A stretch of DNA of 64,000 nt from Cenococcum geophilum 1.58 (lineage: Eukaryota > Ascomycota > Dothideomycetes > Gloniales > Gloniaceae). Shown here piece by piece: positions 1 through 64,000 of this stretch. The notes under the pieces were generated by a model. That model made no database searches. It was not told the origin of the DNA and was given only the letters and a program-made list of their open reading frames with translations. Each line of letters opens with the position of its first letter. Positions within the stretch are counted from its first letter, which is position 1. The stretch lies in assembly GCA_001692895.1 (NCBI GenBank), contig KV748196.1, forward strand, positions 2,232,001 through 2,296,000. Direction: 5' to 3'. A program made the position numbers and the translations under genes.

Positions 1-149
1 CCTAGTAACTTTACCTACTTAATACTTAACAGAGGGTTAGCGCTAAGTAGCTTCACCTAATAGAAACCCCTACTAAAGCAGTAATAATAAAAGCCATAAT
101 AATTGGACCTAAACTGCTACTATAGGGTCTAATATATACTACCTTAATC

Positions 150-905
150 CCCTAGTCTTTTAAGGAGACTGTAAGGAATATAGCCACTAGAAGATATAAA
201 TCCGTAAAAAAAACTAACTTAGAGCGCCTACCTTTTTCCTATAGAAGATACTAAGATTAGCTATATTATTGAGTAATTAAAGGGTATACTATTTAATAGA
301 CTCTTCGCCTAATAGGAGACTAATAGCCCCTAAAAGTGGCAGTCTTACTAAGAAGTCCTTAATAATCTCAACCTAATATACTATAATTATAACCTACTAG
401 CCACTAACCAAGCTAAACTACGTACCCTAAAGATAAGCCCTACTAAATTATTTAATAAGTTCTATATTAAATTCTAGGAATATACTAGAGCCCTTACCTA
501 AGACAATACTAAAGACTAAAAGGATCTCCTTAAAAAAGTTACTTATTGCCTTAGTTACGCAGCCCAGCTATAACTATAACAATATTTATAAGATGGTAGC
601 AGCCCTATAGAAGATTAAACAACAACTAAATTAGATTGCTACTACTAACCCTTACTAAAAAACCTCTCTATAGAAGCCCTCTGGGCCTACTAAACCTACA
701 TATACTAAGCCACTGACGCCTACTACCTTAAGTACCACTAGAGCCAATATTAACATCTCTATACTAACCTTTCTATAAAAACTCCTAGACAAAGAGCGCG
801 AGCTATTCCAGAAACTAGGACGCTGCTATAGATACTATTAAGAAGGCTATTATTACGATAACCTAAACTGCCTAATAGCTAAGTTTAGTATCTACCGCTT
901 AATAC
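150..905 (+). pseudogene. Gag of element H (capsid and zinc knuckle), degraded
   Basis: Gag is the structural nucleocapsid protein that packages element RNA. The clear landmark is a CCHC knuckle at about 821-871, read as RCYRYY*EGYYYDNLNC. Two positions expected to be Cys and His read Tyr (TGY to TAY, CAY to TAY), and the stop stands for a former Gln. Upstream sequence is capsid-like, but stops and probable indels prevent a confident start, which may lie before the window. The protease of the same element follows. The identification rests on the knuckle and its position ahead of pol; the capsid portion alone would not have been recognisable. Confidence 0.7.
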
Positions 906-1149
906 CTAACCTAATGCCCTAAACACCAAATATATTATTACGCGCTACTACTATACAAGACGAAAATATAGTAATAGTAGTAGAATCGGATACGGAAGTA
1001 GAAAACGCCAAGTCCTAGCCCTAAGTCGCGGGTTAGAACGCCCTAATAATAGAGGGATCTATATATTAGCCTACTTAATAAATAACTTAGTAAAGATAAA
1101 CAGACGGAAATAGATAGTTTTACCTATAATAGGAACTACTACCACAAAA

Positions 1150-4100
1150 CAATACAAAAGCCGTTCTATAATTAACTATAGAGCTACTAACTAATTTATA
1201 AATACCTAATTTGTGCGCACTTATAACCTACCTACCTTACCCCTTACTAAAGCCCGCGCCCTATAACTCGCTAATAGTAGTTATACTATATAGAAGATTA
1301 CCTATATAGTATAACTCTATTTAGATATAAATGGGCACTAGGAAGAGCTCTAGGCCTATATTATACCACTTACCAACTACCCTATTATCCTTAAAATGAG
1401 TTAGCTTAAATAATATAACCCCGCCATTAACTAGAAAAAGAAAAAAGCAACCTTTAACTCTAAATACTATAGAGAGACTTGCCTAGGATATAGCCTAACC
1501 ACCTCTATTTACTCACTAGGATATTAACCTAAGAAACCCCTTATTACTCTACCTACAACTAACTACCACTATATAAGTGCCGCGGCCTTCTACCGTATAG
1601 TATATAGGAAAGGCTAAACCGTTACTATAGCTTCCTAATTATAACTATATAAGCTTAATAAAGAATAGGACTATATCCTCTATAGTAATAGGATAGATAT
1701 AGTTAACCTTTTAGAAGATAACGCCTCTGCGGAACTCTATAGACTTTTACCTTTAGACTTTAAGAAGTTTATAAAACTTAAAAAAGGACTTACTAATAAA
1801 GAACTCCGTAAGCTCCTCCTTAAGAGGTACTATAACTTTATCGATATATACTTATAAAAGGGCGTAGATATACTCCCCCTATATTAACCTAATAACTATA
1901 CTATTAATATTAAATAAGAAAAAACGCCACCTTATAAGAGACCCTACCTAATATTAAAAGATAAACTTCTAGTTATAAGAAAGTATATTAACGAGCACCT
2001 TAATAAAGGGTTTATTCATCCCAACATATTACTAGTAGCCACCCCTATCCTTCTCGCTAAAAAGCTAAAAGGAGGTATTTAATTCTGCGTTAACTATAGA
2101 GGACTTAACGCTATTATAATTAAAAACTAATACCTAGTACCACTTATATGGGAGACCCTTAAGCGGCTTAGCCAAGCTAAAATCTATACTAAGCTTAATA
2201 TTATTGCCGCCTTTAACTATCTCCGAATACGGGAAGGTAATAAATAGAAAACTATATCTGCATCGCGCTTTAGCTAATTTAAATATACCGTTATGCCCTT
2301 TAGCGTATATAGCGGCCTAGGCACCTTCTAAAGCTATATTAATAACGCCTTATAGGACTACCTTAATAACTTCTACTTTACGTACCTAGACGATATACTT
2401 ATTTATAATAATAACCCTTTTAAGCATACTAAATATATTTAAAAGGTCCTATAGCGCCTTAGGGTCGTAGGGCTTTATATTAATTTAAAGAAATGCGAAT
2501 TTTTAGTTACAGAAGTAAAATACCTTAAACTAATTACTACTACTAAGGGTATCCATATAGACCCTAAGAAGGTACGCATAATTACTAAATAGTAAGCTCT
2601 TAACTGCATTAAGGATATATAAGCCTTCCTTAGTTTCGCTAACTTCTATTAGAAATTTATATACAACTTCTTAGGCATAGTAGCACTACTTATAGCAATA
2701 ATGCAAATAAAGGGCCTTTCTATAAAAGGAAGAAAAACGCACCTACGCTTTACCTAGACGCCTAAATATAAGAAGGCGTTCTAAGACCTTAAAAATGCCT
2801 TTACCAAAGCACCTATTCTAGCTTACTTTATATTAGGACGATAACTTTATCTTAAAACTAACTCCTTAGACTACGTTAACGTAGGCGTCCTCTCTTAAAT
2901 AAGTAATAATAGTTTCCTTTACCTAGTTGCATTTTACTTATCTAAGCTTATACTATAAGAGTGTAACTATAAGATCTATAATAAAGAACTCCTTACAATT
3001 ATATAAGCGTTTAAAATTTTTTAACTAAAACTTTCCTTAGTAGAGCCTAACTAGCTAGCTAAAGTCCTTACGGACCATTATAACCTTAAGTACTTTATAA
3101 CCATAAAGCAGCTAAACTAACGCTAAGTATATTAGAATAAGTTCCTCTCTAGTTTTAACTTTAAAATCGCATATAGACTAGGAGTATAAGGTACTAAACC
3201 TAATAGCCTAATACGCTGCTTATAAGACCTTCCTTAGTCTAAAAATAACCCCTATAATTAGTTCTAATAATAAACAATCCTAAAAGCACAAAATTTAGCC
3301 CTAGGTATACTACCTATAATAGAGCTAATTATACCTTAGCTTTATACTATAGAACTAGAATTACCTCCTAAAATTAATAAGCTTATTACTACGGTATATA
3401 ACACCTCTATTAACTTATTACTGCATTAACTTATTACCGTAAAGACCGCTAACGCCTATATACTACCTACTAACCTCTAAAGCTTAGGCTAGATTAATAT
3501 AGCAGCCTTAGAAGTAAAAGAGAACAGGCTCTATTATAGAGGTCGCCTATTTATCCCTAACTTAGAAAATATATAACGGCAACTAATCTAAATAGCCTAT
3601 AACCTCTAATTAAGCGGCTATTTAGGTAGAGAAGGAACCTATAAGCTTTTTAACCGATACTACTTCTAGCTAAAAATAATAGACTTAGTTAAATGCTTTA
3701 TAGGCCCCTACTATAGTTATAAGCGCGCTAAGGCCTTTAATATAAAGTATTAAGGACTATTATACCCTTTACTAGTACCTATATAATAATGGGCAGATAT
3801 CGCTATAGATTTCATTATTAACCTACTACCCTATAAACGACACGGCCGTACCTATAAGAACATTCTTATAATAATATACCAACTTATAAAAGAGCGCCAC
3901 TACGTCCTAACTAAAGGCGTAGCCGTTAGCGATATTACTAACGCCTTTCTTTATAAAGTTTACCGACTACATAGGTTACCTAACTTAATTACGTCTGACT
4001 AAGGTATATAATTTAACTCTAATATATGGAGACAAATCTGCCAACGCCTTAGCATCTCCGTTAAAATATCTACATCCTTCTATTATAAAACTGCTAGGCA

Positions 4101-4920
4101 ATTAGAAAACGCTAATACCAGTATAAAAGCGTACCTACAACAGGTAGTCACCTATAGTTAAGATAACTAGGTAAATTACCTCCTACTAGGTAAATTTGTA
4201 GCAAATAACTATATCTTAACTACTATAGAACTTACCCTGTTCTTCGCGAATAAGGGTTATTACCCCTAATCCGGCATAGAGCCACTAAAACCTATTAATA
4301 AGAAACTGCCATATAGAAAACGCCTTAAGATATTACTTGCTAACCAGTATACAGACCGTATAAAAAATCTACTTAACTACTATAAGGGAGAAATAGCCTA
4401 GGCTTAAGTAAAGTAGGCCTACTTCGCCAACTATTATAGAACGCCACCACTAGAGATACATGTTAGTAACTAGGTATAGCTAAATATACGCAATATCTTT
4501 ATATAGAGGCCTATAAAGTCACTTAATTATAAGAACCTTAGCCCCTATTTAATTAAATAAGTTATTAATAGGGGAGCCATATATAAGCTAAAACTCCTAC
4601 CTACCCTAGCCACCTATAGGATATAGCCTATATTTCACCTATAGCTACTATACCTCTATTAGCCTAACCCCTTACTAGGGTAGATATAGCCTAAACCCCT
4701 ACTAGTACTAATCTAAGATAAGAACAAAGACGAGAACTATAAGGAGTGGACTATTAAACAAATTATTAACTCTAAATACTTTAGTAAAGGTAGAGGACGA
4801 CGGCTTTACTACAGAGCTATATACACAGGATTTAATATAAATTAGCCAGAATAGCAACTATAGGAAGACTTTAAAAATGTAAAGGATCTAATTAGTAACT
4901 TTTACTATATAAACCTATAG
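1150..4920 (+). pseudogene. Pol of element H: protease, RT, RNase H, integrase, chromodomain; degraded
   Basis: The polyprotein that copies element RNA and inserts the cDNA. Protease lies at about 1160-1430. RT lies at about 1880-2560, with FCVNYRGLN near 2082 and a still intact YLDDILIY at 2383. RNase H follows at about 2830-3240. Integrase spans 3540-4480: a zinc-binding region with GYLGREGTY, a first Asp in ADIAIDFI near 3797, a second in LITSD near 3990, and the Glu in ARQLENAN near 4100. A GPY-like segment comes next, with GAIYKLKLP near 4573 and PIFHL near 4628. The C-terminal chromodomain at about 4735-4910 reads EWTIKQIINSK, YRAIYTGFN, then EDFKN. Stops are TAG/TAA at expected Gln or Trp codons, for example PE*QL* where the family has PEW. 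Confidence 0.92.
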
Positions 4921-5240
4921 AAACTAGGCCTAAGCAGAGATTTTATACCTAATCCTCTATAGGAGCCCTTATAGAGTTAAACCGTTACATTACTACGTAA
5001 GGGCAAATTACTATTAGATTGCGGTAAAGTGCGATTACGTAACTAGAATATCGTTAAGATGTCTAGGAACTTTAACCAGCGGTTAAAGTTATCTAATTAG
5101 TTAGATTCTTAGATGCTAAGCCTTATTACATAACGTTATTTTAAACCTTTAGCAATACCCCCCTTTTTTCTTTTCTATACCTTAAGTGTCCCTTCTATAT
5201 ATATATAGTAACCATAGCGTCGCCGGAGCTCCGCCTCTAT

Positions 5241-5251
5241 AGGAGGGGGGG
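5241..5251 (+). promoter_or_regulatory. Polypurine tract of element H
   Basis: An unbroken purine run, aggaggggggg, lies four bases before the 3' LTR. This is where plus-strand DNA synthesis is primed in LTR retrotransposons. Its position fixes the left edge of the LTR and the + orientation of the element. Confidence 0.8.
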
Positions 5252-5254
5252 TAA

Positions 5255-5447
5255 TATTACGGAACCCTACCGTAGGGGCCTCCATAGGAGAGCCCCGTGC
5301 TCTTATATACACCTCGCGTATAGCTTATATCAGCTACGCGTAGGTATATCACCTCCTTACGCCCTTAACCCTTACGATCGATCACGTAACGTCTTATAGA
5401 CTCCTCAAATATATACACTCTGTAGCCACTACCCCCATTCTGTAACA
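5255..5447 (+). repeat. 3' LTR of element H
   Basis: It begins tattacgg (RIP-altered tgttacgg) directly after the polypurine tract and ends ctgtaaca, giving the inverted TGTTAC/GTAACA ends. It is 193 bp long and contains an AT-rich TATA-like stretch near 5311 and another near 5410. The partner LTR is outside the window, so the right boundary rests on the inverted-end match alone. Confidence 0.7.
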
Positions 5448-5726
5448 ATAGTATACACTACCCTAGCGCATATCGCTATAAGTGCCTTATTAGCGCCGCT
5501 GATTATTTAGAGAACGCCATCTGTTTTACTAGGTTAAATAGGGTTAGTCTCTAACGGATCAGCACGCCTAAAAAGACGTCTATATTAAAATTAAATTAAA
5601 CTTTTTAAATTAAGCGATTGTAAGGGATTTTGCCTCTATACTGATTTCTATAGAGGAGTAATTAACCGATTATTAAATTGCTAAATGAGTGTTTAATTTC
5701 TTCCTTTAAGTTTTTACCTAAATCTA
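5448..5726. other. Unassigned AT-rich spacer between H and the Tc1-like remnant
   Basis: It probably contains the 3' non-coding end and terminal inverted repeat of the Tc1/mariner element, whose transposase reads leftward from the right. I could not match an inverted repeat between this stretch and 6960-7250, so the element edges are not called. No coding signal was found on either strand. Confidence 0.4.
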
Positions 5727-6960
5727 CTACTTAGTTATGCCCCTTTCGGCTGTAATTAAGCCGCGTACGCGTTGCCTTATAGATACAACGAGTTGGTATA
5801 AATCTTTTTCCGTAATCTTATCCTACTTCTCCTAAATTACCTATTATATCTACTCCTCTACACGAGGCTTATTATAACGCTAGGTAATTTATTCCTTTAT
5901 TATCTTTTAAAGAGCTTTAATTAGGTTAAGATTAGGGCTATTTAGGGGCTAATTAAGTAGTTAAATTTAGTTAGCCGCAAATCTAGCTATAGTAGATTAA
6001 GCTTTCTATGCGGGTGCGCCGTCCATTTATATAATAGATAGGGTAGGATTAAATAACTAGGGGGCGTTAATATATATATAATATTCCCAATTATAGTATT
6101 TGTAGAAGTTCTTTAGGCTTAGGTAGATATAATCTTAAAAGCCTTAAGCTGTAATATTGCCCCATTTTTACTTATTCTAAAAGATTAAAGGCCCTTTCTT
6201 AATACCCGCAAAGTAAGCCTAAATTATTATTTAAGGTATATTGCGGAGTCTTAGCTAAAGGTAGTAGGGGTAAAATTATTTATAAGGCCGTTAAGTTATA
6301 AAGATATGCTAGTAGCTACTATAGTATATTACAGATTCGTCTATCTATATAATCTTAAATTGGGTTTTAATTATCTATAAGCTTACCTAGTAGACGAATA
6401 TAAGTCGCTCTTAGCGCTGCCTTTAGGTAAGCTACGGCTTTAGGTAAGTAATATATCACTAGAAGCCTTTCTTTTTTAGTAATCGCCTAATTATAGAATT
6501 AGAAGCGTAAAGTCCTATTTTAGTAGAGAGCTTAGCGTAGGTAGCAGTACGCGTCTAATTATAAGATTTAATAAAGTCAACTAAGTATTAGCACGCAGGT
6601 ATGTTGTACCTAAGGCGATTTCTAAAGCCACCACGTTATAGAGTTAATGGCTTATTATAAATGGCGTGTATAGTTAATAGAGGCTCTTATAAAGTAGTCG
6701 TGATAGTAATAAAAGGTATAAAGAGAACGTTTTAGAAGGCCTTAATTGCGTACCGTATCTTATATAGTATAGAGCTATATTGGCGAAGATTGCGCGCCTA
6801 TATAATTACTCTCTGCCAATACTTATTAATATAGCGGTAGTATTGCTTAATCCTCTAGTCTTTATGCTGTAACTCTCTCTAGGCTTCGTATAAGGTATTT
6901 TAAGTATTTCTACTATTCTTTAGCTTTAGTATATTTAAGAGGCTTATAATTAACACAAAC
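5727..6960 (-). pseudogene. Tc1/mariner (DD34E) transposase remnant
   Basis: A cut-and-paste transposase of the IS630/Tc1/mariner superfamily, read on the minus strand. The first catalytic Asp is in IDESVI (codon 6341-6339). A block reading AYFAGIKKGPLIFW follows near 6210. The second Asp is in MDGAPA (codon 6023-6021). The third acidic residue, in SPNLNLIKA, has become Lys (codon 5918-5916), 34 residues after the second Asp, so the type is DD34E and the copy is inactive. The C-terminus reads QRVRGLITAERG and stops at 5727-5729. The N-terminal DNA-binding half, beyond about 6500, is too scrambled to place a start. It is a different subfamily from the copy at 62606. Confidence 0.85.
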
Positions 6961-7495
6961 CTTTATATAGCCTTCTAAAACGCTAGCGGATATTATTAAT
7001 TAGGATAATACGCTAGTAAACAATTACAGGCGTAGAAGGGGACCTCTGCTGGCGAGTTAATAATTTAAGTAGGACTTATTATCTATATAGGCGTCTTTAA
7101 AGCTCCTTAGGTACGAGATTTTTAGGCAACGGATCTTAAATATCCTTAGCACCTAATTAGCTTATTTATGGGCTAAAAAAGATGGGAGTAACTTAAGCGC
7201 TTCTTTTATATATCGCCGCTGTTAGCGACTCAGTCAATTAAGGCACGAGTACGGCAAGAGGGACGCGCAAGCCTATACGATTGGTAGTCTATAAACGAGG
7301 ATCCAAAGCTAGAGAAAGGAAAGGAGACGGAGGGCGGCGCCGCTTGACGTTATATACAATCCTCTGGTCACGTGACGGCAATTGTCTAAAACTGTGTGAA
7401 ACTGTCTGCGACTGTCCGCCATAATCCACCGATATCCATCAGCCACAATCCACCAGTTTCCACCAATATCTATCAGTTTTCGCCAGCGCCGTAAC
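6961..7495. other. Unassigned stretch ending in an LTR-like terminus
   Basis: 6961-7200 is AT-rich and may hold the 5' end of the Tc1-like element. 7290-7495 is visibly less RIP-mutated and richer in G and C, with a run of near-repeated words of the type ccaccagt/ccaccaat, and ends in gccgtaaca, which looks like an LTR terminus. The adjoining piggyBac coding sequence starts abruptly in mid-protein at 7497, so some insertion or deletion joined them here. No partner LTR start was identified. Confidence 0.35.
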
Positions 7496-7496
7496 A

Positions 7497-7720
7497 GCCG
7501 CCTCTATTAGAAGACGTTGAACGCCAGATCTTTAAGAAAATTAAGCCGTTAACGACTCCTCTAGGTAAGGCGTTTAGGAAGTACGTTAGACCTAAATCTA
7601 TAGTTAGTTTTAATAAGATAATAGTAAGGTTTANTANANAATCTATAGCTATAATTAAATTGCCTAGTAAGCTAGTACTTAAAGGCTTTAAAATAATAAG
7701 CCTTTATTAATATAGATATT
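7497..7720 (+). pseudogene. piggyBac-type transposase, upstream fragment (split gene, part 1)
   Basis: Encodes the start of the catalytic domain of a piggyBac (DDE_Tnp_1_7) transposase. The frame reads from PPLLEDVERQIF through KAFRKY and SFNKIIVRF to LKGFKIISL. In the family the motif is S-x-D-E-x-x-x-R-F; the first catalytic Asp (codon 7612-7614) is now Asn and the next Glu is Lys, both G-to-A changes. Three Ns at 7634-7639 fall where the family has TGR. The frame is cut at 7720, the first base of a codon, by element A. It resumes in frame at 60128. The N-terminal 150 or so residues of the family are missing to the left of 7497. Confidence 0.88.
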
Positions 7721-8039
7721 TATAATAGAATCCCCTAGAAGGTACATATTAGATAAGACAATAGAAGGTTTTATTTATATTCTATCTACGTCCTAAAAGA
7801 CACAGTTAGATAGATAAGGGGTAAAGGGTTTTGCTAGCGTTTTAGAAGGATTATATAGGGAGCTAGTTCTCCTCTAGAGAAAAACTAGTAATTAGTCTCT
7901 AAATAAAAGAGGTTAAAAAGCATTTATCCTTTATTATATAAAGCTTATTCTACCTTAACTTATTTTTTACTTACCTATAACTCTTATTCTATACTATTAA
8001 TTAAATAATTATACGTTCCGGTTAGACTGGCCTTTTATA
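7721..8039 (+). repeat. 5' LTR of element A
   Basis: Starts tataatagaatcccc and ends ccttttata. The same sequence recurs at 21423-21586 continued at 59972-60122, giving the second LTR. Differences between the copies are mostly C/T and G/A transitions. TG...CA ends have both become TA...TA through RIP. Confidence 0.9.
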
Positions 8040-8099
8040 ATTCTAATTACTTACAATCCTTTACGGAAGGAACGTACGGCTATTAATTAACGATAACGG

Positions 8100-9260
8100 G
8101 CTATACCTCCTTACCCCCTAAAATGATGCCCCCACTATAAGAGGCTTAGAGAGTCTCCCTAAAGGAGCGTATTCCCTCTTCCTATAAAGAAGCTACGGCT
8201 AGTCCGTCTAACCTTACAAGACCCTTAGGGACAATTACTACTAGGAAGCTATTAGAGTAGTTACTACGCAAGACCTTATAAAAAATAAAGGAGTTAAAGA
8301 TATAATTAAGATAAGTATATTAAGACTACTAAGAATAATTATAAGGATAATTAGGGGAAGTATAGACACCCTAGATACGAAGCGGACTTAAAGGGGCAAC
8401 GCTATACTACGCTATAATATTAGAAAAGCCTAAATTCCGTATAAAGGAACCTAATAAGTATAATAGTAATAGTCTCCCAGAACTGTAATTATTTTATCTA
8501 TTAATATAAAACTAAGTTTCGGCTAAATCCAAAACGTTACTCTAACGAGTATAATTAGACACTAATTACTTTTACCTTCCTGCGTAGCACTATTAAGAGT
8601 TTATAGATACGCTATAAGAAGAAACTTACTATACCCCTTAAATTTAGCAAACTTAAGTCCTAGTTAGTTAATTAGGTCTAAAACCCTACTAATTAAGGGA
8701 TAGATTATAACCAGTAATACCATAACGCTAAATAGCAAGAAGGCTAGAGTATAGTCCAGTTTATAAACTATTTAAAAGAACTAGAAGATAATATACCCTA
8801 CTTAAACCTATAGGATAATACTATATAACTTTACTAGCTACTTACTAAGTTATAATTTAAGATTTAACAGGCTGTACAGAAAAAGGGCGAAATTTCTACC
8901 TCTTAAGAAAAGCTTATCTTTAAAGCTACTTAGATTAAAAATATTAAAAGAGACTATTTAGGTAAGTAAAAGAAATAAGACGCTAATAATAAAGAGCGTA
9001 GGATTAGACCTAGCTTTAATAATAAGGGCAGATTCCAACCTAACTATTCTATAATAAAAAATAACGCGAGTAGGCTTTAAAGCCCTAAAGTAATACTAGT
9101 TAGCCCCAGAATAATAATAGGCAAAAACCTAATTTAAATAAGTAGAACTAAGAGTTACGCGTTTATTATAACTGTGGTAAAAAGGGCTATATAAAGCGCT
9201 TCTACTAGTAAAAGAAATAAGAGTTAGATTAATCGGGAAAAGAGAGAGCCTAATAGATCT
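8100..9260 (+). pseudogene. Gag of element A, degraded
   Basis: The structural nucleocapsid protein. A capsid-like stretch reads PKFRIKEPNKY near 8430 and YQEFIDTL near 8590 once TAG/TAA are taken as Gln. A CCHC knuckle lies at about 9164-9208, read as YNCGKKGYIKRFY, with the first and last Cys and the His now Tyr (TGY to TAY, CAY to TAY). The start codon is not certain. Position directly before a recognisable protease supports the call; stops at Gln positions are RIP-type. Confidence 0.72.
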
Positions 9261-9339
9261 TTACTCCCTTATACTAAGCTAGTAAGAGAAAAAGGGAGTA
9301 AGCTGCCGTATAGTTATTCCTATCTCTATTTAAGTTAAT

Positions 9340-12300
9340 AATAAATAGGTAATATAAGACTGCCTTATAAATAGCGGCGTAACTATAGGGTTTATTTCTT
9401 AATTACTAGTAAAAGAATTAGATTTAGACCTTGGCGGCTTATAGGTACGCACTATTTAAAGTATTAGAGGGTACTAGATTCCATACTATAGGGAATAAGC
9501 TTTTTCCGTAGCTAGCTAGGACCGTAATAGTCTATAGGATATATAGGAGATACGCTTTTATACCGCAGAAATTAAGGGGTATAACCTTATTTTGGGATAC
9601 CTATAGCTTTACCAAGTTAATCTAGACATTAATTGGCCTTTAGCCTTATATTAATATTAGAAGTCTTAACCGTGTATTATAGTTAAAGATTAAAAGACTT
9701 TTTTAAACTATATATAAGAGAAAAGGGTGGGTATATACTATATATACTACTCTTAACACCAAGAAAGGAGATATAGGATATTTATTTTCAGATATCTGGT
9801 TATACGCAGTTAAGGAACTAGAGATTCTATAGGAATATATAGACTTAGAGGATATTTCTAATAAAGAGGCTACATAAATCTTACCTAACCCTATATTAGT
9901 TAAGTATAAGATAAATATAGGGGACAAACAACCTCTTTTTAAACCACTATATAACCTATTAAAAAATAAGCTAGCGGTATTATATTAATATATAGTAGAC
10001 AGTCTTTAGAGAGGATAGATTTAGCCCTTTATAAGCCCGGCAGGGGTACCAATTATATTTATACTTAAGAAGGATAAGACCCTTTACCTTTATATTAACT
10101 ATTAGGCGCTAAACAAGATTACTATGAAGAATTGCTACCCGTTACCCTTAATAGGGGAGCTTATTAATAGGCTATTAGGCATAAAGATATTTATAAATTT
10201 AAATTTAAAAGATATATACTATTAAATCCGGATTAAAGCCGGCGATAAATAAAAAATGGCGTTCTAAATACGGTACGGCTACTTTAAGTACCTAATAATG
10301 CTATTTAGGCTCACTAACGCATCGGTAATATTTTAGGCCTATATTAATAAGGCATTATTAGGCCTATTAGACATAATATATATAGTCTACCTTAATAATA
10401 TTATAGTCTACTTTAATAACTATAAAGTATATACACACTATATATAAATAGTACTAGAAAGATTATAGGAATATAAGCTCTATATAAACCTAAAAAGTGT
10501 ATATTTTATACTACTAGTATTAATTTTCTAGGCTTTATTATTAGCGTTAACAGAGTATTAATAAAGAAAAGTTGGGTGGACGCTATTAGGGAATAGCCCT
10601 ACCCTATAATATTTAGAAAAGTATAGGTTTTTTAGATATGGTAAACTTCTACAAAACGTTTATTGTTTACTATTTATAAGTAATACTTCTAATTACTAAT
10701 CTATTAAAAGGATCTAAGAATAGCAAGAAGTTAGAACCCTTTATATTTAGGAAAGCTGCTAAGTAGGCTATAGACTAGTTAAAGGATTTATTTACGTCGG
10801 CGCCTATTCTAATATACTTTTACTAGGAGCTCTATATATACCTTAAAACAGATATATCTGGCTTCGCCTTAGGGGTAATTATATCTTAATTAAAAGACGG
10901 AAAATAGCATTCTATAGCGTTTTAGTTAAGAAAAATAACCCCTATAAAATAGCGTTATATAATATATAACTAAAAGCTACTCGTAATAGTTATAGTAATA
11001 AAGCATTAGTGGCATTATTATATAAGAAGCAATTATCCTATTAAAGTTCTTATAGACTATAATAACCTAGAATACTTTATAACTATAAAGGTGTTAAGTG
11101 GTTAATAAGCTAGATAGGTAAAGGCACTATTATAGTATAATTTTAAAATTACGTACTGCCTAGGAAAGATAAATCCCGCTAATAGGTTATTAAGACGTTT
11201 GGATTATAAGACTAGGAGAATCTGGAACAGCATAGGGGAAATAATCCCTATATTGCAAAATTTGCTTAAAAAAAGACTCTTTCCCTAGAACTACTAAATT
11301 TTATAGTAAGGTAAAGGTCCTAGTAATATAGCTGCGAAGCACTATAATAATAGAGCCGTAGGATATAGTTATAGACTAGGTTATAGACTAAGCAGATATT
11401 ATAAAGTTAGCGTACCTTAGAATTAGTGGGAATTCTATAGGATATACTAAGGGTATTGCGACACCTTTAACTTAATAGCGTATTAGCTGCAAGTATCCAG
11501 ATCTAAGGGGGATAAATAAGATACCTATCCGCAGTATAGCACACTATATAATAATAGGAGAATCTACTAGCACTAATTGTTTAAAATATCTTATACTACG
11601 CCTTATATCTATAATAGCGGTAGGTAAAATAGAAGTAAGTAATCTATATAAAACCTTTTTAAATCTTCTTTTTTAAGTATAATAGAGGGACGCCTTTATT
11701 TTTAGGGAGAGGTAGAAAGATATATTAGAGACTAACTTAGCCAGAGTTACTAAGAAGCTATAGCAGCAAGATTAAAAGGGTTTATTACGCTTTAAGGGTG
11801 CTATATATATCCTAAAGAACCAAGTAGTTTAAGATAAAATTCTAAAGGTTTTTTATAATAACCCTTTTAGGGGTTACTACGGTACTAATAGAACCCTTAA
11901 GGCCGTTTAAAGGAAATACTTTTAGGATAAAATATCTAAAGAGGTTAAGGACTATATATTAAGATATAATATATACTAAAGGGTATAGATATCTAGATAT
12001 TGCCTATATAGTAAGTTATTAGTACTTCCTATTCCATAAGGACCTATATTAGAATTAACAATAGATTTTATAATAGGCTTACCCCCTACCAAAATAAGAA
12101 CTAAAGAGGTTGCTAATACTATCTTAGTAATCGTTAATAGATATATAAAGTTCTTAGGGTACTTTAATATTATAATAATAATTACAGCAGCAGAACTAGT
12201 AGACCTGTTTTTAAAATAGTAGCTCTTATTTAGCACGCTAAGGGGAATTATATTTAATAGAGGTACCGTATTTAATAGCGTATTCTAGTCTTTATTCTAT

Positions 12301-12438
12301 CTCTTATTAAAAATACAGTAAAGGATAAGTACCGCCTTTGACCTATAAATAGATAGGCTAATAGAGAGTCTAAATACGTTATTAGAACACTACCTCCACT
12401 ACCATATTAATTATTAACAGGATAATTGGATATTATAG
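9340..12438 (+). pseudogene. Pol of element A, part 1: protease, RT, RNase H, most of integrase
   Basis: Protease at about 9355-9460 reads CLINSGVTIGFIS, so the active-site D-S-G is now N-S-G. RT at about 10020-10560 has SPAGVPIIFILKKD and the catalytic box reading VYLNNIIVY at 10387, both Asp changed to Asn. RNase H lies at about 10800-11150. The integrase zinc region starts near 11870 with GYYGTNRTLKAV. The catalytic core has LTIDFIIGLP near 12055, NRGTVFNS near 12255 and, near 12360, a stretch matching the Glu region. The frame is cut at 12438 by element G and resumes at 18784 with LALA. Non-functional. Confidence 0.9.
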
Positions 12439-12690
12439 TGTGGTGGTGTAGATTAAACGTCGCCTACTATCTTGGCATTTTCCTATATTTATAGAGCCTT
12501 CGGCTTCCTTCCTTCTTCCCTCTATTATACATATTACGACTCTACCAGTTACCAGAAATACACTCTTTTCTTTCTTTTTTACTGACTGTTCTACTAACTG
12601 ATTATAACCAACCGACCGACCGACCGACCGACTAACTAACTGACTGACGGCACTGTGACTTTCCTATCTTAGAGAGGTCGTACCCTCCCA
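12439..12690 (+). repeat. 5' LTR of element G
   Basis: Starts tgtggtggtgtagatt and ends gtaccctccca. It contains a run of GACC/GACT-type tetranucleotides at about 12605-12655 that also occurs in the right LTR. A TATA-like stretch sits at 12482-12490. The match to 18526-18777 is close along the whole length. Confidence 0.9.
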
Positions 12691-12764
12691 TATATTTTAT
12701 GGCATTCCACGTAGGGACGACGGCAAGCTCTTTGGATTAGAAGTCTAAGTGCTACATACACAGG

Positions 12765-15570
12765 AGACACGCAGAAATATACTACGACTATAGAAGAACC
12801 GCCAGCTGCGGAAGAACAACCAGCTGTAGAAGAACCGCCAGCCAGATAGATAAGACAGTAGAAGAGAACCAGGCAATATTAAATAGTAAGGGGAACCAGG
12901 CAGTACCGGAAAAAGACAGGATAGCTAGACTTAACGTATAGGCCAAAGAGTAGCAATAAGAAGTAAAAGACTATAGGTCTATTAACCTAAATCGGATTTC
13001 TTTATTACCTTAACTTGGTTACTAATTTAGTTATCCATATAGTTACAGGAAGAGTAGGGTCTTAAAAAGTTGCGTATTAAGACATCGGGCGAACTAGCGA
13101 GCCAATTAGATAACTTTAGCCGGCGGTTAGCGTTACCAAGATCTACTACCAAGCATAGCCAGACCTTTATTAAAGACGCAGAGACGGGTAGCCAAAGGCC
13201 AATTACTTAGATAAAAACGAGATCTAAGATATTTAGCGGCGAAGGAAGTCAGTACTGCCCTTCACGAATAAAGGATATAATACCGAACAAGGTCGCAAGC
13301 ACACGAGATCGGATCTGTCCTTAAAAGCTTCCTATTCTAGCTTAGCTTTATCTTCTTTTGAGTGATCCGGATTATGTCAGCAGCGGCTCAAAAGGCGTTC
13401 CGTAAAGAAGTAAAAGAGACCCTACCATGTGGAATAACAGCAGACTAAAGTAGACGAACATACTAAGACCCGGCAGTAGACAATAAAGATTCCGTGCTCT
13501 CCTAAGAAGATCCCCCCTCAGGCGTTAAGAAGCAGGTGCTCTCCGTTAGGGATATGGCTATACAAGTAGACCTGCCGAAGTATATACCTGTTAAGGTACC
13601 GCCAGGACAGCCATCTAGGACACCCTCTGTCAGGACTACGGCTATATAAGCAAACCTACCGCAGCGTTTACCTGTGATACCTAGGACCGATGACCCTTAG
13701 TAAACAAATAATATAAGCCGCAAGGACCACCTATAAGCTCCCAAGGAAGCTCTAGATGCGTCACCCTATAGCTAGTAATCGACGACTTAAGATAGGATCT
13801 ACGTTGTGACCTAGCCTATACCAGCCCTAGGAACTATTGGAACTCTATACTTTATAGGATAGGACGTGTTATAGTTTATCGAGCAGTACGAATGACTATA
13901 CGCCCGATATTACGTCACGAGTAAGGAGAAGCACTAGGGTCTTCCGGAGTACTGCGATTACTAGATAGGAATATAGATTCAAAGCTTACCTAAATTTATA
14001 ACTGGTGACTAGATGGAGCTTGTGAGAAAGCTTAGGGTAGAATATTGAGGAAGTAACCGCTTTTATAAAATGGAGATGGTAGAATTCTTGGAGGCCTACA
14101 TACTATAGTGTAGGAGCAGCCCACCTGGCGTGCGCGAGTACTATAGGCAGTTTACACTAATCTCCTAAAGGGTTACGGAGGCAGGTAATTTAGGGAACGC
14201 TTAGCGAGGGTACTAGTTTGTAAAAGAACTTCCGCTTAAATATTAAAGGTATACTATAGCTAAAATAGGAACTAATCCCGATAGATAAGAGTCCTTTAAC
14301 TTCTATTAGCTATAGAGAGCCGTAGAGGACAGGCTTAGTTTATATAAGGGCGCAGATTATCTGCCGAAAATGAACCCTAGGGAGCAGAGCCTTCGTCAGC
14401 TAGTTAAAGGATATAAAGACTGGTAGAATAGTACCCGAGCTCCCTTTGTCCCACAAAACTATCGACCTCCACAAGATTCTTAATATCCGCAGAACTGTTA
14501 ATATCCGTAAGATTCTACTGCCTTTAGATAGCCGTAATGGGACGTACAGGGTTAGCAAGGTACGCGAGGATAAGGCTAGTGGACCTATTTTAGATACGGA
14601 GGGAGTTACCATTTTACTGAGTACGAATGCTAAGGGCTAAAGGATCTTATTTAGTAAGGATTTATACATCTGTCTAATTAAGGAACACTAGTAGCTGGGA
14701 TGTGTGATTGACCTAGACTAGTACTTCCGTGGCTCGGCAATAAAGGACGACTAAAAGGTATTAAAAACTGGCTTTATATATACTAAAGAATAGACCTAGC
14801 TATAAATTAGAAAAGGGAAGGATAAGAACAGACGTAGCAATAGGCCCCAATAGTATAAACGGATTTTACTGCTTTCCATAACGAAGTAGTACTACAGAAT
14901 AGTAACAAAATATGGACGAACTGGGAGGACTACTATTAAGTACGGCCCACGGACTTAGTAACGCCCAGCCAGCAACATCCGCAGACCCGCCCAACCCTTA
15001 GAGACAGCCGTACAACTAGGACAATCGTTAAGCCGCAGGTTCCGCAGCAGGTTCCACCGCAGGAGAAGAAAATACAATCAGGAGATTGCATCCAAATTAG
15101 GTCACAGCCTGCGGATAAAACGGCTAAAGCTTGGAAGACAAATAAGTCGTTCAACCCTTAAAGACGGTCTTGAAGACAGACACTTAACCAGCAGGCTCCG
15201 CAGCAGGCCCCGCAGCAGGCCCCACAGCAGGTATAGGATTTTTGACTAAGGGACAGTCAAGTTCTAAGGTGGGGGAGGGGACACAGGTAACAGCCGTATA
15301 AAAAGATTTCTATTTATCTGCTTAATTACAGTATTTCCTAAAGCTCCTTTCCTTATTTATTTTCTTAATCGCAATACGTTGAGACGCGTTAGTCGCGACG
15401 ACCTGCTGTAAAGATATTAGTTCAGCTTACCGCCTATTACCAAGCCAATAGCGATTTTCTATCCCGGGGATGGAAAATCCTAATTAGTCTATGCAGCAGT
15501 AAAGCCGGCAGAACTCTACACCGCCCCTGAAATTCGATAATGCGCCAGCTACACGATAAGAACGGCACCA
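12765..15570 (+). pseudogene. Gag of element G, long and lightly RIP-mutated
   Basis: An unusually legible gag. The opening has a short Glu-Pro-Ala repeat (EEPPAAEEQPAVEEPPA, 12794-12843). From the ATG at 13374 one frame runs for over 700 codons, broken only by TAG/TAA at apparent Gln or Trp codons: MSAAAQKAFRKEVKETL, then a capsid core with EYCDY near 13943, GVREYYRQFTLIS near 14129 and LSLYKGADYLPKMNPREQS near 14335. Near 15190 there is a Gln-Ala-Pro repeat. The stretch 12844-13373 also looks coding but in another frame, so a frameshift or an intron is possible. No CCHC knuckle was seen. Function is inferred from the capsid-like core and its place after the 5' LTR. Confidence 0.65.
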
Positions 15571-15589
15571 AGAGCCTTAATTAATTACA

Positions 15590-17760
15590 CGGATATAGAG
15601 CCAATTATACGATACAGAGCTAGACGTAGAGCCAGACGTAGAGCCTTAATCAAACGACTGCACAGAAGCCTTAATCAATCGAATAACTATATAGAAGCCA
15701 CGACTGGTTAAGGAATCAAATCAAGCCAGAGCCTCGATGTCAGCACGTCGCCGTCACTAAATCAGATCAGTTAAATATCGTTAAATTAGAGCCTTCGACC
15801 GGGCCGACCTTGTTCCTTATTTAAACGACAACTAATCGCAGCACGACTGCCACTGCCATCCGAATTTAGTACTGCGCCAGCTACACGACGAGAACAGATA
15901 CCGCGGCAAGGAAGAGACCTGTACAAAGGCAGTAGCATAATATTGGAAAACAAGCAGCATATAAAGAGGCACTGTAATAAGAGAAGACAAGGATGCTCTA
16001 TAAGAGGTCGTACACGGGGCACAACTAACCACGATAAACCCAAGCCATCCTTATGCGACTAAAGATAGAATTAAGCCGCATCTGGCTAAGCTAGTGGAGG
16101 GCTTATTAAGGATTATAAGAGGAACAGGAATTGGATATATAGGAGCCGGCGCTTTTCTTCAGAGGTCGTCATAATAAAGGACTATATTATAGACACAAGG
16201 GCAAGGGATATACGACAAAGGTAGTTATAACGGCCGAGAAGCTGCCACCGGATGACCTTAAAAATATTAAGGACGGCTCAGGCAAAATATAGAGCTAGTA
16301 GGACAGTAATCAGGAGACTAGGAGCAGAAGATAATACTAGGGAAGGTTCTTAAGCCGGGAGAAGATTAAGGATATATGAGTATCCTGCTAGCAGCGGGGA
16401 TAAGGAAGCAGCCGTAAGAGCCTAAGGATATACTAAAAGAGTCAAAAGCAACAACGGCCTAAAAGGGGAAGAGAGCAGCTATAAAAGGCGTCCTAGAAAA
16501 GCACCGGGCCCGTAATAGTAGTCTACTAAAAGCTGCCGTTTATGCTTATAAGGACGTCTTAAGATAGGTCTCTGGATTGGACGTCTAGAGGATACCAAGA
16601 GCCTCAATTGACTACGGATATAGAGCCCTAATTGATTAACTATATAGATATAAAGCTTTAACCGAACGACTATGCAGCCAGAGTTTTAATTAATTATTTA
16701 TAGATGCCGAACCTACGGACGCAGAGCCTCAATCATATGTACAGTAGAAGACACCTTGAGTTAAGCCAGAGCCTCTGTCAAATCCTGATCAGTTAAATGC
16801 TGCCTTTATAGTTAAGTCGTCAAATTAGAGCCTTCGGTTGTACTAACCTAATACCCTATCTAAACGTTAGTTAATCGTATGTTGTTATAGTTAAATCGAA
16901 TCAGTCACCGTCGCCGTTAGACGTCTTCGATTAGTAGTTAAAGATTCTATAATAGTAGGCACGCAGGCACTAGACCTAACTAGGAAATTAGTATACGGCC
17001 AGAAGAACATCAGAAACGCAGTTAATTAACGTTTTAGAGCCTCTGCGAGAGCCTCTTCCCTTAGCTGTTACCCCCGTATCAATTGACTGCCGCCCGTCTT
17101 GACGCCCGCGGATTGGTTAACTAAAATGATTTTTTCTGTAAATATAGATACGGAGCTTTATACGGAGTCTTATATGGAGTTTATAGATATGGAGTATATA
17201 GGTGCAGAGCCTTGGTTGGATAATAGTACGGTAGCTTAACTGGACGCCTATAGATGCGAAGCCTTGATTGAACAGTAGATGTAGAGCCTTGACCGAACGG
17301 ACGCCTACACAGAAGCTTTGACCAACTATCTACAGATACAAAGCCCTAGTCGTACGTGCAGCAGAAGACACCTTAAGTTAAGCCAGGGCCTTATTAAATC
17401 TCAATCAGCTAAACACAGTCTCCGCATTTAAATCAGGACAATCAGAGCGGGCCAACTTTCTACCTTAATTGAACGACCGAACGGTTAGTTACAGCACGTC
17501 GTCGCCGACCAGTTAGACAGTCTTCGGCCAGCAGTTAAAGTAGGCATATAGGGACGCACGCAGACACGCACGCAGACGCAGACGCAGAATATGCAATACA
17601 GAGCTTCTGATACACGGCCAGATGCACAGCTAGGTGTAGGGCCTAATGCAAAGCCACGGACAGAGCCTTGATTGAGAGCTGCGTACGATATAAACTAATA
17701 CAGAGTCTTAATATTAAACGGCCAACCAAACGATTAAATCAAGCCAAGGCCTCTGCTATC
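15590..17760 (+). repeat. Diverged direct repeats inside element G
   Basis: Three long diverged copies at about 15590-15870, 16610-16930 and 17145-17525, with a fourth partial copy at 17600-17760. Each has a field of short words of the form agagcctt-a-tt-ga, then a segment containing aagccagagcct, a segment with atcagttaaat, and then ttagagccttcg. A separate short repeat, gcgccagctacacga, occurs at about 15542 and 15873. No convincing protein was found. These look like duplicated non-coding units that lengthen the element. Confidence 0.6.
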
Positions 17761-17879
17761 TTGGTCGACTGCTCTATCTCTACTGTTCTAGATCTGTACC
17801 GTTGCTAAATCTATACCGCTACTAGATCTGCTGGATCTGTTATGTCATCTAACTAGACCGACCGACCTGTTCTAGGCCT

Positions 17880-18340
17880 AATGCTATTTTAACTGTTCTA
17901 CTNCTGCTCTCCCGACCGCCATACCCTACCATTTCAATCGCCCCGCCGCCGCTGTTCCGACTAGCCGCCTCCGACCGACTGCTACTGGCCACTGCTATTA
18001 ACCATACTGCTACTGCTGCTACTGCTACTGCTGCTACTGCTACTGCTGCTACTGCTACTGCTGCTACAGCTACTGCTGTTACTGCTATATTAGCTGACTG
18101 CTACCGACCGACTACTATCAACCGTCTGCCGCTACCGAGATTTCTACTACTAAAAGTTCTGCCGCCGAATGTCCTACTACCTACTAACTATTACCGAATT
18201 CTCCCACCAAGTATTCTACCGCCGACTGTTCTATCTTATTTCACCGCGCTAACTGTCTGCTTTTATTACTGTTTATACCACTATTACTATTACTGCCGTT
18301 ACTACCGTTACTACCGCCGTTATTATTTTTAGTTTACTGC
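17880..18340 (+). repeat. Triplet-rich low-complexity region with CTG/CTACTG microsatellite
   Basis: At 18002-18090 there is an array of ctg and act triplets of period 6-15 (tactgctgct units). The same base bias in scattered form extends to about 18340. One ambiguous base (N) lies at 17903. It sits between the direct repeats and the polypurine tract of G and has no other recognisable content. Confidence 0.75.
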
Positions 18341-18525
18341 TGTCCTAGTTACTATTAGTAGGAAGGATAACGTAGAACAGTTTTATAGAAGGGCTGAGGA
18401 TAAAGTTACCTACGTTCTTTTAGGGATATGCTTTCCTTTATCTATTCTACTTTTGTTATACTCTCGTTTTGCTATTCTTCTATATTATAGAACGTTAGGG
18501 GACAACGTTCTTAGTAGGGGAGGTA

Positions 18526-18777
18526 TGTAGTAGTGTAGATTGGACGTCGCCTACTGTCTTGGCATTTTCCTATATTTATAGAGCCTTCGGCTTCCTTCCT
18601 TCTTCCCTCTATCATATATATCACGACTCTACCAGTTACCAGAAATATACTCTTTTCTTTCTTTCTTACTGACTGTTCTACTGACTAATTACGACCGACC
18701 AACCAACCGACCAACCGACTGACTGACTGACTAACGGCACTGTGACTTTCCTATCTTAGAGAGGTCGTACCCTCCCA
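18526..18777 (+). repeat. 3' LTR of element G
   Basis: Starts tgtagtagtgtagatt after the purine tract at 18513-18525 and ends gtaccctccca. It pairs with 12439-12690. The integrase frame of A resumes just after its end. Confidence 0.9.
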
Positions 18778-18783
18778 TAATAG

Positions 18784-19450
18784 TTAGCTCTAGCGTAATA
18801 TATATATAATATAAGCATCTATAGTAGTATAAAAATGACCCCTTATAAAGCATTGTTTAGGGTAAAAGTAAATAACCCCTAAAACGTTAAAGATATTATT
18901 CCTAAAAGGAAAGGCATTAGTAGTATCTAAGAGAATTAAGCAAATAAGAATTCGTAGAGAAGAACTTAAAAAGTACTTACTAGACGCCTAGGCTATATAA
19001 AAAAGGTACTATAATAAAAAACATATACTAAAAGAATTTGAGATAGGAGACGAAGTCTTACTATTTATAAAAAATATCTAAATAAAACGTATTAAGAAGA
19101 AGCTAGATTACTAATAGCTTAAACCCTTTAAAATAGTTAGGAAAACTAAAGGAAATTAAGCCTATAAATTAAAATTACCAAAATTATATTTAATACATCT
19201 TATATTTTATATTTCCTTACTAAAGCTATATTAGAGAAGAGATAATACGGAACTGCTACTACCTAGTAAAATTAATAGGGAACTAAAATGGAATGTAAAA
19301 GATATTTTAGACTAAAGATAGCGCCAAAAAAAGTGCAAATTTTTAGTTTATTAAGGATACTTTTAGGCATATAACAGTTAGAAACCTAAGAAGCACTTTT
19401 AGCTAGAATATAATATAGTAATTAAAACCTTCCTAAGAACTAAAGGTAAA
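18784..19450 (+). pseudogene. Pol of element A, part 2: integrase C-terminus and chromodomain
   Basis: Continues the integrase of A in frame with 12438: the joined reading is DNWIL* then LALA*YIYN, where the family has NW-x-x-x-L-x-x-A-E-x-x-Y-N. A GPY-like segment follows, with KFLI-type and YRLKLP-like residues near 19160 and LIFYISLL near 19199. The chromodomain at about 19280-19405 reads ELKWNVKDILD, KKCKFLVY and KPKKHF, matching the aromatic-cage chromodomains of Ty3/Gypsy chromoviruses. Stops are TAG/TAA only. Confidence 0.85.
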
Positions 19451-19479
19451 GATTTAGTAATAGTTCTAAATATACTATA

Positions 19480-21408
19480 GACAAAATAATAGGGAAGACC
19501 CCGTAAATTAAAACTATAAGGTTAAGTATAGGCATTAAGAACAGAAATGTTTTGCTATTATAATAGGGATCCTAGAACCCTATAAGGGGAAGCCTATAGG
19601 ATCTATAAGAGAACTACTAGAGATACTATCTAAAAAAGACACTATTTAAAAATAAGTAGTAGTAATATAAAAAGATATCTTGGGGATTTAGAAAGACCCT
19701 TTAGGGATAAAAAGAGAGTATCTGGTTTAGTACTAGAGATATATAATAGAGTTAATAGTATAAAAAGGAGTAAAAAGACAGCCTATAAAGAATCAAAATT
19801 TTTAAGAAATTATAAAGTACTTATAGAAATACTACCCGTTTATTATATATAGGGATTATAGTAGTGCACTACCTTTATATAAATTGTTACCGAAGCTTAA
19901 AATAAAGGTATTCTTAAAGTATAAAGTTAATTCCTAATAATAGGGTATCCTAGAGGTACCTAAGCACCACTATATAAAGCTATTTTATAAAAAGAAGGAA
20001 AGAACTAAATAATAACTTAAATACTAGCAGCAGTAATAGGAGCCTCCCTTCTATCTTAACGTTATTATTAATAGTATTATCAGCACTTTTATTCCTAAAA
20101 GTATTAGCATTTCTACTAATATTCTTCTTAGTATAATAGGAACTAAAAGGACTAGTACGGGCGGGAAACCGGCGAGGAGAACGTTTACTTTAACTTTTGT
20201 TGCTATCCTTAGTATCCTTAGGCTCTAAATTAGTATCTAAGCAGGGATCTAAAAGCCATTAGCTAAGAAAATTAGTATAGTTCCTAAACGTATTACTAAA
20301 GAAACTTACCTAGCTAAAAAGGCCCGCGTAAGAGTGCGGATGTTATTATTTATAAGGGTAAGCTGCTTATATATACGCTCTTAGACACTATATATCTAAG
20401 ATTATTACGTCTCTATAGTAGTAAAAACCCTTATTAAATTAAAGAGCCTATAAGTAAAGGTGGATACCTTCTATCCCTATTTATCGCTATTTAAATATAG
20501 GCGGAAATCCTAAATAGCGTAATAAAGCTTATAAGTCTTACGCGTATAAATAGTGGGGATCTAATATAATTAGTAAAATTTAGAATAGAATAGAATAGAA
20601 AATACTAAAACGTAGGTCTTTCTCCTACTACGGCAATAGAAATACTTAAATTTATTTTTACCGAAGTAAGGCATCTTATAGGCGTGGGATAGGTCTAATA
20701 TAAGCGCGTAAACGTAATAACGGTAGTACTTTAGAGAGATTACCGCGGGAGCAATAGAGGTAGTCTAGGGTAGCACTAAAATAACACTACCGCCGGTTTA
20801 GGGACGCGTAGTATAACTATAAGCTATTATAAGAGAATACTACGGGAAGTTAGTATTATTAATAGAGATAAAATAGGGATCCTATTGCTTATAGGCGTAT
20901 TATAAAAAGAGAATAAAGTAGTTATAAAAGAATAGCTAGAGATATAGAAGCTAAAAGCTAAAATATAGTAAAAACAGTCTACTAAAAGATAAGATAAATA
21001 GTGTTATTAATAAAAAGATATATAAGAGGCGACAGCTTATAAACTAAAAGAAAATAAAAATAAAAACGTTATTATTAGAACCTATTTTAGGTAAATAGGG
21101 ATAGTAGCTAGTAGACGCATTATATAAAACAACCTCTAGATTAACTTATAACAAACTCTTATAATAAGAAAGGTAAATCCCATCTAATTTTTATTATTAT
21201 TATTACAGTTCCATTATAAAGGCATTATAAAGAGCTATAGTAGAAGAAGAGTAGAGGAACTAAAGATAAAGTAAGGTTCTATGCTAGTAAAGAACTAGCT
21301 ATAAGCCGTATTATAGAGTACCTTTCTACTAAGAATTCTCCCTAGTAGTTTTATCCGGAATTCTATAAAAGCTTAGTAAAGGCGAAGTCTTAGAGGACTA
21401 AAACTCTT
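19480..21408 (+). other. Extra 3' region of element A, possible degraded ORF
   Basis: About 1.9 kb between the chromodomain and the 3' LTR is longer than usual for a Gypsy 3' untranslated region. From about 20080 to 21070 one + frame carries only TAA/TAG stops and contains GTKRTSTGGKPARRTF, ETYLAKKARVRVRML and REYYGKLVLLIEI. TGA is rare everywhere in RIP-mutated DNA, so this is weak evidence. I do not recognise a family. A purine tract (aaaggggaggca) at 21409-21420 ends the region. Confidence 0.35.
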
Positions 21409-21422
21409 AAAGGGGAGGCAAT

Positions 21423-21586
21423 TATAATAGAATCCCCTAGAAGGTACATATTAGATAAGATAGTAAGAGGTTTTATCTATATTCTATCTACATCCTAAAA
21501 GACATAGTTAGATAAGGGGTAAAGGGTTTTATTAGCGTCTTAAAAGGATTATATAGGGAGCTAGTTCTCCTCTAGAGAAGAACTAG
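21423..21586 (+). repeat. 3' LTR of element A, left piece (split by B)
   Basis: Matches the first half of the LTR at 7721. It stops after aactag, where element B begins; the second half resumes after 59966. The last five bases, actag, are the left copy of the target-site duplication of B. Confidence 0.92.
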
Positions 21587-22006
21587 TGTTACAGACGCTT
21601 TAAGCACGATGTTACGACTACTAGGAGAGGAGTTAGAGGAAGCTAGTTAGTTAATATAGGCACGGTCTAAGATGGAACCGATTGAGCCGTGTGATAAGGA
21701 ATAGTAATTAAAGTTATATAATATGCTACGTACTAAATAAAAGGAACGTAAGGAACTTACGTACCTTATGTACCCTACGTACATTACGTATAAGGAGGAT
21801 TTCTTAGGAATATGGTTGTATATTTAAAGAACCACAGTTCCTACTAAGATAGTTCTTTCCTTATAGTGAATCTTAGAATATAATTAGAGTTAATCTATTA
21901 GGCAACCACTCTACTAGTTATTATTACGTTGTTGACTTTTTTATTTACCTATATACCTAGCTTATTAATAAGTCTACCGTAGTTCCTGCTATACGGCTTT
22001 ATTATA
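21587..22006 (+). repeat. 5' LTR of element B
   Basis: Starts tgttacagacgc and ends ttattata. It is homologous to the right LTR of B and, in reverse complement, to the four LTRs of C and D. The 21713-21805 block carries repeated tacgta words and is shared with D but not with C. Confidence 0.93.
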
Positions 22007-22048
22007 TATTTACTACTAAGATTACGGTATTAATAAAAGTTAAATAAT

Positions 22049-23140
22049 ATGCTATTAAAAGCAGCAGCTATAATAGCGTTAACGGCAGCAACTACCTTGG
22101 GATTAGGTAACGATACTAGTATAGCAGATACTAACTTTTAGCTAGTTACCGTTAGATAGCTATAAGAAATGGTTAATTAATTAATAGATAATAATAGGAT
22201 ACTTAAAGAAAGGATTAATGGAATTGGAGTAGTTAAGGTTAAGTTACCCTTAATAGAGCGATTCTTAGGGGAGAAGTTAAAACTTAAGGGATTCCTTATA
22301 TAAATGCACTTTAAGGTTATATAGGAAGGAGTTAAACTAGGGACGCCTATGGATTAAGTCGCTTACGTAGGATTGTTCTTAACGGGAAGGGTACTTAAGT
22401 AGTTTAAGCCTTACCTTACGGAGGTATAGGAGTATAGTATAACGACTACTAACTAGGAGGTATAATATATGTTCTTAAGCTAGAACGGGTTTATAGAATA
22501 CTTAATATAGATGTTTAAAGACCTAGAGGTAACTACTATAGCGGAATAAAAACTTTAAAACCTAGTATAAAGGACTTTAGTAATTAAGTATACGACGTAG
22601 TTTTAAATATTAGCAATATAAGTTAAATAGAATAATAAGGCGCTTATAGTATAGTATAAATAAGGACTTAAAGCGAAAGTCTAGGACGTAATTATCCTAA
22701 TAGAAGATGTGGATACTCTTAGGGATTTAATTAATTAAGTAATTAAGATCGATAATAGGATCTACTAAAGAGAGTAGACTAAAAAGGGTTAGGATAGAGT
22801 TCTATAGTTATATAAGGCGCAGAGTACGCAATAACAAAGTTAAAGTTAAAAACTATAGTATGGCATAGAGCTAATGGACCTAAGTAGTACTAAAGAAAAT
22901 AGAAAATAGAATAAATAACTATAGAAACCTAGAGGATAAGGATTAAGTAATTAAAGGTCTAAGGAGCAGAGGCCGAATTAGGGATTTTAATAGTAGAAGA
23001 CGTTTAGGCGGACTCTATAGCAAGAAAAATGGTTTAAAGAAGGAGCTTATATAAATTGCGGAAAATAAGGTTATTATATTAAAGACTATAAGAGTGGTTA
23101 GAGTTACTATATAGTAAAAGGAATAAGATTAGCGGAAGAT
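22049..23140 (+). pseudogene. Gag of element B
   Basis: Structural nucleocapsid protein. The frame opens with an ATG at 22049 (MLLKAAAIIALTAATT), 43 bases after the LTR. The capsid has KLKGFLI, VAYVGLFLTGRVLK and FKPYL near 22290-22420, the usual retrotransposon-gag core. The knuckle at about 23047-23098 reads AYINCGK*GYYIKDYKS, a CCHC box with two Cys and the His turned into Tyr. The same protein is found in C and D on the minus strand, which confirms the frame. Stops are TAG/TAA at Gln and Trp codons. Confidence 0.82.
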
Positions 23141-24920
23141 ATATATATATAAAGGGATAATAGTGTACTGCGAGGAACAAAAGAATGTTTAATTAGAAGT
23201 TTTGCGTTTTGTTATAATAACGCATACCAAATTTATAAGGATGCTAAGTATAGCGTAAGCTATTAGCCATAGGAGCTAAAATTATTAGAGTTTAGAGGAA
23301 CTAATGAACCAGTTCGCAGATCGGACATTAAGGACAATAAATTCGATATAGATGAAATATTTAGTAATAATAAGGTAATAAAGGCAGCTTACTAAAAGTA
23401 TATAGACCTTAGAGATGTTATAAATGAGGTAAAGGATAATTCTACTACAGAATAGAGAACATTAGTAGGGATTAAGACCCTACTAGATATAATATCTATC
23501 GCTTTATAAAACGTAAGAGAAGTAGGATAATAAACCACTTTAGCACTTAATAAAGGTAAAAGGCTACAGGCTTAAGATTCTTAAAATAAGATAAGGGACG
23601 CTTAAGATTCCTAAGACGGGATGAGATAAGCTTAAGGACCTATAATGGACAATAACCAATAGAGCAGAGCAACGGCTTAGTTTAGTAATATATAAATAAG
23701 CTTAGGACGAAGTTTCCTAAAGGTATAAGATTCTTAAGATAAGATAAGAACACTATAGAAGCCTAGTTAAACTAAGGCTAGAGTTAAGCTTAAGATAGAA
23801 GCAAGCTTAGGATTAAGAATCCCATAAGACTAAGATTTCTAGACGTAAATAAGGACTATTAAATAAACTAAGATTAAGAAGTAGGAAGACTTTAAGGATC
23901 TACTTATAAGGCGAAAACTAAAAGAAAACATAGGGGAGTTTAGATAAAGAATCCTTATATAGTAAGAATAGAAACTAGATTAGAGATCTAGTACACTAGG
24001 TTATATAAGGGATAGAGCGCCTATATAAAGAATTACTAATAGGTCTAGGGTAGGCACGCTAAGAGCTAAGTAACTTACTAAACTAGAAGATAAAGAGGAT
24101 CTAGGAATTCTAACTAGATTTAAGGAACGGTATATAAAGGGCTATTATAATATAGTAATAAGGAGATACTTCCTTACAGATAAGCCGTATATACTTTAAT
24201 AGCTATACTAAAAGTAGTATAGGCAATAATACAATAATAAGTGGGAAGATTTCTATATGTAGTTAGATAAATAAGTTATTTAGGACTACCTAATTATAGA
24301 AAAGGCTATAACTTATATTAAAGGAGCCTTAATTATAATATTAAAGGATTTAGAGGAATAATTAGAGGACTAGAGAAGCGAGAGATATATCTTAGTACCC
24401 GCGAATAAAGTTATAACGTTTAGATTAACACGGTAAAGGTTTAAACTTAAAGATAAAGATAAGTTAAGAGTTAACCTAAAGCACCTAGTATACTATACGC
24501 TATTATAGATTATATATATGGATAATATATACAAAATGCATAAGAATCTAAAAGAGAAAAATTAGAAGTACCTTATAAGAATATATTAGGCGCTAGATAA
24601 GTAATAGTATAGAAATACTAAGTATATACACAGCTGGCATCTAGTAAAAGTTTAGGAGTTAAGAGACTTAATACTTTAACTAGGAAGATTCCTTACGGAA
24701 GAATGCTTAGATAGATAATAGTGGTGGAAATGCCTAAAGAATATATATCTATAGTATATAGAGGATAAGAAGCGAACTAGGTATTAGCTAAAGAGTAAGC
24801 TAAGTATATAAGGATTAAATAGCTAATAGTTAGGAAAAGTAGAGGCCTATAAAACTAGAGGGAGCTAGTAGTAGAGCCTTAGACCCTTAAAGGAATTTAA
24901 GGATAATACCTAAATTTACA
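23141..24920 (+). pseudogene. B-family linker module between Gag knuckle and protease, function unknown
   Basis: About 1.75 kb that continues the gag-pol reading. The first part reads LRGTKECLIRSFAF near 23168. Next is a hydrophilic repeat zone at about 23570-23860, built on the word aagattctta with variants. A long globular-looking part at 24240-24780 includes KAITYIKGALIIILKDLEE, FKLKDKDKLRVNLKHL and RFLTEECLDR. There is no TGA and many TAA/TAG. The module recurs at the same place in C and D on the other strand, so it belongs to the family. I do not recognise the domain; a second capsid-like domain is one possibility. Confidence 0.55.
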
Positions 24921-24929
24921 AGTTAATTA

Positions 24930-25428
24930 GCAAGATTAGAAGTTTAAAGCACTAATAGATAGTGGAGTAATAAGGAACTATATCTTACTAGTAGTAGTAA
25001 AAAAAATAGGATTACCTTATAGATAGAAGGAACAGCCTTACCTATTAGTTATAATTTTAGGAGATCCGATAGCCTATAGAGGAGGTATTATTAACCTTAA
25101 AATAGGACCTATTTAGATAACTATTAAAGGGAGACAAATTAAGATGTCTTTTAATATCCTACTATTAGGACGGGATAAGGTAGTATTAGGAATACCTTAG
25201 TTACAGGAATATAATCTAAAGATTAATTAGATTACAGAATAGGTTAATATTAGGGATATTTAACGTTATAAGATATAATAATAAACCAAGTTAGTATAGT
25301 ACTAAGTTAGAGTAATATATAAAGAGATTAAGCGAGGCTTAAGTTATATACTAAAGAGATACTATAAGTATAGCAAAAAGCTATAGAGCCTAGAAAGTAA
25401 AAAGCTAGTAGATTATATAGCATAGGAC
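24930..25428 (+). pseudogene. Pol of element B, part 1: protease and start of RT
   Basis: Aspartic protease with an intact active-site motif, ALIDSGVIRNYI near 24950, followed by LLGRDKVVLGIP near 25165. Then comes the linker to RT. The frame is cut after the GAC codon ending at 25428 by element E; its last bases, aggac, are the duplicated target. It continues at 31347 with YKIELELG. Broken by TAG/TAA stops. Confidence 0.85.
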
Positions 25429-25798
25429 TGTCACGGAGTAAGCATAAGCGGTGATAATATATAGCGAAGTAGGTATTATTAAGCTATATATATAAACTGC
25501 GTGATAAAGTTAAGACGTTGCGTAAGGAAAGAAGGTAGGGAAACGGGAAGAAAGGGCATATATTGTTAACTTAGTTGCTTAGTTAACACGTATATAGGCA
25601 GAATAGGGTTCAGGTCGTAGTCCTAGCAGAACTTAGTAGAATTTAGTGGAACTTGGCAGAATATAGCAGAATGCCGTAGATTACCGTTAGATTGCTATTA
25701 TATTGCCATTAGATTGCCATTTCGCAGTTAGTCTCTAATTGCTAAGTTAGTGGAAACAGGTGGACGTGTGTAAGGTGTTATAGGGGTATCCCGTAACA
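25429..25798 (-). repeat. 3' LTR of element E
   Basis: Starts tgtcacggagtaag and ends cccgtaaca. It is followed directly by the reverse-strand purine tract (acccccccttt on +, 25801 on). It pairs with 30972-31341 at equal length. Confidence 0.93.
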
Positions 25799-25839
25799 GT
25801 ACCCCCCCTTTAAACTTAAGCTTCTGCGAGATAGGGCTA

Positions 25840-28800
25840 TGGTAGTTCTAGGTAGAGTTTATAAAAGTCTTCTGCGGCTTATATAAGTCCTATAGAGTTA
25901 ACGGGTTCCCATAAGGACTTAGTAAAGCCTCTCCATTTTATAAGATATATATATTAGCGTTTCCGTTTATCGTACTTAATATTATCAATTCTTTTAATAA
26001 AGTACTTATTCTCACCATCCACTTCAACTAGTAGGGGAGGGTCTTATATCTATCTAGGCAGGGCGTTTAATATGGGGGTAGTAGGGCGGAGGACTGACGT
26101 ATAGAATATGGGGTGGATTTTAACCGTATTAGGGAGCTTTAATTGGTAGGTATAAGGAGAGATAACCTTTTTAACCTTATAAGGGCCAGCGTTCTTCTAA
26201 TTAAGTTTCTTAGTAGGTTGTTTTATGTTTAGATTTCTTATATCTAGCCAGACAAAATTACTAATTTAGTAAGCCAGTGCTAGGGTTTATTTCTTATTCG
26301 CTGCGGCTTTATAGACAGATTAAGCCCATATTATCTTATTAGTAAGGAACTGTTATAGTTCCTCTATCTTCTCTACAAATTTATTTGCTTCTACAATTTA
26401 TAAGGCGTGATAAGCGGGGTAAGGAATATTACTAAAGGGTTTAAAACCCATTTGTGGGTACTAGCCGTAATTAGCTAGGAACGGGGAGACTTTTATAGTT
26501 TCCGAGACGGAGTTATTTATAGTAAACTTGGCGAATACAAGCTAGTTAATCCAATTATCCTATAAATACGACGTGTATATCTAAATATACTATTCCATTA
26601 TAGCATTTACGCGTTCCGTTTAGTTATCCGTTTTTAGGTAATACGCGGTAGACAACAGTACTTTAATACGGAGTTAAGTAGTTAGTTTTTTCCAGAATAC
26701 TAAGATAAACTGGCTGTTTTTATTAGAGATAATCATTTTAGGGAGTCCGTAGAGTTTCTATACGTAATCTAAAAATAGTTAGGCAATAGCAGGCGTTAAT
26801 ATATTAGGGCAGGCGATTAAGTGTTTTATTTTAGATAGTCGGTCTACAACTACTATAATATTCGTGCAGCCTCTACTCTTAGGAAGGTTAACAACAAAGT
26901 TAATTAAGATATCCCTCCATCTTTAGTTTAGAACAGGCAGCGGCTTTAAAAGACCGTTATACGTCTCATGCGAGGCTTTAGCTTATTAATAGGTGTGGCA
27001 GCTAGAGACGTACCTTTATATTATATTATGCATATTCGGCTAATAATACTCCCATTAAAGTAGTTCTAGGGTCTTTTTTTGGCCCGGGTAGCCGGCAACA
27101 GGTAGATCATATACGTGTTTAAGGAGTTTAAGCTTAAGCTTATTATAATTAGGGATAACTAGATGGTTCCAGTAATATAAGCGGTTTTTATAGGCTTTAT
27201 ATTTATTTAGAGAAATCTTTTTAGAGCGTCTAATGCCATCTTACATTAGCTTAAGTGTCTCTTAAATAAACTCGTTATTTAGGTATTTATTAACTATAAT
27301 CTGTTTAATCAATTAATCAGTTATTTTAAGGACGTATACCGTAAGATCTTTAGTAGAAGGGTTAAATAGTTTAGGGCGAAGTAGGGTCTAATTTTGGTAA
27401 GAGCGCGCTTCTTCTAAGGCTGGCGCGTCTTGCGAGCGTCAAGTTAGAGCATTAGGCTTCTAGCCTTAGACGCCTAGGCGGTACGTAATTAAGAATTAGA
27501 AATAAGACAGATATTCTAACCAGCGGGCCTAATAATGACTTAGCTGTTTTGTGGTTGTAAAGTACTGTAGGTTCTTATAGTCGCTAAGGACCTTAATTAG
27601 AAATCCAGCGCCTTCTAGTTTAGGTCGCTATTGTTTAAAATATCTAATAATAGTTAATAATTCCTTATCGTAGATCTTATAGTTACATTCGGCTAGGCTT
27701 AGTCATTTTAAGAAGTATGCTATAGGGTGCAATACTCTATCCTCGTTATATTAAGACAGGATGCCTCTAGTAACATAGTTAGATAAGTTGGCTTCTATAA
27801 CACTTATTCGGTTTAGGTCAAAGTGTTAGAGCATGGGCGCAGTAGTAAACATAATCTTTAGATAGGTAAAGGCCTTCTTACATTCCTTATTAAAGACAAA
27901 GACTTTATCCTTTTGGGTTAGAGCTATAAGGGGTAAAACTAAGGCAGAGAAGTTATCAATAAACTGTTAGTAGAAATTAGTAAATCCTATAAAGGCTCTT
28001 ACGTCCTTAACGTTCTTAGGTTCTTACCAGTTTATAATTACTTTAACTTTCTTTAGGTCCATTTATATACTGTTTATAGAAATAAGGAGTTTAAGGTATA
28101 GGACTTCCGTTTTATAGAACTCGCATTTATCTACATCTAATTATAAACTAGCTCCGTGCAGGGCTTATAGGACAAAATTAACGTATTTCCAATATTTAGT
28201 CAGGTTATTACTATATATTAAGATATCGTTAATATAAGCAGTACAGAAGATATCCAGGTAGGGGCGTAGGGTGTTATTTATATAATGTTAAAACAAGCTT
28301 AGAGCGTTTACGAGGCCAAATGGCGTTACTAAATATTTAAATAGTCTATACCGAGTACGAAATGCAGTAAGCCATTTATCTCCTTTTGCTATACGGAGGC
28401 GGTTAAATGCAGAGATAATATTAAGCTTTATATAGTAGCAAGCCTTACTTAGTTAGTTTAGTATTTCCTATATTAACGGGATCGGATATCGGTTTTTAAT
28501 GGTAATAGCGTTAAGAGCTCGGTAGTCTATACAAAAGCACAAACTGCCGCCGGGTTTCTTAACAAAGATTACTAGTACGGCTATAGGCGATAAGCTTGCT
28601 CTAATAAATCCTTTACTCAGGTTCTCATCTAAATACTTTTATAGTACTTAGAGTTCATTTTAGGACATCCCGTATAAGGGTCTAAATCTAGGCTGCTTTC
28701 CTTCTTCAAGTATAATCTTATAGTCGTACAATTAGTATTCCGGTAGCTTATTAGCTTCCTTCTATAAGAATGCCTCTAGGCGGTTATAGTACTCTACTAG

Positions 28801-29640
28801 TACCTTCGTAGCAGGGTTAGTGTGCTTTTTTGGTGCTAAGGCCTTTTTAATATCAGCTATAGTAACAGCGAAGATTATATATTCGGGTTTCTTAGCAAGT
28901 TACGCTAGCGGGGTAGCTCTAATTATATGGATATCTAGGGTACCAAGCTCGCTTAGATTATCCATAGTTTCTTATTCAGGTTTAAGTTCGGTATTAGGTA
29001 TAGAGTTAGTGTTAGATTTAGGTTCGGGTTCTTTAAGAATCCTTTTTATAGTGGAATACTAGTCCTTTTGGTATTTTCGTGTATAGAGCTTAAGCTTTTG
29101 CTTAGCTTAGGGCGGTACAGTGCTTAGGGCCAATTCGTAGAGTTTAGTGGAATTCCTAGGTTAGTGGAATTTAGTGGATTTCTTAGGCGCGGGGTAGATA
29201 TTAGTGGAAATCTTAGGCTGGTGGATCTTAGCGGATTTCCTAGATTTTAGTTTAGGGTTAAGGCGGTATATTATATAACACTTCTACTTATAATAGGAGG
29301 CGGTAAATAGAAGCTTAAGGTTATCCTAATTAATGGTTACTTTATATAGCTTTATCTAGGGTTATCTAAGGATTACTAGGTAACCTAGGGTAGTAACAAA
29401 AAGCTTAATTAGTTCTTTATGGTTTAGGTATTAGAGTCTTAGGGCTACCATATAGGTAATACGGCCTAAGACGGTGCGTTTGCTATTAAATCTAAATACA
29501 TTAATATGCCGGTTAAGGGGGGTTAAGGTAAAACCATTATCTTACGCAAAGATCCTGTTAATAAATCCTATACCGCTAGCTCCTATATTAATTAGAATTC
29601 AAGCATTAGCCTTTTAACTATTCTGCTAAAGGCGGTAGTT
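25840..29640 (-). pseudogene. Pol of element E: protease, RT, RNase H, integrase, chromodomain
   Basis: Read right to left. Protease near 29592-29572 reads LINIGASGIGFIN (D-T-G to N-I-G). RT at about 28620-28000 has [26 protein letters not shown] near 28310 and a catalytic box AYINDILI at 28239-28216 with one Asp lost. RNase H is at about 27900-27400. The integrase zinc region near 27010 keeps SSCHTY, and the core has INFVVNLP near 26900, VVVDRLSKI near 26860 and IISNKNSQFI near 26745. The chromodomain at about 26027-25850 reads YFIKRIDNIKYDKR, then YLIKWRGF and SLWEPVN. The chromodomain is among the least damaged in the window. Confidence 0.9.
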
Positions 29641-29699
29641 AATAGTTATACTACAGTCCTAAGAGTCAGAGTTTGTAACGTTAAATACGTTTAACGAGA

Positions 29700-30930
29700 T
29701 CCTATAGCAGAGCCGTCCCAAAAAGCGACTTAGCTCTAGGACCTTCCTTTTAAAGGCAATTAGGGCGGGGTTCTTATAGGACGTTAGTTGGAGCTTTATC
29801 CTCATAAGTGGTGCTTACTAGACGTAGGGCTAGAACTAGATAAAGATTGGGGACGGTAACCGGAAGATCGATATAGTAAACGGCTGCTAGTGCTAGCTAT
29901 TCGTAAATCGTTTTAGGGTATAGGAACAAAGCAGTAGTTTAAGAGGTGGGAGCCGCTTTTATATTTAAAGCAAAGGCCTAGCTTAATACGTCGTTCTTAT
30001 TTAGAGGACCCTAATAGGGCATATCCTAGGTTCCCAGTGTTAATATCCATAGCGTTAAGGTGCTTAGGTTAAGACAATAACTTAGTGGGCGTTTACAGAG
30101 TTATTATATTATACTAATAAACGGGCTTTAGTATAAGGCGTAGTATATCATTATACCGTTTGTTAATAACGTTTATATAGGCATTAAAAGTTTCCAGGAG
30201 GTCTACGCCTATTAGGGAGGTTTTTAGTTTAGGGCTTAGGGATTTAATAAGGCTATTAATTAGTGCGGAGTTATTCTAGCCTATTTCCTTTACGTAGTAG
30301 TTAAATTTGGAGAAGTATACTAGGAAACTTTTCTTTTCTTAAGTTATTTAGTTTATCTTTCTTTAAGCAGTAGCTTGGCGGTTTGGGTCACCGTATATAG
30401 CTTTAAGAAGTGTAACTAGGCTTTATACTAAGTTTGGTTAGAGAGATTTAATAAGGTTAGCTGCGTCTCCTTTTAGTTAACTTAGGGCGTAATAGAGTCG
30501 GTTAGCTTTGGTTAGGTAGCGGTTAGTATTACCGGTTAGCTTATTTTTAAGCCGGCTTAAGAATAACCAAAGCTCTTATTATTTACCAGTAAATACTAGG
30601 GGGTCTAGTAGTTTCTCAGATTGTTTTAGTGCGGTAGTCGGCTCTATAGGGTAAGTAACTACTACTAATTCGGGGCTTGCGTTCCGCGTATTTATCTCTA
30701 GAGATAGCATTTAGTCTTAGGGCCTTAATATAGGCATCTTAAGGATACGGACTTCTTCTTAAAGTGCTTTAATTAATTATTATTATCGTGCTTCTTATTT
30801 AGCTTACTATTAAGTTAAAGTGGCTTAGTGCTATATAAGGGCGTCTATAAAGGACTTCTGTATACCTACTAATTATTCTCAGAGTGCGGCTATAATAGCG
30901 TCGGCCGTTATAGGGGCTTTAGGGTCGTTC
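29700..30930 (-). pseudogene. Gag region of element E, degraded
   Basis: It lies between the protease and the 5' LTR of E, where gag belongs. A readable stretch near 29800-29680 gives ALIAFKRKVLEL and LGRLCYRISLNVFN, which may already be the beginning of the protease region. No clear CCHC knuckle could be picked out, and the start codon is not resolved. The call rests mainly on position within the element. Confidence 0.5.
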
Positions 30931-30971
30931 TGTATTTTCGGAGGGTAGTGTAAGTTTTTAACGTAACGTAG

Positions 30972-31341
30972 TGTTACGGAGTAAGTATAAGCGGTAATAA
31001 TATATAGCGAAGTAGGTATTATTAAGCTATATATATAAACTACGTGATAAAGTTAAGACGTTGTATAAGGAAAGAAGGTAGGGAAACGGGAAGAAAGGGC
31101 ATATATCGTTAACTTAGTTGCTTAGTTAACACGTACATAGGCAGAATAGGGTTTAGGTTGTAGTCCTGGCAGAACTTAGCAGAATTTGGTGAAACTTGGC
31201 AGAATATAGCAGAATGCCGTAGATTGCCGTTAGATTGCCATTAGATTGCCGTTAGATTGCTATTTCGCGGTTAGTCTCTAATTGCTAAGTCGGTGGAAAC
31301 AGGTAGATATGTGCAAGGTGTTACGGGGGTGTCCTGTAACA
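30972..31341 (-). repeat. 5' LTR of element E
   Basis: Starts tgttacggagtaag and ends cctgtaaca. It is followed by the target duplication aggac, after which the RT frame of B resumes. Confidence 0.93.
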
Positions 31342-31346
31342 AGGAC

Positions 31347-32367
31347 TATAAGATAGAGTTAGAACTAGGAATAAGTCTAAGGTTCTTTTTAACCTATAAG
31401 CTTACTTAAGAGGAGTTAAGAGCACTTAAAGAGTTTATTTAGGAGAACTTATAAAAGGGATATATTAGACTATTGCAGTTATTAGTAGGATATCCAGTAC
31501 TGTTCGTACTAAAGAAGAACGGAAAACTTAGGCTATATATTAACTATAGATAGTTAAATAGCATCACTTAAAAGGATAGGTATTCTTTACCCTTAATTAG
31601 TGAAATCTAAGATAGGATAGGTAATATATAAATCTTTATAAAGATAGATCTAAGATAGGTGTACCATTAGATTAGAATTAAGGAAGGCGATAAATAAAAG
31701 GCAGCTTTTAGATTAAAAGAAGGACTATATAAACTATTGGTAATATAGTTTGGATTAATAAATACACCGGCAATGTTTTAAAAACGAATTAATAGTATAT
31801 TAGGAGAATACCTTAATGAGTTTATTATAGTATACCTTAACGACATTATTATCTACTTAATAACTAAGGAAGAATATAGGGAACACGTTAAATGGGTCTT
31901 AAAGAGACTATAAGAAGAATAAATACTAGTAGTAATTAAAAAATGTAAGTTCTTTATTAAAAAACAGATTTCGTTAGATTTATTATTAAACTAGGTTATA
32001 TTAGTATAGACCTAAAGAAAATTAAAGCTATAATGAGTTAGTAAGAACTAGAGAATATAACGCAGTTAAGGTTATTTCTAGGGTTTTGTAACTACTATAG
32101 GAGGTTTATAGTATAATAGTTAAAGAATATTAAACCTTTTACTAGGCTTATAAAGAAAGAGGAACTATAGGTATAGGGAGATAAGTAAAAAAAGTTATTT
32201 AAGGAACTTAAGGAGTTATTTACCTAGAAGCCAATCCTTAAAATCTACTAACTAGAACTAGACACGGTTATAGAAATAGATATATTAGACTTTATATTAG
32301 GAGTATGTTTACTATAGAAGTATAAGAATATATAGCATTTAGTGGCATACTATAGTTGGAAAATAAC
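31347..32367 (+). pseudogene. Pol of element B, part 2: RT and start of RNase H
   Basis: Continues B in frame after E. RT has [20 protein letters not shown] at about 31479-31543, then IFIKIDLRQVYHQIRIKEGD near 31631, and the catalytic box VYLNDIIIY at 31829 with the first Asp turned to Asn. A frame change near 31965 is likely due to an indel. RNase H opens with AYYSWKIT, and the frame is cut at 32367 by element F inside it. The next residues, LLELNYNIYNKELLGI, are found at 41266. The joined reading matches the family sequence closely. Non-functional. Confidence 0.9.
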
Positions 32368-32582
32368 TATAAGGGGATCTTGTAGACAGGGGGCTATAAG
32401 GACACAATTAGAATAGGATAGATTAGTAAGAGAGACAAATCCTTAAGGAGGTAAGGCCTCTAGGATCGTGGAGACTATATACTACGGGCACGTGCCTCTG
32501 GCACGTGACCGGCGACTATCCGAGGGGCGTCCGGGGGTTGTCTTAAGGGCAACCCGAGGTGTCCGCAATAATATCCCTTACA
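32368..32582 (-). repeat. 3' LTR of element F
   Basis: Starts tataagggga (from tgtaagggga) and ends atatcccttaca; the reverse-strand polypurine tract (ttgccccccccc on +) begins at 32583. It holds the word ggcacgtg twice, at 32487-32506, with a CACGTG palindrome in each. The pair is at 41046-41260. Confidence 0.93.
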
Positions 32583-33618
32583 TTGCCCCCCCCCTTCTTG
32601 CGGTCGGCCCCCGATCGCCATTACCTTGCGGTAGGGAGATTATAAGGGCTCGTCCCGGAAGAGGTTTGGAGAGATATTGGTATACCGCTATATATTATCT
32701 ATTTATCTAACCCCTACTTTAAACTCCTAAAAAACCTCAATAAGGAAAAAACATAACTAGAGAAAAGACGCGAGGATTGCTAGGAGACCTATTGGAAGCC
32801 TACCGGAAGCATGCTAGTGACTACTTGGGCTAATATAGGGATTTTTATATAACTCTGCTTTTAAGCCTTTATGCCGGTCTATAATTAATTACGAGTATTA
32901 TAGGCAATTTAGTATTCTAGTATAGTTCCGTAGAACCTTTAGTATGGGATTTAACGTACAGAGCCTTGGCTTGCCGTTGTCTTTAACTGCTAAGATATAG
33001 TCTATAATCCTTTCTTATAATCCTTTTCTTATAATCCCCTATGTTACTAACGCATTGCTCCCGCATTTGCCCTTAGGCTATTAGATACAGTTGAGGTATT
33101 AATTAGTTAGTTAAAGAGACTTATCTCTTAATATTTAGTGCATATAGTTTTAAATCTAGTAGTCCTATACTATATATTTGGCGTAGCTCTACTGCCTAGT
33201 AAACAGGGACATTTTGTAATAGTAATTGTAGCTATTATACGATTATTAAGAACGTCTATAACGTTGTTCTTTAATACTATAGTATTGTTTTAGGTTTAAT
33301 TTAACCTATATATGTCTTTAATTTAACGTCTTAATTACCTTCCCCCGGCCGCGTAGTCAGTTTTTATAAGGAAGTAATAGTTAAATAACTTATACGCGTG
33401 TTTCCTTCCTTTTAAATAGCGCTATTATAACGGAGTTATATTGGCAAGGTTGCGGCTATTTACTAGAAGGGTATTAGACGGTGAAGTATAAAGATACTTT
33501 ACTTATCGAGCTTAATCCTTTTCCTTAACACCTTACTTCCCATTATTAACCTTCGTCTAATTTAGACGTATCTTTAATATATCATTAAGATTTTCTTCTT
33601 TTTCATTATTAATTTAAT
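32583..33618 (+). other. Presumed 5' flank of the antisense gene in F (3' non-coding of F)
   Basis: About 1 kb with no protein match seen. For element F it is 3' non-coding sequence, and for the + strand gene it is upstream DNA. The last 25 bases before the ATG are pyrimidine- and AT-rich (tcttctttttcatt), as is common before fungal start codons. No defined promoter element can be claimed. Confidence 0.4.
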
Positions 33619-34950
33619 ATGCCTCTTCGTTCTCCTACTAACTACTCTTTTAAGTAAATTCCACAGCGTATCCTGGCCTTGCCTTTACACATAGAACCTT
33701 AACCCCCACTAACTCGTAACTAGTGCTAGTCCTACCTAAATGATTTTGCCTGCACGTCTTTAAAAGACCAGAAATCTAATAATAGGATTTTAGAGGCTTA
33801 TAATAAGACGCACTACGTCAGATCTAATACCTTTAGTCCTTATAATTAATGCATGCGTACTAAGAGCGGCAGTTGCGTTAAGGTGAGCTTTTCTATCCTT
33901 AATAGATTTCCATTACTGACTTTAATAGCCTAGGCCTAAGTGGCGACGTTCCTTTAATGTCCTTAACTACTATATCGCCCGGGCTCTTTCCCATTTAAGC
34001 GCTAATGCTAAATATCTGGGTCGCATTTAAGACTATGCTACAGCCATCTACACCGCCTATAATTCTTAGCAAGCTAGCCAGCAACGCCTAATGCGAGAGT
34101 AAGGTTGGTATACTAAGGATAGGGTACAGGATAGGGGTAATAAGAAGAAGGTTGCCGTCTACTATAGGAAGAAGTTCGCGTATGCGCGTTAAGTTTTAAA
34201 AGAGCATAACATAATACGGTATTAGGTAGGTTACCCTTTGGGTACCTAGCGAATAGGTAACTAATAGTTGCCGTAGCAAGATCTCGGTAGTTCTAGACTA
34301 TGCCAGCTAGCTAACGTCTCTGTTTATTCTAGGCTTAAGCGTGTCTTTATTAACTATAAGCTTACTCCCTAGAAGCTTTATTAGTATTGGTTTAGACCTA
34401 ATATTAGTGTTAAGCGTTTAAGAGTCTTTGCTTTAGCTACACCTTATCGTCCTACCCCTATTTTTATGCCTACCCATACCCCTACCAAGGGTTCTAGATC
34501 TTATTCTCGTTAGCCATCCCTTAGAGGGCCGATAAATACTAATCCTACTCCTAAGGATAAGGTATAGTGGCTTTTTAGATTAGGCATTTATGGTTTAGAC
34601 TTTTGGGATTCGTTTTTATATATAGTAGCAATCGAGGACCTCGATTAGGTGCTTAGAAAGGCCTTATAAGGCTTTTAGAAAGGGCTTAGGAGCCCTAAAA
34701 ACAGTATTCCTAGTATAAATTAATTAATAGGTATACAATTTTAGCAAAATGCCCTATTAATTCTATACTATATATGTGAAAAGGCTAAGGACCAGTCCTG
34801 CCTTAGGCTATAGCCCTAATCCTTATAGTTTCCGGAGCTTGTCCGTTCCATATCTAATTTAACCTATTTACTCTTTTCGCGAGCTTTCTTTATAGGTCGC
34901 AATAACACCATAGTATTAGAGCGCTTTCTATAATTTGCAGATTATGGACC
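33619..34950 (+). pseudogene. Antisense two-exon gene carried by element F, function unknown
   Basis: A + strand gene running against the gag-pol of F. Exon 1 (33619-33882, 88 codons) starts MPLRSPTNYSFK. It has Cys36, Cys45, Cys78 and Cys86, with Tyr39 and Tyr75 in C-x2-C spacing, where TGC/TGT to TAC/TAT change could have removed two more Cys. This suggests a small zinc-binding module. A 46-bp intron follows. Exon 2 (from 33929) stays in one frame for about 340 codons: YYIARALSHLSANAKYLG near 33968, RVQDRGNKKKVAVYYRKK near 34124, then a Pro-Thr-rich hinge, and LRLGIYGLDFW-like and AFFIGRNNTIVLERF stretches. All stops are TAA/TAG. The end overlaps the chromodomain end of F pol. I do not recognise the family. 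Confidence 0.7.
33883..33928 (+). other. Spliceosomal intron in the antisense gene of F
   Basis: Donor AAG|GTGAGC, branch-site word CTGAC nine to ten bases before the acceptor, acceptor TAATAG|CC; 46 bp, which fits short fungal introns. Exon 1 ends on a complete codon, and 46 is not a multiple of three. The coding-like frame shifts exactly across it, from frame 33619 to frame 33929. This is good evidence for an intron, though splicing is not shown. Confidence 0.75.
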
Positions 34951-34959
34951 TTAGTCCCA

Positions 34960-37900
34960 GTATTCTTTTAGAATATCTTCGCAATAATTAAGGTAATCCT
35001 CTAGTTCCCATATAGAGTCCTTAGCAGGCTAGCCTAGCCATTTAACTTCAAATTAAAGCTTATTCTTAACAGACTTATAGCATAGTATAGCTTCAACCTT
35101 ATACCGCTCGCCCACCACCTTAAGGTGTTTAATTGGGCCTAGACGGAAGTTCTTTTCCGGTAATAGTCTATGCCATAGCTCTAGTAGGTTTATATAAAAC
35201 ACTAAATATATATAGGCTATAGATAGGGGTAGCTAGAGACAATAGGCTAGCTTACCAATTCATTCCTTAACTTAGAAGGGACCTAGGTATCTTATATTAA
35301 GCTTCTTTAATAGTCAACGGGTCTTAATATTCGTTAAACGTAATAGAACCTCATTACCTACTCCAAAATGCTTATCTTAGTGCTTGCGGTTATACCAAAG
35401 TCTTTACTACTCTTAGGCATCTTATAGGCTCTGCTTTACATACTTCTATTACTCTTCCCATTTCTAAAGGTATCCTTATACTCTCTAGTAGATGTCCTTA
35501 AACTTCCCGGTAGGATCCTATAACTAATCATACGGCCTTAGCCAGTAATTGTTGGGTATACTATTAAACCCAAATAGTCGGACGCTATAGGCAATCTAGA
35601 TTGGTGCATACTTATACAATATATATTACTTTAAATTATAAGCATACTCCGCATACGGAAGTAGCTCGCACCAGTTATCTTACTAGTAGTTTAAATACAT
35701 CTATAGGTAAGACTCCAGTTCCTAGTTCTGGCGTTCCGTTTGCCCATCCATCTATAGTTAAAAGCCGTACTATAACGGTGGTCTATCTTTAAATAGAAGT
35801 ATAGATCCGACCAGTATTAACTTATAAAGACGCTGCCCCTATTAGTAATAATAGAGTACGGCTAATCTACTTTAAGAAAGCATTTCTCCTTAATTAGGTT
35901 GGCGAGCTCTTATACGTTAATCGTCTTATTAATAGAAAGGTATTAGACGTACTTTAAAAACCTATTAATAAGTACAAGGACCGAATTATATATTCGTCCT
36001 TAGCCATCTTTAGATAGTGGGAGATCTATAATAAAGTCTATAGCGTAATATCGCTATAGCTTACTAGTGGGGGGAACTAATTTAAGTAGACCCTATAGCT
36101 TGTGCCTACGGATCTTATATACTTAACACTTCTTATAATAGCTAATATACTCCTTTACTTCCTAATTAAGCCTTAGCCAATAGTATTTACGTTAAAGTAA
36201 TTCCACTATCTTTGCTTAACTATAGTGGCCGCCTAAAGGATTATCGTAATTCTTTATAAGAATCTTCTATTATAGATTTACTTCTTATAGCACCCAAACC
36301 TTGCCACCTCTATGTAGTAGGCCCATTAGGTCTAGTTCCCAATAGTAGTGCCTAGTAGCTTCCTTTCCGTTACGTTTCCGGTCTACTTCCGCATTAAGGA
36401 TAGTATAGGAAGCGTCCCTCCGTTATACCTTATGGATAAGATCTATTAACCTTTTGGGTAGTTCCTAGGTAAAAGCTATTTCGTCCTATACTACTCTAAG
36501 TATAAGACTAGATGGTACTATGGATCTTATAACTCTTCAATACGCGTATATTAGGAAGGCCGCTACAAGGTTAAAGTCCTTTAGTTATTATAGGGCTCCA
36601 AGTTCTGATTGCTCTATAGCTTTGCTATTAGTTTAAGGGGATAGCTTAGCAATTAGGGATAGTGTATTATTAGGTTCTAAGAATATATTAAGGACGTCCT
36701 ATCTAGGTATATTCGGACCCTTATCGGCAACGGACCGGGTACCAACCAAAACGTTAGTGGAAACTAATAGGGCTTGCACCGCCTAAGACTTAGTGTATAG
36801 AGCTGTAGGTGCTTAAGTATCCCACACCTAAAGCTTGTTCTGTAATATAGGGAGTAAGATATCTATTATCTATTTTCCTTCTCCCGTTTTAAAGCCTTTA
36901 GTATAGTCTAGCCGTTATAACAGTCTATTAGTAGGGTTATTTTCCCCTAGCTTATATTTAATCTTAAAATTAAACTATGTAAGCTCCTCTACCTATCTAG
37001 CTTGTTAAGGTATAAGCTCCTTCGTAGTTATAAAGTAGCGTAGATTGTAGTAATCTGAGAGTACACGAGTGGTATGGCTCGCGTGCTTAAGGTAGTATCG
37101 CCACTATTTAAAGCAGTTAACTATAGCCAGCAGTTCCTTATCGTGGGTATAATACCTAACTTTAGGTCCCTAGAATTTTCTGCTATAAAATGCTACTAGT
37201 CTTTAATAGAGCTAGGTAGCGTCCAAATGCCTATTGGGTTGTAGTAGGATACCAACAAGGGCAAAATTTAATGCATTAGTAATTATTATTAATGGCTAAT
37301 CTGGGTTGAAATGCCGCAGCACTAGAGCTTCTATAAACTTTACGCAAAGTTCCTAAAAGGCCTTTTAAACCTTTTTGGGCCATAACCATAGCTTATACCA
37401 TTTAGTTAGTCCCTTTTTAGTTTTCTTCCTTACTACCTTTAAGCTTTTTGCTCCTTAGGTTAGGTCTTAGGAAGCTTCCGTAATATAGTTAGATAGGTAT
37501 TAGGCGACGTCTAAGTAGTTATAGATAAAGCGCCTATAGAAATTGGCAAAGCCTAAAAATACTTAAATATCCTAGTAGCTCTCTAGCTTCGGCCACTCCT
37601 AGATTATCTATACTCGTACTAGGTTTATAACTATACTTATAGGCGTTATAATGTAACCTAGGAACTTAACCTGCTTAGTATTAAAGATATACTTTAACGC
37701 CTTAGCGTAGAGGCCCTAATTATCTAAACGTTCCAGCACTTTGCGGACGTATTACTTGTGTTAATCTTTATCTTCTAAGTAGATTAAGATGTTATCTAAA
37801 TAGACGACGCATATATAGTTAACTAGTCCCCCTAAGGCTCTATAAATGTATAATTAGAATATTATAGGCGCATTAGCTAGCCCGAAAGGCATCACCAGAT

Positions 37901-39180
37901 ACTTAAAGTGGCCGTATTAGGTCTTAAAAGCGGTCTTCTACTTATCCCCTTCTTTAATACGGAGCCTATAATAGGCGTCTTATAGATCTAACTTTATAAA
38001 GATCTTCGCCCTAGATAGTTAATCTAGCATTTTACTAACTAGTAGTAGTAGGTAACGGTTCTTAATTATAATCTTATTAAGACCGCGATAGTTTATGTAT
38101 AGCCTTATAGTTCTATCTAGTTTTAAAACAAAGAGAATCGGCGCGCCTAATGGCGACTTACTAGGCTAGATCCATCCCTTTTCTAGTAAGCTATTGAGGT
38201 ACTCCTATAGGATCTTAAGCTCTTTACGCGAGAGGTTATAGATAGGAAGGTTCGGCGGTTATTTACCTTCTTTTAGATTAATTATATAATCGTACTCCGA
38301 GTTTTATAGTAGGACTTTAGCTCTCCTGCCCGAAAATACCCTTAGTAAGTCCCTTAGGCCTGCTAAAATATTTAACAAATTAGGGTCGCGTTTGTCCTCC
38401 GCGTTATTATTAGGTAGGTTCTAAAGCTCCCTCAGAATACTTACGGGCAGCGTCGTGCGCTATAGTAGTTACTTATACATAGTTGCCACCGTACGTTATA
38501 CCGTTTTATGCGGTAGCTAGTAAAGGGTAAGGAAATCCTTGACGCAGCGCTTAAGATGCCGTAGTATACTCTCCGCATATTGCTTAAGCCAGAGTAACTT
38601 ATAACGGTTAAAGTATCTCGTAAGATCCTTAAGATCGCCGCCTCCCTATAATGTCTCCGCGACCTATCCGGCAGTTCCCTATAGGGTCTTCATTATAGAG
38701 GGGTTATCACCTATACTAGGCTCTATACCCATCTTGCTATTAAATAGGGGTTAGATCTGATACTTCTTTAGGTGTAAAGTGTATACTATTTCGCCTAGGG
38801 CTACATTCTCTAAAATGTCCTTTAGGCTTATTAGTAATATACGCCCTTTTAAATCTTTATTATTCTATTATTTAAAGGCTCTAGTTTTAAAGCGTATCTT
38901 AGGATCTGCTTCCGCTAGCTAAGGGTATCCAAGGATAAGGTTATAACCTACGAAGTCAGCCGCCTAGAAGGGTTGTAGGCCAACTACCTTAGTACGGTTA
39001 TGTATGTCGGCTACTAACACTATAAGCTTATAGGCACTATATAGTTTAATCCGATGTTTATCTAAGAAGCCTGCGATAAGTTTCTGCCATCTTTATAATG
39101 GGGTAAGTTTATACTCTTTTACTAAATTATATTATATAAGATTAATTTTAGCGCCGCTGTTATATAGTGCTTAGAACTAA
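34960..39180 (-). pseudogene. Pol of element F: protease, RT, RNase H, integrase, chromodomain
   Basis: Read right to left. Protease near 39167-39138 reads NSGAKINLI (D-S-G now N-S-G), followed by DFVGYNLILGYPWL near 38950. RT has MPFGLANAPIIF near 37892 and VVYLDNILIYLEDKD at 37812-37770. RNase H is at about 37400-36900. Integrase is at about 36250-35200 with ITNRGSVFIS near 35855 and, in a shifted frame near 35735, MDGQTERQN, the catalytic Glu region. The chromodomain at about 35130-34970 reads KVEAILCYKSVKNKL, FEVKWLG and SIWELEDYLNYCE. RIP stops and at least one indel make it non-functional. Its 3' end overlaps the antisense gene. Confidence 0.9.
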
Positions 39181-39249
39181 CATACCTTACCTATAGGGAG
39201 TATTATTTCTAGCTTAACAGCAATATAGAGAGTCTCTTCTTCCGTATCT

Positions 39250-40930
39250 TGCCCTAGTTATAGCTAGGAGAGATCTATAACTAGGGCTTTTCTTTTTTTA
39301 GATTATTAGTGCGATTATCGCCCTACTTATTTTTCCAATAAAATCTACCTTTAGAGTTTTCTCTTAACTTCTTAGAGTNTTNCNNTAAAGGTGCNNNANN
39401 GGTNTNNGGTTNGCCCTANNAGTCTTTCCNNTTATTTAAGGTTNCTAACTTTAACCCTTNTAAAGTTCTCTTTAAGAACGGCTTCTTTAAAGGTTAGGTC
39501 TACCCTATATTACTACTAAAGTGCCCACGCTTCTAATAACCCCCAGGCTTTCTACTAGAAGAGGTTTAGTTCTTTACCGCATCTTTAGCATTTAGAACTA
39601 CTCGTTTAAAATCCGCATATATAGTAATCCGCGATAAGGCTCCCACGCGCTTTATTTTGTTACGAATTACTAGCTTAATTCTAGCCTAGATAAACCCAAT
39701 CTTCTCCTTTTTATAGATGCTACCGTCCTTATTTTTAAAGGGTTTTAGATCTATCTACTAAGCATAAGTTTCTATAAAGTTTATAAACTGGCGGAAGTTA
39801 TAGCGGTCTAGCTGTATCCGATTCCAGAATAGCTCTATATTATTATATTATATAATATACGGATCTTAAGTCCATTTCTTTAGGAAGGTTTACAGCTATA
39901 GCTATATAGTAATTTGCTCTTTATTAAGCTGATTAAGTGCGATCTGGTTTAGCAATCGGTCTTTAATCTTGCTAATAATCTAGCGTATACGCTCTTTGGT
40001 ATTATCTCGTATTATTAGCATCTTAAAGAAGTTATCTACCTTATAAACCCAATCGTCTAACTACTGGGCGTTGGGTCTATGGCGGAGTTCTAGGCTACCA
40101 GAGGCCTTAGCCAGTTAGTCTATATCCTTTTTTTATTTATAGCGTAGATAACTCTCTAAGTCTTCTATACCTACTTAGGTAGGTATTAGGTAGCTCCTAA
40201 AAAGCCCTTAGCCTTAACTAGGTTGTAAAAGAATTTGCCTAGCTTAGATTAGACCCTACTAGATCTAAATTTACCCTTAAAGGGTTCTAATATATTTATT
40301 AGTAGCTTCCTCCCATATAGCTTCTAAGAGCGTTACAATAGCTTCCTAATATCCGTCTTAGAGGAGATTGGTATAGGGCTCTTAACCTTCTAAACTTAGG
40401 CCTAGGGAGGCTCCTGCTATAGAGGTAGTGTTAGTACTAGTAGTTAGTGTAGGCTTCCCAACAAGGCTCGGGTCTTAAGTTAGTAATTAGCTTAGATTAC
40501 CTAAAGGGATAGGCCCGCTTAGCTTATAAGCAGTTTATACACCACCACTATACTAATTATAGGCCGGTAGTCTTCCGGGAGGATTCCGGTTAGTTCCCTA
40601 GTTAGACGCGTTAGTATATTCCTCTAGCATTTCTGGCTTAGGGGAAGATCTTAGAGTTGCCTTTGGCGCTTAATCTTCTAATTAGCTTAGGTGGGGCTAG
40701 AGAGATTCCGGTTGCTTTCTGGCAGCGTTATAACCGTTATAAAGGGTGTCTGCGTTTTCCTTAGCGGTAACCGTAGGTGTGCGAGAGTCTTTAAGCTCCT
40801 AGAGCATCTAGGTATTAGGGCTCGTTTAGCCGTCTTACCTAGAGGGTTATATTATCGCAATCTCTCGCTATTAGAGGGACCTTCCTACCTTTGCGCGACG
40901 GCTTTCCATAAAGTATCTGTAGAGTTTCCA
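39250..40930 (-). pseudogene. Gag of element F, degraded, with an ambiguous-base cluster
   Basis: Located between the 5' LTR and the protease of F. Legible stretches, read right to left, include SLKTLAHLRLPLRKTQ near 40790, LTRELTGILPEDYRP near 40610 and LGKFFYNLVKAKGFLG near 40240. The knuckle region near 39300-39460 contains a run of N characters and cannot be read. The short + strand open frame at 40691-40945 is a shadow of this gag. Start not resolved. Confidence 0.6.
39379..39460. other. Cluster of ambiguous bases (N)
   Basis: About twenty N characters are scattered singly or in twos and threes through 82 bases rather than as one gap. That pattern fits a consensus across conflicting reads from several near-identical copies, not a sizing gap. 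It falls near the expected gag knuckle of F. Smaller cases lie at 7634-7639 and 17903. Confidence 0.8.
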
Positions 40931-41045
40931 TTTAGGTTATTATAAGATTTTAAGGGAGAATAGTAGTTATAAACAAAAGATATAAATAAACAATCTAGTC
41001 CTTAAAGCCAACTACCCTTCCAAAAAAGAGTAGAAAGGATTTAAA

Positions 41046-41260
41046 TGTAAGGGGATCTTATAGACAGGGGGCTATAAGGACACGATTAGAACAGGATAGA
41101 TTAGTAAGAGAGACGAATCCTTAAGGAGGTAAGGCCTCTAGAATTGTAGAGACTATATACTACGGGTACGTGCCTCCGGCACGTAACCGGCGACTATTTG
41201 AGGGGCGTCTAGGGGTTGTCCTAAGGGCAACCTAAGGTGTCCGCAATAATATCCCTTATA
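41046..41260 (-). repeat. 5' LTR of element F
   Basis: Starts tgtaagggga and ends atcccttata (from cttaca). It is followed by the duplication ataac and the resumed RNase H frame of B. The ggcacgtg words seen in the partner LTR are partly mutated here. Confidence 0.93.
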
Positions 41261-41265
41261 ATAAC

Positions 41266-43030
41266 ACTACTAGAGTTAAACTATAATATCTATAATAAGG
41301 AGTTATTAGGTATAGTTACAGTACTTAAAAAATAGAGAGTATTCTTATAAGGCGTAGAGAAACTATTTATAGTTAAAACGGATTATAAGAACCTAATGGG
41401 GTTTCTAATAACTAAAGAAACTTAATTATAGATAGGTTAGATAGGTAGAGATACTTATAGAATACTATTTCGAAATTTAGTATACTAAGGGAACTAAGAA
41501 TGCAAGGGTAGATACACTTAGTAGAAAGGCTAAACTATAGAACAACGAGAAGCCATTAGGAGCAATACTACGTAAAGATAAGGATAGATTTATTAAATAT
41601 AATTACCCTAAGCTAGCAGCAACTTAAGAGGGTAACGAACTAGAAAAAGTCTATAAGACACTAGAGAGCTTTTAGGTATAAAGAATTCTAAAAGTATAGC
41701 TAAAAGATCTATAGATATATATATATATATAAATTAAGGAACAAAGTACATCCTAAAAAGCATCGTAGAGTATTTTATGGAAGATTTCTATAAGGGAATA
41801 ACCTAAGGACATAATAAAGCAACAGGCTTAGTATTAAGACTTTAGGAAGAATATATTATTAACGGAATCTAGGGTATAGCTAGAAAAGTAATAAAGGAGT
41901 ATTTAGATTGCTAAAGAAATAAACTAATAAGGTATAAGCTATACGGAGGGCTATAACCTATTAAAATACCAGAAAGACTATAGGAGGTTATATTATAGGA
42001 CTTTATTATTAAGTTACTAAAGTTAAGAGATCCTATTACTAGATAAAAGCATAATATAATTTTAGTAATAGTAGATAAGTTAACTAAATAGGGCTACTTT
42101 ATAGCATATATAGAAGAAATCTTAGTAGAAGATATCACTAAAATCTATATTAAAGAAGTGTTTATAAGATATAAAGCACTAAATAAGATTATATCGGATA
42201 GAGATTTAAGATTTATAATAGTATTCTGGGAAGTATTCTTAGTAGAGTAGGGAGTAAGAGTAGTAACTTTTACCGCATATTATCCGCAAACGGATAGTTA
42301 AACGGAAAGATTAAATTAGACGCTAGAACAGTATCTAAGACATTATATTAATTATATATAGAATAATTGGGTATCGTTATTACTAGTTATATAGTTTATA
42401 TATAATGTAACACTATAAGAAGGAATAGGTATATTACTATTTAAGGCAAATTATAGATATAAGCTAAGAATATCATTATTACTATAATAAGCGAAGAAAA
42501 CGAGTAGCATAGCTAAAGAAAGGATAAATATATTAATAAATCTTTATATAGACCTTATAGAATTAGCGAAAAATATATAAGAAAGAATAAGAAAGTATTA
42601 TAATACTAAGAGATCTAAGGGACTAGATCTTAAGGAGGGGGACAAAGTATAGCTACTACACAAAATTTTTAAAAGTTAACGACTAAGTAAAAAGTTAGAC
42701 TACGTTAGACTAGGACCTTTTAAAATTATATAAAGAATTTCACTAGTTATATTTAAGTTAAACCTACTAGCTAAAATAAAGATCTACCCTATATAATATA
42801 TTGTAATACTAAAGCTAGCATACGGGAATATTAAGCCACTAGTTTATAAGGTAGACACGTATAGAGGATAAGAAGAAGATAAATAGCAAGTTTTAAAGAT
42901 CGTTAGTTATAAGGATATTAACAATAAAATATAGTATAAGGTTAAGTGGATAAACTATAATAAGACTACCTAGGAACCACTAGGGAACCTAAAGAATGCT
43001 ATAAGAAAGGTATAGGAGTATTAGAAGAGA
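41266..43030 (+). pseudogene. Pol of element B, part 3: RNase H end, integrase, chromodomain
   Basis: RNase H resumes with LLELNYNIYNKELLGI, in frame with 32367. The integrase core has IILVIVDKLTK near 42058, KIISDRDLRFI near 42187 with the second Asp intact, and AYYPQTDS*TERLN near 42277 with the catalytic Glu intact. A GPY-like region follows, with KLDYVRLGPFKI near 42690. The chromodomain at about 42878-43025 reads *QVLKIVSYKDINNK, QYKVKWINYNKTT-like and EPLGNLKNA. C and D carry the same protein in reverse. Inactive because of the stops, although several catalytic residues survive. Confidence 0.9.
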
Positions 43031-43437
43031 TTAGGTTAGGCAGTATTAATAAAAAAGGATTGCTAAAGAATAAGTTACCTAAGGGGGACCTAAGAAGAGT
43101 AGTTGCTGAACTACTTGGATTTATTTTCTTCTTAGTTAAAAGAGAATCCGTTTTTTTATTACTAAGTTTCTACAAACCTTATTTTATAAGTTTTTACTCC
43201 TTAGAGCGCACCTTTTTATAAACCTTCTTAAGATGAAGTAACTAAGTGGACGCCGCGATGCGAGTATTTAGGGCCTTTTACTCCGTATTATAAGAGCCTA
43301 CGCTAGGTTACTATTAAGCTTTATAGCCGTAGACTAAATATAAGACCCTATAATAAATTACTTAGGGAACTTAAAGACTACTAAGAGTAATAGGACGCGT
43401 ATACTTAGCGTTAGAGGTAGAATAAATGTTATAAGAG
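43031..43437 (+). other. 3' untranslated region of element B, left of C
   Basis: Non-coding sequence after the B chromodomain. It is cut by element C after aagag (43433-43437), the left copy of the target duplication. It resumes at 59245 and runs to the 3' LTR. The equivalent stretches of C and D (about 43872-44620 and 50495-51220) are partly diverged. Confidence 0.75.
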
Positions 43438-43858
43438 TGTAACGGAACCTTGTAGTAAGTACTATAGTAGGTTCTGTCAATGGGCTAGGTATATAGGTAT
43501 GCAGATAAGTCAATAACGTAATAATAACTGGCGGAGTGGTTGCCTAATAGATTAACTCTAATTATATTCTAAGAATTACTATAAAAAAGGAACTATCTAG
43601 GTAGGGACTAAGGGTCCTTAAATACATAACCATACTTCTAAGAAAGTCGTTACTCTGTCTGCTCTGCCTACTCTATTTACTTTATTATAGATCTTATAGA
43701 TTATATAGATTATATAGATTATATTATATAACTCTACTTACTATTCCTTATTATATAGTTTTACGGGCTCTATTCTAAACCGTACTTATATTAACTAACT
43801 AGCTTCTTCTAACTCCTCTCTAAGTAGTTATAACATTATACTTAAAGCGTCTATAACA
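43438..43858 (-). repeat. 3' LTR of element C
   Basis: On the + strand it starts tgtaacggaacc and ends gtctataaca, with the reverse-strand purine tract (ctatctccctcc) next to it at 43859. The 43640-43735 block contains tandem agattatat units and is not shared with B or D. Confidence 0.93.
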
Positions 43859-44619
43859 CTATCTCCCTCCTTTTTATCTTCGTCCTCAAAGATTCCTAGC
43901 ATCTTTAGGTTATTTACTAGAGGTATAATATCCGTCTAATTAATTTAGTTAATATTATTACTTATTATACCTAAAGTATCTTTTTCTTTGTCTATAGCTT
44001 ATTAGTCTCATACCATTACTACAATATTATCTCTTAGTGAAATTATACTATTTCCTTATTCTCGTTATACGAAAGAGGAATTAGTTTACGTTATACTAGC
44101 GAGTCCCTTATCTTAGTAACCCTCTTTATATTTAGAGTGCACTAAAGCGAATATTTAATTATTTTGCGATATTCGCTCCGTTTCTAACGCTAAGTATACA
44201 TATCCTATTACTCTTAATAGTCTCTAAGTTCCCTAAGTAATTTATTATAGGGTCTTATATTTAATCTACTGCTACAAAGCTTAATAATAAACTGTCCGTT
44301 ACTTTGGCGGAACTTTATTATTTATGTAACGCTAAGAAGGAGGCTGCTAATGCTTAGCAACGGGCCCTTAACTCTTATTTAGCTGCGTCTACTTAGCTAA
44401 TTTATCTTAAAAAAGTTTATAAAAAGGTTTATTCTAAGGAGTGGAAATTTATAAAATAAGGTTTATAGGAACTTAGTAATAAAAGAATAGATTCTCCTCT
44501 AATAGTAATGGAAATAACTCTAAGTAGTTTGGCAGTCGCTCCTCTTAGGTCCCCTTTAGGTGGCTCGTTCTTTAGCGATTCTTCTTTGTTTATACTGCCT
44601 GACCTTTTCTCTTCTAATA

Positions 44620-47600
44620 CTCCTGTACCTTTCCTATAGCGTTCTTTAGGTTCTTTAGTGGTTCCTAGGTAGTCTCGTTATGGCCTATCTACTTTACTTT
44701 ATACTATGTTTTATTATTAACGTCCTTATAACTAACGATTTTTAAAACTTGCTATTTATCCTCCTCTTGCCCTCTATACATGTCTGCCTTATATACTAAT
44801 GGTTTAATATCTCTATATGCTAGTTCTAGCATTGCGATATGTTATATAGGGTAGATCTTTATCTTAACTAGTAGGTTTAACTTAAATGTAACTGGTGAAA
44901 TCCTTTACGTAATTTTAAAAGGTCCTAGTTTAACGTAGTCTAACTTCTTACTTAGTCGTTAACTTTTAAAATTTTTATATAGTAGCTATACTTTATCCCC
45001 CTCCTTAAGATCTGGTCCCTTAGATCTCTTAGCGTTATAGTACTTTTTTATTCTTTGCTATACTCCCTTAGCTATTTCTATAAGGTCTATATAAAGATTT
45101 ATTAAATCCTTTATCTTTTACTTAGCTCTACTACTTATCTTTTTTACTTAATATGGCGATAATAAGGTCCTTAGCTTATATCCGTAATTCGCCTTAAATA
45201 GTAATATACCTATTCCTTTCTATAGTGTTATATTATATATAAACTATATAACTAGTAATAACGATACCTAATTATTCTATATATAATTAATATAATACCT
45301 TAGATACTATTCTAGTGTCTAATTTAATCTTTCCGTTTAACCGTCTGTCTGTAGATAATATGCGGTAGAAGTTACTGCTTAAACTTTTTACTCTACTAAA
45401 AATACTTTCTAAAATACTGTTACGAATCTTAAATCTCTATCTAATATAATCTTACTTAGTGCTCTATATCTTACGAATACTTCCTTAATATAGATTCTAG
45501 CGACATCTTCCACTAATATTTCTTTTATATATGCTATAAAGTATCCCCACTTTATAAGCTTGTTTACTATTACTAAGATTACGTTATAATCTTGTCTAGT
45601 AATAGGATTTCTTAACTTTAGCAACTTAATAATAAAGTCCTATAATATAACCTCCTATAGTCTCTCTAGTATTTTAATAGGTTATAGCCCTTTATATAGC
45701 TTATGCCTTATTAGTTTATTCCTTTAGCAATCTAGATATTCTTTAGTAATTTTCCGTGCTATACCCTAAATTCCGTTAATAATATACTCCTCCTAGAGTC
45801 TTAACACTAAGCCTATAGCTCCGTTGTGTCCTTAAGTTAGTCCCTTATAAAATGACTTAATAAACTCTTTTGCGATAGATCTTGGCACATACATTACTTT
45901 TTAGTTTTTATACTGCTTTAAGTTTAGATCCTCTACCTATATATCTTAGATCTTTTATATCTAATTACTCTCTAGTGATTTATAGATCTGTTCTTTTCGT
46001 ATTGCTATAATTTTTAAATAATTATACCTAATTAATCCGTTTATGTCTTTTCGTAGTAAAGCCCCTAATGGCTTCTTATCGTTTTATAGTTTAGCCTTTC
46101 TACTTAGAGCATCTGCTCGTGCATTTTTAGTACCCTTAGTATGCTAAATTTTAAAATAATATTTTGCAAGCATTTCTGCCTATCTAACCTATCTGCGATT
46201 AAGTTCTTTTATTGTTAGGAACCCCGTTAGGTTCTTATAATCCATTTTAACTATAAATGGTTTCTTTATACCTTATAAGAATGCTCTCTATTTCTTTAAT
46301 ACTGTAACTATACCTAATAACTCCTTATTATAGATGTTATAGTTTAACTCTAGTGGTATTATCTTCCGACTATAGTATGCCACTAGGTGCCATCCGTCTT
46401 TATATTTCTATAGGAAGTACGCTCCTAGTATATAGTCTAATACATCCGTTTCTACAACCGTCTCTAACTTTAGTTAATAGATTTTAAGAACTGGCCCCTA
46501 GGTAAATAACTGCTTAACTTCCTTAAATAGTCTCCTTTATTCCTCTCTCTATACCTATAATTCTTCTTTCCTTATTAATCTCGTAAACGGCTTAATATTC
46601 TTTAACTATTAAGCTATAAACCTTCTATAGTAATTATAAACCCCTAAAAATAATTTTAACTGCGTAACGTTCTCTAGTTCTTGCTAATTCACTATAGCCT
46701 TAATCTTCTTTAGATCTATGCTAAATTGGCCTAGTTTAATAATAAATTTAATAAAATTGGTCTTCTTAGTAAAGAATTTATATTTCTTAATTGCTACTAG
46801 CATCTGTTCTTTTTATAGTCTCTTTAAGACCTATTTAACGTGTTCTCTATATTCTTCCTTGTTTATTAAGTAGATAATAATGTTATTAAGGTATACTATA
46901 ACAAATTCATCTAAGTGTTCTCTTAATATATTATTAATACACTTTTAGAACGTTGCTAGTGCGTTTATAAGCCTAAATTGTATAACTAATAGTTTGTATA
47001 GTCCTTTCTTTAACCTAAAAGCTGCCTTTTATTCGTTGCCTTCCTTAATCCTAATCTGATAGTACGCCTATTTTAGATCTATCTTTGTAAAGATTTGCGC
47101 ATTACCTATCCTATCTTAGATCTCGCTAATTAAGGGTAAAGGATACCTATCCTTTCTTATAATGCTGTTTAACTATCTATAGCTAATGCATAGTCTAAGT
47201 TTTCTATTCTTCTTTGGTATGAATAGTACTAGATAACCCGCTAATGACTGCAATAGTCTAATGTATCCCTTTTAAAGATTTTCCTAAATAAACTCTTTTA
47301 ACGCTCTACCTTCTTCTTTAATAAGCTTATAGATTGGAAAAAACTTTAGACTTATTCCTGGTTCTAATTCTAATAGCTTTTTACTTTCTAGTGACTATAG
47401 CTTTTTGCCATATTTGTGGTATCTCTTTAGTATATAGCTTAATCCTTAATTGGTCTCTTTATATATCGCTCTAACTTAGTACCATACTAACTTAATTTGT
47501 TATTATATCTTGCGGCGTTATATATTTTTAATATCGATCTAACCTATAACCTAATTAATCTTTAGATTATATTTCTGTAACTAAGGTATTTCTAATACTG

Positions 47601-47920
47601 CCTTATTATTCCCTAATGGTAATATATCGAAAGACATCTTAATTTATCTCCCTTTAATGGTTATTTAAATAGGTCCTATTTTAAGATTAATAATACCTTC
47701 TCTATAGGCTATCGGATCTCCTAAAATCGTAACTAGCAGATAAAGGTGCTCCTTTTATCTATATAGTAGCCCTATCCTTTTAACTGCTGCTAGTGAGATG
47801 TGGTTTCTTATTGCTCTACTATCTACTAATGCTTTAAACTGCTAATCTTACCATTTAACTTATAAATTTAGGTGTTGTTTTTAAATTCCTTTAAGGGTTT
47901 AAGGCTCTACTACTAGCTCC
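44620..47920 (-). pseudogene. Pol of element C: protease, RT, RNase H, integrase, chromodomain
   Basis: Read right to left. The protease lies near 47860-47600. RT has LLVIQFRLINALATF near 46985 and the catalytic box VYLNNIIIY at 46902-46872, both Asp lost. RNase H is at about 46600-46100. Integrase includes a long open piece at 45624-45409, with NVILVIVNKLIKWGYFIAY and KIILDRDLRFVTVF, where the first Asp is Asn and the second is intact. The chromodomain at about 44760-44625 reads QVLKIVSYKDVNNK, YKVK*IGHNETT and EPLKNLKNA. The 45409-45624 open frame is therefore genuine integrase rather than a separate gene. Confidence 0.9.
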
Positions 47921-47924
47921 CTCT

Positions 47925-49890
47925 GGTTCTATGGGCCTCTACTTTTCCTAACTATTAGCTGCTAGATCCTTATATACTTGGCTTACTCTTTAGCTAATGC
48001 TTTATTCGCTTTTTATCCTTAATATGCTATAGATATGTGTTCTCTAGGTATTCCTACTACTGTTATCCGTCTAAGCATTTTTCCGTAAGGAATCTTCCTA
48101 GTTAAAGTGTTAAGTCTCCTAACTCCTAAACTTCTACTAGATGCTAGCCGTATATATACTTAGCATTCCTATACTATCGCTTATCTAGCGCCTAATATAT
48201 CCTTATAGGGTATTTCCGGTTCTTTTCTTTTGGATTTTTATGCATTTTATATATATCGTCTACGCATGCAATCTATAATAGCGTATAGTGTGCTAGGTGC
48301 TTTAGGTTAACTTTTAACTCATCTTTATCTTTAAGTTTAAACCTCTGTTATGTTGATCTAAACGTTACGACTTTATTTATAGGTACTAAGATATATCTCT
48401 CGCTTTTCTAGTCCTCTAATCGTTTCTTTAGATCCTTTAATGTTATAATTAAGGCTCCCTTAATATGATTTATTGCTTTTTCTGTAATTAGGTAGTTTTA
48501 GATAACTCTCTTGTCCAACTATATGTAGAAATCTTCCTACTTATTATTGTATTGCTGCTTATACCACTTTTAGTATATCTGCTGAAGTGTATACGGCTTA
48601 TTTGTAAGGAAGTATCTTCTTATTACTGCGTTATAACAGCCCTTTATATGTCGTTCTTTAAACCTAGTTAGAATCCCTAGATCCTCTTTATTTTCTAGTT
48701 CAGTAAGCCACTTAGCTTTTGGCGTGCCTGTTTTCGGCCTATTAGTAACTTTTTATACCGGCGCTCTATCTTATATATAACCTAGTATACTAAATCTCTT
48801 ATTTAGTTTCTGTTCTTGCTATATAAGGATTCTTGCTCTAAACTTATCTATGGTTTCTTATTACTTACGTCTTGTAATTAGATCCTTAAAGTCTTCTTAC
48901 TTCTTAATTGCTATATTAACTTTTTAATCTTTAGGCTAAACACTTCGTTTACCTAGTAAGTCTTTTAGGTCTATATATCTGTCTCTTAATCTAACTGCTG
49001 TTTATATTACAGATTCTCTGATCTGTAAAGAAGTCTCTTGCTTCTTACTTATAGGTGTCCTTATTTATATTCTAAATTCTTAGTCCCTTAGATTCTTTAA
49101 TCCTAAGCTTACTTCTTTCTTAAGCTTAGCTCTAGCCTTAGTCTAACTAGGCTTTACTAGTGTCCTTATCTTGTCTTAAGAGTCCTAGATCTTATTCATC
49201 TTGTCTTAAAAGTTTTATACCTTTAGGAAACTTCGTCCTAAGCTTATTTGTATATTACTAAACTAAGCTATTACTCTACTCTATTGGTTTTCGTCTATTG
49301 TAGGTCCTTAAGCATGCCTTATCTCATCTTAAGAATCTTAGTTGTCTCTTATCTTATCTTAAGAATCTTAAGCCTTTGGCCTTTTGCCTTTATTAAGTAG
49401 TAAGCTAGTACTAGCAGTTATCTACTTGCTTAATCATCTTTAGATATTACTCCTTCCGTCTTATAAAGTAATAGATGCCGTATCTAATAGTATTATAATA
49501 CCCGTTACTGAACCTTGCTTTATAGCGGTCTTAGTCTTTACTTTTATTGCGTTATTAAGGTTTAGATACCTCCAGTTAGTTCCTTTACTATCCTCATCGC
49601 TGTTAATTAATAAGTACTCTAACTCTATTGTTATTGTTACTAATCTTTATTTATATATTGCTGTAATATCTTAATCTAGCTTATAAAGTTAATTTTATTC
49701 TTTGTCTAACTCTCTAATTCCTTTAAGTCCTTTTAATTTTGGCTCCTATAGCCAATAGCTTGCGCTATACTTAGCGTCCTTATGAACTTAGTATATATTG
49801 TTATAATAAAACGCAAAACTTCTAATTAAATATTCTTTTATTCCTTATAGTACACTATTATCCCTCTATATATGTGTGTTATATACTATT
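47925..49890 (-). pseudogene. B-family linker module in element C
   Basis: Same position and content as in B at 23141-24920: a globular part at about 48000-48600 and the repeat zone with aagattctta-type words (seen here as taagaatctta) at about 49060-49380. Reading is broken by TAA/TAG. Function unknown; presence in three copies shows it is part of the element and not a chance insertion. Confidence 0.55.
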
Positions 49891-49899
49891 AGTTTAGTT

Positions 49900-50054
49900 C
49901 CCTTTACCGCGTAGTAACTCTAACCACTTCTATAGTCTTTAGCGAAATAACCCTATTTTCCGCAATTTATATAAGCTCTATCTCTAAACCATTATTTCTA
50001 TTATGGAGTTTGCTTAAACGTCTTCTACTGCTAAGATCCTTAGTTTAGCCTATG
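49900..50054 (-). pseudogene. Gag of element C, 3' piece with the CCHC knuckle
   Basis: The knuckle at about 49985-49915 reads RAYINCGK*GYFAKDYRSG, with His and two Cys changed to Tyr. It is the C-terminal end of a gag that is interrupted at 50055-50059 (ctccc) by element D and continues at 57861. Confidence 0.8.
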
Positions 50055-50059
50055 CTCCC

Positions 50060-50481
50060 TATAACGGAACCTTATAGCAAGAACTACGGTGGGTCCTATT
50101 AATGGGCTAGGTGTGTAGGTATTGCAAGTAAGTTAACAACGTAATAATAACTGGTAGAGTGGTTGCCCAATAGATTAACTCTAATTATATTCTAAGAATC
50201 ACTACAAGGAAGGAACTATCTAGGTAGGGACTAAGGGTCCTTAAATACATAATCGTACTCCTATAAAATCCTTCTTATACGTAATATACGTGTTATATAT
50301 AAGGTATGTAAGTTCCTCTTATTCCTCTCGTTTAATACATAGCACGTTATGTGACCTTAGTTACTATTCCTCATTATATAGTTCTAGCGGTTCCATCCTA
50401 GACCGTGCCTATATTAACTAACTAGCTTCTTTTAACTCCTCTCCTAGTAGTTATAATATTGTACTTAAAGCATCCGTAACA
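50060..50481 (-). repeat. 3' LTR of element D
   Basis: On the + strand starts tataacggaacc and ends catccgtaaca; the reverse purine tract (ccatctccctcctc) follows at 50482. The middle block matches B rather than C. Confidence 0.93.
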
Positions 50482-51219
50482 CCATCTCCCTCCTCTTTAT
50501 CTTCGTCCTTAAAGATACCTAGCATCTCCAAGTCGTTTACTAGAGGTGTAATATCCGTCTAATTAATTTGGTTAATATTGTTACTTATTATACCTAAAGC
50601 ATCCTCTTCTTTATACGCGCAACGTTATGCCCGCACTATTACTACTATATTATTGCTTAGTGAAATTATACTATCTCCGTATTCTTATTGTGCGAAAAAG
50701 GGGTTAGTTTATGTTACGTTGGCGAGTCCTTTATTTTAGCAACCCTCTTTTTATTTAGAGTGCACTAAAGTAAATATCCGGTTATCCTGCGATATTTGTT
50801 TTACTTCTAACGCTAAGTATACGCGTCCTATAACTCTTAATAGTCTCTAAGTTCCCTAAGTAATTTGTTATAGGGTCTCATGTTTAATTTACTGCTATAA
50901 AGCTTAATAGTAACCTAGCGTAGGCCCTTATAGAGCTTAAGCGTTCTTAGAATGCGGAATAGAAGGCCCTAGATACTTACATTACGGCGTCTACCCATCT
51001 ACTTTGTCTTAAGAAAGTTCGTAAGAAGGTCCGTTTTAAGGAGTAGAAACTTATAGAATAAGGTCTATAGGAACTTAGTAATAAGAAAACTAACTCTCCT
51101 CTACTAGTAAAGGAAACAACTCTAAATAGTTCGGCAGTTGCTCTTCCTAGGTCCCCCTTAGGTGACTTATTCTTTAGTAATTCTTCCCTATTTATATTAC
51201 CTAACCTATTTTCTTCTAA

Positions 51220-54200
51220 TACTTCTATACCTTTCCTATAGCGTTCTTTAAATTTTCTAGTAGCTCCTAGGTAGTCTCATTATAGCCTATCCACTTTACT
51301 TCGTACTATATTTCATTATCTATATCCTTATAATTAATAATCTTTAAAACTTACTATTTGTCTTCCTCTTATCCTCTATATATGTCTGCCTTATAGACTA
51401 ATAGCTTAATATTCCTATATACTGGCTCTAGCATCGCGATATGCTGTATAGGGTAGATTTTTATTCTGGCTGGTAGGTTCAATTTAAACGTAACTAATAA
51501 AATTCTTTGCGTAATTTTAAAAAGTCCTAATCTAACGTGGTCCAACTTCTTGCTTAGTCGTTAACTCTTAAAATTTTTATATAGTAGCCATACTTTATCT
51601 CCCTCCTTAAGATCTGGTCCCTTAGATCTCTTAGCATTATAGTACTTCTTTATTCTTTGCTGTACCACCTTAGCTATTTCTATAAGGTTTTTATAAAGAA
51701 TTATTAAAGTCTCCATTCTTTCTTTAGCTATGCTACTCGTCTTCTTTACTTAGCGTAGTAATAACAATATTCTTAGTTCGTATCCGTAATTCGCCTTAAA
51801 TAGTAATATACCCATTCCTTCCTATAGTGTGGCATTGTATATAAACTGTATAACTGGTAATAACAATACCTAATTATTCTGTGCATAATTAATATAATGC
51901 CTTAGATACTGCTCTAGTGTCTAATTTAATCTTTCCGTTTAACCGTCTGTCTGTAGATAATATGCGGTAGAAGTTGCTGCTTAAACTCCTTATTCCGCTA
52001 AAAATACTTCCTAAAATGCTGCTATAAATCTTAGATCTCTATCTAATATAATTTTACTTAGTGCTCTATATCTTGCAAACACTTCCTTAACATAGATTCT
52101 AGCAACATCTTCCGCTAAGATTTCTTCTATATATACTATAAAGTATCCCTACTTTATAAGCTTGTCTACTATTACTAAGATTACGTTATAATCTTATCCA
52201 GTAATAGGATCTCTTAACTTTAATAACTTAATAATAAAGTCCTATAATATAACCTCCTATGGTCTTTCTAGTATTTTAATAGGTTATAGCCCTCCATACA
52301 GCTTATGCCTCGTTAGTTTATTTCTTTAGCAATCTAGACATTCCTTAGTAATTTTCCGTACTAAACCCCAGATTCCATTAATAATGTACTCCTCTTAGAG
52401 TCTTAACACTAAGCCTATGGCTCCGTTGTGTCCTTAAGTCATTCCCTTATAAAAGTCTTCTATAAAATGCTCTGCTATACTTTTTAGGATATACTTAGCT
52501 TCTCGATTCTTATATATATCCATCTATAAATCTTCTAGCTATGCCTTTAGAATTTTTTATACCTAAAAGCTTTCTAGTGTCTTATAGACTCTTTCTAACT
52601 TTTCCTCTTAAGTTGCTGCGATTTTTAGATAATTGTATCTAATTAACCTATCTGTGTCTTTTCGCAATAAAGCCCCTAATAGCTTCTCGTTATTTTATAG
52701 TTTAGCCTTTTTACTTAGAGCGTCTGCTCGTGTATTGTCTATACCCTTAGTATACTAAATCTTGAAATAGTAGTCTATAAGTATTTCTGCCCATCTAACC
52801 TATCTTTAGTTAAGTTCCTTTGTTGTTAGGAATCCTATTAGGTTCTTATAATCCGTCTTAACTATAAATAGTTTTTCTGTTCTTTGTAAGAATGCCCTTT
52901 ATTCCTTTAGTACTGCAACTATACTTAATAACTCCTTGTTATAGATGTCATAGTTCAGTTCTAGTAGTGTTATCTTTCGACTATAGTATGCCACTAGGTG
53001 CCATCTATCTTTATATTTCTATAGAAAGTACGCCCCTAGTGCAAAGTCTAATATATCTATCTTAACCACTGTCTCTAACTTTGGTTAGTAGATTTTAAGG
53101 ATTAGTTTCTAGGTAAATAACTTCTTAAGTTTTTTAAATAATTCTTTCTGTTCCTTTCTCTATACCTACGGTTTCTCTTTCTTCGTTAATTAAGTAAACG
53201 GCTTAATATTCTTTAACCACTGCGCTATAAACCTCCTATAGTAATTACAAAACCCTAAAAATGATCTTAACTGCGTAACATTCTCTAGTTCTTGCTAATT
53301 CACTATAGCTTTAACTTTCTTTAGGTCCATGCTTAGTTTGCCTAGCTTAATAATAAATTTAACAAAATCGGTCTTCCTTATAAAGAACTCGTATTTCTTA
53401 ATTGCTACTAGTATCTGTTCCTCTTATAGTCTCTTTAAAACCCATTTAACGTGTTCTCCGTGCTCTTCCTCGCTTATTAAGTAGATAATAATATCGTTAA
53501 GGTATACCATAACAAACTCATTAAGGTGTTCTCCTAACATATTGTTAATTCGCTTCTAGAATATTACTAGTGCGTTTATAAGCCCAAATTGCATAACTAA
53601 TAGCTTATATAGTCCTTCCTTTAACCTAAAGGCTGCCTTCTATTCGTCGCCTTCCTTAATCCTAATCTAATAGTATGCCCATCTCAGATCTATCTTTATA
53701 AAGATTTGCGCATTACCTATCCTATCTTAAATTTCGCTAATTAAGGGTAAAGGATACCTATCCTTTCTTATAATGCTGTTTAACTGTCTATAGTTAATGC
53801 ATAACCTAAGTTTTCCGTTTTTCTTTAGTACGAACAATACTAGATAACCCACTAATAATTGTAATGGTCTGATGTATCCCTTTTATAAGTTCTCCTAGAT
53901 AAACTCTTTTAATGCTCTACCTTCTTCTTTAGTAAGCTTATAGGTTAGAAAGAACTATAGACTCATTTCTAGTTCTAACTCTATCTCGTAGTCCTATACT
54001 ATATACTCTAACAGCTTTTCACTTTCTAGTAACTATAACTTTTTGCTATATTTATAGTATCTCTTTAGTATATAACTTAATCCTTAATTAGTCTCCTTAT
54101 ATGTTGCTCCAACTTAGTACCATACCAACTTAGTTTGTTATCGCATCTTGCGTCATTAAGTATCTCTAATATTAACCTAACCTATAACCTAATTAATCTT

Positions 54201-54500
54201 TAGATTGTATTCCTATAACTAAGGTATTCCTAGTATCGCCTTATTATTCCCTAATAGTAATATATTAAAAGACATCTCAATTTATCTCCCTTTAATAGTT
54301 AACTAAATAGGTCCTATTTTAAGATTAATAATGCCTCCTCCGTAGGCTATCGGATCTCCTTAAATTATAACTAATAGATATAGGTACTCCTTCTCTCTAT
54401 ATGGTAGTCCTATCCTTTTAATTACTACTAGTGATATGTGGTTCCTTATTACTCCACTATCTACCAATGCTTTAAACTGCTAATCTTGCCATTTAACTTA
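51220..54500 (-). pseudogene. Pol of element D: protease, RT, RNase H, integrase, chromodomain
   Basis: Read right to left. Protease near 54475 has ALVDSGVIRNHI with an intact D-S-G, then VVIKRIGLPY. RT is at about 53990-53300, with the catalytic box VYLNDIIIYLIS at 53510-53480 (first Asp lost) and, further on, KKVKAIVN*QELENVTQL. RNase H is at about 53250-52750, integrase at about 52450-51500 and the chromodomain at about 51360-51225. It is the best-preserved of the three B-family copies by eye, with fewer stops around RT, but still clearly non-functional. Confidence 0.9.
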
Positions 54501-54504
54501 TAAA

Positions 54505-56330
54505 TTTAGGTATTGTCCTTAAATTCCTTTAAGGGTCTAAGGCTCTACTACTAGCTCCCTCTAGTCCTGTGGGCCTCTACTTTTCCCAACTAATAGCTGC
54601 TAGATCCTATTTATACTTAGTCCAACTTAGGCTAATACTTAGTTTGTTTCTTTTCTTTAATATACCATAGATAGGTGTTCTTTAAACATTTCTACCATTG
54701 TCGTCTATTTAGGCATTCTTCCGTAAGGAATCTTCCTGGTTAAAGTATTAAGTCCCCTTATTCTTAAACTTTTATAGAGTGCTAACTATATATATACTTA
54801 GTATTTCTGTACTTTACCTTATCCGGTACCTAATATATCCTTACTAGGTACTTCTAGTTCTTATCTTTTAGTGCTCTATATATATTACACGCGTCATCTA
54901 TATATATAATCCATGCCAACGTATAATACGCCTGGTATCTTAGGTTAACTCTTAGCTCGTCTTTATCCTTAAGTTTAAATCTCTCTTATATTAATCTAAG
55001 CGTTATAACTTCATTTACAGGTACTAAGATTCGCCTCTTACTTCTTTAGTCCTCTAATTACTCCTCTAGATCCTTTAATATCATAATTAAGGCTCCTTTA
55101 ATATAAGTTATAGCCTTTTCCGTAATCGGGTGGTCTTAAACAACTCGTTTATCTAACCACATATAGAAATCTTTCCACTTATTATTATGTCGTTATCTAT
55201 ACCACTTTTAGTATAACTCCTTAAGTGTATACAGTCTGTCCGTAAGAAAGTATCTTCTTATTACTGCGTTGTAATAGCCTTTTATATATCGTTCTTTAAA
55301 CCTAGTTAGAATCCCTAGATCCTCTTCTTATTCTAGTTTAGTAAGCCACTTAGCTCTTAGTATGCCTATCTTAGGTCTATTAGTAATTCTTTATACGGGT
55401 ACTCTGTCCCTTATATATCCCAATATACTAGATCTCTTATCTAGTTTCTGTTCTTGCTATGAGGTAATTCTTACTCTAAATTCCTCTATGGTTTCTTTCT
55501 TTTCGCGTTTTGCAAGTGGATCCTTAAAGTCTTCTTACTTCTTAATTCCCTCATTAATGGTCCTCATCCGTATGTTAAAGTCTTAGTCCTATAGAATCCT
55601 TAATCCTAAGCTTGCTTCTAACTTAAGCTTAGCTTCTACCTTAGTCCAACTAGGCTTAGATATTCTCATCTCGTTTTAAGAGTCTTAAATCTCACTTATC
55701 TCGTCTTAAGAGTCTTATGCTATTAGGAACTCTTATCCCAAGCTTATTTATATATTGCTGAACTAAGCTACTACTCTGCTCCATCGGTTATTATCTATTA
55801 TGGGTCTCTAAGCATGCCTCATCTTATCTTAAGAATCTTAAGCCTTTAGCCTTTTACCTTTATTAAGTGGTAAATTAGCACTAGCACTTATCTACTTACT
55901 TAGTCTCTATAAGACACTCTTCCTTCCGTCTTATAAAGCGATAAATGCCGTATCTAACAGTATTATAATACCTATTACTAAACCTTGCTCTATAGCGGTC
56001 CTAATCTCTACTTCTAATATAACTTCTTTAAGGTTTACACGTTCCTAGTAAACTGCCTTTATTGCCTTATTATTACTAAATATTTCGCCTATATTAAATT
56101 CATCGTCCTTAATATCCAATCTACGAGATGGTTCGTTAGTACCTCTATACTTTATTAATTCTAGCTCTTATAGCTAATAGCTTACGCCATACTTAGCGTC
56201 TTTATAAATTCGGTATGCGTTATTATAACAAAACGCGAAACTTCTAATTAAATACTCTTTTGTTCCTTATAGTACACTATTATCCCTCTATATATATATG
56301 TCGTCTGCTAGTCTAGTTCCCTTTATTATA
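54505..56330 (-). pseudogene. B-family linker module in element D
   Basis: Third copy of the module between knuckle and protease. The repeat zone (words such as taagaatctta and taagagtctta) lies at about 55590-55850 and the globular part at about 54700-55330. The + strand open frame at 55362-55586 is a shadow. Function unknown. Confidence 0.55.
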
Positions 56331-56334
56331 TAGT

Positions 56335-57405
56335 AACTTTAACCATCTTTACAATCCCTAGCAAAATAACCTTGTTTTCTACAATTTATATAAGCTCCGT
56401 CTCTAAACTATTAACTTTATTATAGAGTCCGCCTAAACGTCTTCTGCTACTAAGATCCCTAATTTAGCCTTTACTCCTTGGTCCTATAATTACTTAATCC
56501 TTAACCTCTAGGTTTCTATAGTTTCTTACTCTATCTCTTATAGGTTTCTTTGGTACCACTTAGGTCTATTAACTCTATGCCATACCATAGTTTTTAACTT
56601 AGCTTTAGTCGTTGCGTACTCTGCGCCTTATATAACTATAGAACTCTATCCTAACCTCTCTTAGTCTATTCCCTTTAGAAGATCCTATTATTAATCTTAA
56701 TCGCTTAATCTATTAATTCCCTTAGGGTGTCCGCATCTTTTATCAGAATAATTACGTCCTAGACTTTAGCCTTAAGTCCCTATTTATACTGTGCTATAAG
56801 CGCCTTATTATTCCACTTAACTTATATAGCTAGCGTCTAGAACTATATTATATACTTAATCGCTAAGGTTCGTTGCGTAATATCTTAGAGTTTTCTTTCT
56901 GCTATAGTCGTTGCCTCTAGGTTTCCAAATATCTATATAAGTCGCTCCATAAACCCGCTCTAGCTTAAGAACATAAACCGTACTTCTTGGTTTATAGTCG
57001 TTATTCCATTTGCTTATATCTCTATAAGGTAAGGCTTAAACCATTTAAGTGCTCTTCCTAATAAGAACAATCCTGCATACGCTACTTAATCCGTAGGTAT
57101 TAGTAGCTTCGCTCCTTCTTATAAAACCTTAAAGTGCATTTATATAAGGAATCCTTTAAGCTTCAATCTCTCTCCTAAGAATCTCTTAATTAATAGTAGC
57201 TTAATTTTTGCCGCACCTATTCCATTAATCCTATTTTCGAGTGTCACATTATTTTCCGTTAATCGGTTAACTATCTCTTATAACTGTCCTACTGTTACAG
57301 GTTGTTGCGAGTCAGTATCTGCTATACTGGTGTCGTTTCCTAATCTCGAAGTAGTTGCTGCCGTTAATAGCGTGGTGGCTACTTTTAGTGGCGTGTTGTT
57401 TAACT
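56335..57405 (-). pseudogene. Gag of element D
   Basis: Read right to left from about 57400: PLKVATTLLTAATTSRLGN, then SIADTDSQQPVTVGQL, ENRINGIGAAKIK and LKLKGFLI. The capsid continues with VAYAGLFLLGRALKWFKPYL. The knuckle at about 56400-56340 reads AYINCRKQGYFARDCK. The start codon has become ACG (57397-57395 region); B keeps ATG at the equivalent site. Stops at Gln/Trp positions. Confidence 0.82.
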
Positions 57406-57433
57406 TATTAAAACCGTAACTAGGTAGTAATTG

Positions 57434-57855
57434 TGTAACGGAACCTTGTAGCAAGAACTACGGTGGGTCCTGTTAATGGGCTAAGTGTATAGGTATTGCA
57501 AGTAAGTTAACAACGTAATAATAACTAGTGGAGTAGTTGCCTAACAGATTAACTCTAATTGTATTCTAAGAATTACTATAAAGAAGGAACTATCTAGGTA
57601 GGGACTAAGGGTCCTTAAATACACAATTGTACTCCTATAAAATCCTTCTTGTACGTAATATATATGTTATATATAAGGTACGTAAGTTCCTCTTATTCCT
57701 CTTGTTTAATACGTAGCACGTTATATAACCTTGGTTACCATTCCTTGTTACATAGTTCTACCAGTTCTATTCTGGACCGTACCTATATTAACCAACTAGC
57801 TTCTTTTAACTCCTCTCCTAGTAGTTATAACATTGTACTTAAAGCGTCCGTAACA
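57434..57855 (-). repeat. 5' LTR of element D
   Basis: On the + strand starts tgtaacggaacc and ends gtccgtaaca; both ends are intact. Followed by the ctccc duplication and the resumed gag of C. Confidence 0.94.
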
Positions 57856-57860
57856 CTCCC

Positions 57861-58795
57861 TAGTCCTATAATTACTTAATCCTTAACCTCTGGGTTTCTA
57901 TAGTTTCTTACTCCATCTTTTATAGGTTTCTTTAGTACTACTTAGGTCTATTAGCTCTACGCTATACTATATTTTCTAACTTAGCTTTAGTTATTGCGTA
58001 CTCTGCGCCTTATACGACTATAAAACTCTATCCTAACCTTTTTTAGTCTATTCCCTTTGGAAGATCCTATTATTAATCTTAATCGCTTAATTAATTAATT
58101 CCCTTAGGGTGTCCGTATCTTCTATTAAAATAATTACATCCTAGACTTTAGCCTTAAGTCCCTATTTATACTATACTATAAGCGCCTTATTATTTTACTT
58201 AACTTATATTACTAGCGTCTAAAACTGCGTTATATACTTAATTGCTAAGGTTTATTATATAATGTCTTAGAGTTTTCTTTCCGCTATAGTTGTTGCCTTT
58301 AGATCTCCGAATATTTATATAAGTCGCTCCGCAAATCCGCTTTAGCTTAAGAATATAAACCGTACTTCTTAGTTTATAGTTGTTATTCTATTTACTTATA
58401 TCTCTATAAGGTAAGGCTTAAACTATTTAAGTGCTCTTCCTAATAAGAACAATCCTGTATACGCTACTTAATCTATAGGTGTTAGTAGCTTAGCTCCTTC
58501 TTATAAAACCTTAAAATACATTTACGTAAGGAATCCTTTAAACTTTAATCTCTTTCCTAAGAATCTCTTAATTAATAGTAGCTTAATCTTTACTGCACCT
58601 ATTCCATTAATCCTATTTTTAAGTATTATATTATTTTCCGTTAACTAGTTAACTATCTCTTATAACTGTCCTACTGTTATAGGTTATTGTAAGTTAGTGT
58701 CTGCTATACTAGTGTCATTACCTAATCTCGAAGTAGTTGCCGCCGTTAATGGCGTTATAGTGGCTGCTTTTGGTGGTATGTTGTTTAACTTATTG
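57861..58795 (-). pseudogene. Gag of element C, 5' piece
   Basis: Read right to left: PLTAATTSRLGN near 58740, SIADTN, NRINGIGAVKIK near 58610, FKGFLT near 58530, YTGLFLLGRALK near 58450. It has the same order as in B and D. It continues across D to the knuckle at 49985. The short + frame at 57649-57879 is a shadow spanning the D LTR and this gag. Confidence 0.82.
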
Positions 58796-58818
58796 AACCG
58801 TAACTATGGTAGTAATTA

Positions 58819-59239
58819 TATAACGGAACCTTGTAGTAAGTACTATAGTGGGTTCTGTTAATGGGCTAGGTATATAGATATACAGATAAGTTAATAACGT
58901 AATAATAACTGGCGGAGTGGTTGCCTAATAGATTAACTTTAATTATATTCTGAGAATTACTACGAGAAAGGAACTATCTAGGTAGGGACTAAGGGTCCTT
59001 AAATATATAACCGTACTCTTAAGAAAGTCGTTGCTCTATCTACTCTGCCTGCTCTGTTCGCTTTATTGCAGATCTCGCAGATTATACAGATTATATAGAT
59101 TATATTATGTGACTCTGCTTACTATTCCTCGTCATATGGTTCCACGGGCTCCATCCTGGACCGTGCTTATATTAACTAACTAGCTTCTTCCGACTCCTCT
59201 CTAAGTAGTTGTAATATCGTACTTAAAGCGTCCGTAACA
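58819..59239 (-). repeat. 5' LTR of element C
   Basis: On the + strand starts tataacggaacc and ends gtccgtaaca, followed by aagag. It carries the same C-specific middle block (59020-59115) as the other C LTR, so the variant was present when the element transposed. Confidence 0.93.
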
Positions 59240-59244
59240 AAGAG

Positions 59245-59546
59245 GACCGAACGTTCGCCTTAGTGCACTTTAAATAGGAAGAGGGTTACCAAGATAAAGG
59301 GCTCGCTAGCGTAATATAAACTAACCCCTCTTTCGTATAACGAGAATACGGAGATAGTATTATTTCACTAAGCAATAATATTATAGTAATAGTGCGGGTA
59401 CAGCGTTGCGCGTATAAAGAAGAAGAGGCTTTAGGTATAATAAGTAATAATATTAACTAAATTAATTAGACGGATATTACACCTCTAGTAGATAACTTAG
59501 AGATATTAGAAATCTTTAAGGACAAAGATAAAGAGAAGGGAGATAG
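59245..59546 (+). other. 3' untranslated region of element B, right of C, with polypurine tract
   Basis: Continuation of 43437. It includes a segment matching, in reverse, the sequence next to the 3' LTRs of C and D. It ends in the purine tract gagaagggagatag at 59533-59546, directly before the LTR. Confidence 0.8.
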
Positions 59547-59966
59547 TATTACGAACGCTTTAAGCACGATATTATAACTACTAGGAGAGGAGTTAGAGGA
59601 AGCTAGTTAGTTAATATAGGTATAGTCTAGAATAGAACCGATTAAGCCGTGTAATGAGGAATGGTAACTAAGGTTATATAATATGCTATATACTAAACAA
59701 GAGGAACATAAGGAACTTATATACCTTATATACCCTACGTATATTATATATAAGGAGGATTTCTTAGGAGTATAGTTGTATATTTAAAGGACTATAGTCC
59801 CTACTAAGATAGTTCTTTCCTTATAGTGAATCTTAGAATATAATTAGAGTTAATCTGTTAGGCAACCACTCCACTAGTTATTATTACGTTGTTGACTTTC
59901 TTGTTTACCTATATACCCGGCCCATTAACAAGTCTACCGTAGTTCCTGCTACAAGGCTTCGTTATA
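59547..59966 (+). repeat. 3' LTR of element B
   Basis: Starts tattacgaacgc and ends ttcgttata; 420 bp as in the left copy. The duplication actag follows. Confidence 0.93.
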
Positions 59967-59971
59967 ACTAG

Positions 59972-60122
59972 CAATTAGTCTCTAAATAAAAGAGGTTAAA
60001 AAGCATTTATCCTTTATTATATAAAGCTTATTTTACCTTAACTTATCTTCTACTTACCTATAACTCTTATTCTATTCTATTAATTAGATAATTATACGTT
60101 CCGGTTAGACTAACCTCTTATA
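59972..60122 (+). repeat. 3' LTR of element A, right piece
   Basis: Starts caattagtctctaaat and continues the LTR interrupted at 21586, ending acctcttata. 164 plus 151 bases equal 315, against 319 for the 5' LTR. The piggyBac frame resumes after the 5-mer atttt. Confidence 0.92.
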
Positions 60123-60127
60123 ATTTT

Positions 60128-61253
60128 GCTATAGCTTTATATTTACCTTACCTGGCTGCTTTTTTAGGCTTCCTACTTAAATAGATTACTAAGATATTGT
60201 CCTCTTAAAGACCTCTAAGTATATCCTCTACCTTACTTAGTAGCTTCCTCTTTAGGCCCGTCGATTCTGCCTATTTTTAGATAACTACTTTATAAATATT
60301 CCGTTGCTCTAGGTGCTTTAATAACTTGGAATTACTATAGCTAGTATAGCTTAATTAAACTTAAAGGACTATTTAGAGGTATATAAAAGGGCTAATAAAA
60401 GGAAGGCAAGGTTACCGTTTAACTTTATTATAGAAGTAGTTGTTAGCGCAGCTAATCTAGTGCTTTTAATTATATGGTAAGATAAGAATTTAGTACGGTT
60501 TTTAATGATAGCTTACTTTTACGGCGATAAGGATATTAATAAAGTTAATTAGCGCCGGCCGCAAGGATATAATTCCTTTCTTAAGAAGCTAGTAGCTAAT
60601 ATTTAGGGTAATAATCTAATTAAGAAGTTAACGCTTCCTAGGCTCTCTATTGACTATAATAACTAAATAGGCGGTGTTAATATCTATAATTAACTTTAAA
60701 GCTACTATACTACCTAAATTACCACTATTTATACCTAGATACCCTTATTCCTCTAGGCGCTTAATATAGCTATAATTAACGCCTATATTATTAGTAAGAA
60801 GATCTTCTAAACATTAAGTAAGCCCTTCCTTTAAACCTATTAATACTTCCGCGTATAATTAATATGGAATCTTGTTATTATAGATAGCCGGCAAACGGGC
60901 CTAAATAAGGAAAATACTAAGCGTTTTTTTATTTAATATTACTAAATTACGGGCAATATAAACCTGGTATTAGGTCTAGTTATAGAAATAAAACAAATTA
61001 AATAAACACCTACATTACTGCCAAAACCCTACTACCTATAATTTAACGATGTAAAACATAAACTTACCGCTATATTAATAGCTATATAAAGAAGCAAGGC
61101 CATAAGAGCTTACTAACGTGCTAGATGTATAGATGAAAATATATAAGGAAGCTTATAGTAAAGATAAAGCGAACAGTATATAAATGCGAAGTTTATAGGC
61201 TTCCTCTATGCCTATAGTGCTTTAACAACTTTCATTTAGTAGGCGACAATTAG
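60128..61253 (+). pseudogene. piggyBac-type transposase, downstream fragment (split gene, part 2)
   Basis: The frame continues from 7720 without shift: YRY is completed to YCYSFIFTLPG, matching the family's G-Y-x-Y-S-F-L-F. The second catalytic Asp is intact in FLDNYF (60280-60282), followed by NIPLL. The third, in the family motif G-G-V-D, is Asn (GGVN, 60679-60681) after a D-Y-N motif, and then *SYYTT and NIAIINAYII follow. RRPQGYN near 60553 is the family R-R-R-P block. The C-terminus keeps a Cys-rich tail, YKCEVYRLPLCL*CFNNFH, reached in another frame after an indel, and stops at 61251-61253. Two of three catalytic acids are lost. Confidence 0.9.
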
Positions 61254-61263
61254 GTAACTATTT

Positions 61264-61689
61264 TTAATTCTCTACTTCCTTATGTCTCTAATATTGAGAC
61301 TCTAAAGCTAATTAAGCTTTTACTACAGCGTTTATCCTTAAGCCCTCCTCTACTGCCTTTAAACGCGCCTCTATACTAAATAATTGCTAATTAAACCGTT
61401 TAATTACCTATAGTATCTAATCCACCTTATTTAATGTATATAATACGTCCTCCCTTATAACCTTAAGCTAATCCTCCACTAGCTTATTCTTATTAACGTT
61501 AAGAATATATATAAAGTATATAGGTAGTAAGGATTTAGGGGAGGACTCTAAAGGCTTTTTCTATATAATTAGCAGCTGGTTAATGGAGGAAGGATAAGAA
61601 CGTATAGTTATAATATTATATCACGACTTCTTGCCCAACTTCCTTAAAAATATATTTAGTGTATTTGTGGTGGTGGCCTTAGGTAGCAT
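61264..61689 (-). pseudogene. Small convergent gene next to piggyBac, function unknown
   Basis: A single minus-strand frame from ATG (61689-61687) to TAA (61266-61264), 141 codons, with internal TAG/TAA stops and one TGA, all explicable as C-to-T at Gln or Arg codons or G-to-A at Trp. It starts MLPKATTTNTLNIFLRKLG. The last third looks like a coiled coil (DVLYTLNKVD, then FSIEARLKAVEEGLRINAVV). It ends 10 bases from the transposase stop, tail to tail. It is probably a second gene of the piggyBac element, but could be an unrelated insertion. Family not recognised. Confidence 0.5.
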
Positions 61690-62331
61690 TTTATCGGCAT
61701 CGCAATATTAAGGTGTTTTGGTGGGGCTTGCTAATAAAACCACACTAGCTAGAATACCTGCAGCATGCTAACCCAAGTAGAAGCGCCCAAAGCGCCCTAT
61801 ACAAAAAGTGCTAAATACTATATAAAGGGATCTATAGAGCCAAAGGCCTTAAAAAGGCCTAACGGCCGAATATGCAAAGAAGTATTGACTTGCACCGTAT
61901 TAAGCCCTCTTGGTAGGTATATTGGGGCCATTAAACGATACTTGGGTACACTGCGGCTGAAGCAGCTGCTATTAGAGAATTGCCCCAATTAAAAGAATAG
62001 TTCTGGCGCAGTTGACGCAGGCGGAGGCTCTCCAGATTATCTAGTAGTGCTTTATTATCTGCTCGACATACTATAGAGGTGCAGGCTAAAGTCCCCCGGA
62101 AGATGGAATTTCTTATACAATTATATTCGCTATAAATGTATCTTCAGACTAGCGTAGCTAGTTGTGCGACGTTTAGATGCATAATAAGAGCTGTCGGGTT
62201 AGCTAGATTAATAAGGCTAGATTACGAACGTCTATAGGTAGCGGATCGGGCTATTAAGCTCGTATTTTAATAATACTTAGATAGATATTATGTATGGACC
62301 AAAAATAGCAATAGTATATCCATAGTTACGT
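61690..62331. other. Less mutated non-coding region, probable piggyBac 3' end
   Basis: It contains a + frame of 75 codons (61765-61992) with no recognised features, and RIP is milder here. The piggyBac terminal inverted repeat and its TTAA target should lie hereabouts; a ttaa occurs in ccccaattaaaag at 61983-61995, but no matching left end is available to confirm it. Confidence 0.35.
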
Positions 62332-62605
62332 TTATATGGCTAAATTAGCGGCTAAGTCACAATTACGACGACGGGGGGCCCGTGCGCTCAGCAGCTGTAC
62401 GGAGGACGCAAAATTGAATTTCCCCTTCCTATTTGGGAAAAGCGTCGTTTCGATGCCAAGACCCCACCAAAAATACCAACTTTTTGACTTTGAGCTTGTA
62501 AAAAGCAACTTTACACCAACTTCTTGATAGAATCTATTCACTTAGTCGCTTATAACGTCCTTTACTTACCTTCTACTATTTTTTCTATCAATTTTGGAGC
62601 CTAAA
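62332..62605 (+). other. Presumed 5' flank of the right-hand Tc1-like transposase
   Basis: Nearly free of RIP. It contains words such as cgacgacggggggcccgtgcg that are GC-rich compared with all flanking DNA. Both strands are open by chance (62336-62527 +, 62332-62541 -), but neither frame continues or shows motifs. It likely holds the left terminal repeat and promoter of the element; the right end lies outside the window. Confidence 0.45.
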
Positions 62606-64000
62606 ATGCCTCGCTACGGCCTTGCAACAAGGGCGCAGGCTATAGTAATAAAGGCTCTAGGAACACCCCTAAAGGTAATTACTTATATTACTGGAATTAG
62701 TGCTAGGCACATCGGCAACCTAGTAAAAAAGGCAGTAGAGAATAGCTGGCGCGCAGATTAGGTCCTTCTTAATAACCACCTTAAGAATAAGCCTGGCCTA
62801 GGGCGTAAGAAAACTATTACCCCTAATCTTAAGCACAAAGTCGTTAACGCCGTTATATGCGATCGTTACGGGCGTAAAAAAAGCACTAAAATAATCGCTT
62901 GCGAAACGGGCCTTTCCGCATTATCCGTTTAAACAATACTCTAAAAGTACGGCTTCCGTAAGATAAAGCTAATAAGGAAGCCTAGATTAACTATAGCTAT
63001 AAAGAATAAATAATATAGATTTGCATTAGCCTACCGCCACTAGACACTAGAAGATTGGAAGGCTATAATTTAGTTAGATAAGACGAGTATTGTTTTAGGC
63101 TACCGTCGAGGGGGCTACTAAGTATAGCGACAACTGCATAAGGCCTGCGTACGTAGCTACGTACGAGAATGGTGGAAGGGGTACTCCAAGTTTATATTCT
63201 GGGGTTGCTTTTTATATAACTTTAAAGGCCTATGCTATATTTAGAAGCCTCAAATGAAGAAGGAATTAGATAAATTAAAATCTATTATTAAGATCTGGAA
63301 TAAAGCTCTAGAGCCAGAGGCGTATAAGGCTTAGAAAGAGAAATAAGATACTAAAAGAGGCTTACACGAACTACGTTACGGGAGGCGTATAGGCGGAGCT
63401 CCTGCTAAATAGAAGTTTATAGCATTATACAGAGCTTTTACTTAATTAGATGGAGGTAGAATTAACTAGTAGTGATATCTAACAAATATTTTAATACTAA
63501 AACTTCTTCCGTTTGCTTAAAGCCTTATATACTTAAATCCTAATACAATTATACAGGAAGATAAAGCTACTTCTTATATTACAAAGATTTACTAGATCTA
63601 CTTTAACGCCTATAAGATTTAATGTCTTCTTTGGCTAGGTAATTCGCCTAACCTAAATATAATTAAGCCCTATTAGAGCTACCTAAAACGGGTAACTATA
63701 AAAAGAGGCCTACTTACCTCCTATGTAGCTGCAGAGAAGGCTTAGCTTAGAGTTTAGCAAGATCTTAAGTAGTAGCGAATTTAGTAGTAGATTAAGAGGA
63801 TATCTTGCTATATTAAGAAGCTTATAGAACTTAAAGGAGGTAACAATTATAGAGAGGGAGCGGAGGAAAAGTAGCGAAGCCAAAAGCAACTCTATAAGGA
63901 AGCTAATCATAAGCTTTCTATAATCGTTAAGGTGCTTTAAACGGGCTATAAGACGTTGCGTAATCACTGTGGTTTACCTAACACCTATCTGCAATTCTTC
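62606..64000 (+). pseudogene. Tc1/mariner (DD34E) transposase, lightly mutated, cut by the window edge
   Basis: ATG at 62606 opens MPRYGLATRAQAIVIKAL and a helix-turn-helix-like N-terminus (ISARHIGNLVKKAVENSW). The same frame runs 465 codons to the window end with no indel, interrupted only by TAA/TAG. First catalytic Asp: codon 158 in *LDKTS (63077-63079). A GCFLYNFKGLCYIW block follows. Second Asp: codon 319 in IIQEDKA (63560-63562). The third acid is Lys at codon 354 (63665-63667) in SPNLNIIKPY, 34 residues later, where SPDLNxIEP is expected. The long insert between the first two Asp is typical of one fungal Tc1-like group. Lost Glu plus stops mean it is inactive. Confidence 0.9.

What the first reader, a model, noticed from the sequence alone, without database searches (positions are those of the whole stretch)
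33619..34950. Antisense, intron-bearing gene inside a Gypsy retrotransposon
F carries a + strand gene against its own gag-pol. Frame, stop spectrum and a GTGAGC...CTGAC...TAG intron of 46 bp agree, and the coding frame changes exactly across the intron. An intron on the antisense strand survives reverse transcription of the element RNA, so its presence is expected for a gene expressed from the opposite strand. Cys pairs in exon 1 hint at a zinc-binding or regulatory protein. It could be a captured host gene or an element-encoded accessory protein.
Basis: partly seen in the sequence, partly recalled or inferred. Interest (0 to 1): 0.85.

Follow-up and report, generated by a model that had tools for sequence, protein, structure and literature searches.

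The report
Spliced antisense gene in fungal retrotransposon
A large family of mutated jumping elements in a fungal genome carries an extra gene on the strand opposite its own gag-pol genes; such antisense genes are known from a few plant and fungal elements, and this one adds a small intron that is conserved from copy to copy.

Summary
Element F is a Ty3/Gypsy chromovirus whose gag-pol lies on the minus strand: LTRs 32368-32582 and 41046-41260, target duplication ATAAC. Between pol (probable stop 34864-34866) and the 3' LTR, the + strand carries a two-exon gene: 33619-33882, intron 33883-33928, 33929-34720, probable stop 34721-34726. It converges with pol. RIP has broken every copy examined, so I tested it with changes RIP cannot make. 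In 45 copies, transversions shared by two or more copies fall 3/2/18 on codon positions 1/2/3 (p=1.3e-5); exon 2 length is a multiple of three in 44 of 45; the shared 7-bp indel sits in the intron; GT starts it in 43 of 45 and TAG ends it in 45 of 45. Fourteen of 14 fetched copies reaching the 3' LTR carry the gene. A natural open frame from another dataset ends where I had placed the stop. Exon 1 was cysteine-rich. It works like the antisense accessory genes of LTR elements, such as brtn of Botrytis Boty; homology to brtn could not be tested. Splicing was not observed and function is unproven.

The parts
32363..32367 (.). Target-site duplication ATAAC (other copy 41261-41265)
32368..32582 (-). 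3' LTR of element F (gag-pol orientation)
   Evidence: 215 bp, 19 transitions and 0 transversions against the other LTR
32583..32600 (-). Purine-rich tract next to the 3' LTR (PPT-like on the minus strand)
   Evidence: read directly
32583..33618 (+). About 1 kb between 3' LTR and the antisense ATG; presumed 5' UTR and promoter of the antisense gene (inferred)
   Evidence: 33300-33618 behaves as non-coding: shared one-base indels, shared transversions 6/5/4 by phase
33619..33882 (+). Exon 1 of the antisense gene, 88 codons, cysteine-rich
33883..33928 (+). Spliceosomal-type intron, 46 bp here, 53 or 56 bp in 35 of 45 copies
33929..34720 (+). Exon 2 of the antisense gene, 264 codons here (259-265 in 44 of 45 copies)
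   Evidence: natural relatives P0002-P0004
34721..34726 (+). Probable stop codon(s) of the antisense gene (inferred)
   Evidence: 34721: stop in 42 of 45; 34724: TAA 26, TGA 9, TTA 10; P0002 ends at the residue before it
34864..34866 (-). Probable stop codon of pol, convergent with the antisense gene
   Evidence: stop in 45 of 45 copies
34864..41045 (-). Internal stretch holding gag-pol: RT, RNase H, integrase zinc domain, SH3_Tf2-1 and chromodomain found; gag not identified
41046..41260 (-). 5' LTR of element F

Best explanation
Shown: a chromodomain-bearing Ty3/Gypsy family with hundreds of copies carries, between pol and the 3' LTR, a second gene on the opposite strand. It has two exons and one 46-56 bp intron and would encode about 350 residues. 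It was under protein-level purifying selection while the family was active, and every copy examined here has since been damaged by RIP. Inferred: it is an element-encoded accessory gene (antisense aORF). It is transcribed from a promoter in the roughly 1 kb between the 3' LTR and its ATG, or from the LTR itself, then spliced by the host and translated separately. The genomic RNA used for reverse transcription is the other strand, so the intron is never recognised there and is inherited by each new copy. Inferred with less confidence: the cysteine-rich first exon is a metal-binding nuclear module, and the protein helps or regulates the element's cycle from a separate mRNA, as proposed for antisense aORFs of plant elements. 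The confidence below is for the gene and its intron, not for this last step.
For: Transversions (which RIP cannot make): 3/2/18 by codon position for columns shared by two or more of 45 copies, and 20/14/37 for all columns, both exons; flanks 6/5/4 and 1/1/2. Exon 1 and exon 2 have different wobble phases, as the intron predicts (exon 1: 3/3/9, p=0.031). Transversion nonsynonymous/synonymous ratio for exon 2, shared changes: 0.21, the lowest of the six frames. The two indels shared within exons are 3 and 15 bp; the 7-bp one is inside the intron; all seven shared in the flanks are 1 or 2 bp. Exon 2 length is a multiple of 3 in 44 of 45. 372 exon 1-intron junctions and 0 spliced junctions genome-wide. 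14 of 14 fetched copies reaching the 3' LTR carry the gene. P0002, a natural 145-residue frame on another contig, aligns at 64% over 129 residues with the + strand reading, has residues at all 7 stop positions of the window copy in that stretch (5 of them Gln), and ends where the stop was inferred. P0003 and P0004 are further relatives. Nine columns of exon 1 are Cys in 5-39 of 45 copies and Tyr in nearly all others, the direction RIP takes.
Against: No copy examined is intact and no transcript was available, so splicing and translation are unobserved. The absence of spliced junctions would also be seen if the intron were never spliced. Six of 23 majority-stop columns of exon 2 are stops in all or all but one copy; I explain them by RIP saturation, and P0002-P0004 support that only for the part they cover. 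One minus frame in the exon 2 stretch is more open than the proposed frame (10 majority-stop columns, 1 near-fixed), though its substitution pattern is not that of a coding frame. A minus frame with the same wobble also has a ratio below 1 (0.38 for shared changes in exon 2; exon 1 0.28 against 0.31 for the + frame). Counting single-copy changes weakens the exon 2 ratio to 0.46. Exon 1 has only one transversion column shared by two or more copies, at position 2, and three copies have frame-breaking indels there. No Pfam match and no confident fold (mean pLDDT 49). Promoter and function are inference.
Confidence: 0.83

Rival explanations
1. A recently captured host gene or gene fragment, carried by chance and without function for the element.
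For: It has an intron, like a cellular gene, and no known transposon domain.
Against: Every fetched copy reaching the 3' LTR carries it (14 of 14). Selection acted between copies. The 119 and 133 listed matches have at least 15 stops each, so no cellular parent is among them, though hundreds of weaker candidates were not scored.
Confidence: 0.07
2. The signal belongs to a minus-strand reading frame: a C-terminal extension of pol or another sense ORF, whose wobble phase coincides with that of the + frame in exon 2.
For: That frame shares the wobble positions, and its transversion ratio is also below 1 (0.38).
Against: The pol frame has a stop in 45 of 45 copies at 34864-34866 and shared frame-breaking indels at 34812-34818. 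In the exon 2 stretch 13 of its 30 majority-stop columns are near-fixed. The splice signals, the phase difference between exons and the 7-bp indel fit the + strand gene. P0002-P0004 are proteins that align with the + strand reading.
Confidence: 0.04
3. No functional protein: antisense non-coding transcription that makes double-stranded RNA with the element RNA; the open frame is a relic.
For: Antisense transcripts of fungal transposons are reported as lncRNAs (PMC10648671, abstract start seen in the listings). Convergent genes can give overlapping transcripts.
Against: Codon-position-specific conservation and frame-preserving indels across the family are not expected for a non-coding RNA. Both roles could coexist.
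Confidence: 0.06

Closest known systems
[quoted passage not shown] 2011, paper not held; seen through passages of PMC7264820, PMC8365987, PMC4227169, PMC5987419)
   Same: Fungal Gypsy element whose gag-pol includes a chromodomain (PMC4227169 passage); extra gene antisense to gag-pol.
   Different: Sequence relationship not testable here. No intron is mentioned for brtn in the passages I saw, and the original paper was not available.
Antisense aORF-3R genes of plant LTR elements: Grande gene23, RIRE2, Retand, PvRetro13 (PMC7264820, sections 5 and 7 read and passages; PMC11963269, passages)
   Same: Position between pol and 3' LTR, antisense, present in most copies of a family, unknown function, some nuclear or predicted to bind DNA; Grande gene23 has its own promoter.
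   Different: Different host kingdom; no Pfam match here (TRP28 and SMC are reported for some plant ones); conserved intron and cysteine-rich first exon here.
HTLV-1 HBZ and related retroviral antisense proteins (named in PMC11963269 passages; HTLV antisense promoter in PMC7264820 passages)
   Same: Antisense gene expressed from the 3' side of a retroelement; HBZ is also spliced (recalled).
   Different: No sequence relation claimed; HBZ is a bZIP factor (recalled).

Membership tests
Antisense additional ORF between pol and 3' LTR (aORF-3R) | Lies between pol and 3' LTR | tested here: met
   probable pol stop 34864-34866, gene 33619-34726, 3' LTR 32368-32582
Antisense additional ORF between pol and 3' LTR (aORF-3R) | Encoded on the strand opposite gag-pol | tested here: met
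   pol domains on the minus strand; + strand coding pattern
Antisense additional ORF between pol and 3' LTR (aORF-3R) | Present in all or most copies of the family | tested here: met
   14 of 14 pol-ascertained copies that reach the 3' LTR; in the other 6 of 20 fetched the match breaks off before it
Antisense additional ORF between pol and 3' LTR (aORF-3R) | Own transcription from an antisense promoter | not testable with these tools
   no RNA data held
brtn family of Boty | Protein homology to BRTN | not testable with these tools
   Zhao 2011 not held; the only protein hits, P0002-P0004, bear no source name
Chromovirus (Ty3/Gypsy) for the host element | RT-RNase H-integrase order with C-terminal chromodomain | tested here: met
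   RVT_1, RT_RNaseH, Integrase_H2C2, SH3_Tf2-1, Chromo
Spliceosomal intron | GT-AG ends, branch-like motif, length variation free of frame | tested here: met
   GT 43 of 45, TAG 45 of 45, branch motif 41 of 45, lengths 46/53/56 in 43 of 45
Spliceosomal intron | Removed from a transcript | not testable with these tools
   no RNA data held
Known zinc-finger families (Pfam) | Match to a profile | tested here: not met
   no match up to E=10 for the window copy, exon 1 of three copies, exon 2 of three copies, P0002 and P0003; RIP damage lowers sensitivity

The most novel reading that the evidence does not exclude
The gene is a spliced, fast-changing, cysteine-rich nuclear regulator made from the opposite strand, perhaps one that counters host silencing of the element. 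Its coding on the opposite strand would let it use host splicing without losing its intron during transposition. The gene carries 3-4 times more transversion differences between the same 15 copies than pol does (6.6 against 1.7-1.9 per kb; 4.4 in the stretch upstream), as expected of a gene in conflict with its host, although exchange between subfamilies would explain that too.
Probability: 0.1. Interest if true: 0.8.

Novelty: new variant of a known kind. Interest (0 to 1): 0.52.

Why it matters
Antisense accessory genes of LTR elements are known in a handful of plant families and in Boty, their functions are unknown, and the 2020 review (PMC7264820, conclusion passage seen) asks for a look at antisense and spliced transcripts. 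Here is a family with hundreds of copies in one fungal genome (372 junction matches) in which the intron can be recognised by conservation alone. It also shows a way to test whether a RIP-destroyed gene was coding: count only changes that RIP cannot make.

Tried and rejected
Stop counts as evidence: rejected, because three frames of exon 2 tie and one minus frame is more open across copies. Codon 34724 as proof of an original stop: rejected, because its TGA could be original or could itself come from a RIP change; the stop is placed by several lines together. Translated matches as evidence of coding: rejected, because a query that I cut one base out of frame by mistake still matched 118 places, with about twice the stops in the window copy. 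Pfam, an AlphaFold model of P0002 (mean pLDDT 49, no fold search made) and the first protein search with both exons (none of 3511 candidates) gave nothing. A reading of 34727-34950 as part of the gene: rejected, because frame-breaking indels of 2 and 1 bp are shared there and pol ends there. A second, in-frame intron of about 51 bp near 34226-34276 was considered; no indel in 45 copies suggests it, but it is not excluded. Naming the host: size 177.2 Mb resembles Cenococcum geophilum (178 Mb, PMC5023957 passages), not tested further. From memory only, many ascomycete proteomes hold uncharacterised proteins with cysteine pairs followed by a long helix; I could not test whether they are relatives.

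Full report
What the element is. The window lies in a 177.2-Mb assembly of 162 contigs. No open frame of 100 residues exists in the 64 kb, and TpA/ApT is 1.68, which fits heavy RIP. Element F is bounded by ATAAC at 32363-32367 and 41261-41265 and by two 215-bp LTRs that differ by 19 transitions and no transversion. With stops masked, Pfam finds reverse transcriptase, RNase H, integrase zinc domain, SH3_Tf2-1 and chromodomain on the minus strand. A purine-rich tract abuts the LTR that ends at 32582, so this is the 3' LTR. The element is a Ty3/Gypsy chromovirus read right to left.

What was claimed and what is there. The frame, the GT..TAG intron and the frame change are in the sequence. The stop count of this copy is not evidence: in exon 2 three of six frames have 21-22 stops in 340 codons.

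Copies. A nucleotide search returned 40 scored copies of 500 candidates, a protein search 119 scored matches of 829 candidates, another 133 of 559. Every row has at least 15 stops. To see whether family members lack the gene, I chose copies by their pol segment instead. Fourteen of the 20 reach the 3' LTR and all 14 carry the gene region; in the other six the match breaks off, in five inside pol and in one inside the gene.

Tests that RIP cannot fake. RIP makes only C-to-T and G-to-A changes, so I counted transversions in an alignment of 45 distinct copies: 32 from the gene-based searches (five duplicate loci left out, and one copy, L002/L012, whose match began inside the stretch) and 13 from the pol-based set (one duplicate left out). 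Columns where two or more copies differ by transversion fall 3/2/18 on codon positions 1/2/3 over both exons (p=1.3e-5); counting single-copy differences too, 20/14/37 (p=8.4e-4). Exon 2 alone gives 3/1/18 (p=4.2e-6) and 17/11/28 (p=0.0072). Exon 1 alone gives 0/1/0 and 3/3/9 (p=0.031). The stretch upstream gives 6/5/4 and the stretch downstream 1/1/2. In 15 copies aligned through pol, 5 of 6 shared transversion columns of pol lie in the wobble phase of its RT frame, a positive control on few sites. Of five copies compared one by one with the rest, L019 has most transversions: 0/1/6 and 3/3/12 in the two exons and 2/2/3 upstream.

Which strand. A minus frame shares the wobble positions with the + frame. 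For shared transversions in exon 2 (taken to 34801) the nonsynonymous/synonymous ratio is 0.21 for the + frame, 0.38 for that minus frame and above 1 or undefined for the other four; with single-copy changes the values are 0.46 and 0.97. In exon 1 the two tie (0.31 and 0.28). The + frame is favoured by the splice signals, by the phase difference between the exons, and by near-fixed stops: 6 of 23 majority-stop columns in + against 13 of 30 in that minus frame. Another minus frame is more open (1 of 10), but its wobble positions (+ codon position 1) hold only 3 of the 22 shared transversion columns of exon 2, so I read its openness as a by-product of + strand codons.

Intron. GT begins it in 43 of 45 copies, TAG ends it in 45 of 45, and CTAAC or CTGAC is present in 41 of 45. 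Lengths are 53 (23 copies), 56 (12), 46 (8), 54 (1) and 29 (1). The 7-bp indel shared by 36 copies is inside it. The two indels shared within exons are 3 bp (25 copies) and 15 bp (9 copies); the seven shared in the flanks are 1 or 2 bp. Private indels within exons are 1, 10, 1, 254 and 6 bp. Exon 2 length is a multiple of three in 44 of 45 (the exception has the 254-bp insertion) and exon 1 in 42 of 45. Genome-wide, a degenerate pattern over the exon 1-intron junction has 372 matches with up to 2 mismatches and its reversed control none; a pattern over the spliced junction has none, its control none. The intron is therefore inherited through transposition, as expected if it is on the strand that is not the genomic RNA. 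This does not prove that it is ever spliced.

Ends. The start codon is ATG in 22 and ATA in 23 of 45 copies. Codon 34721 is a stop in 42 of 45; codon 34724 is TAA in 26, TGA in 9 and TTA in 10. RIP can make stops of either kind, so these columns alone do not prove an original stop; they are supported by the shared frame-breaking indels that begin at 34812 and by P0002, which ends here. By the same reasoning pol probably stops at 34864-34866 (stop in 45 of 45). If so, the genes converge with 137 bases between them.

Independent relatives. A profile of ten X-masked exon 2 copies gave one protein with E below 1 among 3754 candidates (P0002, E=2.6e-64, 145 residues, a 729-bp ENA contig). It is a natural open frame. 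It aligns at 64% over 129 residues to the window copy and has residues (5 Gln, 1 Lys, 1 Glu) at the seven stop positions of that stretch. It ends at the residue before the inferred stop; a contig end at that point is possible but would be a coincidence. Its first 16 residues do not align and, by eye, resemble another + frame, so this copy also seems to carry a lesion. Used as a query it found two more relatives, P0003 and P0004. Their organisms are not named.

Protein. Exon 1 has nine columns that are Cys in 5-39 of 45 copies and Tyr in nearly all others (residues 9, 36, 39, 45, 61, 66, 75, 78, 86); exon 2 has two of this kind (columns with at least five Cys). Since RIP turns Cys codons into Tyr codons and not the reverse, exon 1 was cysteine-rich, with pairs spaced C-x2-C at 36/39 and 75/78. 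No Pfam family matches. The model of P0002 is unreliable (pLDDT 49).

Comparison with what is known. [quoted passage not shown] PMC11963269, PMC8365987, PMC4227169, PMC5987419, passages). The element meets the positional features of that class. Whether its protein is related to BRTN could not be tested; the original paper is not held. In my literature searches (listings seen) I found no report of a conserved intron in such a gene, but most subscription papers are not in the library.

Variation. The gene differs between the same 15 copies by 6.6 transversions per kb, against 1.7-1.9 in pol and 4.4 in the stretch upstream. The window copy differs from each of the 14 others by 13-19 transversions in the gene. 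This may mean fast evolution or exchange between subfamilies; I did not separate them.

Verdict. A real, formerly functional, spliced antisense gene of a RIP-inactivated chromovirus; a new variant of a known kind. Existence as a coding gene is well supported, intron use is strongly suggested but not observed, function is unknown, and a separate nuclear accessory role is my best inference.

Noticed in passing
window 33619-34726 versus 34864-38200: The antisense gene carries 3-4 times more transversion differences between copies than pol in the same 15 copies; fast evolution or exchange between subfamilies.
   Followed up: partly
L041 (insertion at window 34375) and L054 (near window 33229): Two of the 14 copies reaching the 3' LTR carry insertions of about 250 and 225 bp in or upstream of the gene.
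   Followed up: no
G000:C27:1297116-1301117: Upstream segment and exon 2 match 2.5 kb apart instead of 0.3 kb: nested insertion or two separate elements.
   Followed up: no
window 43440-59239: Other repeats whose neighbouring copies are mostly 6.4-7.4 kb apart, 61-92% identical without gaps, suggesting further retrotransposons in tandem.
   Followed up: no
window 1-64000: No open reading frame of 100 residues and no Rfam match at gathering score in the whole window.
   Followed up: no
window 34226-34276: A possible in-frame 51-base GT..TAG stretch rich in near-fixed stops inside exon 2; no indels among 45 copies support it as a second intron.
   Followed up: partly
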